Below are positions 1 to 64,000 of a stretch of DNA of 64,000 bases, one piece after another. The position numbers and the translations under genes are program-made. Below the pieces are notes generated by a model. The model was given only the letters and a program-made list of their open reading frames with translations, was not told the DNA's origin and did no database searches. Location: assembly GCA_015709675.1 (NCBI GenBank), contig CP054182.1, forward strand, positions 3,141,448 through 3,205,447. The letters run 5' to 3'. Positions within the stretch are counted from its first letter, which is position 1. Each line of letters begins with the position of its first letter. The stretch comes from Ignavibacteriales bacterium (GTDB lineage Bacteria > Bacteroidota > Ignavibacteria > Ignavibacteriales > Ignavibacteriaceae).

Positions 1-51
1 TTGAATAGGTTAATTCGGAAACGGTCAGTTTACGGTCAGCGAAAATTCCCA

Positions 52-2622
52 TCAGAACCTGAAATTGAATCCAAAGGTTGGCAGAATCGGAAACATATTA
101 TTCGCCTCTTTACCTAGGGTAAGATCTTCCTCAACAAAATAATCGTAACCGACCACATTCTTCCGGTTGTAGGCATTAACCACATCTATATAAAACTGCC
201 ATTTAAGATTCCACAAAACTGTAGAATAGGTCGCCCTGATATCAAGACGGTGATAATCCGGTTTCCGGCTGTTAAAACGCTCACGGTTGCCGTAGTCAAT
301 ATCATAAACCACCTCGGTTACCTCAGGATTTGAGAAGGAAGTTCTTGTGGCAATCTTCGGAGTTTCGGCTTTACCGTCCCCGTCTGCATCCACTAAGAGA
401 ACTCTTGGTTTAATGCCTGAAGGTTCAGTAAACGGAAAACCAGAGCCAAACTGCCAGCGGACACCAAGATCCCAGGCTTCTCCGAGTTTATAGTTAAGAA
501 CAATATTCACCGTATGACGCTGATCAAAACGGAATGGAATCTTTATTCCTTTTTCAAAACGGTCAGCATAAGCAAGCGAATAACTAATCCAGCCGTTCAG
601 GCGGGCAGCGGCATCTATATTCTTTTTGCTAAGCAGTACTTCAAAACCATAGGATTCTCCCTGGCTGTTATTCACAGGAATCTGGGTTAAGGAATCCGTA
701 AACTGCGGTACCGGTCTTGTCCATGCGTCTGGATAGCGTATATCCCTGCCTGGTATTGGTTCAGTAACAAAACGATACCCTGAGAATTGCTGCTGTACAA
801 TCAGGTCTACAAAATTCTTATAATACATTTCCGTACGCAGATTCCATTCAGGAGTAAGCCAGCGCTCAACACCCAGAACGTAATGAATTGCTTTTTCAGC
901 ATTGAGCCGCTGTGTATATACAGGGCTTAAATCAAACAGTGCCTGGCGGTCAACAGCTTTCTCGTAACCTGGAGACTGATAATAGATACCCCATCCGGCT
1001 CTGAGGGTAGTCAGGTTATCAGGTGAATATGAAAGTCCGAGCCGGGGAGCAAAGAATCCCTTCTTCAGAATTTCATAATTATCGTATCTCACACCCGCCT
1101 GAAAATAGAATCTTTCGGAAAGCTGAAAGTTATTCTGTATATATCCGCGAAATCTGTTGTAGGTCTGGATTTCCTGTAAATCATCAAGAACCGCGCGAAA
1201 ATTGGGATTAGAACCAAAGAATGCTCTGAGCCCCGGGTCAATCTCAAAATCAAAATCTATAATAGAGCGGATAAAATCATACCCGGCTCCGGCTTCAAGG
1301 ATATTTGAGCCCCACTGATACGTGAGTTTGTCTTCTATCGTAGCTTTTTCAGCAAGAAAACTTGATGTCGCTTTGAATCCGAGCAGATAGGGACTAACTG
1401 TGTCAGGAAGAATTTCTTCAAAGTTCTGGCGGTTCAATGAAGGATCAAGAATTTTGGAATCAAAATCGGCATCTCCTCCGTTTGTGTAATAGGAGAAAAT
1501 CAGCTTGTTAATAAATTTCTTTCTGTCAGCATATTGCCAGGAAAGACTTGCTACATTATTTGTTATATCATTGCTGACTGAAATGCTGTCAGGCTGTCTG
1601 CGGTTTTTTCCTGAAACAACATTAACGCCATCCTGCGAAAATATTCCAAGCATATTTATCTTATGACCTTTAAGAGGTCTGAAAGAGAGTTTTGCCTGTA
1701 TATCATAAAAATTCGGGAAACTTACATTTTCTTCAACAAGCCCGGCATTCTTTACGAAAGGCTCAACCACAAGATCATAATATGTCCTTCTTGAACTTAA
1801 TAGCCAGCTTCCATCAAGCCAGCGGGGGAATTTACCTTCGAATACCAGGTTTGCATCAACAATGGAGGCGTTTACACTGCCGTTGAGATGTGAAGTATAA
1901 TTTCCTTCCTTATTGGTCACATCAAGTACCGCAGAAAGCCGGTCACCATACATTGCGGGGAATGCACCGGTTACCAGGTTTACATCTGAAACTGTCTGCG
2001 GATTAAACATACTGATTGCACCATAGAGGCGGTAGGGATTAAATATTTCAACATCATCAATAACGATCAGATTCTGATCAGGACCGCTGCCTCTTACAAC
2101 AAGCTGTGATGAAAAGTCATTCGGGGCCAGAACTCCCGGCATGGCCTGAAGAGTACGAAGAACATCCTCAGCTGCACCTGCAAGTACTTTTGCTTCTTTA
2201 GGGCTTAAATCAATAAACGAAGGACGGGTATCGCTTTTATCCTGAATCCTGCCCCCTATTACTCTGACTTCACCTACTGAAATTATCTGTGCTGAAAGGG
2301 TAACATTCAGTTCAAGAACTCTTCCCGGTATTATTTCAACTTCGTAAAACTCTGTTTCATAACCCACAGAACTGAATCTGATTTCATACTCACCTGCAGG
2401 TATATTCTTAATTTCATAGTTTCCATTGATATCCGTAACCCCGCCGATATTGGTATCGGTAAGCAGAATATTCACCCCCGGCATAACTTCAAGACTATCT
2501 GTTACCTTACCCTTCACACTGCCTGACTGAGCGAACAGAGTGATCCCAGGAAGCAGAACAAAAAGAATCAGAAATTGGATTATATTCAGACCGAAAATCG
2601 GGTTAATTAAGTATTTTTTCAT
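52..2622 (-). CDS. TonB-dependent outer-membrane receptor with CarboxypepD_reg N-domain
   Basis: Outer-membrane active-transport receptor; the substrate cannot be read from sequence. I place the start at the ATG at 2622 because it gives a clean signal peptide (MKKYLINPIFG..., cleavage near residue 31) with GGAG just upstream; the frame stays open to 2685, which would add 21 residues without signal character. Order: carboxypeptidase-regulatory-like beta domain at about residues 35-115 (GKV...GVNILL...GGVTDINGNYEI), plug domain at about 120-240 (LVVRGSGPDQNLIVIDDVEI), then a long C-terminal beta-barrel ending in an aromatic residue (FNFRF). At about 856 residues it is a normal size. The start overlaps the end of the GNAT gene by 20 nt, so the two are probably co-transcribed. 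No SusD partner lies alongside, which argues against a glycan Sus pair. The family call is firm. Confidence 0.93.
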   Translation of the reverse strand: MKKYLINPIFGLNIIQFLILFVLLPGITLFAQSGSVKGKVTDSLEVMPGVNILLTDTNIGGVTDINGNYEIKNIPAGEYEIRFSSVGYETEFYEVEIIPGRVLELNVTLSAQIISVGEVRVIGGRIQDKSDTRPSFIDLSPKEAKVLAGAAEDVLRTLQAMPGVLAPNDFSSQLVVRGSGPDQNLIVIDDVEIFNPYRLYGAISMFNPQTVSDVNLVTGAFPAMYGDRLSAVLDVTNKEGNYTSHLNGSVNASIVDANLVFEGKFPRWLDGSWLLSSRRTYYDLVVEPFVKNAGLVEENVSFPNFYDIQAKLSFRPLKGHKINMLGIFSQDGVNVVSGKNRRQPDSISVSNDITNNVASLSWQYADRKKFINKLIFSYYTNGGDADFDSKILDPSLNRQNFEEILPDTVSPYLLGFKATSSFLAEKATIEDKLTYQWGSNILEAGAGYDFIRSIIDFDFEIDPGLRAFFGSNPNFRAVLDDLQEIQTYNRFRGYIQNNFQLSERFYFQAGVRYDNYEILKKGFFAPRLGLSYSPDNLTTLRAGWGIYYQSPGYEKAVDRQALFDLSPVYTQRLNAEKAIHYVLGVERWLTPEWNLRTEMYYKNFVDLIVQQQFSGYRFVTEPIPGRDIRYPDAWTRPVPQFTDSLTQIPVNNSQGESYGFEVLLSKKNIDAAARLNGWISYSLAYADRFEKGIKIPFRFDQRHTVNIVLNYKLGEAWDLGVRWQFGSGFPFTEPSGIKPRVLLVDADGDGKAETPKIATRTSFSNPEVTEVVYDIDYGNRERFNSRKPDYHRLDIRATYSTVLWNLKWQFYIDVVNAYNRKNVVGYDYFVEEDLTLGKEANNMFPILPTFGFNFRF

Positions 2623-3514
2623 ATCTCCAGAAATGTTTATCAATCCGGGCACCTGCAGACTGTTCGTAGAATTTGACAGGACCAACCCAGGGTATTACTG
2701 CCTTGGTAAATCCGTCTTTCTGCAAACTATTCAGACAAAGTCTGAGCAGGACTCTCCCAATTGATAACCCCCTGAAGGCTATATCAGTTCCCATTGGACC
2801 AAACCATCCGGTGCCCCTGTTATTTGCCTCATAGCCGGCAAAACCAATTACTGTATCATTATGCAGTGCAATAAACAGCGTTATAGGATCGTTTCGGAAT
2901 GCCTCAGCTACTTCCCCTTTCCATTCAGGAAAATTTACGGCAAGCCAGTACATGATTTTACTCCTGTCACCAGGCTGAGCTTTGCGGATGCTAATCCCCT
3001 TTAATGAAAGTCTCTGAATATCATCCTCAACAGCAAAACCCCCGGCAGGAAGAAACACTTCCAGATTAGAAGTCTCATTGAATTTTTTATATCCCGCTGA
3101 TTCAAAAAAAGAAACTGCTCCTGCAAAAGCAGGATCAACTCCGGGCATAAAATAATTCGGATAGGATTCAAATAACCGGAGTGAGCGCAATCCCCTTCGC
3201 TTCATTTCGTTTTCCTGTTCTGCCAGTAGTCGTGAGCCAATTCCCCTCCTTTCATAACCTGGTCTCACGCCAATCAATTTCACGTAACCAGCAGGTCCGG
3301 AGTCTCTTTTTCTGACAACCCCCATAATAAACCCGGTAAGAATATCCTCCTCAAATGAGGTGAAAACCAATCCGGGATGGAAGTCAGGATCCCCTGTTAA
3401 CTTTTCCCTGAACAGGAAATCCGGGAAAGGATAACCCGGCATGGATTGCCGCAGCAGTTTTGCAGTTTCCGTAAAAAGTCCGTCATCCCAAGGACTGATA
3501 ATAATACTGCTCAT
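2603..3514 (-). CDS. Tandem-GNAT acetyltransferase
   Basis: Predicted cytoplasmic acyl-CoA-dependent N-acetyltransferase of 303 residues with two GNAT folds in one chain. The first carries an acetyl-CoA-binding motif A at residues 82-97 (GVRPGYERRGIGSRLL). The second, near residue 245, has a looser version (FRGLSIGRVLL) and may be structural or weakly active. The start ATG overlaps the stop of the upstream gene in an ATGA arrangement, and its end overlaps the TonB receptor start, so the three genes look like one translationally coupled unit. Substrate is unknown; such double GNATs can act on small molecules, peptides or antibiotics, and nothing here discriminates. Confidence 0.85.
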   Translation of the reverse strand: MSSIIISPWDDGLFTETAKLLRQSMPGYPFPDFLFREKLTGDPDFHPGLVFTSFEEDILTGFIMGVVRKRDSGPAGYVKLIGVRPGYERRGIGSRLLAEQENEMKRRGLRSLRLFESYPNYFMPGVDPAFAGAVSFFESAGYKKFNETSNLEVFLPAGGFAVEDDIQRLSLKGISIRKAQPGDRSKIMYWLAVNFPEWKGEVAEAFRNDPITLFIALHNDTVIGFAGYEANNRGTGWFGPMGTDIAFRGLSIGRVLLRLCLNSLQKDGFTKAVIPWVGPVKFYEQSAGARIDKHFWRYEKILN

Positions 3515-4341
3515 CGCTGAAAAGAGAAGAATGCTGAAAAGAGCCCCAGAGAGAGCTGAGTCATGTTTTTGTCTCTGTCTCCCGGAAAAACATAATGACT
3601 TCCCCGCACATACAGCGTAAAGACATTCATAATTCTGAACAGCCCCAGACTTGCCTCAGGCAGAACTGCATTCCCGCCTCTGAAATCAGTGGAGAACGAA
3701 AATCCGAGGGAGACATAATTGATGTATGGCATTTCTATAATTTGTTTATACCCAAAATTATACCGGCTTTTTATATCATTTAAATCGGTGTAAGTATATT
3801 CAAAAGCAATATATCCATTAGGATAATTATACCCCCCGCTGAAGAAAGAAACCAGGGGAAACTCCTTTCCAAAGCCGAGACCAGAACTGTCACGGTGAAA
3901 ATTGTAATAAACCGCGGGAATTGCATAAACAGCTGAACCGATCAGACAGCCAGTCAGATCAGCTCCTCCTGAAATCGTCGTATTTCCTTCAGCTACAATA
4001 TCAAACTGCTCACTCAGATTGATCTGGCCTGACTCCCCTTGTACTCTGATATAAAATACGATCATCCCCTCAGTAACTGGAATATCACTGATTTCCAATG
4101 TTGTGGAATAACTCTCGTTAAATTCCGTGCCGAGAGGGACTGTTTTGTTCGAAAAAATGACTTCTGCTTTAACAGGTTCACTGGTAAAAAAGGTCAGCAC
4201 CATTTTGCCGGGGCTTTCTTTGGGCGAATAGGCCTCAATGAGGATAACCTCTATTGAGTCCCCTTCCTCACTTCTGAAACTGAGGCCAAAGGTGGTAGAA
4301 GAAACGAGCAAGAGAAACAGAAAAACACTGATGGGTTTCAA
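3511..4341 (-). CDS. Secreted protein of unknown function
   Basis: I do not recognise the family. The 276-residue product begins with a Sec signal peptide (MKPISVFLFLLLVSSTTFG) from a TTG start with no strong ribosome-binding site. The first ~125 mature residues look like a beta-sandwich (alternating hydrophobics, PVKAEVIFSNK). After a Gly-rich turn the C-terminal half has repeated amphipathic strands rich in Tyr and Phe (YNYPNGYIAFEYTYTDL, YVSLGFSFSTDF), as expected for a small outer-membrane barrel or a surface-associated beta protein. It is first in an overlapping three-gene unit with the GNAT and TonB receptor genes. Confidence 0.65.
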   Translation of the reverse strand: MKPISVFLFLLLVSSTTFGLSFRSEEGDSIEVILIEAYSPKESPGKMVLTFFTSEPVKAEVIFSNKTVPLGTEFNESYSTTLEISDIPVTEGMIVFYIRVQGESGQINLSEQFDIVAEGNTTISGGADLTGCLIGSAVYAIPAVYYNFHRDSSGLGFGKEFPLVSFFSGGYNYPNGYIAFEYTYTDLNDIKSRYNFGYKQIIEMPYINYVSLGFSFSTDFRGGNAVLPEASLGLFRIMNVFTLYVRGSHYVFPGDRDKNMTQLSLGLFSAFFSFQR

Positions 4342-4507
4342 AGGGCGGAATCCGAATTTTTTTAATACTTAATATAATCATAAGGAGTCATTTGAGATGG
4401 ATCACTTTTTTATACGATATTGACTTATGTTAAATAAATCAATTTGTAATTGGCTATTTTTTATTATTTTGAATGCGTAATAAAAATTTCACAGTTTACA
4501 GGATACA

Positions 4508-5455
4508 ATGGTAGTAAGGTTTTGGGGGGTCAGAGGGTCCATACCTTCACCGCCAAAAAGCAGTGAATTACAAGAGAAAATACTCAGAATTCTGGAATTT
4601 TCGCAGGGTGCTGATTTATCAACATCCGAAAAAAGAAAGAAATTCCTGGATTCCATTGAGGAGCAATACACTACTTTTTTAGGAGGAAATACCCCTTGCG
4701 TCGAACTTCAGTCAGGAAGCACCCGGCTGATTTTTGATATGGGCTCAGGTCTGCGGGATCTGGGTCGTGAAATCATGCATACCATGGGCGGCCGTGATAT
4801 TGAACTGCATATGTTCGTCGGCCACACTCACTGGGATCATATTCAGGGGTTCCCTTTCTTTATTCCCGCTTATAGTCCAAAAACTACCATCAACTTCTAC
4901 CATCGCCACCCTGACCTCAAAGGACGTCTTGAAGGACAGCAGCAATTTCAGTACTTCCCTGTTTCGCTGGATATTATGTTATCCAAAAGGATTTATAATG
5001 AACTTACTGAAGGACAAATCCTTAAGATTAACGACCTGACCGTCAGAAATATTGAGTTAAATCATCCTGGGAAAGCTTTCGGATACCGGGTCGAAAAAGA
5101 TGGAAAATCATTTGTTTATGCCAGTGACAGTGAATACAGCAATCTCCCCTCAGAGCGCATTAAAAAATATATAGAGTTTTATCAGGGCACTGATGTCCTG
5201 ATTTTTGATGCTCCGTATTCTTTCAGTGAAGAGATCGAGAAGATTAACTGGGGACATTCATCAGCGATTATTGGAACAGATTTGGCTGTGGAAGCTAAAG
5301 TGAAGAAACTGGTACTGTTTCATCATGCTCCAGAAAATGACGATGAAGAGGTATACAGGCTGTTGAATACGGCACTCACCTACAAAAGCAGGAATTATCC
5401 GGATTCAGATTTAAGTATTGTTTTAGCAAGAGAAGGATCAGATATTAATATCTGA
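4508..5455 (+). CDS. Metallo-beta-lactamase-fold hydrolase
   Basis: Cytoplasmic metal-dependent hydrolase of 315 residues. It has the N-terminal GVRGSIP signature typical of the RNase Z/phosphodiesterase-like branch of the MBL fold. Metal ligands visible are H106, H108, D110 and H111 (HTHWDH), a later H186, bridging D207 (YASDSEY) and a C-terminal His in LFHHAP. An insert of about 40 residues (residues 17-58) between the first strand and GGNTPC enlarges the usual N-terminus. Substrate is unknown; relatives act as phosphodiesterases or in chemotaxis/c-di-NMP contexts, but no such partner gene is adjacent. It is divergent from the gene upstream and convergent with the barrel-gene cluster, which ends 14 nt away. 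Confidence 0.85.
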   Translation: MVVRFWGVRGSIPSPPKSSELQEKILRILEFSQGADLSTSEKRKKFLDSIEEQYTTFLGGNTPCVELQSGSTRLIFDMGSGLRDLGREIMHTMGGRDIELHMFVGHTHWDHIQGFPFFIPAYSPKTTINFYHRHPDLKGRLEGQQQFQYFPVSLDIMLSKRIYNELTEGQILKINDLTVRNIELNHPGKAFGYRVEKDGKSFVYASDSEYSNLPSERIKKYIEFYQGTDVLIFDAPYSFSEEIEKINWGHSSAIIGTDLAVEAKVKKLVLFHHAPENDDEEVYRLLNTALTYKSRNYPDSDLSIVLAREGSDINI

Positions 5456-5460
5456 TCCTT
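5433..5460. terminator. Perfect 28-nt palindrome between convergent genes
   Basis: Two 13-nt arms (AAGGATCAGATAT and its complement) flank a 2-nt centre. The palindrome covers the last codons and stop of the metallo-hydrolase gene and sits before the stop of the convergent 5470-6858 gene. It can fold identically in both transcripts, so a bidirectional terminator is the likeliest role, although neither side has a long U tract. A protein-binding operator is less likely at a convergent 3' end. Confidence 0.45.
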
Positions 5461-5469
5461 ACGTAAAAA

Positions 5470-6858
5470 TTAGTAGTTGATACGAATAACCGGGGAGAAT
5501 ACGAAGTAGCTGTCGTTCCTGTAATCAGGGAGAGAACCAGAAAATTGCAGAGGGGAAAATACCTTGAAATCAAATCCAATAGAATTAGTCACCATCACAA
5601 AAAACTTCAGCCCCAAAAATCCATTTGAGTCATTAAAGTTGTAATGAAACAGGGTTGAAATTTTATGCGAAATAATTGCTCCGTCCCCTTCAAGATGGGC
5701 TTCAGCACCAAGCATCCAGCGGTAATTACCGGATATATTGGTGGGAAGAGCAGTCAAAAGCGGCGCTCCGGGAACTGACAGAAAACGCTTCACATCGTAC
5801 AGTCCGAAACCGCCTCCTGCTTTCAGTTTTCCTGCAGCACCAAAATCCAGGAGTTCAGGATAGAGCGCAGTCAGAGAGAAATAATTTCTGTTACTGAAAA
5901 AATAGAGACTATCGGTGTTCTTAAAGTCTGATGGAGTATCCTCTGTTATTGCAAAAGCGCCTTCAATATCCAGTTCAATATCCTCGAGTTCAGGAGTAAT
6001 CATTCCGAGGGGTGAACCGATAAAATGCATATAGATATTTGTACCAGAATGGTTCAGGCGTCTTGCATTAAGAGGATTTGCATCTCCCATTGAAAACTCC
6101 TTTGCCGGAATTCCAAAACCAAGTTCAACAAGGTACGTTGTTTTTGGAACTGTATTCACTATATATTCGGAATATTTCAGTCTGACTCCGGAAAAATAGT
6201 CGGGATAATACCATCCGGGCATTGCAGGACGGTCCATTCCCCATTTACCGAACAAAGATACCAAATACTTATTACGCGCATTTGTTGTAAGATTCCATAT
6301 CATCATCTCCGGTTCCAGAAGATGCAGATAAATATCAAAATTATACTGATAATTGAAATCATAGAGGGTTTTTGTAATATCATTCAAAGCATAAAACTGC
6401 TTTTTCAGATCTTCATATAGCTCAAGGCCAAGAATTTCCCTGATGTAGACGAAGTCATATACCTCATCAAAGAAATAGTCAGAAGTATCAGACTCTCTGT
6501 TCGGGCTTTCAGTAAAGAATCTTAAAAGTTCGATTTCACCATCATAGTACCGTTTGCGGACATCTATAAAAACATCCCCTTCGTAGATATCATTGGACTT
6601 CTGACGAAGTTCCGCCAATGTTGGTTTCTTACCCCGTATCTTCAGTCCGTTTTTCACCACAAACTTATTATATATCTCACGGACATATACCGGATCGGTA
6701 ACAATCCATGTTTTTTTCAGATCGTTAAACGCAGTGGTGTTATACTCTAAGTTATCGTAAATCTTCTGAACTCTGATTATTTTTTGCTCAGTCTGAAAAT
6801 CCTGAGCTGAAACTAAAGATGCAAGAACCAGTAAAACAAATAAAACTTTAAATTTCAT
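5470..6858 (-). CDS. Predicted outer-membrane protein B2 of GldLM-like locus
   Basis: Unknown family; 462 residues with a Sec signal peptide (MKFKVLFVLLVLASLVSAQ). Residues ~20-180 form a soluble mixed domain with conserved stretches (YNTTAFNDLKK, VREIYNKFVV, DVRKRYYDGEIE). The remainder has alternating aromatic strands and ends FSPVIRINY, a terminal aromatic as recognised by outer-membrane insertion machinery. It is a clear paralogue of the 8410-9792 product (same motifs, same length, same C-terminus). Translation is probably coupled: its ATG lies 2 nt after the stop of the A2 gene and has no evident Shine-Dalgarno. Last gene of the cluster. Role inferred from context: outer-membrane part of a trans-envelope machine. 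Confidence 0.7.
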   Translation of the reverse strand: MKFKVLFVLLVLASLVSAQDFQTEQKIIRVQKIYDNLEYNTTAFNDLKKTWIVTDPVYVREIYNKFVVKNGLKIRGKKPTLAELRQKSNDIYEGDVFIDVRKRYYDGEIELLRFFTESPNRESDTSDYFFDEVYDFVYIREILGLELYEDLKKQFYALNDITKTLYDFNYQYNFDIYLHLLEPEMMIWNLTTNARNKYLVSLFGKWGMDRPAMPGWYYPDYFSGVRLKYSEYIVNTVPKTTYLVELGFGIPAKEFSMGDANPLNARRLNHSGTNIYMHFIGSPLGMITPELEDIELDIEGAFAITEDTPSDFKNTDSLYFFSNRNYFSLTALYPELLDFGAAGKLKAGGGFGLYDVKRFLSVPGAPLLTALPTNISGNYRWMLGAEAHLEGDGAIISHKISTLFHYNFNDSNGFLGLKFFVMVTNSIGFDFKVFSPLQFSGSLPDYRNDSYFVFSPVIRINY

Positions 6859-6860
6859 AG

Positions 6861-8369
6861 TTAAAACCCGTACCTGTATCTGATCTGAACCATTGAATTA
6901 CTTCCTTCAGTCTCCCATGGGTAGAGCGAACGGAACATCGGCGCACTCATAAAGTTTGTTTCAAGCCGGAAAGCACCAACCCCCTGTATATCGATGATTT
7001 TCATCCAGAAGAAAAGGTTCATGACTCCATCGTAGAACCTGACTCTGGCACTGAGGAATTCACTGTTGAGAGGAGCAAATGTTGTCTGCAGAGAGATAAC
7101 GGGCTGTGTTTTGTTAAAAATCATTGACTTTGATGTAACAGGAGTATAGTCAACCTTATAAATATCATAATTTGCAGCACCAATGTCCATCTTGAAACGG
7201 ACGGTCCTTTCCTCACTGCTGTTCCAGAAATAGGAGAATGTTGCTTCCCACTGATTAAAGGAGAAATAAGCAGAAGGAGTTGCAGCAGGACCAAAGGTCA
7301 CATAAGGACTTAAAGAAGTACCTGAACTGGTCGAAAGATAAAAATTAAAGAACGGGAAGCCGTAGAGTCTTGAAGTTGAAAGATCAACAACAAATCCTGG
7401 TCCTACGTTTATACTTGGCCGCTGACCAAAGATAAACGGAAGTGATGAAATAAGATCGGATGTATTAATTCTTGCTCTGCCAAGAAGTTTGGCATCAATC
7501 ACGAAATCATTTCTCAGATTGTTCAGATTGCCTTTAAGACTGAAAAGCGTTCTCATTCCGAAAGACATTCCCATCGTCTGATAAGGAAGCATATTAAGAA
7601 CTTTTGAACCCATGTCAATCTCAGCGCTAATAGTACCAAAACCAAGATTCAGTGTGTTATGGTAAAACGTAAGATGTGAGAAACTTGCATCAATCTGCAT
7701 ATCGCTGGCAGAAGTGGTTTCACCTGATCTTCTGCTCCTTCTCTGTGTTTGCTGATCTTCAGGATCGGCCGGATACCGGTGAGTGCTGTTAAGCCGCATA
7801 TGGCTTAAAAAATCACGGTTATCTATAAAGGAAATTCCTTTTGATTTGTTTCTGCCGTCATCAATTACCAGATTCAGCAGTGCAGAAGGGTCTTCAATTT
7901 TAACTGAATTCTTTACAATTGTATAAAGATATTCGTAGGTAGAGGGATTATAATCAAACAGATCCTGTATATCACCAAAAGTAAGAACGGTAGTGGTATC
8001 TATCTGAGGCCCCTGAGATGCATCGCCGAAGAAAGACTCCCCTGATGACTGTTTATCTTCAATCTCTCTCACATAAAGCAGAGTAATTGAATCAAGCTCA
8101 ATGGTTTCTTTCTTAAAGATGATCTGATATGTAACGCCGTCCTTCTTTCTGAAAGAGAAAGAAGGGCGGTCGTTTCTTCTGGGAATGTTTGAAAGCGGCT
8201 GAAGCTGTGCTTCTTCAGGAGTAAAGTTTACAGCAAACAGATCAAGATAGTTTTTGTCCTGAGACAGTTTTTTCTCAACCTTCAGATAAAGGTCATTAAT
8301 CGGCTGAGAAAAAACTGTGAGACTCAGAATTCCAAACAACAATAAGGTTTTATATCTGATAATAATCAT
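6861..8369 (-). CDS. Predicted outer-membrane protein A2 of GldLM-like locus
   Basis: Unknown family; 502 residues with signal peptide (MIIIRYKTLLLFGILSLTVFSQ). The N-terminal ~190 residues are a soluble domain containing SFFGDAS...VLTFGDIQDL. An Arg-rich linker (QRRSRRSG) follows, then about 270 residues of amphipathic beta strands ending QIRYRYGF, typical of an outer-membrane barrel. It is the paralogue of A1 (9813-11330): same length, same SFFGDAS and LTFGD motifs, same aromatic C-terminus. It is followed 2 nt later by B2, repeating the A-B order of the first pair. Function not known. Confidence 0.7.
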   Translation of the reverse strand: MIIIRYKTLLLFGILSLTVFSQPINDLYLKVEKKLSQDKNYLDLFAVNFTPEEAQLQPLSNIPRRNDRPSFSFRKKDGVTYQIIFKKETIELDSITLLYVREIEDKQSSGESFFGDASQGPQIDTTTVLTFGDIQDLFDYNPSTYEYLYTIVKNSVKIEDPSALLNLVIDDGRNKSKGISFIDNRDFLSHMRLNSTHRYPADPEDQQTQRRSRRSGETTSASDMQIDASFSHLTFYHNTLNLGFGTISAEIDMGSKVLNMLPYQTMGMSFGMRTLFSLKGNLNNLRNDFVIDAKLLGRARINTSDLISSLPFIFGQRPSINVGPGFVVDLSTSRLYGFPFFNFYLSTSSGTSLSPYVTFGPAATPSAYFSFNQWEATFSYFWNSSEERTVRFKMDIGAANYDIYKVDYTPVTSKSMIFNKTQPVISLQTTFAPLNSEFLSARVRFYDGVMNLFFWMKIIDIQGVGAFRLETNFMSAPMFRSLYPWETEGSNSMVQIRYRYGF

Positions 8370-8409
8370 CCTGCCCGTTCACTGTTGAAAAAAGATTCTT
8401 ATTTAGAAA

Positions 8410-9792
8410 TTAATAGTTGATTCTCAGGATCGGTGAGAATACTATATAAGCATCTTTTCTCCAGGTGGGGAAAGAACCTTTATCATAACCAAGTGCACTC
8501 ATGACACGGATATCAAAACCAAAGTTTCCGCTCAGCATGGTCTGTGACTTTATTCCTACAACAGCATAACCGCCTGTAGAATAACCGAGGGTTAAATGAA
8601 AACGATGCTGAATGAGACCGCCGGTTCTGGCAATACCGCCATCAACAAATAGCATGTGGTCAAGTTTTTCGATGATGCTTTTGTTTGACTCGAGGTCAGT
8701 GGTTTTGCTTGATCCAGGGGTACTTCTGAATTTATTTATATCCATGCTGGAAAGACCAACTGCAGCTTCAACATCTCCGAAGTCACCAAGATTATAGAGA
8801 TTCTTGAGGCGTCCTTCAAGAATGAAATAGGCTCTGTTGGTAAAGAAGTCTATCTGTCTGGTATTACCCAGATCTTTTGGGCTGAAGCTTGTCGCGGTAT
8901 ATTTTACCTCGTAGTTTACGGTAAAGTCTCCGATATCTTCGCCAAAGAGTTTGAGAGGATCACCTGAGATCTTGAAGTAAACTGCCTGACCTGAGACCAT
9001 AAGCGGAGTAACCGGAAGTTCACTGACAAAAGGAATTGTTGACGGGAAAGAAACACCAACGTTAACTCTGTAGGAGTATTTGTCAGGATTACTGGCGATA
9101 GCTTTATAATAAGTCAGTTCTGAACCGACGATGTACTCCATTGAAGTCCATCCCGGCAGGAATACCTGATCGGCACCCCACTTACCAAAGAATCCGAGTG
9201 TATATTTATTACGGAAACTTGAGGTAGTAGTCCAGTACATTACTCTTGGTTCAAGAACGTTCATATAAAGATCAAAGTAGTAACCGTTTTTGGTATCGTA
9301 CTCTTCTTTAGTGAGGTTACTGAAGAAGTAGCTCTGGTCTTTCATTTTCAGGTATACTTTTTCACCAAGGATGTCTCTGAGCAGGAACGGATCTCTTACC
9401 GGATCAAAAAGATATTTTGGATTCTCTTTATCGATCTCCTCTTCAGGAACGAATGCAAAATACTCGATCTCATCATCATAGTATCTTTTACGCATATCAA
9501 CAAGGATTTTACCGTCGTAAATTTCCTGTGATCTCTGCTTAATGATATCAAGTGATACTCTCTGGTCATTGATTCTTAGTTCGTCGCGAACTACAAATCT
9601 GTTATAGATTTCTCTGACGAAGAAAGGATCTGTGAGTACCCATTTTTTCTTCAGGTCATCAAAGGCGAGAGTATTATACTCTAAGCTCTCGTAGATTGTC
9701 TTAAGCTGCCCTGCAACTGAAGTATCAGCATTCTGAGCAAAAGATTTACCCGCGAGTAAAATCAGTAATACAAATAAAAATTTCTTATTCAT
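8410..9792 (-). CDS. Predicted outer-membrane protein B1 of GldLM-like locus
   Basis: Unknown family; 460 residues, signal peptide MNKKFLFVLLILLAGKSFAQ. The soluble N-terminal part (~20-180) shares YNTLAFDDLKK, LTDPFFVREIYNRF and DMRKRYYDDEIE with B2. The C-terminal part is strand-rich and ends FSPILRINY. The FFGKWG motif near residue 205 is also shared (LFGKWG in B2). The gene is 20 nt downstream of A1 and 40 nt upstream of A2. I compared it with GldN/PorN, the usual downstream neighbour of GldLM, and saw no convincing motif match. Confidence 0.7.
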   Translation of the reverse strand: MNKKFLFVLLILLAGKSFAQNADTSVAGQLKTIYESLEYNTLAFDDLKKKWVLTDPFFVREIYNRFVVRDELRINDQRVSLDIIKQRSQEIYDGKILVDMRKRYYDDEIEYFAFVPEEEIDKENPKYLFDPVRDPFLLRDILGEKVYLKMKDQSYFFSNLTKEEYDTKNGYYFDLYMNVLEPRVMYWTTTSSFRNKYTLGFFGKWGADQVFLPGWTSMEYIVGSELTYYKAIASNPDKYSYRVNVGVSFPSTIPFVSELPVTPLMVSGQAVYFKISGDPLKLFGEDIGDFTVNYEVKYTATSFSPKDLGNTRQIDFFTNRAYFILEGRLKNLYNLGDFGDVEAAVGLSSMDINKFRSTPGSSKTTDLESNKSIIEKLDHMLFVDGGIARTGGLIQHRFHLTLGYSTGGYAVVGIKSQTMLSGNFGFDIRVMSALGYDKGSFPTWRKDAYIVFSPILRINY

Positions 9793-9812
9793 GGTTTTTG
9801 CTCTCTTCTAAA

Positions 9813-11330
9813 TTATAAACCGAATCTGTAACGTAACTGCATAGATCCGCCGCCTGCTGTTTCATAGGGACGTTTCTTTCTTGTGACAGGAGCAGTGACC
9901 AACTGTGTTTCAAGTCTGAACTGATGACCGCCGTCAAGCTCAAACAAAGCAAGCCATGCAGTGAATTTGATGACACCATCATACAGCTTTGTTTTTGATG
10001 CAAAAAGTTCAGTTCCTTCAGGTGCGAAGTTCAGATGGAACTGGATCATCGGAGCAATATTTGCGTAAATTTCTTTTGACGAGATCTTGGTGTTTGATCT
10101 CTTGGCATATTCAGCTTCCTGAACATCATGATAACCAACACCCACATCCATGCGGAATCTGGTAGTATAGTTATCTGATTCGTTCCAGTAGAATGACATT
10201 GACCACTCCATTGAATTTCCGCCGAAGTATGCAACGTCACGGGTAGCAGATTTTGAGAATCTGAGAGCTGGTCCCTGATAATCAATTACGCCGGCCATAA
10301 TATAAAGATTCCAGAACGGAAGCCCGAATGGACGAGTGAGTGAAAGGTCAAGTCCTGCACCATTAGACATGTTAAGCCTAGGGCTGGCTGCCTGATTCCA
10401 GACAAGATAATCAGTAAATCCTGTAAGATCAACCGCAGCACGTGCAAGAAGTCTTGCGTCAACCATTACTGCTTTTTCTATTTCTTCTTTCTTTTCTGAA
10501 AGACTGATCAGCGTTCTGAATCCGCCTGTAACAGACTGACCTCTGAAAGGAAGCACATTGAAGACTTTATCTTCAAATCCGAGTTCTACTGAAGCGCCGC
10601 CCAGTGAAAAGTCCATTACTTCGTGTGAAAATGTTATAAAAGACGGTGTTGCATCAATTTTGAAAGGTGAAGCAACTTCAACTACTTCCGGACCTCTTCT
10701 GCTGGTCTTCTGAACAACTTTTGGTTTCGGATACCAGTGAGGATGATTTGCTCTCATATAATTGAGAAAGTCAGTATTGTCACGGGAAGAAAGACCTAAA
10801 CTGGTCTGAATCTCCTGATCAGGATTTATTCTGAGGAGTGATGGAGGATCTGAATCAGGATTCTCCTTAATAAACTTATCTACAACCTTGTAAAACTTGA
10901 AGTAGATATTGCTATAATTATTTTTCAGATTGAACATATCACCAAAAGTGAGGACTCTGGTCGTGTCAAAGGACGGGCCAGAAGCATCACCGAAGAAACT
11001 AGAGTCTCCTCCGGCGAGATTGGTAATCTGATCAACGTAGAGAACAATCATTGAATCCACTCCGATTGCATCCTTGAGGAATACAATCCTGTAAATAATG
11101 TTGTCCTTTGCCTGAAGAGAGACAGGCTCTCTTTCATTGATTCGGGGCAGATTGGTGAAATCAGGATCTATCCTGCCATCAGAGGGATACTCAACGTAAT
11201 GAAGGTTGAGATATCTCTTATCCCGGCGGAGTTTAAGATCAATCTTCTTTATGATTTCATCAAGGTCCTGTGCAACCATGACCATAGAAATCATGAAGAA
11301 GAATAAGGTTAAAAATAATTTTCTAAACAT
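9813..11330 (-). CDS. Predicted outer-membrane protein A1 of GldLM-like locus
   Basis: Unknown family; 505 residues with a Sec signal (MFRKLFLTLFFFMISMVMVAQ). N-terminal soluble domain with SFFGDASGPSFDTTRVLTFG; a basic linker (KTSRRGPE) near residue 210; then a barrel-like region ending QLRYRFGL. It is the paralogue of A2. It lies 39 nt downstream of the Ig-like secreted protein gene and 20 nt upstream of B1, in the same direction as the GldL/GldM-like genes. The paired duplication implies that A and B products act together, perhaps as hetero-oligomeric barrels; that is inference. Confidence 0.7.
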   Translation of the reverse strand: MFRKLFLTLFFFMISMVMVAQDLDEIIKKIDLKLRRDKRYLNLHYVEYPSDGRIDPDFTNLPRINEREPVSLQAKDNIIYRIVFLKDAIGVDSMIVLYVDQITNLAGGDSSFFGDASGPSFDTTRVLTFGDMFNLKNNYSNIYFKFYKVVDKFIKENPDSDPPSLLRINPDQEIQTSLGLSSRDNTDFLNYMRANHPHWYPKPKVVQKTSRRGPEVVEVASPFKIDATPSFITFSHEVMDFSLGGASVELGFEDKVFNVLPFRGQSVTGGFRTLISLSEKKEEIEKAVMVDARLLARAAVDLTGFTDYLVWNQAASPRLNMSNGAGLDLSLTRPFGLPFWNLYIMAGVIDYQGPALRFSKSATRDVAYFGGNSMEWSMSFYWNESDNYTTRFRMDVGVGYHDVQEAEYAKRSNTKISSKEIYANIAPMIQFHLNFAPEGTELFASKTKLYDGVIKFTAWLALFELDGGHQFRLETQLVTAPVTRKKRPYETAGGGSMQLRYRFGL

Positions 11331-11369
11331 AAAAACATTCCATCTGTAAAGAAATAAGTAATTAAAAAC

Positions 11370-12443
11370 CTATTTAATAACTGTAGCGTAAAAGGTCTCT
11401 TTAACCTGATCACCAAACTGCGTTCTGAACTGAACGGTTATTTTAATATCTGCATCGCTTCCGGTTGACATAGCATTCATGAAGTCCTGGTTGACATTCA
11501 GATCAATATACACAAACACACCCTGCTTACGCTGGGTTGCTCCAGTAATAAACTGTTCTGGTTCAGAGGTAACTCTGAGGTTTCTCACTTCAGGCGTAAC
11601 CGCAACTATTCCTCCCGGTTTCATACCCATATAGGTAAAGAGGAATGATTTACTGAACTGATTGTCTATACTGATATACCATGGATCTTCCCCTGCCTTC
11701 GGTTCGGCACTTGACCATCCGTTAAACTTCTGGACAGCCGGCTTGTCAATAGAAAAAGTCCACTCAGAATTTTCAACCGCATCCTTAAAGGGATTTTTAT
11801 AAGTGAACTGTTTACCCTGATAAAAGCCCTTAATGGTGAGTGATTTACCAACCGAATTGATGTCGCTTAAAATCTTATCAAGTCTTACTACTGAACCGCG
11901 GCCGCTGTCAACGATTGCGCTGCCGTCCAAAACCTGATAAGAATACAAGTTAAAATCGGTGTATTCGGATGTGGCAAAACTCATCACATCATTTTCGGAA
12001 AAGAAATAGTTGGGTCTGAGAGTAATCGGAGCCGCAAGAGTCGGTTCTGAAACATTCACAGCATAGTACCGGTCCGCTTTAAATGCTCCTGTTTCACCCT
12101 TTCCGCTCACGGTGATTTTTACTAAATAGTTACCCGGCTGATCAATAAAATCATGCAGAACAAGCCAGACAGTTGTTCCTCTTCCGCCGGCAACATATTT
12201 TGAAAAATCTTCTTTCCTTGGACGCTGCGTAAAGTTATTAATATCCCTAACTTTCTGACCATCAGCAGTCAGCAGTTCAGCGGTAAAATCAAAACTCAGA
12301 AGGTTAGCAGCTACAATAGCGCCAACTTGCGGGACATTAAAATTCTGCAGTTTAACAACATTTATCGTGTCACTGATAGTCTGGGGAAACAGATTGATAC
12401 TAAGCAGCATTACTGCCACAAAGCTTAACCTTTTTAAAAACAT
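11370..12443 (-). CDS. Secreted multi-Ig-like protein, possible detached GldM periplasmic part
   Basis: 357 residues with signal peptide (MFLKRLSFVAVMLLSINLFPQ) and no other membrane segment. The mature part is all-beta by eye and can be divided into about three Ig-like modules of ~100 residues (for example GRGTTVWLVLHDFIDQPGNYLVKITV, and the closing ITVQFRTQFGDQVKETFYATVIK). In T9SS, GldM/PorM carries such modules (D2-D4) beyond its single helix. Here the upstream GldM-like protein is only 205 residues, so this protein may supply the missing periplasmic shaft in trans. A generic chaperone-like adaptor is the alternative. A strong hairpin (12481-12510) separates the two genes. Confidence 0.6.
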   Translation of the reverse strand: MFLKRLSFVAVMLLSINLFPQTISDTINVVKLQNFNVPQVGAIVAANLLSFDFTAELLTADGQKVRDINNFTQRPRKEDFSKYVAGGRGTTVWLVLHDFIDQPGNYLVKITVSGKGETGAFKADRYYAVNVSEPTLAAPITLRPNYFFSENDVMSFATSEYTDFNLYSYQVLDGSAIVDSGRGSVVRLDKILSDINSVGKSLTIKGFYQGKQFTYKNPFKDAVENSEWTFSIDKPAVQKFNGWSSAEPKAGEDPWYISIDNQFSKSFLFTYMGMKPGGIVAVTPEVRNLRVTSEPEQFITGATQRKQGVFVYIDLNVNQDFMNAMSTGSDADIKITVQFRTQFGDQVKETFYATVIK

Positions 12444-12480
12444 CGTATCCTCGGTTTAGATTATTTCAAAAATAATAAAA

Positions 12481-12510
12481 ATCAGGCAGGTGCGATGTGA
12501 CCTGCCTGAT
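12481..12510 (-). terminator. Intercistronic hairpin, likely partial terminator
   Basis: An 11-nt stem (ATCAGGCAGGT / ACCTGCCTGAT) encloses an 8-nt loop. On the minus strand it is followed by TTTTTATTATTTTTG. It lies between the short GldM-like gene and the Ig-like gene of the same operon. It looks like a Rho-independent terminator with an imperfect U tract. If it is leaky it would set a higher level for the two inner-membrane genes than for the downstream envelope genes. Confidence 0.65.
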
Positions 12511-12528
12511 ATTTTGTAGAACTATTTG

Positions 12529-13146
12529 CTAGTCAACAAGCGCGCCCGCAGCCTGCTTTACACCACCCTGCCGTTTGGCGCGGATAGTGAATTCTTCCTG
12601 ATTTGATACTCCTTCTTTCAGATCGCCAATCAGCTCCATGAGCTGACCTTTCAATCTTTCAGTAAGATAGTCAGGAACACTGCGCTGGACGCGGCACTGG
12701 GCAACAAATTTGAAGTCACCTTCGTTGGTGATTTTTGCAATAAATTTGCCAGTACCACTTTCATTCAGAACGTAGTATGCTTTATTGGTATCTGCGTTAG
12801 CTGAGGAAAGTTCTCCCGGCCAGCCTGAGGGAACGGGTGAACCCTTAACCTTAACGGTGAATTCCACATTTTTCTTCTCATCTTCTGAGACGAGCCCGAT
12901 AGCGGAGAGAACTACAGTAGCTTCCTTGCTGTCGGCGCTTCCAACGTTGAAATCAAGACTCTTGGGAACTGCTGCCAGAATAAGCGGAGCCTTATAGGAC
13001 TCGGCAATACTTACAAGCATTTTGTCCCTGATCTTGTGTTCTTCCTCTTCTAATTCGTCTCTTTCGGTGCTGATAATCAACAACTCTACTATAAGTACCA
13101 CATAGAGTACGAAGTAGAGCATTTTTCCGCTGCCACCTTTTGCCAT
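12529..13146 (-). CDS. Short GldM/PorM-like single-helix motor protein
   Basis: 205 residues. A short basic N-terminus precedes one membrane helix at residues 9-27 (MLYFVLYVVLIVELLIIS) with an internal E21, followed by R29 and an acidic stretch (ERDELEEEEHKIRDK). A periplasmic beta domain spans about 55-150 and a helical tail ~157-180. The topology (N-in, one helix, periplasmic domain) and its position 35 nt after the GldL-like gene match GldM/PorM. But GldM is usually around 500 residues, so about 300 residues are missing, and the gene is not simply truncated since it ends in its own stop and hairpin. Start ATG has a good GGAG. The orthology is a topological inference. Confidence 0.6.
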   Translation of the reverse strand: MAKGGSGKMLYFVLYVVLIVELLIISTERDELEEEEHKIRDKMLVSIAESYKAPLILAAVPKSLDFNVGSADSKEATVVLSAIGLVSEDEKKNVEFTVKVKGSPVPSGWPGELSSANADTNKAYYVLNESGTGKFIAKITNEGDFKFVAQCRVQRSVPDYLTERLKGQLMELIGDLKEGVSNQEEFTIRAKRQGGVKQAAGALVD

Positions 13147-13181
13147 TTTAAACTCCTTTTTTAAAGATATTTATTTAATTA

Positions 13182-13730
13182 TTAACCCTTAAATACCTGT
13201 CTCAATTCGGAGATGGACTTATAGAATTCGTTTTTCTGGGCAGTCAGTTTTTTGTTGATATTTTCGAGATTAGCGAGCTGGTCGTTAATAACTTTCATTT
13301 CAGCATCAACCACGCCGCGAAGATCACTGATGGTCTGCTTAGCTTTTGCAACTTCAGCATCCGGTACAAGAGCTGCCGCAGCAGGCTTCTTATCGTCCGC
13401 ATGATGAGCATCTCCGAAAGAATCTTCAGGGGTAAAGAAAGTTACCACTGCCAGGATCATCAGGAGTGTAAATTCGAGAAAGAGAGCGATCATCACCCAG
13501 GTTGAAGAAACCTTCTGAGTCGCATGATCAAGAAGGAACGGTGGAACAATGGGAATTTTGTAGGCAGCTGTTCCTAATCCTTTCAGACCGACGATGATAA
13601 TGAGTAACGCTGCACCCATGTACACCAAACCCTGAATGTTGTTGGCATAGTTAGGAATGAAGGTATACACCATGTAACGACCGAAAGCTGTTTTAGGACC
13701 GCTAGCAGGTTTCTGATTCTGAGTTGCCAC
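13182..13730 (-). CDS. GldL/PorL-like inner-membrane motor protein
   Basis: 182 residues, GTG start with GGAG 8 nt upstream. Two membrane helices: about 33-52 (QGLVYMGAALLIIIVGLKGLG) and 77-99 (TWVMIALFLEFTLLMILAVV), then a cytoplasmic Ala/Pro/acidic linker and a coiled coil at about 125-180 (DLRGVVDAEMKVINDQLANLENI...). The GldL family has the same plan: two helices with one buried Glu in the second and a cytoplasmic helical tail. The Glu here is E86. GldL pairs with GldM as a proton-driven motor for type IX secretion or gliding; the next gene encodes a GldM-like protein. Identity to true GldL is low by eye, so I assign the superfamily rather than the gene. Confidence 0.65.
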   Translation of the reverse strand: MATQNQKPASGPKTAFGRYMVYTFIPNYANNIQGLVYMGAALLIIIVGLKGLGTAAYKIPIVPPFLLDHATQKVSSTWVMIALFLEFTLLMILAVVTFFTPEDSFGDAHHADDKKPAAAALVPDAEVAKAKQTISDLRGVVDAEMKVINDQLANLENINKKLTAQKNEFYKSISELRQVFKG

Positions 13731-13981
13731 AGTAGATTCTCCTATATATTGGATTTAAGTTAATTGAATATCGTTTAGAGCTAAAATTTCGTTAAAAAAA
13801 AAACTAATTCCAATTGAAAACTAAATCAATGGGAAAAAATAAAACACACACACAACATAGCTCACACATTTTGGAGTCATTCAGCTATCCTCATCGGTGA
13901 GCGCAAAGTTGAGGATAATGTTCGGAATTAATTAAATAATAGTCTGAAAGATAAACTAAAAAAGCAATTCCTGAAATATCT

Positions 13982-15583
13982 TCACGATTCCTTAACCTCT
14001 TTTTCTTCAAACCAGCCAAAAAAAGCTTTCAGCGCGTGACGGCGCTCATCTGATACGTAATTAAAATTAACCCCGCGGGGGGTTATCTCCCAAAATTCTT
14101 CCTCTTTGGTGTTCTCAATCAACTCCTGGATTTTCATGATTCTGCCGTAGGGCTCAAGTTTCATATCCTCAAATATGACCCGCGCCAGGTCTTCTTCCCC
14201 GTTAAGCAGGTAAAAACCGGCAAGTTTTGCCTGAGCCACGCGGACCCCTATCAAGGAAGCTTCCTTGGAAGAACCCTTTTCTTTTGATTCTTCTATGGGC
14301 TCATCAACTGTAAGGAACAATTTTAACAGAGCAGCCTGATTTGGCACCTGCTTTTCGTAGGCCAGTTCCATCAGAACACACAAATCATGAGCAGCAGTCT
14401 CAAGAATAAATAACACCTGAAACTTGTTCGCTTCCTGACCATAGTATTTAAAGTAAAAGAAAATGGTTTCCACCATTTTGGGGTTCACATCCATCAGTTC
14501 TTCAGCCAGCACACGGTAATGCTCCAGTGTGTTAAATGCCGAGCGCGGATCCCTCTCCCTAATGGCAATACGCAGGTAGGAGTTAAAATACTGAAATGTG
14601 CAGTGAAGTGCCCCGTTATCGCTGGCTTTCATCGCTCCCGAGCCGATCAGTTCGGAGTTCAGCAGGACTCCGGAGGCCACATCTCTCAGAGTTACCCTTG
14701 AATTGGAGTAAAGCATTTCAAACAGCCGGAATACTTTTCTTTCCAGGAATATTTTTTTCCGTTCGATAACAGATAGCACGAACCTGGAATAGCTCGAAAA
14801 ATCAGGATCATAATACGCCAGACCGCTGAACTTGAACCAGCTGTTTGGAAGGGACTGCTTTAGGGGAAGATAATCAACCGTGAGAGACTTTAACGTCGCA
14901 ACGCAAAGCAGCACTGTAGCCCTGTCCCCCTGTATTACGGAATTAAGGGCGATATCACCGATAAAATTAATATTCTCAGCAATAGAGTCTTTTTTCTCTG
15001 AGACTAAAGAAGAAGGAGGATTTCCTCCGGCGGCCTCTGACTTTTTTATAATGTCCTGCAAATCTTTATCAATCTTGTCCTGCACATAGGTAATAAAGTA
15101 ATTCGGACGGAGGAAATTTGAAACATAATTAAAATGAGGTATAACAATCATCAGACAGCTTAATATCATCAGGAGGCTGAAGGTGATTGAGAAGTACGGA
15201 ACATTTTCACCTGTTATCGTATTGCTTACCGTAACAGTATAGATTGCCGTTATAACATACAGCATGATAACTATAATGTTAATCTTATTCTGAATAAACA
15301 GTTCCATTATCTTTGAGGAGTATTTATTCGCGGCCAGCTGTACGATAATGGCAAGTACGGTAATTTCAATACCCATGATGGCTGAAACCAGTTCACCGAG
15401 CCCCCCTATGGTATTGGTGAGATTTCCGGCGTCCTGGGTGTAAAGTACCGCAAATACATTCGCGTTATAATGGTACAGCAGCATATCAACTACCCTTGTA
15501 ATGACAAGAAGAAGTACACTCACTGAGACTATAGCCGATGAGGGTATAACCCAGGGCTTTAGCTTTTCATAATCGACGCGCAA
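13982..15583 (-). CDS. DUF2254-like predicted membrane protein
   Basis: About 533 residues. Several N-terminal membrane segments (VIPSSAIVSVSVLLLVITRVV; ELVSAIMGIEITVLAIIVQLA; INIIVIMLYVITAIYTVTV; SITFSLLMILSCLMIVIPHF) are followed by a ~350-residue cytoplasmic helical region. The ITVLAIIVQLAANKYSSKIM stretch followed by a second hydrophobic helix resembles DUF2254 membrane proteins; no biochemical role is established for that family. I chose the TTG at 15583, which gives LRVDYEKLKPWVIPS at the first helix. The frame is open to a further TTG at 15628, but a promoter-like TATATTTG box lies between them. It stands alone between two other transcription units. Confidence 0.6.
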   Translation of the reverse strand: MRVDYEKLKPWVIPSSAIVSVSVLLLVITRVVDMLLYHYNANVFAVLYTQDAGNLTNTIGGLGELVSAIMGIEITVLAIIVQLAANKYSSKIMELFIQNKINIIVIMLYVITAIYTVTVSNTITGENVPYFSITFSLLMILSCLMIVIPHFNYVSNFLRPNYFITYVQDKIDKDLQDIIKKSEAAGGNPPSSLVSEKKDSIAENINFIGDIALNSVIQGDRATVLLCVATLKSLTVDYLPLKQSLPNSWFKFSGLAYYDPDFSSYSRFVLSVIERKKIFLERKVFRLFEMLYSNSRVTLRDVASGVLLNSELIGSGAMKASDNGALHCTFQYFNSYLRIAIRERDPRSAFNTLEHYRVLAEELMDVNPKMVETIFFYFKYYGQEANKFQVLFILETAAHDLCVLMELAYEKQVPNQAALLKLFLTVDEPIEESKEKGSSKEASLIGVRVAQAKLAGFYLLNGEEDLARVIFEDMKLEPYGRIMKIQELIENTKEEEFWEITPRGVNFNYVSDERRHALKAFFGWFEEKEVKES

Positions 15584-15614
15584 AAATTTTCCGGAATGAT
15601 TTATTAGAATTATG

Positions 15615-15622
15615 CAAATATA
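15615..15622 (-). promoter_or_regulatory. Bacteroidota-type -7 box (TATATTTG)
   Basis: Exact match on the minus strand to the TAnnTTTG element of Bacteroidota primary-sigma promoters, placed about 32-39 nt before the TTG start chosen at 15583. I do not see a matching TTG -33 element at the usual distance, so this is tentative. Confidence 0.35.
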
Positions 15623-15711
15623 GAGCAATTCCCCTTATTTGATGCTTAATTTTTGCTGTCAGAGACTGTTTTTCTTTCCACCCCCCAGCAGCAGAACAGG
15701 GATACTACCCC

Positions 15712-15762
15712 TATAGGTAAAAAAAAAGGAGACCCCTGAATGAGGCCTCCTTTTCATAAAAA
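15712..15762 (-). terminator. Rho-independent terminator after subtilisin gene
   Basis: On the minus strand AAAAGGAG and CTCCTTTT arms, extended by GC-rich bases, enclose a short loop and run into a T-rich tract. It lies just past the stop at 15776, as expected for the end of that transcript. Confidence 0.6.
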
Positions 15763-15775
15763 CTGTGAGTGTAGT

Positions 15776-18700
15776 TTACTTAACCAAAATCATTTTTTTG
15801 GTGTCGGTAAACGATGACTCACCAGCTGAAACGCGGATGGTGTATATATATGTTCCGCTGGTTAACTGGCTTGCATCAAAACTGACCTGATGATATCCAG
15901 CTTCTTTAACTTCATTAACCAGAGTGGCAACTCTTTCACCAAGGGCTGAGTAAATATCAAGCACGACATTTCCTCTGACCGGCAGAGAGTAACTGATGCT
16001 GGTTGCAGGGTTAAACGGATTAGGATAATTCTGATTCAGTGAGAATACATCAGGACGGCTGATTTCCACTCTGATTTCATCATAAGTTTTGCTGGTTCCG
16101 TTGTAGTCTTCCTGTATCAGGCGATAAAAATAAACACCTGTTTCCAGTCCTGATTCGGTAAATTCATAACGGCTGATTTCGGTAGTGTTGCCTCTGCCGT
16201 CAATGTAACCGGCCTGTTTCCAGGCTGAGTTTTCATTTCTTCTTTCAACGCGGAAACCTTTGTTGTTTACTTCTGTTGCAGTCACCCATTGCAGTAGTGC
16301 AGTGTTGCCATTAACAGAACCGGTAAATGAGGTTAATTCAACCGGTACTTCACCGTCAATATAAAGACTGACCGGTATAGTATGAGTCGGCTTTAACGGA
16401 TCATTGGTAGAGAAAACAACATCCATGGTATACATACCGGCAGGATAGTCTTCCGATCTGAACTCCATAACAACCGATGCTGATGCACCATTATTCAGGG
16501 TACCTCCGGTATGCTGGGTGGTCATCCATTCAGGATCTGCAGCAAATTTGATCGCATGGCTATTCTTTGCATAGGCAGCATTATAAGCAGTCTGCAATCC
16601 AACTGAACCATTGCCATTTTCGATACCGATGGTGGCCGAGTTCATGGTGGATGAGGTCATTGTCTTATAGTAAATCATTATTCTGCCGTTAGAATAAAGC
16701 ACAACCTGGAAAGTTAATGATGAACCGGTTGTGGAATATCTTGGCCAATTATTGTACTGGATGGTGAATTTACCGCCATCTGCCTTATAATATACTTCAC
16801 CTCCGTTTGTGCCGTCAAGATCGTCCCAGAACGGGGCAATATATTCGTTCGGTGCTGCAGCATTAGGAATAGCAGCATTGGTAAATATGTTAGAAGTAGG
16901 AGCGTTAAACAGAATTACGCCATTCGAAGAAGCGTAAACGGTGTTCTTTACGTTTCCATAGAATTTGAATGGGAACGGAAGAGTAATTGGACCTGAATGT
17001 CCCTCATCTTTAGCACCAAAAGTACCAGTCGGAGTCCAGGTAGTAACATTTGTTCCTGTGGCTGCGATATCATTCCACTCATATGCAGGACCATTCGGTT
17101 CATCACTGTCAATCCACTTATATCCGAAAGCATCTGGTCCGCCCTGTCCTTCAATTGAAAGTCCAGGTGTGTACTGAGAGAGTTCATCACCTTTCACAGG
17201 ATATTTTCCTTCAAGCACCTGAGTCTGATGAGGTACTAATGTCAGTTTAACGTTACCCGGGAATGTGCTGTTCTGCAAAGATACCTGGTAGTTCAGTGTT
17301 GAAGCATGCGCGGAGGTATTTGACACAACGAGACTGTCAACATATACCATATTTGCGCTTAACTGCTTGTGCATTGAGTCAGGAGTAACGGAAAGTGCAG
17401 GAGCGCCAAGGGTTGTGCCTGAAGCGCTGTTTGAAAGCAAGGACCAGTTACCCCAAAGATCACGTGCACGGATAGCAAAATGATAAGTTGTAGCAGGCTG
17501 AAGATTGCCAACCATAACCATATCAGTTGATCCTGAAGCGCCAGGCGCTCCGTTGAAGGGAACATCCTGAGCATTATTAAAAGCAACAGTATCTGTTATA
17601 GGTGCATTGGACATCTTAATTGCATATCCTACTACACCGCCATTTGAAGTATCATCCGGAACCGTCCAGGTGAGTTTCAGGCTGTTTGACTGCGGCTCAG
17701 CTGAGGCAAGATTAGTAATCTGCGTTGGTGCAACGGTATCAGGGGTTCCTAATGTAAGGAATGCAGCATAGAGATCAATCAGACCCATTCCGTAGGTGTT
17801 ATCTTCACCTGCTGTACCTAGATCCTTTGCGGTATTATAAAGAGCCATTTTAATCTGGGCACCGGTAAGTGTTGGAGCATACTGCTTTAAGAGCGCAATA
17901 GCACCCACCACATGGGGAGCTGCCATGGAGGTACCGCTGAGTGTTGAGTATCCGCCGCCCGGATAGGATGAACGGACATTATTTCCGGGAGCTGAGACTT
18001 CCGGCTTTATCAGAAATGAGCCTGTTCCACCGCAAACTGAAGGTCCGCGGCTCGAAAAACTGGCGATCGGATTATTGTTACCGCCGAGATACTGAACGCC
18101 GTCAATTGCTCCGATTGCGAAAACATTCACCTCAGTAGTACTGATATTCTTTGGTTTGGTGATGGTGGAAGCACTTGGTCCGCTGTTACCTGCTGAGAAA
18201 ACTACCGCGATACCTGAAGCCTCAACTGCATCAAGTGTGGTTTTATATATACCGGTACATTCGTTTGAAACATTGGGATCATACCAGCTGTTGCCGATTG
18301 CATCCGGCATATCAGTAATAGTAGAAGGGTTGCCGTCAGGGTTCATTGCCCACTGGAAAGCGGCAACAGAATTTGAGGTGTGGGGTGAGGAACAGATTGT
18401 TTTAGCGGCAATCCACTGAGCATCAATAGCAACACCAACGGTGTCAGCAGTGGTTGTGGAGCGGCCTGCCATGGTTCCGATGGTATGGGTTCCGTGACCG
18501 TCACAATCGTTAGGGGTGGTTGAGCCTCCGCCCGGATCAAACCATGCCTGGCTGGCAGGAACAGTATTGCCTCTCCACTTGTGATTGATAGCCGGATGTG
18601 TAGGATCCACACCGGTATCTATACCCATGACTAAACGGCCCTGACCGGTAATACCCATTGCCCAAAGTTTATCTGCATTGATAATCTTTACGCCGGGTTC

Positions 18701-19174
18701 GACGGATTCGGTTGATTCAACATTGTGTTCAACTACAGTCGGTTTGTCAAGTTTCAGTTCTGCATCCAGATCCATCTGGGCAACTTCCATACTGTTCATC
18801 AGTTCATAGAAGACACTGGATTTGGCTTCAATTAAGATCATATTGGCAATCCAGAAGGACTTGTAACCAAACACTTCCCTCTGAGCATAACGCTCTTCAA
18901 AATAGTTGATGAGGTTTTGCTGAGAACTCTGAGCTTTATTCTGAAGTGTGGTGATTACCGTGAATGCTCTGTGTTCAAGAGTAGCATTTTCAGCATACAA
19001 TTGCTGATCAAGCGCTTCGATATCCACCTGATCACGGAGGTACACGAATCCTTTTATATAATCTGTCGGGGATGAATTTTGTAAAGCCCGCATCAGACGG
19101 GTGCTTACTTCAACCTGTGCAAACAGTGACGAGGTCAGAAGAAAGACAAAAAAAAGTAGGAAGTTTTTTTTCAA
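15776..19174 (-). CDS. T9SS-exported subtilisin-like (S8) protease
   Basis: Extracellular or surface serine protease of 1132 residues, TTG start with GGAG 5 nt upstream. Order: signal peptide (1-19); inhibitor-type propeptide (~20-150), resembling bacillopeptidase F; S8 catalytic domain with D186 (VMGIDTGVD), H227 (DGHGTH), oxyanion N295 (GNSWYD) and S416 (SGTSMAAPH); fibronectin-III module (~482-590); a jelly-roll-like region (~690-850); a PVELTSF module; and a T9SS type A sorting domain in the last ~85 residues (QNYPNPFNPATSISYSLP). All catalytic residues are present. Exported by Sec and then T9SS; the sorting domain is normally removed on surface attachment. Monocistronic, with its own terminator. 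Confidence 0.94.
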   Translation of the reverse strand: MKKNFLLFFVFLLTSSLFAQVEVSTRLMRALQNSSPTDYIKGFVYLRDQVDIEALDQQLYAENATLEHRAFTVITTLQNKAQSSQQNLINYFEERYAQREVFGYKSFWIANMILIEAKSSVFYELMNSMEVAQMDLDAELKLDKPTVVEHNVESTESVEPGVKIINADKLWAMGITGQGRLVMGIDTGVDPTHPAINHKWRGNTVPASQAWFDPGGGSTTPNDCDGHGTHTIGTMAGRSTTTADTVGVAIDAQWIAAKTICSSPHTSNSVAAFQWAMNPDGNPSTITDMPDAIGNSWYDPNVSNECTGIYKTTLDAVEASGIAVVFSAGNSGPSASTITKPKNISTTEVNVFAIGAIDGVQYLGGNNNPIASFSSRGPSVCGGTGSFLIKPEVSAPGNNVRSSYPGGGYSTLSGTSMAAPHVVGAIALLKQYAPTLTGAQIKMALYNTAKDLGTAGEDNTYGMGLIDLYAAFLTLGTPDTVAPTQITNLASAEPQSNSLKLTWTVPDDTSNGGVVGYAIKMSNAPITDTVAFNNAQDVPFNGAPGASGSTDMVMVGNLQPATTYHFAIRARDLWGNWSLLSNSASGTTLGAPALSVTPDSMHKQLSANMVYVDSLVVSNTSAHASTLNYQVSLQNSTFPGNVKLTLVPHQTQVLEGKYPVKGDELSQYTPGLSIEGQGGPDAFGYKWIDSDEPNGPAYEWNDIAATGTNVTTWTPTGTFGAKDEGHSGPITLPFPFKFYGNVKNTVYASSNGVILFNAPTSNIFTNAAIPNAAAPNEYIAPFWDDLDGTNGGEVYYKADGGKFTIQYNNWPRYSTTGSSLTFQVVLYSNGRIMIYYKTMTSSTMNSATIGIENGNGSVGLQTAYNAAYAKNSHAIKFAADPEWMTTQHTGGTLNNGASASVVMEFRSEDYPAGMYTMDVVFSTNDPLKPTHTIPVSLYIDGEVPVELTSFTGSVNGNTALLQWVTATEVNNKGFRVERRNENSAWKQAGYIDGRGNTTEISRYEFTESGLETGVYFYRLIQEDYNGTSKTYDEIRVEISRPDVFSLNQNYPNPFNPATSISYSLPVRGNVVLDIYSALGERVATLVNEVKEAGYHQVSFDASQLTSGTYIYTIRVSAGESSFTDTKKMILVK

Positions 19175-19295
19175 CTTTTTCTCCTAAGTTTTTATTAAAT
19201 GATGACTGATTTTGGCCGGAGTGCAGATGGTTGGAAGAAATCGAACGCCGGATAGGTCAAGTTAGTGAAATCAGTTGAAATAAAAAACAGTATTT

Positions 19296-19328
19296 GAAGC
19301 ATGAATCATGAATTATGAAGGATGAATT
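19296..19328. repeat. Short iterated ATGAAt/ATGAAg low-complexity repeat
   Basis: Variants of a 6-9-nt unit (ATGAATC, ATGAATT, ATGAAGG, ATGAATT) run head to tail between the protease gene and a terminator. It is non-coding. Directly after it comes a GTGTCTTAGAGTCTTTGGGTGG stretch resembling dispersed intergenic repeats seen in diverse bacteria. The rest of the 271-nt gap holds only the terminator at 19384-19422. Confidence 0.35.
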
Positions 19329-19383
19329 TTTAGGAGTTTGCATCCCTTTGTGTCTTAGAGTCTTTGGGTGGGTTATTCGGGGA

Positions 19384-19422
19384 ATAAAAAAACCCCGCAA
19401 AAAGCGAGTTTCTGCGGGGTTA
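19384..19422 (-). terminator. Rho-independent terminator after OB-fold lipoprotein gene
   Basis: On the minus strand an AACCCCGC...GCGGGGTT stem with a ~15-nt loop is followed by TTTTTTATT. It lies 24 nt past the stop of the gene at 19446. Confidence 0.8.
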
Positions 19423-19445
19423 TTGCAGCTTTTTTACTGAAAATT

Positions 19446-20162
19446 CTACATTTTCTTCGAAAGCACTTTTGCTTCTTCCAGAATCATTTTGTAGGTATAG
19501 CCATATCCAAAATCCTTATCAACAGCTACTTTTCCCTGGAAGGTGATAATATCCCCTTCATTCACGGTTTCTGTTGAGGTCACGGTCAGATCAAAATCTT
19601 CACCTGAACTTGTGCCATCCTGGACGTGGAACCAGTTACGGTCCATAATGCCAAGATTCACTTTGGTCACTTTACCTCTTATTTTAACTGACTGACCTGA
19701 ATACTTTGCCGGATTTGCATAAAGTTCACCAATGGTAATCCCCCCTTCAGCCTTTTCAACAGAGACATCGGTCTTTGTAATAGTCGGCTTCTGCGGTTCA
19801 GAAACTTTATTAAGTGCTTCAGTTACTTCCTGCTGGTTTTTTGCATTTTCAACAAATAAAAGTTTATCGAAGGTTTTATTAAGGTCTTCACTTTTAAAAT
19901 TGGTCATTTCCATGGCATTCATAAAGTAAACCCATTCGCCCACTTTAAATTGTGCCTTGGTAATAGCCATCCAGTATTCATTTTCTTTTTCTTTAACGCG
20001 GAGGTAGGTATATGCAGCTACTTCCTGAACTTCCAACACCTGAGCTACACGGGTTCCGGGAGGAAGTTCATTCTCCGCGATGGGAGATTTTTCGGCTTCT
20101 TTCTCACATGCTGAAAAAATAAACAATGAGAGAATTGCAAAAACAAATAATTTAACGCGCAT
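19446..20162 (-). CDS. OB-fold lipoprotein
   Basis: 238-residue lipoprotein: signal with lipobox FSAC (lipidated C19), so membrane-anchored and facing periplasm or exterior. Residues ~30-110 form a small beta domain (AYTYLRVKEKENEYWMAI); a Lys/Glu-rich linker follows (~110-140). Residues ~142-236 are an OB-fold of the nucleic-acid-binding-like/NrfJ type (VKIRGKVTKVN, NWFHVQDGT, VNEGDIITFQGKVAVDKDFGYGY). In several bacteria such proteins neighbour cytochrome nitrite reductase genes, but no such gene is here, so the role is open. Single gene with its own terminator. Confidence 0.75.
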   Translation of the reverse strand: MRVKLFVFAILSLFIFSACEKEAEKSPIAENELPPGTRVAQVLEVQEVAAYTYLRVKEKENEYWMAITKAQFKVGEWVYFMNAMEMTNFKSEDLNKTFDKLLFVENAKNQQEVTEALNKVSEPQKPTITKTDVSVEKAEGGITIGELYANPAKYSGQSVKIRGKVTKVNLGIMDRNWFHVQDGTSSGEDFDLTVTSTETVNEGDIITFQGKVAVDKDFGYGYTYKMILEEAKVLSKKM

Positions 20163-20221
20163 TCAATAGTCCTTCTAAATATGATATCGTTTTCTTGTAT
20201 AATTTATCAATAATCGTGCCG

Positions 20222-21688
20222 TTAGTGAGGTGCCTCATTTTCAGCATTTTCGGTGCAAATATCGCAATTTCCGCAATTTTTTTTCGTCCCAAATCCGAAA
20301 TACTCCGAAACTGAAGTGCGGCGGCATTTGTTATGCTTAAAATAATTAACCACTGAGAGCAGTTTTGTATTATCCCTCAGCAGTTTCTGCTTCAGATATT
20401 CCTCATCATCGAGTTCAGGCGGCAGTTCTGAAACCACTTCCAGATTCCTTTCTTCAAGTGAGCCTGATGTTACACCATAACGGTCAAACATCCCTAGCAC
20501 AGTATCAACCCTGAAATCAAAACGGTTTTTGTGGCTCATTTGTTCCATAACAAATTCGTACCCGAGAGAATTTACCTCACCAGGTTTTGCCAGAAGAAGT
20601 TCATACATCCGGTGATAAAACTCAGCATCGGGATTTGCCCACTGGACGAACTGCATCTGGGTATATAGATCTTCACTATTATAAAGAAGCAGGCAAAGAG
20701 ACGGCTTACCATCACGGCCCGCCCGGCCGATTTCCTGATAATATGATTCCAGCGAAGAGGGCACTTCTGCATGAATCACGAACCGTATATCGGGTTTATC
20801 AATCCCCATACCGAATGCATTAGTGGCAAGTATCACCTGCTGATTGCCGGAGAGAAATTCCCTCTGAACACGCTTCCGCTGCTGAGGTTCAAGTTTACCG
20901 TGATATACCGAATGAGAGAATCCGGCATCCCTGAGTTTTTCAGAATACTCTTCAAGCTTTTTAATAAGCGCAAAATAGATAATGCCTGATCCCCGGTAAT
21001 CGGTAAGCACCCGTTTAATTTCACGAAGTGTTTCTTTTTCGTCAAAAACATCAAGCGCTTCCAGCCGCAGATTGGGGCGCTCAATCCCCTCCTCATATAT
21101 ACGAACTTCATCAGGAGTAAGACCAAGTTTTTTTATAATATCAATTTTAACATCAGGAGTTGCTGTTGCAGTAAGAGCAACTGTGAGCGGATTTCCCAGC
21201 ATTTCACGAAACTCTGCGATGCGGCTGTAGTCGGGACGGAAATCATGCCCCCATTCTGATATACAGTGTGCCTCATCCACAGCAAGAAGAGATATATCAG
21301 CTTTTTTTATCTCCTGTGTAAACTCTGCCTTTCTGAACCGCTCCGGTGTTACATATAAAAGTTTCAGTTCACCTCTTACGAACTGCGCGAGACGTTTTTC
21401 CCTGTCGGCAGCGCTTACAGTGGAATTAATAAACGCAGCCCTGATATTTCTTTTCCTGAGTGCATCAACCTGATCCTGCATCAGCGCAATCAGAGGAGAA
21501 ATTACAATGGTTCCCCCCTCAAACATCAGAGCCGGAATCTGATAACAGAGTGATTTCCCTCCTCCGGTAGGCATAAGTACCAGCGCATGCTGCTTCTGCT
21601 CAGTAAGGCGGCTGATTATCTCCTCCTGCTTGCCGCGGAAGGAGTCATAACCAAAATATGTTTTAAGAGTTTGTAATGAGGACTGCAT
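20222..21688 (-). CDS. recQ: ATP-dependent DNA helicase RecQ
   Basis: 3'-5' DNA helicase of 488 residues. The superfamily 2 motifs are complete: Walker A MPTGGGKSLCYQIP (~40), DEAH in AVDEAHCISEWGHDFRPDY, TATAT (motif III), ATNAFGMGIDKPD (motif V), and motif VI YYQEIGRAGRDG. The C-terminus keeps the RecQ zinc-binding cysteines (HNKC...NCGNCDIC) but ends soon after, so there is no winged-helix-plus-HRDC tail as in longer RecQ (~600 residues). Short RecQ forms are common in Bacteroidota, so this is not a truncation artefact. It acts in recombination repair and fork restart. Confidence 0.94.
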   Translation of the reverse strand: MQSSLQTLKTYFGYDSFRGKQEEIISRLTEQKQHALVLMPTGGGKSLCYQIPALMFEGGTIVISPLIALMQDQVDALRKRNIRAAFINSTVSAADREKRLAQFVRGELKLLYVTPERFRKAEFTQEIKKADISLLAVDEAHCISEWGHDFRPDYSRIAEFREMLGNPLTVALTATATPDVKIDIIKKLGLTPDEVRIYEEGIERPNLRLEALDVFDEKETLREIKRVLTDYRGSGIIYFALIKKLEEYSEKLRDAGFSHSVYHGKLEPQQRKRVQREFLSGNQQVILATNAFGMGIDKPDIRFVIHAEVPSSLESYYQEIGRAGRDGKPSLCLLLYNSEDLYTQMQFVQWANPDAEFYHRMYELLLAKPGEVNSLGYEFVMEQMSHKNRFDFRVDTVLGMFDRYGVTSGSLEERNLEVVSELPPELDDEEYLKQKLLRDNTKLLSVVNYFKHNKCRRTSVSEYFGFGTKKNCGNCDICTENAENEAPH

Positions 21689-21798
21689 AAATTCTGAAAA
21701 TGAAAGTTTAAAAATAGGGAAAAGCAGTGAGGGTTTTGAGGCACTTTTTAAATCTCAGGAACATTTATTATATTTTCAAATAAATTATCGGAGCATTT

Positions 21799-22041
21799 AT
21801 GAACGTAGCAGAACTTATCGAGAAACTGAAAACACTTCCTCAGGATCTGACCGTTGTGGCCGACAGTTATGAAGACGGATATGACATCGTAAGGGAAATT
21901 AAAGCCTCCGAGGTTGCTTATCAGACCGAACAGAAATGGTACTATGGACGTTTTACCTCAACCAATGAACAAACCGGAATAAAAGTAGTCAGGATAATTT
22001 CTGAGGCACGGGATGATAAGAAGTGGGAACGGGAAGAGTGA
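21799..22041 (+). CDS. Small conserved-looking protein of unknown function
   Basis: 80 residues with a good GGAG before the ATG. Highly charged, with MNVAELIEKLKTLPQDLTVVADSYEDGYDIVREIKASEV at the front. This is the pattern of small prokaryotic proteins that carry an N-terminal helix then LPQD..V, often found in phage or toxin-antitoxin neighbourhoods. No function can be assigned. The location beside vapBC is compatible with accessory DNA. Confidence 0.6.
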   Translation: MNVAELIEKLKTLPQDLTVVADSYEDGYDIVREIKASEVAYQTEQKWYYGRFTSTNEQTGIKVVRIISEARDDKKWEREE

Positions 22042-22415
22042 TAGAAGTGATCAGAGAATTCTTTTCCCTGTCCTTAAAATCTCTCTCTCGCAAACGGATT
22101 CTCCAAAGCAAAGTCTCCAGTTTAAATGGACGAATTTCTAAATCAATGGAAGTCTGGAGGATATATTTATTTAGTTTTTCTCATCAAAAAAGTTGCTCCC
22201 TTAATACTGATCAGAAACAGCGGCAAGTTCTATATCACTTTACTCTCCGGCAATGCATTCAGCGTATGGAACCAATAAGTAAATTGAATGTAATGGAACT
22301 TCAGGACAAATAAATTCTATAAATTTATTTATTTTTTAAGTACTTCTGCATACTGGTAATTCATATTGTATATATTAACTAATATATATTATGAAAAATA
22401 TCATCCACAATTTCC
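22042..22415. other. 374-nt gap with no convincing gene
   Basis: Two overlapping open frames exist on the plus strand: one of 96 codons from 22023 with no conserved look, and one of 50 codons from 22126 (MDEFLNQWKSGGYIYLVFLI...), which starts right after an in-frame stop and lacks a Shine-Dalgarno. Neither resembles a known family. The AT-rich 3' part (22310-22400) reads as non-coding. It may be a decayed gene from the accessory island. Confidence 0.4.
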
Positions 22416-22913
22416 CTACAAATCCCCCGGCTCGTAAAGGTCAATGGAGGGGATGTTTCTGAATGCTTTATCGGCGGAGGCTATTGCTTTGATTTCCAGA
22501 CGGTGTGCAACTGCTAAAAATATTGAATCATTTGTCATGAGTCCATGCAGTCGTTGTAATCTAAGTGCAGAATGAAGGTCTTCACCATTGACAGGTACTA
22601 TAGTGATTCCGGCATCTAATATATTCCTCATAATTGCATTATACTCCCACATGGATTTTATCATTCCGGGTTTTTCACTGAGTTGTTTTGCCGGATTACT
22701 TCCTGAAACAATGCCTGATTTTCTTGCTTCAGCGAGCATGATTACATGCATCACTTCGGACATGATATGACTTGGTACAAATCCGGAATATAAGTTCTCA
22801 GCACACCTGTCCAAAAATTCAAAACAATCAACAGAAGACCTCATGTGGGTGTATAGAAAGATGTTCGCATCAATGAGAACTCTTTCCTCTTTTGGAATTT
22901 CATGTAATTTCAT
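22416..22913 (-). CDS. vapC: PIN-domain toxin (VapC-like RNase)
   Basis: 165-residue PIN-domain ribonuclease, toxin of a type II system. Acidic active-site residues visible: D15 (LIDANIFLY), E53 (SEVMHV), D129 (MTNDSIFLAVA) and D148 (ASADKAF). Slightly longer than the usual ~130-140 residues. Its ATG overlaps the stop of the upstream ribbon-helix-helix antitoxin gene by 4 nt, the classic coupled order antitoxin then toxin. VapC enzymes typically cut tRNA or rRNA loops; the target here is unknown. Regulation is presumably by the antitoxin-toxin complex on the upstream promoter. Confidence 0.85.
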   Translation of the reverse strand: MKLHEIPKEERVLIDANIFLYTHMRSSVDCFEFLDRCAENLYSGFVPSHIMSEVMHVIMLAEARKSGIVSGSNPAKQLSEKPGMIKSMWEYNAIMRNILDAGITIVPVNGEDLHSALRLQRLHGLMTNDSIFLAVAHRLEIKAIASADKAFRNIPSIDLYEPGDL

Positions 22914-23179
22914 TGATCGTAAAAATCCAGTGCCATTAATTCTTCGAGTTCTTGCCTTGTTAAATTAAATGGATTAGAAGAAAATCGTCTTAGCGCCTTC
23001 TTCCTAGCTTCAATATCAATCACCGGCTTGGCGTTGTATGCTACTATCGCCTCCTGTATGACATCGCTGATGGTGCGTCCTTCTTTAACAGCACGTTCTT
23101 TTAGCTGCTGATAGATTTGCTCATCAAGGACGGTGCCTACTTTGAGTTTTTTGCCAGAGGTATTCTTTTTCCCGGGCAT
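22910..23179 (-). CDS. vapB: Ribbon-helix-helix antitoxin paired with VapC
   Basis: 89 residues. A basic N-terminus (MPGKKNTSGKKLKVGTVL) leads into a ribbon-helix-helix DNA-binding fold (strand KVGTVLDEQIYQQL, helix, EGRTISDVIQEAIVAY). The C-terminal half (IEARKKALRRF...LTRQELEELMALDFYDQ) is the likely toxin-neutralising tail. It overlaps the toxin gene. It is highly similar to the next upstream gene (23251-23520), including a shared DNA block in the N-terminal half. Confidence 0.8.
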   Translation of the reverse strand: MPGKKNTSGKKLKVGTVLDEQIYQQLKERAVKEGRTISDVIQEAIVAYNAKPVIDIEARKKALRRFSSNPFNLTRQELEELMALDFYDQ

Positions 23180-23250
23180 GATTACTTTCTTTTGCTATTT
23201 TTTGTAAAATGTAATTTGATAAACATCAATGTTGCAGAAATTCTTTTGTA

Positions 23251-23520
23251 TTACTGATCATAAAAATCTAATTCCATAATTTCTTCCAGTTCCTCTCTGG
23301 TAAGTTTGAATGGGGTCGAGCAGAACCTCCTTACTGCCTCTCTTCTTGCCTTAAAATCAATCACCGGAGTTGTGTAGTATGCCAATAAAGCAGCACTCAC
23401 GACTGCGCTTATGGTACGTCCTTCTTTTACGGCGCGCTCTTTTAGCTGCTGATAGATTTGCTCATCAAGGACGGTGCCTACTTTAAGCTTCTTGCCGGAG
23501 CTTTTCATTTTTCCGGGCAT
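23251..23520 (-). CDS. Orphan paralogous ribbon-helix-helix antitoxin
   Basis: 89 residues, same length as the vapB neighbour and nearly identical over residues 9-38 (KLKVGTVLDEQIYQQLKERA then VKEGRTIS). The two diverge at the operator-helix end (AVVSAALLAYYTTP against DVIQEAIVAYNAKP) and in the tail. No toxin gene follows it; the next gene 71 nt downstream is the second antitoxin. It may be a spare antitoxin, a regulator, or the remnant of a second vapBC pair whose toxin was lost. Confidence 0.75.
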   Translation of the reverse strand: MPGKMKSSGKKLKVGTVLDEQIYQQLKERAVKEGRTISAVVSAALLAYYTTPVIDFKARREAVRRFCSTPFKLTREELEEIMELDFYDQ

Positions 23521-23683
23521 GGCTCTTTTCCTTTTTTTCTTTTATACTGGGTTTTTTCCTGACCAAAAGTAATCAGATTTCTGCAATTTGTCAAGACACT
23601 TTCAAGAAATCTTGATACCTTCTTGACAGTGTAATTTACGGCAGAAATTTTGCCAATTTCCGTAACAGAGTCCTGTTTTTCCC

Positions 23684-23691
23684 TATATTTG
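23684..23691 (+). promoter_or_regulatory. Bacteroidota-type -7 box (TATATTTG) before pyr operon
   Basis: Exact TAnnTTTG match 50 nt before the leader ORF and 114 nt before pyrR. It would start the transcript near 23697. A TTTG lies at 23649-23652, farther than the usual -33 spacing, so only the -7 box supports it. Confidence 0.35.
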
Positions 23692-23740
23692 TCAAACCAA
23701 TTTTTCCTTTAATTCTATTCGAGAAGTAGAGAAGGTACCC

Positions 23741-23815
23741 ATGAAAATTTCCCTCCCCTATACCTCCATGAAGCATTGCCTTCAGAAAGTTGAGGATTAC
23801 CCCCATGCAGATTAA
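23741..23815 (+). CDS. Possible 24-codon pyr leader peptide ORF
   Basis: ATG with AGAAGG 5 nt upstream opens a 24-codon frame (MKISLPYTSMKHCLQKVEDY then PHAD). Its stop codon lies 8 nt beyond the pyrR ATG, so it overlaps pyrR by 11 nt in another frame. The ribosome site and overlap suggest translational coupling to pyrR. The purine-rich AGUAGAGAAGGU just before it loosely resembles a PyrR-binding loop. No Rho-independent terminator was found in the leader, so control would be translational if it exists. Confidence 0.35.
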   Translation: MKISLPYTSMKHCLQKVEDYPHAD

Positions 23816-24362
23816 AGCAACCATTCTTGATGAGACCGCAATTCAGCGTATCATCACCCGGCTATCACACGAGATTCTTGAACACAATAACGGTTCAGAA
23901 AACATTATTCTGATGGGAATGCGAACCCGGGGTGAATTCGTCGCAAAGAGAATTGCGGCAAAAATACGTGAGATTGAAAAAAAGGATGTTCCTCTTGCCA
24001 TACTGGATGTTACCCTCTACCGGGATGATTTTCGCACAAACCTCAAGCAGCCCACCGTATCAGTTTCAAATATAACCGCTGACATAACCGGCAAGGATGT
24101 CATCCTCATTGATGATGTGCTTTATACCGGAAGAACGGTGCGCTCCGCCCTCTGCGCTATTATGGAGTTTGGCAGACCCGCGACCATTCAGCTCTGCTGT
24201 CTGGTGGACCGCGGCCACCGCGAGCTGCCGATCCGTGCCGATTATGTCGGCAAAAACACCCCGACCTCAGTGGATGAGGAAATAAAACTGAAAATGAAAG
24301 AAATTGATAATGAGGATGCAGTCTATCTGGTGGACAGCAGCAGTCTGAAAGGAGAAGCATAA
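23805..24362 (+). CDS. pyrR: PyrR: pyr regulator / uracil phosphoribosyltransferase
   Basis: Bifunctional RNA-binding regulator of pyrimidine genes with UPRTase activity (uracil + PRPP to UMP). 185 residues from the ATG at 23805. I prefer this start over the TTG at 23790 because MQIKATILDETAIQRIITRL matches the family N-terminus and GAGG sits 9 nt upstream. The PRPP-binding motif VILIDDVLYTGRT is intact, and GMRTRGEFVAKRI and LVDRGHRELPI are typical. It heads the pyrR-pyrB-pyrC operon, only 3 nt before pyrB. Confidence 0.95.
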   Translation: MQIKATILDETAIQRIITRLSHEILEHNNGSENIILMGMRTRGEFVAKRIAAKIREIEKKDVPLAILDVTLYRDDFRTNLKQPTVSVSNITADITGKDVILIDDVLYTGRTVRSALCAIMEFGRPATIQLCCLVDRGHRELPIRADYVGKNTPTSVDEEIKLKMKEIDNEDAVYLVDSSSLKGEA

Positions 24363-24365
24363 GCC

Positions 24366-25286
24366 ATGGCTCTGAGTATTAAACATCTCCTGGGATTAGA
24401 CGGCGTTTCACGTGAGGATATACAGGAAATTCTTGATACCGCGGTTACCTTTAGAGAAGTGATTGAACGCCCGATTAAAAAAGTACCCACTCTTCAGGGG
24501 AAAACCGTGGTAAATCTTTTTTATGAAAACTCTACCCGTACCAGAATTTCATTTGAGCTGGCTGAACGGCGGCTCTCGGCGGACAGTCTGAATTTTTCTG
24601 TTTCAACCAGCAGTGTGACCAAAGGTGAGTCTTTTAAGGATACCGTTAGGAATATTGAAGCAATGAAAGTGGATATGATAGTCGTCCGGCATGCTTCAGC
24701 GGGCGTTCCGCAGTATCTTACGCGGATCTCGGGGTCAAAAATTATAAATGCCGGAGACGGCACCCACGAGCATCCCACTCAGGGGCTTCTGGATATGTAT
24801 TCTATCCGTGAAAAACTCGGACGGCTTGAAGGGGTTAAAGTCTGCATCGTCGGGGATATTTCTCACAGCCGCGTCGCGCTGTCTAATATATACGGCCTCA
24901 CAACCATGGGAGCTAAAGTTTCTGTCTGCGGTCCGGCAACCATGATTCCGCCGTATATCAAAGATCTGGGGGTGGATGTACATTACAATATAGATGAGGC
25001 CATTCAGGCAAATGATGTGCTCAATGTTCTGCGGATTCAGCTTGAACGAAAAGCAAGGGAGTATTTTCCGTCAATACGGGAATATCAGAAATTCTACGGA
25101 ATTGACTCACACCGGCTTGAGAAGAATAAAAAAGATGTACTGATACTTCATCCCGGGCCTATTAACCGTGGTGTTGAACTTTCAGCAGAAGTGGCTGACG
25201 GCGAGCATCAGGTGATACTTGACCAGGTAACCAACGGAGTGGCAGTAAGAATGGCTGTGCTCTTTTTATTAGGCACACAAAATTAA
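24366..25286 (+). CDS. pyrB: Aspartate carbamoyltransferase catalytic subunit
   Basis: Second step of UMP synthesis: carbamoyl phosphate + L-aspartate to N-carbamoyl-L-aspartate, cytoplasmic. 306 residues, standard for the catalytic chain. Carbamoyl-phosphate loop STRTR (in YENSTRTRISFELAE), the SSVTKGESFKDT loop, HPTQGLLD and the aspartate-binding HPGPINRGVEL are all present. No pyrI regulatory chain follows, so it is probably a PyrR-controlled class without allosteric subunit. Lies 3 nt after pyrR and 18 nt before pyrC. Confidence 0.97.
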   Translation: MALSIKHLLGLDGVSREDIQEILDTAVTFREVIERPIKKVPTLQGKTVVNLFYENSTRTRISFELAERRLSADSLNFSVSTSSVTKGESFKDTVRNIEAMKVDMIVVRHASAGVPQYLTRISGSKIINAGDGTHEHPTQGLLDMYSIREKLGRLEGVKVCIVGDISHSRVALSNIYGLTTMGAKVSVCGPATMIPPYIKDLGVDVHYNIDEAIQANDVLNVLRIQLERKAREYFPSIREYQKFYGIDSHRLEKNKKDVLILHPGPINRGVELSAEVADGEHQVILDQVTNGVAVRMAVLFLLGTQN

Positions 25287-25304
25287 TTCAGGAAAGAGGA
25301 AACA

Positions 25305-26579
25305 ATGGATATATATATAAAAAATGCTCATCTGCTGGACCCGGTTTCCGGAGTAGATACGAAAGACGGCCTGCTTATAAAAAACGGCATCATTACCGCA
25401 ATAGGCCCCCTCCCCGCAAATGAGAGTGGCATTAAAGTATGGGATGTTAACGGCGCTTTGGTTGTTCCCGGTCTGATGGACATGCACATTCATCTGCGTG
25501 AACCGGGGCGTGAAGATGAAGAAACCATTACCACCGGCTCAGACGCAGCGGCAGCCGGCGGGTTCACTGCAGTTGCCTGCATGCCCAATACCGAACCGGC
25601 GATTGATTCAGCCGAAGTGGTTGAATATATACGTAAACGCGCCGAGGGGCACATAGTGGATGTCTATGCAATAGGGGCTGCAACAAGTGAGCGGAAAGGT
25701 GAACTTATTGCTCCCATCGGTGAATTAGTTGAAGCAGGCGCTGTTGCTTTTTCTGATGATGGTGTTGCCATTAAAACCGCAAAAATTCTCCGCCGGGTTA
25801 TGGAATACGCAAAGATGTACGACAAACCGGTGATCGAACACTGTGAGGATGAGACATTAGCCGGCGGGGCAATGCATGAAGGTGTCACTTCAACAAAACT
25901 GGGACTACCGGGAATTCCCGCCATCGCTGAAGAACTGACCGTTGCCCGTGACATCATGATGGCAGAACTGACCGGTGCCAGGGTTCATATTGCCCACATC
26001 AGCACCGCAAAAGCAGTTCAGCTGGTACGGGAAGGAAAAGCAAAAGGAATTAAAGTGACAGCAGAGGTAGCACCTCATCATTTTACTCTGACCGATGAAG
26101 CGGTTATGACCTATGATACAAACGCAAAGATGAACCCTCCGCTCCGCACAAATGAGGATGTTCTTGCGATGATATCCGGTCTTAAAGATGGTACTATTGA
26201 CGTTATAGCCACCGACCATGCACCCCACTCCCCTGAAGAGAAGGAGATGGAATTTGAGTATGCCCCCAATGGAATCCTCGGACTGGAAACTGCCATCGGG
26301 TTAACTTTTTCCGAACTGGTACACAAAGGGCATCTTACTTCAGCTGACGTGGTAATGAAAATGGCTGTGAACCCCAGAAGAATCCTCAACCTGGAAGTTC
26401 CTGCAATTAAAGCAGGAGTTCAGGCAAATTTGACGGTAATCAACCCTGAACTTGAGTGGAAAGTAGATGTTAAAAAGTTTAAGTCGAAGAGCCGGAATAC
26501 GCCCTATGATGGTTTTACATTAAAAGGAAAATCTCTGGGTGTGATAAATAAAAATCAGGTTCACAGAAGCGAAAGTTGA
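25305..26579 (+). CDS. pyrC: Dihydroorotase
   Basis: Third step of UMP synthesis: reversible cyclisation of N-carbamoyl-L-aspartate to dihydroorotate; zinc amidohydrolase. 424 residues, the long class I type. Metal ligands: HIHLREPG at about residue 60, IEHCED, HIAHISTAKA and the catalytic Asp in ATDHAPHS. Preceded by AGGAAAGAGG. Last gene of the pyr operon; the remaining UMP-pathway genes (carAB, pyrD, pyrE, pyrF) are not in this window. Confidence 0.96.
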   Translation: MDIYIKNAHLLDPVSGVDTKDGLLIKNGIITAIGPLPANESGIKVWDVNGALVVPGLMDMHIHLREPGREDEETITTGSDAAAAGGFTAVACMPNTEPAIDSAEVVEYIRKRAEGHIVDVYAIGAATSERKGELIAPIGELVEAGAVAFSDDGVAIKTAKILRRVMEYAKMYDKPVIEHCEDETLAGGAMHEGVTSTKLGLPGIPAIAEELTVARDIMMAELTGARVHIAHISTAKAVQLVREGKAKGIKVTAEVAPHHFTLTDEAVMTYDTNAKMNPPLRTNEDVLAMISGLKDGTIDVIATDHAPHSPEEKEMEFEYAPNGILGLETAIGLTFSELVHKGHLTSADVVMKMAVNPRRILNLEVPAIKAGVQANLTVINPELEWKVDVKKFKSKSRNTPYDGFTLKGKSLGVINKNQVHRSES

Positions 26580-26738
26580 TTCCGGAACATTAAGTCCGGT
26601 AGTAAATAGTGCACAAAATGTGACTATTTTTTTAGACAACCGGAATGGTAAACCTGAGAAATCCGGCTAAATCCGGCTGTTTTCTCTGGCATCCAAATTG
26701 CATCTCCCGGAGAAAGAACATCAGGAAAGGATGCAAAA

Positions 26739-27539
26739 ATGAAACGGAACATAATTTTTTCGATAATACTGCTGGCAGGCGGTTTACTCCTGACCGGTTG
26801 TGAAGAATACGGATACGATGCTGATTACACTCCCCCATCGGCTCCAAGAAACCTGCTCATTATGAATGGTGACGGACTTGTTGAACTTTTCTGGGATGAG
26901 AGCCGCGAGTCGGATGTCTCAGGTTATAATGTGTACGTAAGCACATCATATAACGGCCGGTATGAACTTATTGGTTCAACCCGCAGGAATTATTTCCTTG
27001 ATGACGAAGTAATCAACGGAAATACGTATTTTTACGCTGTTGCAGCATTCGATTATTCCGGCAATGAAAGCAGTCTCAGTTCTGATTATGCTTATGTTAT
27101 TCCAAGACCGGAGGGGTATAATCAGTCAATTTTTGACTACCGCAGATTCCCGAATAATTCCGGCTACAACCTGACAACTGAGAGAGTTGTTGCTTTTGAC
27201 GACAATCTTTCTGACTTCTTCTTTGAAAACTATAACGGACAGTTTTATCTGAACGTTTGGGACGATACCGATATCAAGGATATGGGCCCGACCGTTGACC
27301 TTTATGAGATAACCCGTGCGCCTGAAAGCGGTTGGGCTTCCACAAAGGATGCAGTTGCAAAAGTCGGCCATACGTATATCATCTGGACCTGGAACAACCA
27401 TTTCGCGAAGATCCGGATTACCAGCATCACCAGAGACAGAGTAGTTTTCGACTGGGCATTTCAGGAAGTTGAAGGAAGCAGGATGCTTAAGCCAGTATCA
27501 CAGGAAAGAAATACATTAACCAGAAGTTTTACACGGTAA
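26739..27539 (+). CDS. Fibronectin-III lipoprotein of unknown function
   Basis: 266-residue lipoprotein, lipobox LLTG-C21. Residues ~32-125 form a fibronectin type III module (PPSAPRNLLI, VELFWDESRESDVSGYNVYV, YFYAVAAFDYSGNESSLS). The C-terminal ~130 residues are an uncharacterised beta-rich domain (DLYEITRAPESGW, HTYIIWTWNNHFAKIRI). AAAGGATGC precedes the start. It stands 10 nt before the DUF4783 gene and upstream of the large sensor kinase in one direction, so it may be co-transcribed with them. Confidence 0.75.
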   Translation: MKRNIIFSIILLAGGLLLTGCEEYGYDADYTPPSAPRNLLIMNGDGLVELFWDESRESDVSGYNVYVSTSYNGRYELIGSTRRNYFLDDEVINGNTYFYAVAAFDYSGNESSLSSDYAYVIPRPEGYNQSIFDYRRFPNNSGYNLTTERVVAFDDNLSDFFFENYNGQFYLNVWDDTDIKDMGPTVDLYEITRAPESGWASTKDAVAKVGHTYIIWTWNNHFAKIRITSITRDRVVFDWAFQEVEGSRMLKPVSQERNTLTRSFTR

Positions 27540-27549
27540 CTAATCCGTA

Positions 27550-28044
27550 ATGAATGATAATTATAAAATAAATAAGAGTCTGAAGAACACCGGAGAGAGA
27601 CCCTCTCCGGTTTCTCTATTTAAACATCTGCAGCTCAGGATGATGATCCTTGCTCTGCTGCTGATGTTTTCTGCCCTTTCAGCTCCGGCCCGCGCAGCCG
27701 AATCAGAAGATGTAAGAAGTATTTTCACTTCAATAAGCAGAGGACTCGCAACAGGTAATGTATCAGCATTCTCAAAATATATTACAGGGCAGACTTATCT
27801 GAGTCTCGCTTCAACAGCCTCAGGTTATTACAGCCCTAATCAGGCGTTTTATATACTTCAGGACTTCCTTAAATCCATGAACCCTACCAGTTTCCGTTTC
27901 AGCATCCTTGAGCCCGAAGGAAGTCCTTATGCAACCGGCGTGCTTCATTTTGAATCTAAAAACAGGAAATCTTCGGCTCAGGTTTATATCGCTCTAAACA
28001 AAGCAGGGAACAACTGGTATATCTCTCAACTTACCCTTAAATAG
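27550..28044 (+). CDS. DUF4783-like secreted protein
   Basis: 164 residues by the longest frame. A hydrophobic signal segment (MMILALLLMFSALSAPARA) begins at residue 31, so an ATG at 27640 may be the true start; neither site has a strong ribosome-binding sequence. The mature part (ESEDVRSIFTSISRGLATGN...YYSPNQAFYILQDFL...YISQLTLK) matches the small NTF2-like DUF4783 family of periplasmic proteins in Bacteroidota, function unknown. The stop overlaps the GTG start of the sensor kinase (TAGTG), implying coupled translation and a possible sensory or accessory role. Confidence 0.75.
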   Translation: MNDNYKINKSLKNTGERPSPVSLFKHLQLRMMILALLLMFSALSAPARAAESEDVRSIFTSISRGLATGNVSAFSKYITGQTYLSLASTASGYYSPNQAFYILQDFLKSMNPTSFRFSILEPEGSPYATGVLHFESKNRKSSAQVYIALNKAGNNWYISQLTLK

Positions 28045-31000
28045 TGATTGAAAAACTCCTTACCCGGTTCAGCGGCACAAGAAAGTATTTTCTTGTAACT
28101 TTTCTTCTTACGATGGGGATTATTCTTCTAGGAATACTTACCCCCTATCTTATACAAAATCAGATTGCATCATTCCCTGAAGAACGCGAAAAACTTTCGC
28201 GGGATTTAATCAGTAATACAACCGGGATATTCACGAGTGCAGCAGAGCAGCTCAATAACGACTTTATCCATCTCAGACAGGAAGTTTCAGATATTCTGCT
28301 AAGTGAAAAAGTGGAATATGACTCCCTCTTTCTCCTGCTCAATAGTCAACCGCAAAACAACTATATCATTGAAATATATGACAGGAAAGGCAGCCTTCTC
28401 AGCTTCAATAACAGCTATCCGCTTTCAGTAAAATCCGGTCAGGGAATACCGGAGAACCCGGGAAAAACTTTCTTTTTAAAGGGAGCTATTTTCACCTCAC
28501 TAGTGCAGTATGATACCATCCGCACGGGACCACAGATATTTTTTATCTATATGGGGCTTCCGGTTCTCTCGGAAAGCGGCCTTTATCCGGAACCAGACAG
28601 ATTATTATTCGCCAGTTTACAGAATAAGGCAGGGCAGGATTTCCGCTTAGTGACTGAAAATAGCCTGGAAGATTCCGCAGGTTCAGATACTCTCAGGGTC
28701 CCTCTCAGTGACTCACAAGGTAACCAATTGGGGTATATACTTTACAAGCTGCCATCCGGTCCTGAATCGCAGGATGCATTTGTTGACTGGATCAGCTTTA
28801 TTCAGTCACTTTTGCTGATTAGTATTCTGATCAGCATACTGCTTGGAATCAGGAAAGACTATCAGCGGATACCTTATGTAAGCTTACGGCTCATACTGCT
28901 GATTTTTTTTCTGATAATCTTCAGATGGATAGTGTATGTATTAGATATTGTTGCCATTATACTACCCGCTGAACTCACTGACCCTGCATACTTTTCATCA
29001 GCATTTGGCGGAGGAATTGTAAAGTCACCTGCGGAGTTTCTGGTAACGGCACTCTTCTTCTTTATCATTGCCGCCTTTAGTGCTTCTTACGCGATCAGAA
29101 CGGAAAAAACAAAAAGTATTCCATCAAACGTAAGCCGCTTAATATATTTCTTCTTCCTCGTTTTCTACGGAGCACTTACCGCTTTGCTTCTCAGGGGTTA
29201 TGCTGCCTCAATGCGAAGCGTAATCTTTGATTCATCTCTGAGTTACTTCAAGGATCCATCCCTGATTCCCTCTTTTCCGGCTCTGACCATGAATCTAGGA
29301 GTATTTCTTTCGGGAGGTGGCGTCTTTCTTTTTATTTTAAGCTGGACAGCTCTTTTAATAAAAAATTATTCTCATTCGGGACTACCCTCCGGAACGTATT
29401 CCTACTTCATACTCTTTGCCTCCCCCGTATTATTTACGGTGGTTTTACTTTTTTTTACTTCAAATCCGCTTGTTACCCCGCCGCTCGCATTAGTATTCTT
29501 CCTGCTGACGGGAATACTTACGGCATACTTTGCTTATTATGAGAAACCTGGAGCGGCAATACAAATTCCAGCGCTGCTGCTTGCCTCCGTCTTATCCGTT
29601 TCCTTTATGAACCATTTTAATTCTGAACTGACAAAGGAAGAATTAAAAACAGCATCATTTGAATTTAACAGAAAGAATCCGGGGCTTTATCAGTTCCTTA
29701 TGACCGATGCGCTTGAGGCAGTGCCCGAAATACTCCGCAGCCGCGACGCAGGCAGGAGCGGAATTCTTCATACTGCAACAGAAGCATATTCAGTATGGGC
29801 TTCACTCACCTTTTCAAAGGAATTATATGGTTCCGGTATCTATTTCCTTGACAAAAATAAAAAAATCACAGGAGGATTCGGATATAATCTTGATGGAATT
29901 GACATTGTCCCCTCTCTTCTGTCTTTTCTAAAGATAAACTCCCCTGCAGTCTTTAGTTTTACACCATTCAGCGGTGACAAAAATCATATTCAACTTGTCG
30001 GTATTGCGCCATTTAGCTTACCGGAAGGTGATATCTCCTACATTGCAATCTGTTTTCTGTATAATACGGTCAGGATTCATGAAAAATCCGACTTCCCGCT
30101 CATTCAGGCAGCAGATACACGCTGGAGAAGCACGCTTGAAAATGAAAATCTGACCATTCTCAACTTTCAGAACCGCGAGCTGATATATACTGAGGGAGAA
30201 TTCTACCCGGACAAAAAGCTAATGTCACTTCTGCTGGATTCAGCTTTTACAGAATCAGCTGAGAAATGGATTACATACAATCCCGGAGCTGAAGAATATC
30301 TCTTTTACGCTTCGCTGAATGAAATAACAGGCAGCAGATCAATAACAGCAACAGGTATTAAGATAAGGACATTCACCTGGAATCTGTTTAATTTCTTCAA
30401 ATTGTTTATTATCCATTCACTATTTTCACTGATCTGGTACGGCATTGCTTTCCTGATAAATCTGAAAAAGGGGGCGTTCCCCCAGTACACGTTCAGAATG
30501 CAGCTTCTTATTGCGTTTCTTTTTATAGCTATTATTCCGATGGTTGTTCTTGCAGTCTACAACAGGATAAACATAACGGAAAAGGCTGAAGAGGGACTGA
30601 AAAATCTGATACACGAAAAATCATCAGTTGTGGCCAATTATCTCGAACGTGAGGGGGCAGGGAGCAATACAATAAATGATAAGGATGTTTTCAGGAGTGC
30701 TTTCAGAAACCTTGATATACATTTTAGTATCTATAAAGAGAATGCACTCGTCTTTACCACTCTTCAACAGCTTGAAACTGCTGAATTGGTGCCGCCCCGG
30801 CCAGATCCGGAGACACTTCACATTCTCTACCGTGAAGGAATGAGGGATGATTTCAGAACAGTTTCGTATGGAGGGCAGACTGGATTATCACAGTTCCGTA
30901 AACTGACGTTCAAAAGTCAGGAGTATATTCTTGAAGTAAACAGTCTGCTGAACAAAGTCCGGCCGGTTATTTTACCGGTTGAAATTGATATCATCCTGTT

Positions 31001-31919
31001 CGGCGTATATTCATTGGCAATCCTGCTGGTAATTATTATCAGCAGTTTCATGGCAAATAAAATTTCTCTGCCGATAAAGAAACTGACCAAAGCTACGCAC
31101 TCAGTAGCCGGCGGAGATTTTGCTTATGATATTCCTGATAACGTCAGAGGTGAGTTAAAAGAGCTGATGAAGGGATTTGAGAATATGACCAGTGAACTGC
31201 AGAGGAACCAGAAAGATCTGAGTTCACTTGAGCGAGAAGCCGCCTGGAAAGAAATGGCACGGCAGGTAGCGCATGAAATAAAAAATCCTCTCACTCCCAT
31301 GAAACTGACTATGCAGCATCTCATCCATGCTTATAAATCAGGAGCAAAGAACTTTGATGCGATTTTTGATAAAGTTTCCGGCACCATTATTAACCAGATA
31401 GAAGTGCTGAATCAGATAGCATCAGAATTCTCACGATTCGCAAGGATGCCCGGGATGAATGCAGGGTTGATGAATCCCGCCGAAGTTATTGATGACACTG
31501 CAGCTTTGTATAATGACGATCATGTATCACTGAAAGTTGAGCATGAGAATAAAGAAATACTGATAATGATGGACCGATCCCAGTTCCGGAGAATGATGGT
31601 TAATCTGATCCGAAATGCCATTCAGGCAAAAGCAACAGTGATCACAATATCAACTTATCAGGAATATAATTCGTTTATTATGACGATTTGTGATAACGGT
31701 AACGGTATTCCGGAAGAAATCCGTGAAGTAATTTTCAGGGAAGGATTTACCACCAAAACTGGCGGGATGGGTCTTGGTCTTTCCATGACCAGACGCCTGA
31801 TTGAAAACGCCGGCGGTTCAATAACACTTGAACAAAAAGAAGATCAGGGTACTTGTTTTAAGATAATTCTTTCTGCAGAATCAAATCAACCTGGGAAAGG
31901 GGAAAAATCAAATGGCTGA
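28044..31919 (+). CDS. Very large NtrY-like multi-pass sensor histidine kinase
   Basis: 1291 residues, GTG start. An N-terminal helix (~18-38) and a ~200-residue periplasmic sensor region are followed by a block of about eight membrane helices (~250-520), another ~240-residue extracytoplasmic domain, two helices (~785-850), a third sensor segment and a last helix (~985-1010). Then come HAMP (ISLPIKKLTKATHSVAGGDF) and the kinase core: H-box H1077 (VAHEIKNPLTPMKL), N-box NLIRNAIQA, G1 DNGNGIPEE, G2 GGMGLGLSMTRR. The kinase core resembles NtrY. No response regulator is adjacent, so the partner is elsewhere. The 3' end overlaps the next start by 8 nt. Confidence 0.88.
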   Translation: MIEKLLTRFSGTRKYFLVTFLLTMGIILLGILTPYLIQNQIASFPEEREKLSRDLISNTTGIFTSAAEQLNNDFIHLRQEVSDILLSEKVEYDSLFLLLNSQPQNNYIIEIYDRKGSLLSFNNSYPLSVKSGQGIPENPGKTFFLKGAIFTSLVQYDTIRTGPQIFFIYMGLPVLSESGLYPEPDRLLFASLQNKAGQDFRLVTENSLEDSAGSDTLRVPLSDSQGNQLGYILYKLPSGPESQDAFVDWISFIQSLLLISILISILLGIRKDYQRIPYVSLRLILLIFFLIIFRWIVYVLDIVAIILPAELTDPAYFSSAFGGGIVKSPAEFLVTALFFFIIAAFSASYAIRTEKTKSIPSNVSRLIYFFFLVFYGALTALLLRGYAASMRSVIFDSSLSYFKDPSLIPSFPALTMNLGVFLSGGGVFLFILSWTALLIKNYSHSGLPSGTYSYFILFASPVLFTVVLLFFTSNPLVTPPLALVFFLLTGILTAYFAYYEKPGAAIQIPALLLASVLSVSFMNHFNSELTKEELKTASFEFNRKNPGLYQFLMTDALEAVPEILRSRDAGRSGILHTATEAYSVWASLTFSKELYGSGIYFLDKNKKITGGFGYNLDGIDIVPSLLSFLKINSPAVFSFTPFSGDKNHIQLVGIAPFSLPEGDISYIAICFLYNTVRIHEKSDFPLIQAADTRWRSTLENENLTILNFQNRELIYTEGEFYPDKKLMSLLLDSAFTESAEKWITYNPGAEEYLFYASLNEITGSRSITATGIKIRTFTWNLFNFFKLFIIHSLFSLIWYGIAFLINLKKGAFPQYTFRMQLLIAFLFIAIIPMVVLAVYNRINITEKAEEGLKNLIHEKSSVVANYLEREGAGSNTINDKDVFRSAFRNLDIHFSIYKENALVFTTLQQLETAELVPPRPDPETLHILYREGMRDDFRTVSYGGQTGLSQFRKLTFKSQEYILEVNSLLNKVRPVILPVEIDIILFGVYSLAILLVIIISSFMANKISLPIKKLTKATHSVAGGDFAYDIPDNVRGELKELMKGFENMTSELQRNQKDLSSLEREAAWKEMARQVAHEIKNPLTPMKLTMQHLIHAYKSGAKNFDAIFDKVSGTIINQIEVLNQIASEFSRFARMPGMNAGLMNPAEVIDDTAALYNDDHVSLKVEHENKEILIMMDRSQFRRMMVNLIRNAIQAKATVITISTYQEYNSFIMTICDNGNGIPEEIREVIFREGFTTKTGGMGLGLSMTRRLIENAGGSITLEQKEDQGTCFKIILSAESNQPGKGEKSNG

Positions 31920-34900
31920 TAAACTAACAGCTTCTCAGCAGGCAGCGCTTAATACGTCAATTCACATATCTCTTGCGGCAAATGCAGGTTCAGGAAAAAC
32001 CTTTGTTCTAAAAAAACGTTATGCTGAACTGCTGACCAGACGTGATATCTTTCCGCAAAATATAGCGGCAATCACTTTTACCGAAAAGGCTGCTTCTGAA
32101 CTCTATACAAAAATACGTGAAGAAATTGAAGGCTATATCAGAAATACTGACATTCCTGCCGGTATCAGGAATGACCTGAAGAAGAAAAAAAGACTGCTCA
32201 GTTCCGCAAGAATTTCCACTATTCACTCATTTTGCAGCGAAATTCTGCGTGAGTTTGCCATTGATGCAGGGGTGGATCCCGGTTTTATTCCTGTTGATGA
32301 AGTTATGTCATCAGAAATTCTTGAGAAAGCGGCAGAGCGGTCACTGCAGAAATCTTTTGATGATCCGGAACTACATGAAGTGCAGGTTTACCTTCAACTC
32401 ACACTCGGAGGATATAACAAACTAAAATCGGCTTTAATTTCAGCCGTCAGAAAAAGAGGAAAACTGATTCCCTTTTACCGTAATCTTGTTTTACTCCGTG
32501 AAGAGGAGTTTCTGAATAACGCAGACCGGTATATGGGGAACATCATGGCAGAAATTCTGAACACCAGTTATGCATCAGAGGATCAGACAGGCAACGCCAG
32601 TTTACGTGATGAACAAGCCGTAGCTCTGTATAAAGATATTTCTTCAGAAATTGATAAGGGGAAATCAGGTTCTGCTTCTGAGACCCCTTCAGATTTGGCA
32701 ACAGTAAGAGAGATGCACAAAAAACTTTACGAATTTAATATTAAATTCAGCAGACTATTCTCTCTGACCACTGAGTACTATGAATCCGGGAAAAGAGAAT
32801 TGAACTTCCTTGATCATGACGACCTTATCTTAAAAGCAAGAGACATCGTAATGAATCAGGAATCTGAGGTTTCATCACATCTGAATCAGAAGTACCGGTA
32901 TATTATGATTGACGAGTATCAGGATACTGATGATGCGCAGTTTGATATTTTCGTCTCAAAACTGCGGGAAATGACTGCCCCCGAACCTAATTTGTTTATT
33001 GTGGGCGATGAAAAACAGAGTATTTATATGTTCCGGAACGCGGAACCGCAGATATTTCGTGAAACACGGGAGATGATCGGAAATATCAATAAAGAAGGGG
33101 TTATTACTCTTGCAGAGTCCTTCAGGATGAGCAGAGAACTTTGCGCATTTAACAATGCATTGTTCGGGCAGGTTTTTGCGGATCAGATGAAGCCATTTAA
33201 CAGCGTGGCTCCGGAAGAATTGATATACGCAAGGAATGAAGAGCCGGTTATTCCTCCTTCTCACATTGAAATCCTGCTTTCCACTCAGCAAGATGATAAA
33301 AAATCATCTATCGCTCAGAAAAAAATGCATCAGGCTGAGCTAATTGCTAAACGAATCAACAAATTATTGCAGGATAAATCTGTTGAACATTTGAGTGATA
33401 TCGGGATTCTGCTATACGAAAATGAAGATGCACTCTTTCTGCAGGAGGTATTCGGAGCATATGGCATACATCATATTTTTTCAGGCAGAACCACGCAATT
33501 CCGGGATCAGGTGACCGCTGATATTATTAATCTCTTCAAGTTCGCTGCCGATCAAAAAAACGATACTGCTCTTACTGGTTTGTTAAGAAGTCCGTTTTTT
33601 ATGCTTTCAGATGTTGATATATACCAGATCGCTTCCGGATCAGGATTCTACCTTTGGCAACGGTTTGAACAGTTGGATAACTTATCGGCAGCAGCTGCTT
33701 TCGCGAGAAGTTATCTGAAAGGATTTCTTAAAAAGGCAAAGGCAATAAGCCCGTCACGGCTGTTGCGAGAAGTTTTATCCGAAACAAGATACATTGAAAT
33801 CAGTTCTGCAATACTCCCTCACGAAGAACTATTTGCAAGAATCAGATCCGTTTCCGAAAGAATCAGAGTCTTTGAAGATGAACAGAATTTTACTCTGTAC
33901 GATCTGATTGTTTATCTTGAGGGACTGAGAGAGACCAAAGGAAAAGAGGACCCAGTTTTTTCTCAAAAAGGGTCCGATGCAGTGAACATCATGACGATTC
34001 ATGCATCAAAAGGCCTCGAATTCAGGGCTGTTTTTCTGTTTAACTCTGCAAAAGAGAGGAAAGGCGGCAGCAGCGATCCATTTATTATTTCTCCGTCATT
34101 CGGACTGATTCCAAAATTCCCATCGGGTGAAAATGATATATTTCCTCTTGCCGGATCATTTGAACAATATCTTCGCCGAAGGAGAGAACTGGAAGAAACA
34201 AAGCGGATTTATTATGTGGCATGTACCAGAGCCACAGACCAGATTTTCTTCACCGCTGATGCCTCGGATAAAACTGAATCATACAGTCTCTTTGCTTTTC
34301 TTACAAGAACATTTGCCCTTAAGCCGGCAGATTCTAAAAAAACGTTTACTCATCCTGTGAAAGTTCTCTCACGCCCTTCAATGGAACACGTTACTGAACA
34401 GCAGAATTTTGTGATATCAATCCACACTGATATAACTACCGGCTCTGATTCTCAAACTCCTGAAGAGAAATCTTCTTTCTCAGGCCCGGTAGCACTCGCC
34501 GGTGTAACCAGAATTGAATCCACTAAACATCTCTCCACTCGCATGATTCCGGTTTCCGGAATTCTCACTTATGATGAATGCCCGCATAAATACCGGCTGG
34601 TAAATGAACTCCGGCTTACCAATGTCACCTCATTGCTTGATGAGGAAATTCCTTTACCTCTGTCACCTGAAGAGAATTCCGACGTGAGTCCCCTGCTCAA
34701 AGGAGCATTCTACGGCAGTATTATTCATAAGGCAATCGAACTATATAAGCCCGGGCTGGACGCGGAAGATATCAAGCGGTCAATGACCGGTCAGTTTCAC
34801 CAACTGCGGATTTCTTCGTCATCAATAAAAGATAAGATTTTCTCTGATGTACTGAGGATAGTTCATTCACCGGAGTTCCAGGATTTCTATTCGGCGGATG

Positions 34901-35328
34901 GTATATCGGAGTATGAAATCCGGGCGATTATCGGCGGTTATTTTGTGACAGCTAGATTAGATTACCTTCTGCTAAAAGAGAAGAATATCATTATAGCTGA
35001 TTACAAAACCAACGAACTCAAAAATCTGACTGCCGCAGCAATGAACCGCTACCAGTTTCAGCTTGATATCTACGCTTTACTTGCAGGAAAGCTGTTTCCT
35101 GATGCTCAATCCCTTGAAACAATTCTTTACATTACCCGGGATCCTGCCCGTTCGGTCAGAAAACAACACACACGGGACGATTTTATTCGGACTGAACAGA
35201 GGGTTTCCCTTATATTGCAGAATATTTTTTCCCGAGAACAGCAGCAGTCCTTTACTGCCTGTTCTGACTGTATCCTAAAAATGGAAGGACTTACTTGTGA
35301 ACAATTTTTTGATACAGCAATCAGCTAA
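31912..35328 (+). CDS. AddA-like UvrD-family helicase with Fe-S PD-(D/E)XK nuclease
   Basis: 1138-residue double-strand-break-processing helicase-nuclease. SF1 motifs: Walker A AGSGKTFVL (K29), motif II IDEYQDTDDAQ (D334), motif III GDEKQSIYMFRNAEP, motif V/VI TIHASKGLEFRAVFL and YYVACTRATDQ. The C-terminal nuclease has H939, D1017 (ARLDY), D1030 and K1032 (ADYKTNE), then QFQLDIYALL. Four Cys (C890, C1117, C1120, C1129) bracket the nuclease as in iron-sulfur nuclease domains of AddB and Cas4, whereas AddA itself usually lacks them. No addB-like gene is next to it. It overlaps genes on both sides. Confidence 0.88.
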   Translation: MADKLTASQQAALNTSIHISLAANAGSGKTFVLKKRYAELLTRRDIFPQNIAAITFTEKAASELYTKIREEIEGYIRNTDIPAGIRNDLKKKKRLLSSARISTIHSFCSEILREFAIDAGVDPGFIPVDEVMSSEILEKAAERSLQKSFDDPELHEVQVYLQLTLGGYNKLKSALISAVRKRGKLIPFYRNLVLLREEEFLNNADRYMGNIMAEILNTSYASEDQTGNASLRDEQAVALYKDISSEIDKGKSGSASETPSDLATVREMHKKLYEFNIKFSRLFSLTTEYYESGKRELNFLDHDDLILKARDIVMNQESEVSSHLNQKYRYIMIDEYQDTDDAQFDIFVSKLREMTAPEPNLFIVGDEKQSIYMFRNAEPQIFRETREMIGNINKEGVITLAESFRMSRELCAFNNALFGQVFADQMKPFNSVAPEELIYARNEEPVIPPSHIEILLSTQQDDKKSSIAQKKMHQAELIAKRINKLLQDKSVEHLSDIGILLYENEDALFLQEVFGAYGIHHIFSGRTTQFRDQVTADIINLFKFAADQKNDTALTGLLRSPFFMLSDVDIYQIASGSGFYLWQRFEQLDNLSAAAAFARSYLKGFLKKAKAISPSRLLREVLSETRYIEISSAILPHEELFARIRSVSERIRVFEDEQNFTLYDLIVYLEGLRETKGKEDPVFSQKGSDAVNIMTIHASKGLEFRAVFLFNSAKERKGGSSDPFIISPSFGLIPKFPSGENDIFPLAGSFEQYLRRRRELEETKRIYYVACTRATDQIFFTADASDKTESYSLFAFLTRTFALKPADSKKTFTHPVKVLSRPSMEHVTEQQNFVISIHTDITTGSDSQTPEEKSSFSGPVALAGVTRIESTKHLSTRMIPVSGILTYDECPHKYRLVNELRLTNVTSLLDEEIPLPLSPEENSDVSPLLKGAFYGSIIHKAIELYKPGLDAEDIKRSMTGQFHQLRISSSSIKDKIFSDVLRIVHSPEFQDFYSADGISEYEIRAIIGGYFVTARLDYLLLKEKNIIIADYKTNELKNLTAAAMNRYQFQLDIYALLAGKLFPDAQSLETILYITRDPARSVRKQHTRDDFIRTEQRVSLILQNIFSREQQQSFTACSDCILKMEGLTCEQFFDTAIS

Positions 35329-36337
35329 ATTTTTTGTTTTACTGCTGATTGCAGCAGCGTTTACGGGGTGCTCCCCTTCAGTATATTACGATACTCCTCT
35401 GGAGTTCAGAAATCCTGAAAAATACACTTCGTTTATGGCTTCCTATTCACCCTATCTCACCGGAAAAAAGTTTTATCTTGATCCTGGCCACGGAGGTGAA
35501 GACAGACGCAGCAAGGGACCTGCAGGCGAAGCTGTGGAAGCGGATCTGAATTTGAAAGTAGGGCTCTACCTCCGTGATTTCCTCACCCAGGCCGGAGCTA
35601 TTGTTTATATGTCCCGCACAAAAGATACCACGGTAAATCTGAGAGACCGTTCCCGGCTGGCAAACGAAAGTGGTGCGGATTTCTTTATCTCAATACACCA
35701 TAATGCACCGGGAGCCGGGGCTGACCGTTTTATCAACTATACTTCGACCTATTATCATGCCAAGGAAACCGACTACGAATATGAACCGATGGAACGTGAC
35801 ATGGCAAAGTATATTCAGCGCGATCTGGCTTATGCAATGAGGAATTCAGGCGGGCTGGGATCCTTTGACGGTACCTATTCTGACTACTGGATATATCCCG
35901 GGGCGGGGTTCTCGGTACTGCGTCACACAACTATACCCTCAGTGCTTGTTGAAGGTTCATTTTTTACGCATGAGTATGAAGAGCAGCGGCTTATCATTGA
36001 TGAATTTAACAAAGTCCAGGCCTGGGGCATCTTTCGCGGAATAGCGAGATATATCAGTCAGAGTATCCCAAAGGTATCATTAAAGGAGAAGAATCACTCC
36101 AATGGTCTCTATACTGCTGTATTCAGCATTAGTGATACGGTACAGATTAACCCGAAATCTATCCGTGTGTTCAGCGACTCACTCGAAACAAGTGATTTTG
36201 TTTATCAGAAGGACAATAGGGAAATTACCATTTCATTCAAAACCCCGGGAGAGCGTCTTATTAAAATAATTGCCGCAAACAGCCGCGGTAATCATGCTTT
36301 CCCGTACGAAGAAAAGATTCTGTTCACAAAGGACTGA
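35297..36337 (+). CDS. N-acetylmuramoyl-L-alanine amidase lipoprotein (Amidase_3)
   Basis: Zinc amidase that removes stem peptides from peptidoglycan. 346 residues from a GTG start that lies inside the end of the helicase gene, with GGAAGG 6 nt upstream. Lipobox AFTG-C25, so it is anchored. The catalytic domain at ~50-260 has KKFYLDPGHGGED, an Asp/Glu-rich VEADLNLKVGLYLRDFL, the metal His in FISIHHNAPG and the catalytic Glu in PSVLVEGSFF. The ~80-residue C-terminal beta module (SIRVFSDSLETSDFVY) is uncharacterised. No AMIN or SPOR domain. Confidence 0.9.
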   Translation: MNNFLIQQSAKFFVLLLIAAAFTGCSPSVYYDTPLEFRNPEKYTSFMASYSPYLTGKKFYLDPGHGGEDRRSKGPAGEAVEADLNLKVGLYLRDFLTQAGAIVYMSRTKDTTVNLRDRSRLANESGADFFISIHHNAPGAGADRFINYTSTYYHAKETDYEYEPMERDMAKYIQRDLAYAMRNSGGLGSFDGTYSDYWIYPGAGFSVLRHTTIPSVLVEGSFFTHEYEEQRLIIDEFNKVQAWGIFRGIARYISQSIPKVSLKEKNHSNGLYTAVFSISDTVQINPKSIRVFSDSLETSDFVYQKDNREITISFKTPGERLIKIIAANSRGNHAFPYEEKILFTKD

Positions 36338-36341
36338 CCCT

Positions 36342-37958
36342 ATGCTCAATTATGTCTGGTATGCACTAATCATTCTTGGCCTCTCAGCAGCAATATATAC
36401 AGATGTTGCCGATCTGGGTTCAGATGCATGGAATAATGATAAATCCCTGAGCATCAGCGTGGAAGGTGCTCCTTCCAGAGCGGATTTATTGAGCCATGCT
36501 TCTGATATTAGACTAATTATAACACCTGAGGCGTTTAAGTCATGGAGCGGTAAAGATTTGTCCGACACCCTCAGAATCAGTGCAAAATCTTCTCCTTCAA
36601 AGGATGGAGCAAGCGTTTCCCTTTATATGATCCCGGAAAAATCCCTGCATCCCCTTATCACGAAGATGGCTTCTGTCAACGGAAAGGAAAACGATCTCCT
36701 TGGGACTCTAACGCTGAACAAGAATTCAGATGCGCTGATTGGATCCGTAAAATTTGAGCGTATATCCTTTGTAAAAATGAAGGAAGTTACCGCCTCAGTA
36801 TTAAGTTATGCTGAAACTGCGGTAACGATTGCTCTGGGGCTTATCGGCATTATGGCTCTCTGGCTCGGAGTAATGAAGGTTGCTGAAGAGGGGGGACTTA
36901 TTGCGATAATAGCAAAGGCAGTTAAACCGATTACGAAGTTTCTGTATCCTGACGTGCCCTCTGATCATCCTGCAATGGGTGCAATGATTATGAATTTCTC
37001 AGCCAATTTTCTGGGATTGGGTAACGCAGCAACTCCTTTCGGACTGAAAGCAATGGAGGAACTTGACAAGCTAAATCCTGAAAAAGGGACTGCTACAAAT
37101 GCAATGTGCACTTTTCTTGCGATAAATACCGCTGGAATGACACTGATACCGGCAACCGCCATTGCCATCAGGGCATCAGTAGGGAGCAGTGATCCTGCAA
37201 TTATCATTGGCACCTCCCTCTTTGGTTCTACTTGTGCAACCACAGTAGCAATTCTCTCAGCTAAACTGTTTGAAAATTTTCCGATGACCCCGACAACATT
37301 CTTTGAACGGGCGAAAAAAAATCTCAAGGGCTTTGCTATCTTTTTTGCGGTAATTTTTATGCTGTTCGCGGGGATAATGAGCGGTGCATTTTCTTATCTG
37401 TTCAGTTGGGTGAGTGTGGATTTCATCCGTCAGTTTATACAACTATTCTCTATTGCTGCAATTCCCCTGCTAATCCTGATATTCTTAAGCTTTGGTTTTG
37501 TTAAAAAAGTTAAGGTTTATGAAACATTTGTTGAAGGTGCAAAGGAAGGATTTAATATCGCGGTACGCATAATCCCCTACCTGGTTGCCATGCTTGCAGC
37601 AATTGGTATCTTCAGAGCCGGTGGAGCAATGGAATGGCTTATATACGGCCTTACATTTATTACTGATCCGATCGGTATGCCAGCTGAAGCACTCCCGATG
37701 GCACTAATGAGACCTTTATCGGGCAGCGGCTCACTGGGAATTATGACCGAGATCATTACGATTCACGGACCTGATTCCTTTATCGGGATTTTAGTCTCCA
37801 CATTCTTCGGAAGCTCAGAAACTACTTTTTATGTACTTGCCGTTTATTTTGGTTCCGTTGGAATTAAAAAAACCAGGCATGCTCTCCCCGCTGGTCTACT
37901 GGCTGATGCAGCAGGATTCCTGGGCGCACTGTTTATCGTTAAGTTATTGTTTGGTTAA
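36342..37958 (+). CDS. SpmA-SpmB-type fused nucleoside-recognition (Gate) membrane protein
   Basis: About 538 residues from the ATG at 36342 (GGA 9 nt upstream; the frame is open from 36270 but adds only non-hydrophobic residues overlapping the amidase). An N-terminal helix is followed by a ~115-residue extracytoplasmic insert, then an SpmA-like half (GLGNAATPFGLKAMEEL, NAMCTFLAINTAGMTLIP) and an SpmB-like half (MRPLSGSGSLGIMTEI, FFGSSETTFYVLAVYFGSV). In spore-formers these are two proteins of spore maturation. Fusions are frequent in Bacteroidota, which do not sporulate; transport is presumed. Terminator follows at 38034. Confidence 0.85.
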   Translation: MLNYVWYALIILGLSAAIYTDVADLGSDAWNNDKSLSISVEGAPSRADLLSHASDIRLIITPEAFKSWSGKDLSDTLRISAKSSPSKDGASVSLYMIPEKSLHPLITKMASVNGKENDLLGTLTLNKNSDALIGSVKFERISFVKMKEVTASVLSYAETAVTIALGLIGIMALWLGVMKVAEEGGLIAIIAKAVKPITKFLYPDVPSDHPAMGAMIMNFSANFLGLGNAATPFGLKAMEELDKLNPEKGTATNAMCTFLAINTAGMTLIPATAIAIRASVGSSDPAIIIGTSLFGSTCATTVAILSAKLFENFPMTPTTFFERAKKNLKGFAIFFAVIFMLFAGIMSGAFSYLFSWVSVDFIRQFIQLFSIAAIPLLILIFLSFGFVKKVKVYETFVEGAKEGFNIAVRIIPYLVAMLAAIGIFRAGGAMEWLIYGLTFITDPIGMPAEALPMALMRPLSGSGSLGIMTEIITIHGPDSFIGILVSTFFGSSETTFYVLAVYFGSVGIKKTRHALPAGLLADAAGFLGALFIVKLLFG

Positions 37959-38033
37959 GACGAGAAAGTCTGACAAGGAGTTAAAAACGAAAAAGTAATT
38001 CTGGATAATCATGAATAAGTCATATTTTAACAA

Positions 38034-38062
38034 AAAAGTCCCGGCTTCTGCCGGGACTTTTG
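38034..38062 (+). terminator. Rho-independent terminator
   Basis: Perfect 8-nt GC stem GTCCCGGC / GCCGGGAC with loop TTCT, followed by TTTT on the plus strand and preceded by six A, so it can also work in reverse. It ends the transcript of the SpmAB fusion gene. Confidence 0.85.
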
Positions 38063-38151
38063 GTTTAAAGTCTGTTCTACAATCCAACTACGATAAGTAT
38101 ATAATACAATGTACTTCTTTCAACCAATTAAGGTATACACCCTGCCTTTAA

Positions 38152-38195
38152 AATAAAAAAACTGTATCAGTAATTCCTGATACAGCTTTTTTTTA
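38152..38195. terminator. Bidirectional Rho-independent terminator
   Basis: Nine-nt stem CTGTATCAG / CTGATACAG around a 6-nt loop, with a run of T on the plus side and AAAAAAA on the other side (giving T on the minus strand). It lies 10 nt past the stop of the OmpA-family gene on the minus strand. Confidence 0.8.
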
Positions 38196-38204
38196 ACTGA
38201 TAAA

Positions 38205-39455
38205 TTATTTTCCTAAAACCTTAAATTCAATTCTTCTGTTAAGGAATCTTCCCATTGAAGTCTGATTATCTGCAATTGGTTTTTCAGCTCCGAAGCCGGA
38301 GGTAGAAAGACGGTTAGCGGCAATTCCTTTTGAAACCAAATATTGTTTAACAAGGTCAGCTCTGTCACGGGAGAGTTTACGGTTAACCTCACTGCTTCCG
38401 ATATTGTCCGTATGCCCCTGTATCTCTACTCTCAGGCTTGGGTTTGCCATCAGTATCTGGAATGCGTTGAGCAGAATAGGATAAGATTCCGGGGTAAACC
38501 GGGTTGAATTAAATTCAAAATTAATTCCCATCAGAACCCAGTTCGGCGCGTAACCGTCAGTTGCATTTTTATCATTAGTGGGCATACCGTCAAAGTTGAT
38601 GCTTGGTTTATTCCGCTTAACGATATCTTCAATACGGTTGTAATCTATATTAGCCGGCTCTTTGACGTATCGTTTAATGATATCTTCAATGCGGTTATAG
38701 TCAACCAGACCATTGGTAACAGTTGAGTTTGGTTCTGTGTCTTTATTATCCGGATTGGTATTTTTATTATCAGGGCTAGGACTGGAAATACTGTTTATCG
38801 TTAGAACTCCGTCATATATATCGCAATAACGGTATTTTTTTCCTTCCGTTATTTTATATATAAGTCCTGCCTTAAAGGTCATATACGTGTCAAGTGAACC
38901 GCCAAGCAGCCCGCCCACAGTACCGCCTGCTCCGTCATACCCGTCAGAAGCAACGGTATGATATGCAATTTCGGTATTGTAAGAAAATCCTTCACCGAGT
39001 ATATCAACCAGGTACTCATCAATTATTCCCCAGTTTACACCTAAAATCAGGTTCGCCTGATAATCAAGATAATTTCCATCCTTCACACTTTGCCCCTTTT
39101 CTAAGGAAAAATACAATCCTGAGACCCCGATGCCAAAATACGGATCAAGAATATCGCATGGAGCCATGTGAAATATGTAATCCAGATTTAAGGAGAAGGT
39201 ATTATTTTTGACAGGAGAATTTAACGAACGGATCATAGCGTAGTGAGCCCCCCATCTGAAATCTGAATGTTCAGAAAAATTATATTGTGCGCTTGCGAAA
39301 AGCCCAAAATTAATTTCAGTTCCAGTAACCTCACTACCTGTGAAGCGCGGAATTAACGTTCCGAACGTTGTCGTCCACTGATTTGCTTTCACTTGAGCAA
39401 ACGAAATTTGTTGTATCAGTAGTAAAAATGCAAAAACCGATAAGATTCTTCTCAT
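38205..39455 (-). CDS. OmpA-family outer-membrane protein with C-terminal peptidoglycan-binding domain
   Basis: About 416 residues from the ATG at 39455, chosen for its clean signal peptide (MRRILSVFAFLLLIQQISFAQ); the frame opens at 39497. The N-terminal ~190 residues are an eight-strand-type barrel (SAQYNFSEHSDFRWGAHYAM, YCDIYDGVLTIN). A linker contains PDNKNTNPDNKDTEPN and two copies of DYNRIEDI(I/V)KR. The C-terminal OmpA domain (~300-416) has NPSLRVEIQGHTDNIGS, NRKLSRDRADLVKQYL and NRRIEFKVLGK, which bind peptidoglycan diaminopimelate. It tethers the outer membrane to the wall. Monocistronic with its own terminator. Confidence 0.9.
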   Translation of the reverse strand: MRRILSVFAFLLLIQQISFAQVKANQWTTTFGTLIPRFTGSEVTGTEINFGLFASAQYNFSEHSDFRWGAHYAMIRSLNSPVKNNTFSLNLDYIFHMAPCDILDPYFGIGVSGLYFSLEKGQSVKDGNYLDYQANLILGVNWGIIDEYLVDILGEGFSYNTEIAYHTVASDGYDGAGGTVGGLLGGSLDTYMTFKAGLIYKITEGKKYRYCDIYDGVLTINSISSPSPDNKNTNPDNKDTEPNSTVTNGLVDYNRIEDIIKRYVKEPANIDYNRIEDIVKRNKPSINFDGMPTNDKNATDGYAPNWVLMGINFEFNSTRFTPESYPILLNAFQILMANPSLRVEIQGHTDNIGSSEVNRKLSRDRADLVKQYLVSKGIAANRLSTSGFGAEKPIADNQTSMGRFLNRRIEFKVLGK

Positions 39456-39617
39456 GACAGAACCCATGAATAAATTATTGAATTTAGGCAGACTCATTTA
39501 ACAATCTGATTTAGGTAAATTAGTCTAACTGTAACTACTAAAATAGTTTATATTTATAAAAAAACAAATTTTTTTAATTTTTGAGACCTGAACCCCCTAA
39601 AATAAGCGATTTTTACC

Positions 39618-39625
39618 TATATTTG
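39618..39625 (+). promoter_or_regulatory. Bacteroidota-type -7 box (TATATTTG) before tRNA-Pro
   Basis: Exact TAnnTTTG match ending 12 nt before the mature tRNA 5' end, a plausible distance for tRNA transcription start. A -33 TTG at normal spacing is not evident. Confidence 0.4.
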
Positions 39626-39637
39626 CAGACCGGTTTT

Positions 39638-39712
39638 CGGGGTGTAGCGCAGCCCGGTTAGCGCGCTTCGTTCGGGACGAAGAGGTCGGGAGTTCGAATC
39701 TCCCCACCCCGA
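39638..39712 (+). tRNA. tRNA-Pro (anticodon CGG)
   Basis: 75-nt cloverleaf. The acceptor stem CGGGGTG pairs with CACCCCG and the discriminator is A. D-arm GCGC...GCGC; anticodon stem CTTCG/CGAAG with loop TTCGGGA placing CGG at 34-36; T-arm with GTTCGAATC. The 3' CCA is not encoded (ACT follows), so it must be added by tRNA nucleotidyltransferase. Reads CCG codons. Confidence 0.95.
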
Positions 39713-39779
39713 CTCAGATTTCCGGTGTTCTTCAGAATATTCTTTCCCATCTGCAGATAAATAAAAGTATAGTATTATT

Positions 39780-40277
39780 ATGGCATCAAATCACTCATTC
39801 GATATTGTTTCTGAAATTGATTTTCAGGAAGTTGACAATGCAGTCAATCAGGCCCTTAAGGAAATCCAGCAGCGATATGACCTGAAGGATTCCAAAACAA
39901 CTCTAGAATTAAACAAAAAAGACAAACTTCTCACCCTTCACTCAAAGGACGATTACTCAAGAAAAGCTGCTATTGATATATTGCAGACAAAATTCATTAA
40001 ACGGGGGCTATCAATCAAGGTAATGAAGTTTGGTGATCCTGAGGCTGCTTCTCATGAATCCGTCAGGCAGAAAATCACCCTTCAATCGGGCATCTCAAAA
40101 GAGAATGGCAAGATTATTACCAAACTGATTAAAGATTCCAAACTTAAAGTCAATGCACAGATTCAGGATGAGCAGGTACGCGTTACAGCACCAAAGATTG
40201 ATGATCTTCAGGCGGTTCAGAAACTCGTCCGTGAAACTGAACTTGATTTTCCGGTCCAGTTTGTAAATTACAAATAA
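39780..40277 (+). CDS. YajQ family cyclic-di-GMP/nucleotide-binding protein
   Basis: 165 residues, the standard length of the YajQ/DUF520 family of two ferredoxin-like domains. Typical stretches: FDIVSEIDFQEVDNAVNQAL at the N-terminus, QRYDLKDSKTTLELN, LIKDSKLKVNAQIQDEQVRV and the C-terminal KLVRETELDFPVQFVNYK. In some bacteria YajQ-type proteins bind cyclic di-GMP and affect transcription or virulence; others bind tRNA or nucleotides. Lies 5 nt before the aldo/keto reductase gene. Confidence 0.93.
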   Translation: MASNHSFDIVSEIDFQEVDNAVNQALKEIQQRYDLKDSKTTLELNKKDKLLTLHSKDDYSRKAAIDILQTKFIKRGLSIKVMKFGDPEAASHESVRQKITLQSGISKENGKIITKLIKDSKLKVNAQIQDEQVRVTAPKIDDLQAVQKLVRETELDFPVQFVNYK

Positions 40278-40281
40278 CCGG

Positions 40282-41160
40282 TTGCAACCGCGTAAATTCG
40301 GCCGTACCGGTCTCAGTGTTTCTCCCCTTGGCTTTGGCGCAGGGCAGATAGGTGATGACTCCCTTACTGAACGGGATGCAGAATATCTGCTTCACTCCCT
40401 TCCCGATCTTGGCATCAATATGATTGATACAGCCCGCGGATATGGCCTTTCAGAAGAACGGATTGGTAAATACCTCGCTCATCGAAGAGATGAATTTATC
40501 CTCTCAACTAAAGTCGGGTATGGAATTGAAGGCACTGAGGACTGGACGTATGACTGTATTATAAAAGGGGTTGACACAGCACGTAAACAGCTTCGCACCG
40601 GGGTGATTGATATTGTGCATCTACATTCCTGTTCTGAGTATATACTCAGGAACAACGGAGTACTGGATGCGCTCCTGGAGTGCCGTCATAGGGGCTGGCT
40701 TAAAGTTCCGGCGTATTCGGGTGAAAATGAAGACCTTGCATTCGCGCTCAGTTCCGGTATAATACAATCCCTTCAGACCTCGGTCAACATATTCGACCAG
40801 AAAAGTCTGCGCATGTATATCCCTGGAGCCAGGGAACTTGGGATGGGGATTATAGGCAAAAGAAGTTTAGCAAATGTCTGCTGGCATCACCAGACACAGC
40901 CGCACGGCCACTACTGCGAGCAGTACTGGATTCGCATGAAAGAACTGCAGTACAAAACTGATATCCCCTATCACGAACTGCTCATCCGCTTTGCTGTATT
41001 TTCCGGAGGGGCTGATACCTCACTAGTTGGCGGGAAAAACCCTGATAACATTAAGCGAAATATTGCAATCGTTGAAAAAGGACCTCTGCCTGATGAAGTA
41101 ATTAAGATGATCCTGACCAGATATCAGGAAATAGGCAGCAATTGGGAGGGGCTCATTTAA
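40282..41160 (+). CDS. Aldo/keto reductase
   Basis: NAD(P)H-dependent oxidoreductase of 292 residues, TTG start (QPRKFGRTGLSVSPLGFGAG, the standard family opening), probably translated by coupling to the yajQ-type gene 5 nt upstream. Catalytic tetrad visible: D in NMIDTARGYG, Y in GYGLSEERIG, K in LSTKVGYG and H in DIVHLHSC. Substrate unknown. Its 3' end overlaps the convergent RlpA gene by 8 nt. Confidence 0.9.
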   Translation: MQPRKFGRTGLSVSPLGFGAGQIGDDSLTERDAEYLLHSLPDLGINMIDTARGYGLSEERIGKYLAHRRDEFILSTKVGYGIEGTEDWTYDCIIKGVDTARKQLRTGVIDIVHLHSCSEYILRNNGVLDALLECRHRGWLKVPAYSGENEDLAFALSSGIIQSLQTSVNIFDQKSLRMYIPGARELGMGIIGKRSLANVCWHHQTQPHGHYCEQYWIRMKELQYKTDIPYHELLIRFAVFSGGADTSLVGGKNPDNIKRNIAIVEKGPLPDEVIKMILTRYQEIGSNWEGLI

Positions 41161-41623
41161 CTGTCTTTCCTTTACCCCATTCAAGAACCTCAATTTTAAC
41201 ATCGGCAACCCCCTCTTTTAACATCTCCAGTTCCACAGCAGTCTGATAGGATAAATCAATAATCCTTCCTTTAAAGTCAGGCATTCTGTCATTAATTCTC
41301 AGAATTACGGATTTCCTGTTTTTCAGATTGGTAACCCTTATGATGGTTTCGAGAGGATATTTGGGGTGCGCGGCAGAAATTTTGTACATATCGAATACCT
41401 CACCATTGGCGGTCAATTTTCCATGAAATTTATCCGCGTAAAAGGATGCTTTTCCTGATACTTCCTCTAACACTTCAGCATCGGCGTAATCAGCCGGATT
41501 GAATGCAACTTCCGGCGCCGGGTTCTTTGGCGGTACGGATGACGTGGAATATCTTACAGCTGAAGAGCAACCCGTAATAAAAAGAGCCAAAACCAGCAGC
41601 AGAATGGGTAATTTTTGTCTCAC
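41153..41623 (-). CDS. rlpA: RlpA-like lytic transglycosylase lipoprotein
   Basis: 156-residue lipoprotein, lipobox FITG-C19. A double-psi beta-barrel with the RlpA pattern: GKASFYADKFHGKLTANGEVFDM, then INDRMPDFKGRIIDLSYQTAVEL, which keeps the catalytic Asp region. RlpA of Pseudomonas cleaves peptidoglycan glycans that lack stem peptides. The SPOR domain present in longer RlpA proteins is absent. It is divergent from the GHL10 hydrolase gene (98 nt apart) and convergent with the aldo/keto reductase. Confidence 0.9.
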   Translation of the reverse strand: MRQKLPILLLVLALFITGCSSAVRYSTSSVPPKNPAPEVAFNPADYADAEVLEEVSGKASFYADKFHGKLTANGEVFDMYKISAAHPKYPLETIIRVTNLKNRKSVILRINDRMPDFKGRIIDLSYQTAVELEMLKEGVADVKIEVLEWGKGKTVK

Positions 41624-41720
41624 ATGAATGTGCCGAAAATCCAGTGTTTTATCCTCTAATTTCTTTAAATTGTATGCTTAATTTTACTCACAAATACCGG
41701 CTAACATAAGCAGTAAAGAT

Positions 41721-44700
41721 ATGAAAATTCTTGCGCTCCTCTTCATAATGACATTAACCATATTTCCGCAGAGCACGAATCAGGAATTCCGTTCCACCTG
41801 GGTTATTACCTGGGAGTACATCAGTTCCTCAAGCAGTGTGGAAACGAATAAAGCACGGATCAGAAGAATACTTGATGATCATAAAGCCGCAAATATGACC
41901 TCCGTACTCTGGCAGGTCAGGCAGGCTGGCACGGCGTATTATAATTCTTCCTATGAGCCATGGGGCTCCTATGCCGGCGGCACATACCCTGGCTTTGACC
42001 CTCTTGCCTATGCTATTGAAGAGGCCCACAAGCGTGGTCTTGAACTGCATGCCTGGTTCAATGTCTTTGCATCAGGAAGCACCGCTCCGGGTGCACCGGC
42101 ACAGCAGCATCCGGAATGGATTTGCCGTGACCAGAGCGGGAATCCAATGACCTCAAACATTGCGCTCTCACCAGGACTCCCCGCTGTCAGAGATTATCTG
42201 ACACGGGTGGGCATGGAAATCGTCAGGAATTATGACATTGACGGATTTCATTATGATTATGTACGGTGGAATGAATATAGCAGTACTGCACCAAGACCCG
42301 AACCAAAAACAGAAGATGAAAAGCGTCTTGCCCTGCTTGACGGAATGATTACTGATGATGATGTTCGTTCGCTCGAAGAAAATCAGGCGGGCAGATATCT
42401 ATATGATGTAGAGCATCCTTACTCAGCAGGAATTCCGGCAGGATATACCTCATGGGAGGAATTCTGGAGAGGCTCTGTAACCAAATTTGTGCAGCAAATG
42501 AATGACTCCATTAAGGCGGTTAAGCCATGGATTCGGATTTCCGCTGCAGCCATCGGTAAATATAACTGGTCAGGATGGCAGGGCTATGGCATTGTGTATC
42601 AGGATGCTGCTCTCTGGTACAATATGGGCTATATTGACCAGCTCACCCCGATGCATTATCACTGGACTACTGCAGCCGGATTCACCGGTATGCTTAACGG
42701 GCAGTGTCCTCAGTGCTGGGGCCAGTTCATCCAGCCGGGTACAACGGCCGGCAGATTATTTACGGTCGGGCCCGGATCATATATACTGGCTGAAAATAAC
42801 GTCTGGCAGAATCATCCCGATATCATTAACGCAACACGGAATGTTCCTTTTGTTGATGGTTTTCAGTTCTTCAGTTATGGCTCCTGGCGGGATAAAAACT
42901 ATTTTACTGAAGCAGGCGCAACCTTTTTTAAGCGCAGAACCAAAATTCGCGATACCAGAACAGTAAAAGATACTGTGCCGGAAGCGCCGTCCTTAAGCAT
43001 TACGAAAATTGACTCGCTGAACTATCGGCTGAAAGTCACGCCGCACGCTTCTTCTCCCCAGAAGATGTGGTATATACTTTACCGGAATGCAGATACCTCG
43101 ATTAACACCGATCAGGCAGAAATTGTGGACATCTCCTTTGCCAGCGATACTTTTACTGTTACGCAGTCTTTCAGCGGGCTGCAGGATTTTAACGGAATAT
43201 ATCATTACGGAGTGACGGCTGCCGACAGATACTGGAATGAATCTCCTCTTTCAAATCTGGCACTTACTGATTCGGTACCTTCCTTCGCGCCGGTGGTGCT
43301 TTCTTCAGTACCAGCAATGAACGATACCGTCGGAGTATCTTCGCAGATAAAGCTGAATTTTTCAAAAAGCATGAACCGGAACAGCGTTATTACTGCCATA
43401 GAGACTGATCCGCAGATTACGTTTACCTCTGCTCTCTGGACAGCAGACAGCAAAAGTCTTACTCTGGTTAAACAGGGTAATCTGAGTTTTGCCACCAATT
43501 ACCGTTTTTCAATTCTTCCTTCAGCCACTGACATTAATGGTAAAAATATTGATGGTGACGCAAATGGTGTCCCTGGTGATACATTCAATCTGTATTTCAG
43601 AACCGAGGATATAGATTTGCATGGGCCGGCACTCTTATCTGTGTATCCCGATACATCCGTAACCGGATCTATTGACGCAGAAGATGTTCTTTCTCTTCTG
43701 TTTGATGAACTGGTCGCACCTGCAACCGTAACCCATGCCAATATCCAACTCACCAGGAATGGAACCGCGGTTACAAAGGATATGCGCCTGACAACAGAAG
43801 ATGGAAAATCCCGGCTCTCATTAAAACCGCAGCAGCGCTTTACTATCAGCTCAGATTATGAACTGAAGATTACATCAGGTGTAACTGACCTTGGCGGTAA
43901 TGGAGTCTCACCTGAAATTGTTATTCCTTTCTCGGTTAATAATATGCAGTATTCCGCTTCTCTGATTATTGACCCCTACAGTGGTGACGGATTATGGTGG
44001 AATCCTCAGCAGAGCGGCTCAACTATTGGAATTGTTGACAGCGGAACCGGTTTTGATTATTCAACGGAGATCTTCCTGCCTGCAACCTCTCCGCAGCAGT
44101 CCGGTATGCTCCGCTACCAGTGGAATCCTTCCGCGGGAACAAAGCTGCTGAGAAATTACCTTTCCGGCGGGCCACCGCGTGATATCACTTTTGACACATC
44201 GTATACATTACAGATGTATATATACGGTGACGGTGGAGGCAGCAGATTCCGCTTTGCTCTTGATGAAGGGAACGGTGGTACTTCCTGGCCGAATCATGAA
44301 GTATCCGTCTGGTTTAAGATTAACTGGCGCGGATGGAAACTGGTGGAGTGGCAGCTTAACGACCCTTCTAAGGTCGGAGCATGGCTGGGTAACGGTCAGC
44401 TTGACCTTCCTCTCTACCGGATTGACAGCTTCCAGATGACTGATGATGCGGGTGCTGAACCTGCCGGCAGATTGTATCTTGATAATATGCGAATTGTCAA
44501 AAAGACAGAAGTAATTGTTACAGATGTCGCTTCAGAAGGAATTACCCCTTCTGTGTTTAACGTCAGGCAGAATTATCCGAATCCGTTTAATCCGGCAACA
44601 ACTATTACATTTTCTCTGCCTTCATCATCTTTTGTAACGGTTGAGGTATTTAATTCACTTGGAGAACGTTCTGCGGTTCTTTTCGAAGCAGAATCACTTG

Positions 44701-44816
44701 ATGCAGGCGAACACACAACCGTATTTCATGCAGCAGGTCTTCCTTCAGGAACATACTTTGTAAGAGTATCAAGCGCATTTGGCGTTAAAACTATTAAAGC
44801 AGTGTTAATGAAGTGA
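41721..44816 (+). CDS. T9SS-exported GHL10/DUF187 glycoside hydrolase
   Basis: 1031 residues. Signal peptide (1-16), then a GHL10 TIM-barrel (~20-400): EFRSTWVITWEYISS, MTSVLWQVRQAGTAYYNS, LELHAWFNVFASG, and DIDGFHYDYVRW. Middle: FN3-like module (~420-520) and two Ig-like Big_5-type modules (~525-640, ~645-745) with SAVPAMNDTVGVSSQIKLNF-like starts; a carbohydrate-binding-like beta-sandwich (~750-930); and a T9SS type A sorting domain (NYPNPFNPATTITFSLP). E. coli DigH (YddW), of the same hydrolase family, cuts denuded peptidoglycan glycans, so the cell wall is a plausible substrate. It is followed 4-34 nt later by an amidase gene. Confidence 0.9.
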   Translation: MKILALLFIMTLTIFPQSTNQEFRSTWVITWEYISSSSSVETNKARIRRILDDHKAANMTSVLWQVRQAGTAYYNSSYEPWGSYAGGTYPGFDPLAYAIEEAHKRGLELHAWFNVFASGSTAPGAPAQQHPEWICRDQSGNPMTSNIALSPGLPAVRDYLTRVGMEIVRNYDIDGFHYDYVRWNEYSSTAPRPEPKTEDEKRLALLDGMITDDDVRSLEENQAGRYLYDVEHPYSAGIPAGYTSWEEFWRGSVTKFVQQMNDSIKAVKPWIRISAAAIGKYNWSGWQGYGIVYQDAALWYNMGYIDQLTPMHYHWTTAAGFTGMLNGQCPQCWGQFIQPGTTAGRLFTVGPGSYILAENNVWQNHPDIINATRNVPFVDGFQFFSYGSWRDKNYFTEAGATFFKRRTKIRDTRTVKDTVPEAPSLSITKIDSLNYRLKVTPHASSPQKMWYILYRNADTSINTDQAEIVDISFASDTFTVTQSFSGLQDFNGIYHYGVTAADRYWNESPLSNLALTDSVPSFAPVVLSSVPAMNDTVGVSSQIKLNFSKSMNRNSVITAIETDPQITFTSALWTADSKSLTLVKQGNLSFATNYRFSILPSATDINGKNIDGDANGVPGDTFNLYFRTEDIDLHGPALLSVYPDTSVTGSIDAEDVLSLLFDELVAPATVTHANIQLTRNGTAVTKDMRLTTEDGKSRLSLKPQQRFTISSDYELKITSGVTDLGGNGVSPEIVIPFSVNNMQYSASLIIDPYSGDGLWWNPQQSGSTIGIVDSGTGFDYSTEIFLPATSPQQSGMLRYQWNPSAGTKLLRNYLSGGPPRDITFDTSYTLQMYIYGDGGGSRFRFALDEGNGGTSWPNHEVSVWFKINWRGWKLVEWQLNDPSKVGAWLGNGQLDLPLYRIDSFQMTDDAGAEPAGRLYLDNMRIVKKTEVIVTDVASEGITPSVFNVRQNYPNPFNPATTITFSLPSSSFVTVEVFNSLGERSAVLFEAESLDAGEHTTVFHAAGLPSGTYFVRVSSAFGVKTIKAVLMK

Positions 44817-44850
44817 TTATATGCTGCTGAGATTAACGGAGAGTTTACCA

Positions 44851-47046
44851 ATGAAACATTTATTAATATTCCTGTTACTGGCCGCATCAGTTTCAGGTCA
44901 GTCATTCACCGGAAAAAAGTTTTGTCTTGACCCGGGTCACGGCTTTATACCCGGACAGGCATCTGCATGCAATGACGCAGAAACCAAAAGGTTTGAAAGC
45001 TACATCAATCACATCGTGGTACCATACCTGAAAAGATATCTTCAGGCAGAAGGGGCAACGGTAATAACTACCCGTGCAGATTATGACTCGATTGGTCCGT
45101 GCATAACCCTTACACAGCGTAAAACCATTGCAAACAATAACAATGTGCATTATTTCCATTCGGTTCATCATAATGCATTTGACGGAACATCAAATTATTC
45201 TCTTTCTCTCTTTAAGCAGAATAACTCAAGTATATGCCCGAACGGAAATCCTGCCTGGCCGGGAGTGACGGATGTTGCAGCCAATATTCAGGCAAACCGG
45301 ATGTTTAATGCACTGCAGACAACCAGCGCGATATACAGAGGTGATCTCTGCTTCCTTGGTTTTAATCTGGGTGTGCTCAGCACGCTCAATATGCCAGGTA
45401 CATTAAGCGAGGCGTCATTTTTTGATAATGCAAAGGAAAGAGTCCGGCTTGCTGATACCTCTTATCTTAAGACGGAAGCAGAAGCTCTCTACCACTCCTT
45501 TCTGCAGCTTTATAGTGCTCCCTTCCCTTCACACGGAAGTGTTACTGGTGTGGTTACTAATATGGCAACCGGACAGCCGGCGACAAATATCACCGTTTCA
45601 ATTGATTCTCTCGGCCTGACCTACCCTATTGGCAATAACGGCAGCGGAGTATACCGTTTTGATGTAGTTCCTCCGGGGTTTTACCGGGTTACTCTCAGAT
45701 CTCAGCTTGATACCGTACATACGAATATAACTGTTCAGGCAGGGACGATAAATAAAAGAAATCTCTCACTTACACAGACGGAGTACGTAGGGGATGTCAG
45801 GCTTAAAGCCGTACTTTCATCAAACACCAGCCTCTCTCTGCAGTGGGAAAAACCAACCGGCACCATAGATGTATATCATGTATTTCTCTCAGAAGACGGC
45901 GTGACCTGGGATACCATCCCTGCGGCAACTCCGGGGGGAGGATCTCTTTCAGCATCTATTGGAGGACTTCAGACCGGCAAGCAGTACTATGTTAAAATTA
46001 AGGCAAAGAATGCTGTAAGCGAAAGTCCCAACTTCTCCCGCACATATGGAGCATATACCTCAGCAAGCCAGGAAAAAGTTCTTATCGTTGACGGTTTTAA
46101 CCGGATAAGCGGATCATCAGCCAATCCGGCTCATAATTTTGCAGCGATCTATGGTGATGCGCTGAGTGCCATGAACTTTAAGTTTGAAACCGTGAGCAAT
46201 TTTACCGTCACCAGTTCAGCACAGCTATTATCGTATAAATATGTTTTCTGGTTCCTGGGTGATGAGTCGGTAGCTGATGAAACATTCACCGGTCTGGAGC
46301 AGACATATATACGGGACTACCTCCGTCAGGGAGGCAAACTTTTTGTAAGCGGATCCGAAGTTGCCTGGGATCTCGATCAGCAGGGTACCACCGCTGATAA
46401 AGCATTCATCAACACTTATCTTAAAGCCAGATATATTGCTGATGCACCAACCCCAAACACTCCGGCCGGAACAGCTGTTTCGGGAACACTTTTTGACGGT
46501 GTCCCGAATTTCACTTTTGGACAGGTATATCCCGAAGACTGGCCCGACGTCATTGATACCATTGGAGGAAGTTATCCCGTTATGCGTTATAATGCAACTC
46601 AGACGGCAGGAATTGCCTTCCGGGGATTGGTTTCAGGAGGTTTTATTGAAAGCAAGCTGGTATATCTTGCCTTTGCGCTTGAAACCATGGGCAATGTAAA
46701 CCACCGCAGGCAGATTGTGAATAAAATCGTTTCATTTTTTACCGGAGCAACTAATCTTAATGAGAATGATCTGGAATTAACTCCGGCTGACTATTCTGTT
46801 TCCGCTTATCCTAATCCTTTTAATCCGTCTACTAATCTGGAGGTGAATCTTCCGGTCCGTGGTGATTATGAGATTACCATAACAGATATCCTCGGTAAAG
46901 AAGTCCTCACTCTGAGCAGAGGATTGTTAGAGGCAGGCGTCCACCGGTTCACAGCCGATCTTTCCCCTTATTCTTCCGGAATTTATTTTGCCTCGCTCCG
47001 CGGGAACGGAATTGTCAAATCATTTAAACTGATGTTACTGAAGTAG
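44851..47046 (+). CDS. T9SS-exported N-acetylmuramoyl-L-alanine amidase, multidomain
   Basis: About 731 residues from the ATG at 44851 (GGAG ~9 nt upstream; the earlier ATG at 44821 adds a non-signal stretch). Signal peptide MKHLLIFLLLAASVSG, then Amidase_3 (~18-230): KKFCLDPGHG, metal His in FHSVHHNAFDG, Glu in LSEASFFDN. Next a carboxypeptidase-regulatory beta module (~240-310), an FN3 module (~320-405), a ~210-residue alpha/beta domain of glutamine-amidotransferase-like appearance (VLIVDGFNRI...GGKLFVSGSEVAWDL), and a T9SS sorting domain (AYPNPFNPSTNLEVNLP). Removes stem peptides; adjacent GHL10 enzyme could cut the bared glycan. Confidence 0.9.
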   Translation: MKHLLIFLLLAASVSGQSFTGKKFCLDPGHGFIPGQASACNDAETKRFESYINHIVVPYLKRYLQAEGATVITTRADYDSIGPCITLTQRKTIANNNNVHYFHSVHHNAFDGTSNYSLSLFKQNNSSICPNGNPAWPGVTDVAANIQANRMFNALQTTSAIYRGDLCFLGFNLGVLSTLNMPGTLSEASFFDNAKERVRLADTSYLKTEAEALYHSFLQLYSAPFPSHGSVTGVVTNMATGQPATNITVSIDSLGLTYPIGNNGSGVYRFDVVPPGFYRVTLRSQLDTVHTNITVQAGTINKRNLSLTQTEYVGDVRLKAVLSSNTSLSLQWEKPTGTIDVYHVFLSEDGVTWDTIPAATPGGGSLSASIGGLQTGKQYYVKIKAKNAVSESPNFSRTYGAYTSASQEKVLIVDGFNRISGSSANPAHNFAAIYGDALSAMNFKFETVSNFTVTSSAQLLSYKYVFWFLGDESVADETFTGLEQTYIRDYLRQGGKLFVSGSEVAWDLDQQGTTADKAFINTYLKARYIADAPTPNTPAGTAVSGTLFDGVPNFTFGQVYPEDWPDVIDTIGGSYPVMRYNATQTAGIAFRGLVSGGFIESKLVYLAFALETMGNVNHRRQIVNKIVSFFTGATNLNENDLELTPADYSVSAYPNPFNPSTNLEVNLPVRGDYEITITDILGKEVLTLSRGLLEAGVHRFTADLSPYSSGIYFASLRGNGIVKSFKLMLLK

Positions 47047-47062
47047 AAGGAATCAGACTGAT

Positions 47063-47953
47063 ATGAAAAAATCTTTATATATACTCTTTCTTATTCTGAC
47101 CGTAACGGTATCAGCACAGGATGCGGTCCGGCTGAACCTTAAGGAGGGCGAACAGTTTCTTATACCAAAGGTTTCAGCAGACGGCAGATATCTTGCACTG
47201 AGCAGTGCTGATTATAACAGACTCTTTGTGTATGATATTATCTCTGATGCACTCATTGCAGAGGTCACTGGAGCAGGAATCGGCTGGGGTTTTTCATGGT
47301 CCGGGAGCGCAAATTTTATTGCCATGCGTGAAAATATTTTCAGTGAAAATGACCGTACTTCTAGAATAAAGGTGATAAATCCGTTTGGTCAGGTTATTTC
47401 TGAGAGCCGTCAGTATCCTGATGCATCCCTCCCTTTCTGGAGCGCGGACGGAAGAGTTCTTAACTATAAACCCTCAAAACTTGAAGCAAAATCCGTTGCT
47501 TTGGGTGAAGGAGGCCGTGATGCCGGATTTCTTATTGATGAAGATCTTCTGATAGTAAATTACCCGGAACTCACATTCCCCCCTTCATTCATTGAGACCA
47601 TGGTATCTGGCAGAGCCCTGTCATTTACTTATTCCCCCGACGGCACCAAAATAGCAGTTGAGTACCTTGGAACCGGTATCCGTGTATATGATCTGAAATA
47701 TGGTATCATCTATGACTTCGGTGAGGGAGAAGCCCCTGTCTGGATGGATACTGAACATGTGGCATATATGCTGGTAGAAGATGACGGCTATGAAATTACT
47801 GCAGGAGAATTGGTTACGAGAAAATATAACGGTGGGGACAGGTCAGTAATAACCGGCAGTTTTGATATACCGGCATTTTATCCATCAGCCGCAGGCAAGA
47901 CCATTTACTTCACAGACCTGCAGGGACATATTTACAAGATGATTCTGAACTGA
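47063..47953 (+). CDS. Secreted TolB/WD40-like beta-propeller protein
   Basis: 296 residues with signal peptide (MKKSLYILFLILTVTVSAQ). Repeated propeller-blade motifs: VSADGRYLALSS, WGFSWSGSANFIAM, LPFWSADGRVLNY, SFTYSPDGTKIAVEYLG, FYPSAAGKTIYFTD, about six blades. No enzyme motif and no sorting domain, so periplasmic or secreted. It lies 16 nt after the amidase gene and shares its terminator, so it probably belongs to the same transcript as the two wall hydrolases. Confidence 0.8.
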   Translation: MKKSLYILFLILTVTVSAQDAVRLNLKEGEQFLIPKVSADGRYLALSSADYNRLFVYDIISDALIAEVTGAGIGWGFSWSGSANFIAMRENIFSENDRTSRIKVINPFGQVISESRQYPDASLPFWSADGRVLNYKPSKLEAKSVALGEGGRDAGFLIDEDLLIVNYPELTFPPSFIETMVSGRALSFTYSPDGTKIAVEYLGTGIRVYDLKYGIIYDFGEGEAPVWMDTEHVAYMLVEDDGYEITAGELVTRKYNGGDRSVITGSFDIPAFYPSAAGKTIYFTDLQGHIYKMILN

Positions 47954-47984
47954 AAATCAACTGGTTTTGTAACATATTTACCCG

Positions 47985-48016
47985 AAAAGCCACGCAGATA
48001 TGCGTGGCTTTTTTTT
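47985..48016 (+). terminator. Rho-independent terminator
   Basis: Ten-nt stem AAGCCACGCA / TGCGTGGCTT, loop GATA, then seven T. It ends the GHL10-amidase-propeller transcript. Confidence 0.9.
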
Positions 48017-48127
48017 GCAAGTTCAATAAACTTGATCTGCTATTTTTACATGTACACACAAGCAGCGGTGTGTATCCGCGAATTCCTTATTTAACAAGAG
48101 TGAAAAATTTATTTGAGATATATTTCA

Positions 48128-49615
48128 TTACTCTGCCAGTTTCAGCAGCAGTTCACGGTACCAGCCGTCAACATCTGCTGAGCGGCCGTTATAGTTATTA
48201 ACCAGAAATGAGAATGCTATCAAATCCCCTTTCTTGTTATGAATATAACCTGAAAATGAGCGGACACCGTTTATGGTTCCTGATTTAATTCTGGCATTTT
48301 TTGCAATAACCGTCCCCAGTCCAAACCGCTTAAATCCTCCCGAATCTAATGTATCGCCCGCAACCGGAAATGATTCATAATAATCGGAGAATGTCTTCCC
48401 CTTCACAGCCATATAGTGCAGCAGTTCCGAAATAGTTCTTGCCGATATCATATTGCTCCGGGAAAGTCCTGATCCATCCTGAAGGCGGAGTGATTCACTA
48501 AAGATATTATTCGCTTTTAAGAATGAATCCACAACGGCGATTCCCTCCTCTGTTCTTCCTCGGCCATTTTTCATGCCGAGTGCAGCCAGAACCTGTTCAG
48601 TATAAAGATTGTTGCTTCGCTTGTTAATGATTCTGACTATTTCCCTTAAGGGAGGTGAATAAAAATCTGCAAGCTGATTTTGTTGCCTATCCCCGGTTTT
48701 CACGGAATCATATATTATGCTGACGGTAAAAGTTATTCCTCTCCTCTCCAGTTCATTTAGAAAAAGTCCGGTAAAAGCTGCAGCAGGATCAGGAAGGCTT
48801 CCTTTTATATCAAACTCTTCTACTCCTGCCGGAATAGTCCCCTGCAATAAATACTCCTCTCTTCCCGGCAGCGGATAAATATACCCATTATCTCCGGAGC
48901 CCGCTTTTCCGGTTCTCATTCTGTTGATGAACTTTAAGCCTTCAATTTCCGGTTCTGTCCGCAAAACCTCTGCAGGGTCCCCCGGTTTTAAGCCGGGCTT
49001 AAAGAAGAGGAAATACATATTATCGTGAAAGGTGAACTTATGCACCCCGGTACCATAATAATTGCCGATATCTATATATGACCAGTAGTCAGGAAACTGC
49101 TGAACAGAAAAGCCGGAAAGATCAACCCGTATTCCTCCGCGGATTTTTTTAATACCCGCTTTTTCAATCCTGAGGAATACCGAATCAAAAATTTCTTCAA
49201 AACTCAGTATTCCGGTTATGAAAGTAGAACCGAACGTGGGATCGCCGGAAGGTTCAATGATAACATCTCCTATAAACTCCCCTTCGGGTGTGTTTTCACC
49301 GGCAAGTGAAAATGAGGTTTTATATTTGTAATCGCTGCCAAGTATTTCAAGCCCGGCAGCGGAAGTTACAACCTTTAAATTCGAGGCAGGGGCAAGCACT
49401 TTCTGTCCATTTTTATCAAGAATAACCCTGCCTTGGGCAATATTGATTGCGTAGATACTAACCGAAGCATTCCTGAGCAGCCGGGATGTATCAGCAAACT
49501 GTAATAAACTCTCAAATTGGTTATTCTGCTGTGCGGGCAGTGAAGATGTTAAAAAGAGCAAAATCAGAAGTAAAGGAGCCATCAGAATTTCTTTCAATTT
49601 CTCGGAAATTGTCAA
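48128..49615 (-). CDS. dacB: D-alanyl-D-alanine carboxypeptidase/endopeptidase (PBP4, DacB type)
   Basis: Periplasmic class C penicillin-binding protein trimming peptidoglycan peptides and cross-links. 495 residues from a TTG start; an ATG at 49582 gives MAPLLLILLFLTSSLPAQ but loses the positive n-region, so I keep the longer form. Catalytic motifs: SxxK at S78 (PASNLK), SxN in KRSNNLYTEQV, KTG-like KSGTING. The long insert between the first two motifs is characteristic of PBP4. Convergent with the propeller gene. Confidence 0.92.
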   Translation of the reverse strand: MTISEKLKEILMAPLLLILLFLTSSLPAQQNNQFESLLQFADTSRLLRNASVSIYAINIAQGRVILDKNGQKVLAPASNLKVVTSAAGLEILGSDYKYKTSFSLAGENTPEGEFIGDVIIEPSGDPTFGSTFITGILSFEEIFDSVFLRIEKAGIKKIRGGIRVDLSGFSVQQFPDYWSYIDIGNYYGTGVHKFTFHDNMYFLFFKPGLKPGDPAEVLRTEPEIEGLKFINRMRTGKAGSGDNGYIYPLPGREEYLLQGTIPAGVEEFDIKGSLPDPAAAFTGLFLNELERRGITFTVSIIYDSVKTGDRQQNQLADFYSPPLREIVRIINKRSNNLYTEQVLAALGMKNGRGRTEEGIAVVDSFLKANNIFSESLRLQDGSGLSRSNMISARTISELLHYMAVKGKTFSDYYESFPVAGDTLDSGGFKRFGLGTVIAKNARIKSGTINGVRSFSGYIHNKKGDLIAFSFLVNNYNGRSADVDGWYRELLLKLAE

Positions 49616-49664
49616 TAAGTTTCAGCAGAAAAAATTAAACTAAATTTATCTCTGCTAAAATACT

Positions 49665-51080
49665 ATGGCTGAAACAACTGACAGCGGAAGAGATTATTCA
49701 CTTGATGCATTACGGGGGTTCGCGATTCTGACCATGATATTATCCGGACGGGTCCCATGGGGCGTCCTGCCAGGATGGATGTATCATGTGCAGGTACCTC
49801 CTCCGGCGCATAAATTTGATCCCTCCATACCGGGAATCAGCTGGGTTGATCTGGTATTTCCCTTCTTTCTTTTTTCTATGGGAGCTGCCTTTCCTTTTGC
49901 TCTTTCAAAAAAGCTGGAGAAAGCAAAATCAGCATGGAATCTTATGTCGGGTGTTCTCTGGAGGGGTGTGCTGCTCATGTTCTTTGCGCTGGTGATATTT
50001 CATATAAGGCCTCATATACTTCACAAAACGGAAACCACCGCCACATATATTCTGGCAATCTCCCTTTTTGCGCTCCTCTTTTTGATTTTCCTGCGTTATC
50101 CGTCCGGCTGGAGCAAAACGATAGTTTATACTCTCAAAAGCATCTCAGCAGTAATTCTGATACTGTTTCTGGCACTCTTCACATTTTCAAACGGTGAGGG
50201 ATTCAGTTTCAGGAAATATGATATCATCATTCTGGTTCTTTCGAATGTTGCCGTAGCCGGTTCGGTTATCTGGATATTCACGCGCGCAAACCTGATGAGC
50301 AAACTCTTCATCATGGCAGTATTGCTTGGGATACGGCTGGGTTTTAACACGGAGGGGAGCTGGATCGCCCTTGCCGGAAAAGAGTGGCCCGGCTATCTGC
50401 TGTTTCAGCTAACTTTTCTGAAGTATCTTTTCATAATTATTCCCGGAATGATTGCCGGTGATATATTATATACACAGAGCAAAGCAAAAACTGTGCCTGA
50501 GGAAAAACTGTCTGCGGGCTTAGTAATGATTCTTATCATCTCAGCTTTCGGACTAATACTCATTTCACTCATCGGACTCTACATCAGAGAGGTTTTTCTT
50601 ACAGTTCTGCTTTCTGCACTGGTGCTTGCAGGTATGTATGCACTTCTGAAGAATTCGGGAGAATATCTGACACAGAAATATCTCCGGTTATTCCTTTGGG
50701 GAGCGGCGTGGATTATGGTCGGACTGGTTTTTGAGCCATTTGAAGGGGGGATAAAGAAAGATCCCTCTACAATGAGCTATTATCTCCTGACCTCCGGACT
50801 GGCAATCATGATGCTGATCGGGTTTTCTCTGCTATTTAACCATCTGCATCTCACAAAATATTTCTCACTGCTTATTGATTCCGGTAAAAACCCGATGCTT
50901 GCTTATGCGGCAGGAACAAATCTGCTCACACCGCTTGTCATGCTGACAGGAATTCAGCCGCTTTTAATTGAACTTCTGCCTGGTATGTGGCCCGGGGTTC
51001 TGCGCGGCATCATACTAACACTCCTTCTCGCCCTTATGGTAATGTTCTTCACCAGAAAAAATTTATTCTGGAGAACCTGA
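49665..51080 (+). CDS. DUF5009/HGSNAT-like membrane acyltransferase
   Basis: 471 residues, about ten to twelve membrane helices. The N-terminal RDYSLDALRGFAILTMILSG and PGISWVDLVFPFFLFSMGAA are the signatures of the heparan-alpha-glucosaminide N-acetyltransferase-like/DUF5009 group, which moves acetyl groups across the membrane onto sugars. The C-terminal YFSLLIDSGKNPMLAYAAG is also typical. The acceptor could be cell-wall or surface sugar; unproven. Starts 50 nt from the divergent dacB gene. Confidence 0.8.
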   Translation: MAETTDSGRDYSLDALRGFAILTMILSGRVPWGVLPGWMYHVQVPPPAHKFDPSIPGISWVDLVFPFFLFSMGAAFPFALSKKLEKAKSAWNLMSGVLWRGVLLMFFALVIFHIRPHILHKTETTATYILAISLFALLFLIFLRYPSGWSKTIVYTLKSISAVILILFLALFTFSNGEGFSFRKYDIIILVLSNVAVAGSVIWIFTRANLMSKLFIMAVLLGIRLGFNTEGSWIALAGKEWPGYLLFQLTFLKYLFIIIPGMIAGDILYTQSKAKTVPEEKLSAGLVMILIISAFGLILISLIGLYIREVFLTVLLSALVLAGMYALLKNSGEYLTQKYLRLFLWGAAWIMVGLVFEPFEGGIKKDPSTMSYYLLTSGLAIMMLIGFSLLFNHLHLTKYFSLLIDSGKNPMLAYAAGTNLLTPLVMLTGIQPLLIELLPGMWPGVLRGIILTLLLALMVMFFTRKNLFWRT

Positions 51081-51116
51081 TCTCATGTATAATCATTCTA
51101 AAATAAGGAGCATGGA

Positions 51117-52937
51117 ATGCCTATTTTAAAAGATTTTGTTACCATCCCGGATATTTTTTATTATCTGACTGAAGAATATGGTAAAACAACGGCCAAGCCG
51201 CTTATGTACCATAAATCGGAAAACAAGTGGGTTTCTATCTCCTATCCGGAGTTTAAGGAGTCAACTCATCAGTTAAGCGCCGGACTTTCTTCTCTCGGGG
51301 TTAAACGTGGTGACAAAGTTGCACTCATTGCGGAAAACGGCCCGAAATGGATATTTTCCGATTTAGCTATTCTTTCGTTAGGGGCGGTTAATGTGCCTCT
51401 CTACCCTTCTCTTACCGCTGATAATATTGAATATATCCTGAATAATTCCGAGACCGTAGGTATTATAGTTTCGAACAAGTTTCAGCTAACTAAAGTACTC
51501 AAAATAAAAGATAAGTGTAAACATCTGCGGTTTATTATTGTGATGGTTGATCAGGATGCTGTTGCCGGTGACCCGATGATTTATAGTTTCACCAATGTTC
51601 AGAAGCGGGGTGAAAAATTCCTCAGGGAAAACCCGAAACTGATCTATGATGCAATCAGTCTCTGCCGGCCTGATGATCTCTGCACAATAATATATACTTC
51701 CGGAACCACGGGTGAACCGAAAGGAGTAATGCTCACCCACAAAAATATTATTTCCAATGTTAACGCTGCACTTAAATGCTTCCCGATAGGCGAAACTGAT
51801 ACATTCCTTTCCTTTCTTCCCCTCTGTCATATTTTTGAACGAATGGCAGGATATTATACCGTTTTTGCCTCCGGAAGCACTGTTTACTTTGCGCAGAGCA
51901 TTGAAAGCGTGGCATCAGATCTGATGGAGGTGAAACCAACTATTATGACCGCAGTTCCACGGCTATTTGAACGGATTTATTCAAAAGTGCTGAAAAACAT
52001 ACAGTCACAGCCGCAAAAGAAACAGAAGATTTTTGAGTGGGCTGTTGAAACCGGAAAAAGTTACTGCGAACAAAAACGTAATGGCTCAGTTTCACCTGCT
52101 CTTGCTATCAAACAAAAACTTGCTGATATTCTGGTGCTGAGTAAAATACGTGCGCGCACCGGAGGGAAACTGAGATTTTTTATCTCCGGTGGAGCAGCAC
52201 TCCCGCGGGATTTAGGTGAATTTTTTGAAGCACTCGGAGTTATTATAATTGAAGGATACGGACTTACCGAGTCCTCCCCGGTTATTGCAGCTAACAGATT
52301 AGACGGTTATAAATTTGGAACTGTCGGAAAACCCTTTCCGGGTGTTGATGTGAAGATTGCGCATGATGGTGAAATACTTGCCCGCGGCGCAAATATCATG
52401 CTGGGTTACTATAAAAACAAAAAGGAAACTGAAGAAACCATTAAAGATGGATGGCTGCATACCGGAGATATCGGAGTCTTTGATGCAGAGGGATATCTGA
52501 TGATAACCGACCGGAAGAAACACCTTTTTAAGACTTCCGCAGGTAAATATATAGCACCGACTCCGATTGAAAATATGTTCCTTTCCAGCAGATTTATTGA
52601 CCAGTTTGTCCTGATAGGCGACAGAAGAATGTTCCTCAGCGCTCTGATTGTTCCTGATTTTGAGGCTCTTCGCGAATATGCAGACTCACACAGCATTAAC
52701 TATAAGGATAATGCTGATCTCATCAAGAACAAGGATATCTATGATATGATGGAGCGGGAACTGATTACTTTCTCCCGAAGGCTTGCGAATTTTGAGCGTG
52801 TCAGAAAATTCGCCCTTCTTGAAAAACCGTTCGCTCTTGAAACCGGTGAGATGACACCTTCTCTCAAATTGAAGCGCAAGGTGATTGAAGAGCGTTACCG
52901 GCACTTGATCGAAGAGATGTATCTGGAAATGCAGTAA
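51117..52937 (+). CDS. Long-chain acyl-CoA synthetase (AMP-forming)
   Basis: Activates fatty acids as acyl-AMP then acyl-CoA. 606 residues, standard for the bacterial FadD15-like/FAA1 type. ATP-binding P-loop YTSGTTGEPKGVMLTHKN at ~190; GYGLTESSP (A5); DGWLHTGDIGVFDAEGYLMITDRKK (A7-A8) and the C-terminal LKLKRKVI with the catalytic Lys. Start preceded by AAGGAG. Alone in its transcript between the membrane acyltransferase gene and a palindromic repeat. Confidence 0.93.
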   Translation: MPILKDFVTIPDIFYYLTEEYGKTTAKPLMYHKSENKWVSISYPEFKESTHQLSAGLSSLGVKRGDKVALIAENGPKWIFSDLAILSLGAVNVPLYPSLTADNIEYILNNSETVGIIVSNKFQLTKVLKIKDKCKHLRFIIVMVDQDAVAGDPMIYSFTNVQKRGEKFLRENPKLIYDAISLCRPDDLCTIIYTSGTTGEPKGVMLTHKNIISNVNAALKCFPIGETDTFLSFLPLCHIFERMAGYYTVFASGSTVYFAQSIESVASDLMEVKPTIMTAVPRLFERIYSKVLKNIQSQPQKKQKIFEWAVETGKSYCEQKRNGSVSPALAIKQKLADILVLSKIRARTGGKLRFFISGGAALPRDLGEFFEALGVIIIEGYGLTESSPVIAANRLDGYKFGTVGKPFPGVDVKIAHDGEILARGANIMLGYYKNKKETEETIKDGWLHTGDIGVFDAEGYLMITDRKKHLFKTSAGKYIAPTPIENMFLSSRFIDQFVLIGDRRMFLSALIVPDFEALREYADSHSINYKDNADLIKNKDIYDMMERELITFSRRLANFERVRKFALLEKPFALETGEMTPSLKLKRKVIEERYRHLIEEMYLEMQ

Positions 52938-52953
52938 AAAACTCTATAATGCC

Positions 52954-52981
52954 GTAGAGACGATGCGTGCATCGTCTCTAC
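52954..52981. repeat. 28-nt perfect palindrome, REP-like
   Basis: Arms GTAGAGACGATGC and its exact complement around GT. It sits in the 53-nt convergent gap between the acyl-CoA ligase and bshB1. The GTAGAGACG...CGTCTCTAC form is familiar from dispersed intergenic palindromes in cyanobacteria and Bacteroidota-like genomes. No T tract follows, so a simple terminator is less likely. Confidence 0.6.
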
Positions 52982-52990
52982 CCATATATA

Positions 52991-53713
52991 TTACAATCTA
53001 TTTAAATAGTGTACCAGATCCAGTTCTAATTCTTCCTCCGTAAAAAATGGTTCACCATATTTCCTGCCGATTTTAAAGCCGTAAAACTCTGCCTTTGCCC
53101 TGATAAATTCAACAAATTCAGGTGTGCTTATAAAGGTATTCGGCTCAGTACTGTTCGGATCATAGAACTGGGTCGCATAAGCCATCATCGCCTTCTTTTT
53201 AATTTCAAAATAATCTGAAATATCAACAATAAATGAAGGCTCAAAGGTGTAGGTCTGCATATAGTAAAAAAGTTTTGCCGGGCGGTAAGCCTCCTGAGGA
53301 GTGTCTTTGTCAAAGGTTTTTATTTTGGTCAGCCCTGAGGAAAAAAACGCCTGTTTAACCAGGGCACTTAGTTTAATGTGATCCGGGTGGCGGTCATTTT
53401 TATACGGAGCAAAAATCAGTTTGGGACGGTATTTTCTGATGCAGATAAGCAGTTTGCTCAGATTCTCCTTATTGTCCTCAATTTCACCGTCGGGTATGTA
53501 AAGATTCTCTCTTGATGCGATTTTTAAGATTACGGCTGCCTGAAAAGCCTCTTTTTGCCTTGTTTCGGGGGTTCCCCTGGTTCCTAATTCCCCTCTGGTG
53601 ACATCAATTATGCCGACTTTTTTCCCCTCAGCAACTAACCGTGCTATGGTCCCGCCCATCGTCAGTTCGGCATCATCCGGATGGGCGGCAAATACTATTA
53701 CGTCTAGATTCAT
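52991..53713 (-). CDS. bshB1: BshB1-type GlcNAc-malate deacetylase (bacillithiol synthesis)
   Basis: Zinc deacetylase of the LmbE/PIG-L family: removes acetyl from N-acetylglucosaminyl malate in bacillithiol synthesis. 240 residues. Metal/catalytic motif AAHPDDAE at residues 9-16 (H11, D13, D14), second His motif RHPDHIKLS. The BshB1 subgroup features TRGELGTRGTPETRQKEA and FYDPNSTEPNTFIS are present. bshA and bshC are not in the window. Cytoplasmic; the thiol is a redox buffer. Confidence 0.92.
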   Translation of the reverse strand: MNLDVIVFAAHPDDAELTMGGTIARLVAEGKKVGIIDVTRGELGTRGTPETRQKEAFQAAVILKIASRENLYIPDGEIEDNKENLSKLLICIRKYRPKLIFAPYKNDRHPDHIKLSALVKQAFFSSGLTKIKTFDKDTPQEAYRPAKLFYYMQTYTFEPSFIVDISDYFEIKKKAMMAYATQFYDPNSTEPNTFISTPEFVEFIRAKAEFYGFKIGRKYGEPFFTEEELELDLVHYLNRL

Positions 53714-53875
53714 TATTGTTCCGGTAAAGTGTTATGAAATCCTCTGGAAAATTAATTATTTTTTATTTTAAGGACTAATCTTTATTTTAGGGCACTTATT
53801 TGAACCATTCCTGCCTTCTTTCCAGGAAGCAGTTCTCAATCAATTCATATTAACTAATCTTTCCGGAATCACTTA

Positions 53876-55435
53876 ATGAAGAGTCTTCAGACGTTTTTCT
53901 TGTTCTTTGCTTTTTTTGCCACAACCCTTTTTGCTCAGGACTGGACCTGGTCATTACGCCAGAGTGGTCAGAGTCTGGGTAATCCTATTGCTGTCAGACA
54001 GGCTGATGCGAACGTAGTCTATTATGGCTCCGTTGGAACCATTTATATCAGCTACGACAGGGGTGAAACCTTTAGCACCTGGGGTACAACCATTCCGACT
54101 TCAACCAGGATCAAGCATATCATCTTAACTTCTAAAGATACTTCATCCATGGTGGTAGCATGTGAAGCAAGCCCGAAAGATATCATTGTAAAAACTACCA
54201 ACCGGGGACAAACCTGGCAGACGACCGCAGGAAACCTCACTCTTTCTTTTTATGGTATACCTGTTACCGTTGACCATAAAGCCCCCGACACACTTTACTC
54301 AATGTCATCTGACTCTGTATTTAAATCAACCAACTTTGGTTCTACATGGCAGACCATTTCAAGATTGAACGGTTTGTTCGATGCTCCCTGCGATATTGAA
54401 GTATTCCCTGACAGTAATAACGTAATTCTTGCCGGTGACAATACCCGCGGCATTATGAGAAGTTCTGACGGCGGTATTACCTGGTCACAGGTATTTGTAA
54501 CCTCAGGAGAAATTCCGACGATCGCAGTGGATCACAGAAGACCGGGAATCGCATACGCTACGAAATGGAGCGGCGGCGGCGGTTTTGCCAAAACCACTGA
54601 TTACGGCCGTACCTGGTTTCAGATCTCTACAACTCTCTTTAACGGAAGAAATATGTGGGGAGTGCATGTTGACCCGAACAATTCAAACTGGGTAATTACC
54701 GGCGAATATTCAGGCGGACGCTCTTATCTTTCAACCGATGGCGGCGAAACCTGGAGAACTATCACCATTTCAAGTTCCAATTATTCATTCGTAATTGCTG
54801 ATACCAATACAATTTTTGCGGCACAGGGCAACGGCTTCTACAAACTCCGCCTTCCTGTTGTGCCTGTTGAACTTACTTCATTCAGATACTCACTCCAGGG
54901 TGCTGATGTTGTGCTCAACTGGGAAACCGCAACTGAAAGTAATAATAAAGGATTTGAAATTGAAGCAGGTACTTCAAAAGAACATATGAATGTCATCGGT
55001 TATGTTTCCGGTAACGGAACCACAACTGAAAGAATGCTCTACTCATATAATTTCAGACCGGAAGCCGAAGGCACGTATTTTGTACGTCTGAAGCAGATTG
55101 ACTATGACGGAACCTTTGAGTATTCATCATATATCGAAGTGGAATATATACAGGAAAAATCCTTTGCTCTCGGGCAGAATTATCCGAATCCCTTTAATCC
55201 TTCAACAACCATCACGTTTTCTCTCCCTTCAGAAGGATATGTTACCCTCGCTGTTTATAACGCTCTTGGCCAGCAGGTGAAATCAGTGGTAAACGGTGAA
55301 CTGAGCGGAGGGAACCATAACTATAGCTTTAACGCTTCAGATTTGAGCAGCGGCCATTACTATTACCGCCTTAACTATACTGATCAAAACGGAAATGAAA
55401 CAGTTTCAGTAAAAATGATGACACTGCTGAAATAA
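53876..55435 (+). CDS. T9SS-exported BNR/sortilin-like beta-propeller protein
   Basis: 519 residues, signal peptide MKSLQTFFLFFAFFATTLFAQ. At least five Asp-box/BNR repeats (SYDRGETFSTW, TTNRGQTWQTT, STNFGSTWQTI, SSDGGITWSQV, STDGGETWRTI) define a propeller at ~25-325. A PVELTSF-type module (~328-425) and a T9SS type A sorting domain (QNYPNPFNPSTTITFSLP) follow. The BNR fold occurs in sialidases and in non-enzymatic sortilin-like proteins; sialidase catalytic Arg triad is not evident, so a binding role is more likely. First of three consecutive T9SS cargo genes (9 nt gap to the next). Confidence 0.88.
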   Translation: MKSLQTFFLFFAFFATTLFAQDWTWSLRQSGQSLGNPIAVRQADANVVYYGSVGTIYISYDRGETFSTWGTTIPTSTRIKHIILTSKDTSSMVVACEASPKDIIVKTTNRGQTWQTTAGNLTLSFYGIPVTVDHKAPDTLYSMSSDSVFKSTNFGSTWQTISRLNGLFDAPCDIEVFPDSNNVILAGDNTRGIMRSSDGGITWSQVFVTSGEIPTIAVDHRRPGIAYATKWSGGGGFAKTTDYGRTWFQISTTLFNGRNMWGVHVDPNNSNWVITGEYSGGRSYLSTDGGETWRTITISSSNYSFVIADTNTIFAAQGNGFYKLRLPVVPVELTSFRYSLQGADVVLNWETATESNNKGFEIEAGTSKEHMNVIGYVSGNGTTTERMLYSYNFRPEAEGTYFVRLKQIDYDGTFEYSSYIEVEYIQEKSFALGQNYPNPFNPSTTITFSLPSEGYVTLAVYNALGQQVKSVVNGELSGGNHNYSFNASDLSSGHYYYRLNYTDQNGNETVSVKMMTLLK

Positions 55436-55443
55436 GGTAAATC

Positions 55444-56526
55444 ATGAAAAAGTTTTATCCGCTCGCGCTTTTTTTACTGTTTGCCGGATTCATTTATAAT
55501 GAATCGGTTCAGTACCCTCACGGAATTGTCGGACTAACCCGTCTCAACGGAGAGGGGTGTGTCTGTCACACACTTGAGTTTTCAACTGGAGTAAATGTCC
55601 GCATAACCGGACCTGATTCACTGGTTCAGGGTACAACCGCCGAATATACCGTCATCATGACCGGCGGTAATGCCCACTCAGGCGGCTTTAATGCTGCTGC
55701 ACGCACCGGCCTTTTAACTGTTTCTGACACCAGCGCCAGAAAAATAGATACTGAACTCACGCATACAGGTCCAAAGGTATTCACTGCAGATACGGTAAAA
55801 TGGAGATTCCTCTACACCGCTCCTGCATCACCAATGACCGACACTCTTTATGCAGTCGGTTTGAGTGCTGATGGCAACGGTTTTCCAAGTTCAGGTGATC
55901 TCTGGAATTTCAGTCCGAACAAGCCTGTCAGAATCATTGCTGTTATTCCGGTTGAATTATCTTCCTTCTCAGTCACCTCCGAAAACAATATTCCGGTGCT
56001 CAGATGGATAACAGCCTCTGAGACCAACAACAGTGGTTTCGCGGTTGAAAGAAGCTCTGATAATCAGCAGACATGGGAGACACTTTCTATTATTCATGGT
56101 GCGGGCACCACCACAGAGCCACGTTCATATATCTTCAAAGATGAACTGCCCAAAGGCGCATCACTGCAATACCGGTTAAAGCAGACTGACTATAACGGCG
56201 CATTCAGGTATTACGGCCCGGTAGGAATAAATCTCGCCAATACTCCTGATCAGTACCTTGTGGCTTCCAATTTCCCGAATCCTTTTAATCCGGCGACTAC
56301 AATATCATATACACTCCCCTCTTCAGGAGCTCTTTCGGTAAAGATATATAACGCAGCCGGAGCTTTGGTTCATCAGGAAGCACTGAGAGCCGCCGGTGCG
56401 GAATCAGGCCAGATTGTCTGGGATGCAGCTAATAATGCGTCAGGTATTTACTATATCCACCTGAATTTTGCAGGAAGCAGCGGAGTTACACTATCCAAGA
56501 CCATAAAAAGCATTCTGCTCAGGTAA
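55444..56526 (+). CDS. T9SS-exported protein with C-x-C-H motif (choice-of-anchor V/Reeler-like), copy 1
   Basis: 360 residues, short N-terminal signal. Near the N-terminus LNGEGCVCH (C39, C41, H42) is followed by a ~120-residue beta-sandwich (VNVRITGPDSLVQGTTAEYTVIMTGG...WRFLYTAPASPMTDTLYAVGLSADGNG). This resembles choice-of-anchor V/Reeler-like domains, which usually show C-x2-C-H; here one residue is missing. A PVELSSF module (~170-260) and a T9SS sorting domain (FPNPFNPATTISYTLP) follow. Paralogue of the next gene, with which it overlaps (TAATG). Whether it binds heme or another metal is untested. Confidence 0.75.
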   Translation: MKKFYPLALFLLFAGFIYNESVQYPHGIVGLTRLNGEGCVCHTLEFSTGVNVRITGPDSLVQGTTAEYTVIMTGGNAHSGGFNAAARTGLLTVSDTSARKIDTELTHTGPKVFTADTVKWRFLYTAPASPMTDTLYAVGLSADGNGFPSSGDLWNFSPNKPVRIIAVIPVELSSFSVTSENNIPVLRWITASETNNSGFAVERSSDNQQTWETLSIIHGAGTTTEPRSYIFKDELPKGASLQYRLKQTDYNGAFRYYGPVGINLANTPDQYLVASNFPNPFNPATTISYTLPSSGALSVKIYNAAGALVHQEALRAAGAESGQIVWDAANNASGIYYIHLNFAGSSGVTLSKTIKSILLR

Positions 56527-57665
56527 TGGTAACTGATCTAAGGTACAGGAAGCGTTTCAGGGCAATAAACGGACTGATTTTCGGTTTGTTTGTTGCCTTT
56601 ATTTCCTTTGCTTATACGTGGACTAATCACCCCAACAAGAGAATCGGATGTACTGAACTTAACGGTGACGGCTGCGTGTGCCATAATCTTGACCGGACAA
56701 CTGATGTAAAAGTATGGGTTCAGGGACCGCTGCAGCTTGAAACCGGAGAGACTGGTATATATAAGATGTTTCTTGCAGGCGGACCAGCTATGGCCGGCGG
56801 TGAAAGAATGGCGGGGGCATATAATATCGCCGCGCGCTACGGCACTCTTGCCATCATGGATACTGTTTCAGTTTTATTCTGGGGTGAAATTACACAGCGG
56901 ATACCATTAATGTTCAATCAGGTCACTGATACACTTTTCTGGGAGTTTGCCTATACGGCACCGGACTCCGCTTGTATGGATACTATATATTCTACCGGCC
57001 TGAGTTTTATCCTGGAAGGACTGCCGGACACAGATGACTATTGGAACTTTGGTCCGAAATTTCCTGTAAGGATTGTCCCCAAAGCAGTGCCGGTTGAGCT
57101 TACATCCTTTTCGGTAAGCACTCAGCAGGGTTATAATCTGCTGCAGTGGACAACTTCGTCAGAGATGAATAATCAGGGTTTTGAAATAATGAGAAACAGC
57201 GATTACGGCAGCGCTGCTCATAACTGGGAAACCGTCGGTTTTGTTGCAGGAAAAGGTACTTCAACGGAACAAAATTCCTATGAGTTCACTGATAATCATC
57301 CCGCTCCGATATACGCTGCTTACCGGCTAAAGCAAATTGATCTTGACGGTTCCTATAATTTTTCAGGTGTCATTGTAGCTGAGACAGGCAGTATTAATGA
57401 AAATGGTTTCTTCATTAAAGGTGCATATCCAAATCCGTTCAATCCGTCCGCAATAGTTTCACTCCAGATTGGAAAGGATTCGGAGATAAAAGCTGAACTT
57501 TATTCCTTCACCGGAGAAAAGGTGCGCGATATTTTTGAAGGTAATCTGCCTTCAGGCAATCACCTTCTCAAAGTAGATGGTGAAGGACTCCCCTCAGGAA
57601 TGTATCTGCTCAGAGTTGCGAACAATCAATCTGCTGCGGTATATAAAATGATTTTAGCAAAGTAG
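56526..57665 (+). CDS. T9SS-exported protein with C-x-C-H motif, copy 2
   Basis: 379 residues. Basic start and one hydrophobic segment (~15-31) serve as signal. The motif LNGDGCVCH (C50, C52, H53) with an extra C42 is followed by the same beta domain as copy 1 (IYKMFLAGGPAMAGG...WEFAYTAPDSACMDTIYSTGLSFILEG). A PVELTSF module and a T9SS sorting domain (YPNPFNPSAIVSLQIG) end it. The start ATG overlaps the stop of copy 1, so the pair is translated together. Divergence between copies is considerable outside the motifs, so the duplication is not recent. Confidence 0.75.
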   Translation: MVTDLRYRKRFRAINGLIFGLFVAFISFAYTWTNHPNKRIGCTELNGDGCVCHNLDRTTDVKVWVQGPLQLETGETGIYKMFLAGGPAMAGGERMAGAYNIAARYGTLAIMDTVSVLFWGEITQRIPLMFNQVTDTLFWEFAYTAPDSACMDTIYSTGLSFILEGLPDTDDYWNFGPKFPVRIVPKAVPVELTSFSVSTQQGYNLLQWTTSSEMNNQGFEIMRNSDYGSAAHNWETVGFVAGKGTSTEQNSYEFTDNHPAPIYAAYRLKQIDLDGSYNFSGVIVAETGSINENGFFIKGAYPNPFNPSAIVSLQIGKDSEIKAELYSFTGEKVRDIFEGNLPSGNHLLKVDGEGLPSGMYLLRVANNQSAAVYKMILAK

Positions 57666-57690
57666 TCCCCTTTTAAATTAACCTCAATTA

Positions 57691-57715
57691 TCTCTGCAAC
57701 GGTACATTGCAGAGA
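57691..57715. terminator. Hairpin between convergent genes
   Basis: Nine-nt stem TCTCTGCAA / TTGCAGAGA with a 7-nt loop, between the second C-x-C-H gene and the DUF5683-like gene. No long T tract on either side, so terminator function is tentative. Confidence 0.45.
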
Positions 57716-57741
57716 GTCATTAAAACTTTCCGGTTACTAGC

Positions 57742-58473
57742 TTAGAATCCGAACCTTAGTCCGAACGAATACTGATTCGAGCCATCAGGGGCAATTCCCT
57801 GTCCCATTTCAAGTAACGTAGTTTCCGCCTGCAGACCTTTATTATGTGCTGAGACAAGGCGGACAGCATTAATTACACTTCCCAGCCTGTTAAGCAGCAT
57901 TCCTGCTACTACAAATCTCAGGTTATTAAACGCCTGACGGCTTGAAACCCACATTGAACGGTACGTTCTTCTCTCCGTTGTTGAAAACCATGACCAGTAA
58001 TGAGTTGTCGTATTATACATTTCATCAAACTGGCGGTAGAATGCTCTCTCATCATTAAACTGATGGATATCCCGGTAGTTTCCGATATTAGCAAAAAAGT
58101 CTTCATCCTTCCCTTCCGTAACCACACCGCCTCTTGTTTTTGCAAAGGAAAGATAGCTTTCTTCCTGCCACTCACCGTACTGGTTTATGGCAAAATAGGT
58201 AAGCCAGAGCGCGCCTTCGGTGATAGTCAGATATTTTCCGCTGGTATAATCCCCTGCGTAAAGTTCTCCCATGCCCGGAATCAGCGCAGAATAAAGTATG
58301 GCAAGCGCAGGACTTTTTCTTTCAGGTGAATCACTATTCTTCATCACCGGAGTCTGCAATTCTGAACTGATCTGCAATGTCTGCTGCAATTCAAATATAT
58401 TCTGTGGAACCGTGTTCTGCGAATATGCAGGAAGGGCGGTCAGGACAAAAAGGAAAAAAACTAAATTTTTCAT
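57742..58473 (-). CDS. DUF5683-like membrane/envelope protein
   Basis: About 243 residues from the ATG at 58473, preceded by AGAGAAG; the frame extends to 58551 inside the mtaB gene. Signal peptide MKNLVFFLFVLTALPAYS; then KSPALAILYSALIPGMGELYAGDYTSGKYLTITEGALWL, a hydrophobic pair typical of DUF5683 (small proteins with PG.GQ/ELY turns). The C-terminus (YSFGLRFGF) is strand-like with a terminal aromatic. Function unknown. Follows mtaB by 16 nt. Confidence 0.7.
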   Translation of the reverse strand: MKNLVFFLFVLTALPAYSQNTVPQNIFELQQTLQISSELQTPVMKNSDSPERKSPALAILYSALIPGMGELYAGDYTSGKYLTITEGALWLTYFAINQYGEWQEESYLSFAKTRGGVVTEGKDEDFFANIGNYRDIHQFNDERAFYRQFDEMYNTTTHYWSWFSTTERRTYRSMWVSSRQAFNNLRFVVAGMLLNRLGSVINAVRLVSAHNKGLQAETTLLEMGQGIAPDGSNQYSFGLRFGF

Positions 58474-58489
58474 GCTTCTCTTTAGATGG

Positions 58490-59806
58490 TTATGCAGTAG
58501 CAAGATGCTCTGTAATAATTCCTCTGAATATAGTTCCGTCAAATGAATCAAGACGGACAGCCGTCTTCTTATTTATTAAGGCGTCAAGATAGGGATGTTC
58601 AACCCGTATATAGTTTGAAGTAAATCCCTTCATCATTCCTTCATCATTCTCATGCTCAAAAATCACTTCTGCTTCCCGGCCGCTCTGTGAAGAATAAAAT
58701 GCGGCACGCTTTTTATCACTAAGATTGCGGAGGATATTTGTGCGCATTCTTCTGGTTTCAACTGCAACCGGGCCTTCCATGGATGCTGCTTTTGTATCAG
58801 GGCGCTCGGAATAGGTAAACACATGCAGATATGAGACAGGCAGATTCAGAAGAAAATCATGAGTCTCCATAAAATGTTTTTCTGTTTCACCGGGGAATCC
58901 TGTAATCACATCAACGCCAATTCCGCAGTCAGGTATCTGTTCTTTAATCAGCGTAATTAATTTTTTATAATCAGCAGAGGTATATCTTCTCTGCATGAGG
59001 CGGAGTATATCGGGAGAACCGCTCTGCAGAGGGATGTGGAAATGCCTGCACATCTTTTCATTTTCAGCAGTAAGTTCAATAATTTCTTTTGTGAGCAGGT
59101 TTGGTTCAATAGAACTGATCCGGATTCTGAAATCCCCCTCCTGATTAACCAGCATTTTAAGAAGCTGGTAAAAATCAACTGTGTTGTTCCATAAATAATC
59201 TCCGGTGTTCACACCGGTTAATACAATTTCTTTATATCCATCCCTGATAAGCTGATTGAAATTATTAATCACATCTTCCGGATTCTGGCTTCTGCTTCCG
59301 CCGCGTGCTTTTGGGATAGTACAGAAAGAACACTTGTAATCACATCCGTCCTGAATCTTGAGAAACGCCCGTGTACGGGAGTCAGCATCAGAGGAAAACG
59401 CAGGACCAAATGAATCTGACAACTCCCCGTCAGGTGATACAAAAATGCAGCTGAGTTCTTTTTTTTCAAAGTTGTTGAGTATATCAAATACCCGGAATTT
59501 CTCTGCCGATCCCAGTACTGCATCAACGCCTTTGATTGAGGAGATTTGCTCGGGTCTGAGCTGGGCATAACAGCCGGTCACGATAACATATGCACCGGGA
59601 TTGTTCCTGAGTGCACGCCGGACTATTTTCCGGCAGTCTTTCTCCGCGTTTTCGGTAACGGTGCAGGTATTAATAACATACACATCAGCAGGGTTCTCAA
59701 AATCGGTGATTTTGAATCCCTGATCCTTAAACTGCCGTCCTATGGCGGATGTCTCCGCGAAGTTCAGTTTACAACCTAATGTATAAAACGCTACTTTTTC
59801 AGCCAC
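58490..59806 (-). CDS. mtaB: tRNA t6A37 methylthiotransferase MtaB
   Basis: Radical-SAM enzyme that adds a methylthio group to N6-threonylcarbamoyladenosine at tRNA position 37. 438 residues. The N-terminal domain has three cluster Cys (TLGCKLNFAET, VINTCTVTENAEKDC, VTGCYAQLRPEQI); the radical-SAM C-x3-C-x2-C is GCDYKCSFCTIPKARG. The FPGETEKHF and FSYL/FTYSERPDTKA stretches and a C-terminal TRAM-like region are typical of MtaB rather than MiaB or RimO. Downstream of rpsA and separated from it by a terminator. Confidence 0.92.
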   Translation of the reverse strand: MAEKVAFYTLGCKLNFAETSAIGRQFKDQGFKITDFENPADVYVINTCTVTENAEKDCRKIVRRALRNNPGAYVIVTGCYAQLRPEQISSIKGVDAVLGSAEKFRVFDILNNFEKKELSCIFVSPDGELSDSFGPAFSSDADSRTRAFLKIQDGCDYKCSFCTIPKARGGSRSQNPEDVINNFNQLIRDGYKEIVLTGVNTGDYLWNNTVDFYQLLKMLVNQEGDFRIRISSIEPNLLTKEIIELTAENEKMCRHFHIPLQSGSPDILRLMQRRYTSADYKKLITLIKEQIPDCGIGVDVITGFPGETEKHFMETHDFLLNLPVSYLHVFTYSERPDTKAASMEGPVAVETRRMRTNILRNLSDKKRAAFYSSQSGREAEVIFEHENDEGMMKGFTSNYIRVEHPYLDALINKKTAVRLDSFDGTIFRGIITEHLATA

Positions 59807-59871
59807 TTCTAAGATTCTTTAACGTAAAATTCAGATTTTTTTTGAAATAATGTATCCATAAATCGGGTACC

Positions 59872-59911
59872 AAAAAAAAGGAGCGAATCACAAGATCCGC
59901 TCCTCTTTTTA
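59872..59911 (-). terminator. Rho-independent terminator after rpsA
   Basis: Six- to nine-nt stem GGAGCG(gat) / (atc)CGCTCC with a short loop, flanked on the minus strand by a T-rich tract. It lies 24 nt past the rpsA stop and before mtaB. Confidence 0.8.
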
Positions 59912-59934
59912 AGATAGTTTTCAGTTTACCGTCA

Positions 59935-61764
59935 TTAGTCGGCAGACTGATCCGGAGCAGCGCTCTTCTGAATATCTTCGATATTTTCATATGAAGGGAA
60001 ATCAGAGAGATCAACTTTTCCGGTTTCAGCATTCTTTACATCCTGAACGGAAATCTTATCGAGCTTGTGGGCAGCGATATATTCTTCGATTTCGATATCA
60101 GGTCTGTATTTCAGATAGTCAAGAGCGCTGAGCACGATCTTCTTGTTTTCTTTATCGAATTCAAGAACGCGCAGTTTAATGTTTGTGTCAACCGGGAAGT
60201 GGTTGGCAAGATTCTTAATCCGTCCAGTTGAGAGCTGATTCGTTGGGACAAATCCGTCAACTTTTGACGGCAGTTCAACAATCAGTCCTTTTTCTATGAT
60301 GCGGACAATCTTTCCTTCTGCTTCGGTTCCGGCAGCATACTGGCTTTCGAAGCTCTCCCAAGGATTGTCATAAATCTGTTTATGACCGAGGGAGATTTTT
60401 CTTGAGTCCATATCTACACCGAGAACTACTACTTCCAGTTTATCACCTTTTTTCACAACTTCGCCCGGATGACGGATTTTCTTCGTCCAGGATAGGTCAG
60501 AGATGTGAACAAGACCGTCAATACCCGGTTCAAGTTCAACAAACACGCCAAAATTGGTGAGATTTCTGGTGATACCCGTGGTTTTAGTTCCGGCAGGATA
60601 TTTTGACATCAGTTCATGCCATGGATCCGGCTCAAGCTGCTTCATGCCAAGAGAGATCTTCTTTTCATCTTTATCGAGAGAAAGAATCTGTGCTTCAACA
60701 ACCTGACCCATTGAAACCATCTGTGAAGGATGTTTAATGTGCTGGGTCCAGCTCATTTCTGAGTTGTGAATGAGGCCTTCTATACCCTTTTCGATTTCAA
60801 TGAATGCGCCGTAATCAGTAAGAGAAACAACACGTCCGGAAACTTTGTCTCCGATGTTGTATTTCTCTTCGATGTTTTCCCAGGGGTGGGGCATCAGGCG
60901 TTTGAGTGAGAGAGAAATTCTCTTCTTTTCTTCATCATAATCGGTAACAACAACGTTGATAACCTGATCAAGTTTAACAACTTCATTCGGATGATTGATT
61001 CTGCCCCAGCTCAGGTCGGTAATGTGAACCAGACCATCTACGCCGCCGAGGTCAACGAATACACCGAAATCAGTGATTGCTTTGACGATACCCTCAAGAA
61101 TCTGACCTTTTTCGAGTTTCTCAAGGATTGCTTTGCGCTGATCATATAATTCTTCTTCAACGAGAACTTTATGGGAGACAACAACATTCTTGGTTGGTTC
61201 ATTAATCTTAACAACCTTGAATTCCATTTCTCTGCCGACATACGCGTCAAAATCTCTGATCGGACGGACGTCAATCTGTGATCCGGGAAGGAAGGTTTCC
61301 ATACCCATAAGATCAACCACCATACCGCCTTTGATTCTGCGTACAATTTTACCTTTGAGGATTTCGCCGGTGTTATGTGCACTGACAACACGGTCCCAGA
61401 TTCTGAGGAAGTCAGCTTCTCTTTTACTGAGCTGAAGATTACCGCCCTGGTCTTCAACACTCATGATAACGACTTCGATTTCCTGACCGATTTTTACTTT
61501 TTCGATATCTTCGAATTCGTCTTTAGTTACGGTGCCTTCTGATTTAAAGCCAACATCAATGATGACTGAGTCAGAAAGAACACGGACTACTTTCCCTTTT
61601 ACGATTTCGCCTTCTTTGAAATTTCTGAATGATTCGGAATATATCTTGGAAAGAGCAGCAAACTCTTCCTGTGAATATTCTGCCTCGTCAAAAAACTTCA
61701 GCGATTTGGTGAAATCATCCAATCCGGCTGCTGTTACATTCGGATCATTTTGCATATCGGACAT
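59935..61764 (-). CDS. rpsA: 30S ribosomal protein S1
   Basis: mRNA-binding ribosomal protein of about 609 residues from the ATG at 61764, which has AGGAG 5 nt upstream; the open frame extends to 61803 without a site. Six S1/OB domains can be followed (GEIVKGKVVRVLSDSVIIDVG; GEILKGKIVRRIKGGMVVDL; GQILEGIVKAITDFGVFVDL; GDKVSGRVVSLTDYGAFIEI; TGITRNLTNFGVFVEL; EGKIVRIIEKGLIVEL). The first two are divergent, as usual for the ribosome-binding domains. Follows ispH and cmk in the common cmk-ispH-rpsA order. Confidence 0.96.
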   Translation of the reverse strand: MSDMQNDPNVTAAGLDDFTKSLKFFDEAEYSQEEFAALSKIYSESFRNFKEGEIVKGKVVRVLSDSVIIDVGFKSEGTVTKDEFEDIEKVKIGQEIEVVIMSVEDQGGNLQLSKREADFLRIWDRVVSAHNTGEILKGKIVRRIKGGMVVDLMGMETFLPGSQIDVRPIRDFDAYVGREMEFKVVKINEPTKNVVVSHKVLVEEELYDQRKAILEKLEKGQILEGIVKAITDFGVFVDLGGVDGLVHITDLSWGRINHPNEVVKLDQVINVVVTDYDEEKKRISLSLKRLMPHPWENIEEKYNIGDKVSGRVVSLTDYGAFIEIEKGIEGLIHNSEMSWTQHIKHPSQMVSMGQVVEAQILSLDKDEKKISLGMKQLEPDPWHELMSKYPAGTKTTGITRNLTNFGVFVELEPGIDGLVHISDLSWTKKIRHPGEVVKKGDKLEVVVLGVDMDSRKISLGHKQIYDNPWESFESQYAAGTEAEGKIVRIIEKGLIVELPSKVDGFVPTNQLSTGRIKNLANHFPVDTNIKLRVLEFDKENKKIVLSALDYLKYRPDIEIEEYIAAHKLDKISVQDVKNAETGKVDLSDFPSYENIEDIQKSAAPDQSAD

Positions 61765-61861
61765 ATTGCTCCTGATAGATTTTTTTGCTTCCCTGCCCGG
61801 CACACTGTCAGATGTCTGCAGGAACGCATTTGTTTTAGTTTAACATAATGTTTGTGACAGT

Positions 61862-62764
61862 TTAAACCTGTTCGCTGACGAAGCGTTCTTCAATCAGCTT
61901 TTTAATATCATTCATTGCCCACTGAGGTGTTGAAGTTGCACCGGTGATGCCGACGGTTTTTACCCCTTCAAACCAGTTCCAGTCAATTTCAGAAGGATCC
62001 TCAACAAAATGAGTGTGAGAGTTTTCTTCTTTGGCAATGTTATACAGAACTTTTCCGTTGCTGCTTTTTCTTCCGGCAGAAAAGATTATCAGATCATTGG
62101 TATTAGCAAAATCTCTCAGCTTCTTTTCACGTCCGGAAACCTGTCCGCAGATCGTATCCTTTGCATGAAACTCGACCGCGGTTTCTTCAATGGTGCCTAT
62201 TTCAAGCGACACAACTTTTTCTCTCAGGGCTTTTGCAATACGGTAAAATGTATCCCTGTCCATGGTTGTCTGCGAAAACAGCACAGTTGGTTTTGAAACA
62301 TCAACCGCCTCAAGCGCCTCCTCAACCGAGAGAACCACAATTGCTTCATCGTTGGTCACGCCTCTCAGACCGATTACTTCGGCATGATCTTTCTTTCCGA
62401 AGATCACAACCTGAAAACTTTTATCCACAAACCGTCTGATTCGCTCCTGCACTTTTGTAACAACAGGACAGGTTGCATCTACCAGTTCAATTCCGTATTC
62501 AATTGCCTTCTGATAGGTTGAAGGAGGTTCACCATGAGCACGGATTAAAACTTTACTTCCTCTTGGGATATTCGGAAAATCATCAACCGTAACCGTACTT
62601 AATCCTAAATCACCAAGCCGTTTCACTTCAGCCGCGTTATGAATAATATCACCGAGTGAGTATAGAGCCGGAGCAGATTTTAATTCCGCTTCCGCAAAAT
62701 CTATCGCTCTTACTACTCCCCAGCAGAAACCTGCATTTTTATCAACCGTTACTACCATATTCAT
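61862..62764 (-). CDS. ispH: 4-hydroxy-3-methylbut-2-enyl diphosphate reductase
   Basis: Last step of the MEP isoprenoid pathway: HMBPP to IPP and DMAPP. 300 residues. Three conserved iron-sulfur Cys: C14 in AGFCWGVVRA, one in VDATCPVVTK, one in DTICGQVSGREKKL. Also RAHGEPPST, GKKDHAEVIGLRG and TGATSTPQWAM. The presence of MEP-pathway IspH fits Bacteroidota/Ignavibacteriota. 26 nt after cmk and about 100 nt before rpsA. Confidence 0.97.
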   Translation of the reverse strand: MNMVVTVDKNAGFCWGVVRAIDFAEAELKSAPALYSLGDIIHNAAEVKRLGDLGLSTVTVDDFPNIPRGSKVLIRAHGEPPSTYQKAIEYGIELVDATCPVVTKVQERIRRFVDKSFQVVIFGKKDHAEVIGLRGVTNDEAIVVLSVEEALEAVDVSKPTVLFSQTTMDRDTFYRIAKALREKVVSLEIGTIEETAVEFHAKDTICGQVSGREKKLRDFANTNDLIIFSAGRKSSNGKVLYNIAKEENSHTHFVEDPSEIDWNWFEGVKTVGITGATSTPQWAMNDIKKLIEERFVSEQV

Positions 62765-62790
62765 TCAGATCTTTTTCTTAATAAAACAAA

Positions 62791-63471
62791 TCAGCTGCTG
62801 AATTGTTCCTCTGCACTGCGAATCTTATCAACTATCATCGTAACCTGTTCTTCAAACGTTAAGTTTGAAGTATCAATCTCTATTGCACCGTCAGCTTTTT
62901 TTAAAGGGCTGACGCTCCTCCCTGAATCTTTCACATCCCTTTCGGAAAGGTTTTTTCTGATATTCGCTTCATCAACCTTTTCCGTACCTACAACTTCTTT
63001 ATATCTTCTTTTGGTCCTCTCTTCGAGAGAAGCAGTCAGAAAAAATTTCAAATCTGCATGAGGGAATACAACTGTTCCGATATCCCTCCCCTCCATTACA
63101 ACGCCTCCATTTCTCCCGATAGATCTCTGCTTGTGAATCAGTTCTTCCCTGACATCAGGTATTGAACTTATTTCGCTCACATTTTCATTAACATCAAGAG
63201 AACGAAGTCTGGAAGTAATATCCTCACCGTTCCAGAAGATTTTATTTTCACCGCCGGATGCCTCAATAGAAATCTCCGATGACTTAAGCAGTAATGAAAC
63301 CTGAGCATGACTCCCGATGATGTTCTCCCTGAGCGCCATAAATGTTACTGCCCTGTACATTGCACCGGTATCAATATAAACGTAACCGATCCGGGAAGCC
63401 ACCTCCCGGGCAGTCGTACTCTTGCCTGAACCGGCGGGACCGTCGATCGCAATGATTAATTTTTTGGGCAT
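62791..63471 (-). CDS. cmk: Cytidylate kinase
   Basis: Phosphorylates CMP/dCMP with ATP. 226 residues, standard. Walker A IDGPAGSGKSTTAREVA at the N-terminus, YIDTGAMYRAVTFMAL, VMEGRDIGTVVFPHADLKFFLTA and the lid region RTKRRYKEV are all typical. First of the cmk-ispH-rpsA run; a 135-nt gap separates it from the dnaX-like gene. Confidence 0.97.
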   Translation of the reverse strand: MPKKLIIAIDGPAGSGKSTTAREVASRIGYVYIDTGAMYRAVTFMALRENIIGSHAQVSLLLKSSEISIEASGGENKIFWNGEDITSRLRSLDVNENVSEISSIPDVREELIHKQRSIGRNGGVVMEGRDIGTVVFPHADLKFFLTASLEERTKRRYKEVVGTEKVDEANIRKNLSERDVKDSGRSVSPLKKADGAIEIDTSNLTFEEQVTMIVDKIRSAEEQFSS

Positions 63472-63606
63472 AGTAAGGAAAATTACGGAAAAAAGCGCTA
63501 AATTACAATTCTGCTCCCCGTTCCAGACCCCTTTTAATTACTGATATTTACTGGCCCCTTTTTTCCTTAATTGGCAGCAAAAGTGGTTATAATGCAGAAC
63601 TCCGGC

Positions 63607-64000
63607 TCAGGCAATTCTTTCTCCCCCTAAAATCTCCGTAATTGCCTTTTCGAACGGGTCATTTTTCATCTGCGAAGCGGTTGATTTGGTGATGTAGGAT
63701 TCAATATCTGCCGCTTTTTCTTCTGAGGGTCTTCCGGTGAGACTAAAAATTATCCTGAATTCCCTTCCGGTAATCTTTTCAAATTCGGTTGAAAGCTGGC
63801 CGGCAAGCCCCTGGAGCATTTCTCTGGTGCGGAAATCAGGAACCTGAATATCTATTTCCCCGCGAAATTCAGAACGGATTTTTGCTCCGGAAAGACTGTC
63901 TCCAAAAGCCAGGTGCAGCGATTTATCATAAACCACTTTTTTTCTGATCTGTTCAAAAGCAAAGTTCAGGTCATCAGTTTTTTCAGGCTGAGGCTGTCTG
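63607..64000 (-). CDS. dnaX: Probable DNA polymerase III gamma/tau C-terminus (partial)
   Basis: The frame runs open from the window edge to a stop at 63607, so only the 3' ~130 codons are here; the GTG at 63936 is internal. The pattern LNFAFEQIRKK, then KIRSEFRGEIDIQVPDFRTREM and a closing NDPFEKAITEILGGERI is the usual end of the clamp-loader subunit DnaX (alpha/tau interaction region and DP...ILGG tail). The diagnostic ATPase part lies outside, hence moderate confidence. Confidence 0.7.
   Translation of the reverse strand, partial: RQPQPEKTDDLNFAFEQIRKKVVYDKSLHLAFGDSLSGAKIRSEFRGEIDIQVPDFRTREMLQGLAGQLSTEFEKITGREFRIIFSLTGRPSEEKAADIESYITKSTASQMKNDPFEKAITEILGGERIA

Follow-up and report, generated by a model that had tools for sequence, protein, structure and literature searches.

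The seven-gene locus described here most likely encodes a divergent motor of the GldLM family with a split GldM. We put at about 0.58 the probability that it is an accessory GldLM-like motor dedicated to energising outer-membrane proteins of its own, and not the universal motor of the type IX translocon. The locus lies in the window, i.e., the whole analysed stretch of 64,000 nucleotides, as seven minus-strand ORFs in a row between positions 13730 and 5470, with intergenic gaps of 3-86 bp, exactly where an operon-like same-strand run had been predicted. The order is L, M, Ig, A1, B1, A2, B2, and the genes of the locus and its upstream neighbour are as follows:

13982..15628, minus strand: DUF2254 membrane protein (PF10011, E 3.1e-16), upstream neighbour of L
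13182..13730, minus strand: L, 182 aa, GTG start, inner-membrane protein with two transmembrane (TM) helices, in the GldL position of the putative motor
12529..13146, minus strand: M, 205 aa, single TM helix containing Glu21, then a periplasmic E-R-D and a small domain; read as the N-terminal half of a GldM-like protein
11370..12443, minus strand: Ig, 357 aa, secreted, three Ig-like domains; read as the C-terminal portion of a GldM-like shaft that is split
9813..11330, minus strand: A1, 505 aa, predicted outer-membrane protein with a signal peptide and C-terminal RYRFGL
8410..9792, minus strand: B1, 460 aa, modelled outer-membrane beta-barrel with a periplasmic N-terminal domain and C-terminal RINY
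6861..8369, minus strand: A2, 502 aa, second copy of A, in its own clade
5470..6858, minus strand: B2, 462 aa, second copy of B, in its own clade

Scans of all seven proteins with Pfam, NCBIfam and PADLOC matched nothing meaningful, and PDB sequence searches with five family alignments returned coiled-coil or chance matches only. The downstream neighbour (window 4508-5455) has a metallo-beta-lactamase fold and is convergent with the seven-gene run. The DUF2254 gene stands upstream in 21 of 32 related loci and is probably dispensable to the module.

The arrangement is conserved. By tblastn, M is present in 15 of 41 related genomes, with the same gene order in the flanks. The L core, searched against 84,980 species genomes, yielded 48 loci, 32 of which are of this type and come from Ignavibacteriales and Melioribacteraceae records. 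The original prediction had proposed a synteny survey in Ignavibacteriota; L-M-Ig-A-B is collinear in 30/32 loci from Ignavibacteria, the two exceptions being one at a contig end (L160) and one without A-B (L183). Because the same order recurs in 30 of the 32, the gene run is not a chance arrangement. Among 159 genomes of the class, B occurs in 13, and 12 of these also have L; the 13th contains a B-A-Ig run that ends at a contig edge. L-M-Ig-A-B is a strictly linked module. We consider it real, conserved and previously undescribed, and there is a fair chance that it is a machine in its own right; no description of this locus or of a type IX secretion system (T9SS) motor of Ignavibacteria was found in the literature searched, which took in few subscription journals.

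The protein L consists of two hydrophobic helices and a coiled-coil-like cytoplasmic tail. The buried Glu that had been predicted for its second helix in accordance with the GldL plan is Glu86 (TM2; codon 13473-13475), which is invariant in 13/13 close homologues, as are G39-A40 and G51-L52-G53, and the helix-2 Glu is still invariant in an alignment of 21 sequences across several locus types. Residue 50 (window 13581-13583), in the GLRGLG motif of helix 1, is Lys here and a nearly invariant Arg in the close homologues. Two N-terminal TM helices, a conserved helix-2 Glu and a cytoplasmic tail make up the plan of GldL, Glu falls on Glu in register when L is aligned to canonical GldL, and we infer that the two are homologous. 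The motor of Flavobacterium cannot work without E49 in helix 2 of GldL, a strictly conserved residue (PMC8986121), and GldLM is driven by protons and has a 5:2 stoichiometry (PMC9389320). L was not recognised by the GldL models TIGR03513 or Pfam GldL_N. Profile-profile comparison gave P 0.0005 for the full profile and P 0.002-0.005 where column shuffles reached the score in 27 of 250 and 10 of 150 trials. Direct homology on sequence alone was dropped, as the column-shuffle null attains the core score in 7-11% of trials.

The single-helix protein of the GldM plan was predicted correctly, for M has one N-terminal helix that carries Glu21, is ended by the invariant E28-R29-D30 and is followed by a small domain. 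Glu21 (window 13084-13086), inside the helix, has no counterpart in canonical GldM; among loci of this type its conservation exceeds 90%. The secreted Ig-like protein was likewise confirmed: it has a signal peptide, which ends in ...Q as do those of A and B, and its structure model contains three beta domains (pLDDT 90.9) and matches tandem-Ig proteins in Foldseek, where it is placed with generic Ig arrays and not with GldM. A direct comparison of the alpha-type Ig protein with GldM gave no match.

What did not hold is the reading of the Ig-like protein as separate from the GldM-plan protein. In the sister locus types delta and beta, M and Ig are a single protein of ~500 aa. The delta-type M aligns both with M of the window system (E 4e-10) and with Ig (E 4e-10), M matches the N-terminal part of the fused M proteins (E 3.9e-18), and the concatenated M+Ig and the fused delta-type M align collinearly for 385 columns (E 6.5e-16); this collinear alignment makes M and Ig the two halves of a single protein. 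The pooled fused M family in turn matches canonical GldM, represented by a profile of 19 Bacteroidia-type sequences and one divergent GldM, with E 9.8e-7 and a probability of 91% in profile-profile comparison, and the match covers GldM residues 239-414, the middle periplasmic domains 2-3. Local column shuffles reached this score in 0/60 trials, and the controls PorU2, A, B, GldN and GldK gave nothing in the same comparison; a PDB search with the fused M family returned no GldM match. At the level of sequence, homology of the periplasmic part of M+Ig to GldM, linked through the fused relatives, is supported. The layout of GldM as a single chain with one TM helix and a four-domain rod is absent, being split over two genes here, and M appears, as far as its sequence tells, to be devoid of the helical first domain of GldM.

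The predicted assignment to a GldLM-like motor is partly borne out, in that the fused relatives of M+Ig match GldM and L keeps the plan and the Glu, whereas the match of L itself to GldL is not significant. The plan of a ring protein with a single-TM partner is shared by other 5:2 motor families, i.e., ExbBD/TolQR/MotAB or the Zorya-type ZorAB, and the acidic residue in the helix of alpha- and delta-type M resembles that of MotB and ExbD. However, no such models in Pfam, NCBIfam or PADLOC were matched, and L has two helices, not three or four; membership of one of these families is largely refuted and we give it hardly any weight.

The four proteins with signal peptides and aromatic C-termini have the predicted features, but they are not four unrelated barrels; they are a duplicated A-B pair. 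The aromatic C-termini are family-wide, RYRYGF-like in A and FSPIxRINY in B. The structure model of B (pLDDT 81.6) comprises a signal peptide, an alpha/beta periplasmic N-terminal domain and a barrel of ~12-14 strands, and its Foldseek matches are outer-membrane barrels, the best in the PDB being Wzi, AlgE, OmpG and porins, all weak. In the barrel half, the profiles of A and B are weakly similar (P 2e-4), so the prediction of an outer-membrane barrel is based on the model and Foldseek for B, and on the C-terminal signature and the weak similarity to B for A. Neither protein shows a sequence relation to GldN or GldK. The candidacy of A or B as GldN was ruled out, as profile comparison found no similarity. 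A1/A2 and B1/B2 form two clades each (support 1.0, zero misplaced copies), and single-copy loci take the same side in the A and B trees where both were scored. Because copies 1 and 2 form such cleanly separate clades, the A-B pair was duplicated once, anciently, and was then kept as pairs.

L-M could be a static inner-membrane anchor from which the rod of M and Ig spans the periplasm and positions pairs of outer-membrane porins, which would agree with the resemblance of A and B to ordinary porin-type barrels by fold and with a homology of L to GldL that is unproven. Nevertheless, an anchor with two helices would pay a price for keeping an invariant Glu buried in one of them, and the GldM matched by the relatives of M has a motor as its partner, which makes a static role improbable.

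The organism uses type IX secretion, as the original prediction held, because its genome contains SprA, PorU with an adjoining PorV-like gene, and numerous regions matched by the sortase model in its sorting-domain part. Four of the six sorting domains claimed for the window were confirmed, in ORFs 15776-19174, 41721-44816, 44821-47046 and 53876-55435. The canonical PorU is located at genome positions 2620780-2624760, and two giant PorU2-like proteins of 1809 and 1909 aa at 1479245-1484674 and 2984663-2990392; the neighbourhoods of SprA, PorU and both PorU2-like genes contain no motor genes. An OmpA-like peptidoglycan-binding protein in the window (38205-39497) has the T9SS PorE model among its matches, via the OmpA domain only.

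The statement that gldK and gldN are not recognisable in the operon proved correct in model and profile searches. The suggested check for a second, canonical gldKLMN in the genome came out negative: the GldL and GldM models matched nothing, no gld operon was recognisable, and no second L-family gene was found, L being the single one. The GldN model also matched nothing in this genome, a weak absence as the model rang in no control, including the positive control, a divergent gldKLMN locus in another genome (G141), in which the L, M and K models did find their targets. The sole GldK-model match was below the cut-off and lay among the infB-nusA-truB genes. No class member in the phylum sample scored above the curated GldL cut-off, and the GldM model matched none of the 15 class genomes to which it was applied, yet SprA is nearly universal in the class, being present in 158/159 genomes.

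One alternative is that L, M and Ig are the T9SS motor of the lineage, replacing GldL and GldM and energising SprA, with A-B in place of the GldK/GldN ring and PorP. A genome with SprA, PorU-PorV and sorting-domain matches, without a recognised GldL or GldM and with a single L-family gene, is what such a substitution would leave, and in other families a relative of L adjoins a gene for a PorU2-like sortase. Against this, L-family genes occur in only 69 of the 159 class genomes as opposed to 158 for SprA, three genomes of the same family that are 98-100% complete (G161, G176 and G020) have SprA and no L-family match, and there is no T9SS gene inside the locus, so we regard this role as unlikely. 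The locus always co-occurs with SprA, while SprA mostly occurs without the locus, which is patchy even among close relatives. Because of this patchiness against a near-universal SprA, the accessory role is favoured, and of the two options of the original prediction, a divergent T9SS core or a separate machine, the latter gains without the matter being settled. As a counterpoint, the lack of any alternative T9SS motor found in the genome of the window leaves room for a role in T9SS. On the simplest view, the locus is an accessory machine and this family has a type IX motor that is yet to be recognised.

The sister loci vary in the partners of L. The beta type (L126, L127 and L129) combines L and a fused M of 430-470 aa with two other barrel proteins; these outer-membrane-like proteins are strongly similar to each other (E 2e-41) and weakly similar to A. 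M has 535 aa in the delta type (L123 and L125) and 512-543 aa in the gamma type (L116, L119, L134 and L135). The gamma-type L directly adjoins an LptF/LptG-like gene in two genomes (L119:6124-7991, L135:4156-7601). Two further loci, L118 and L120, encode an L-like protein without any M beside a giant secreted protein; in both, this GldL-like protein has ~440 aa and is encoded directly upstream of the giant one (L118:2785-10000, L120:5203-12000). The giant protein of L118 matches the PorU2/PorU sortase models (E 4e-70), a hint that some members of the L family may be connected with the T9SS. We tentatively propose, at somewhat less than even odds, that motors of the GldLM type gave rise to several envelope machines during a radiation in Ignavibacteria and Kapabacteria, the outer-membrane partners being particular to each machine, and that the locus studied here is a T9SS-independent machine with a detachable shaft, paired barrels and no KN ring.

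For the accessory motor that we favour, we infer a proton drive, a 5:2 assembly, physical contact between M, Ig and A/B, and the direction and cargo of the work. By analogy with GldLM, proton flow past Glu86 of L would change or rotate the M dimer, and Glu21 of M could possibly provide the motor with a second proton-binding residue. M would hand the movement to the Ig rod, which would act on the periplasmic domains of one or two pairs of A and B, and the barrels might be opened, rotated or pulled by the rod. The object moved could be a surface protein, a polymer or the cell itself. To our knowledge, the only roles described for GldLM are to power type IX secretion and gliding, with the KN ring as its transmission. 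If our reading is true, the split shaft and the dedicated barrel pair mean that this engine is a modular one, open to coupling with other tasks at the outer membrane, and the number of cell-envelope machines driven by motors of this sort may well exceed those described so far.

The locus resembles GldLM/PorLM in its adjacent genes for a two-TM protein with a helix-2 Glu and for a partner that has one TM helix and a long rod in the periplasm, and in the match of the fused M relatives to GldM domains 2-3. It differs in the division of GldM between M and Ig, in the Glu within the helix of M and the apparent beta domain where GldM has its N-terminal helical one, and in the two families of outer-membrane barrels that follow the motor genes, with no GldK or GldN beside them. 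The operon thereby also departs from the T9SS core of KLMN and SprA, as gldK and gldN do not accompany L and M. As with the PorKN ring and PorP/SprF, periplasmic and outer-membrane partners are encoded beside the motor genes; however, A and B are unrelated in sequence to GldN and GldK and match no curated family, and they end at the barrel, whereas SprF is reported to bear a periplasmic cysteine tail (PMC12635249). ExbBD-TonB and TolQR-Pal share with the proposed machine the principle of an inner-membrane motor working on outer-membrane proteins, but they do not match it in sequence, and the machine proposed here has a dedicated barrel pair within its operon and an Ig-domain rod in place of TonB or TolA.
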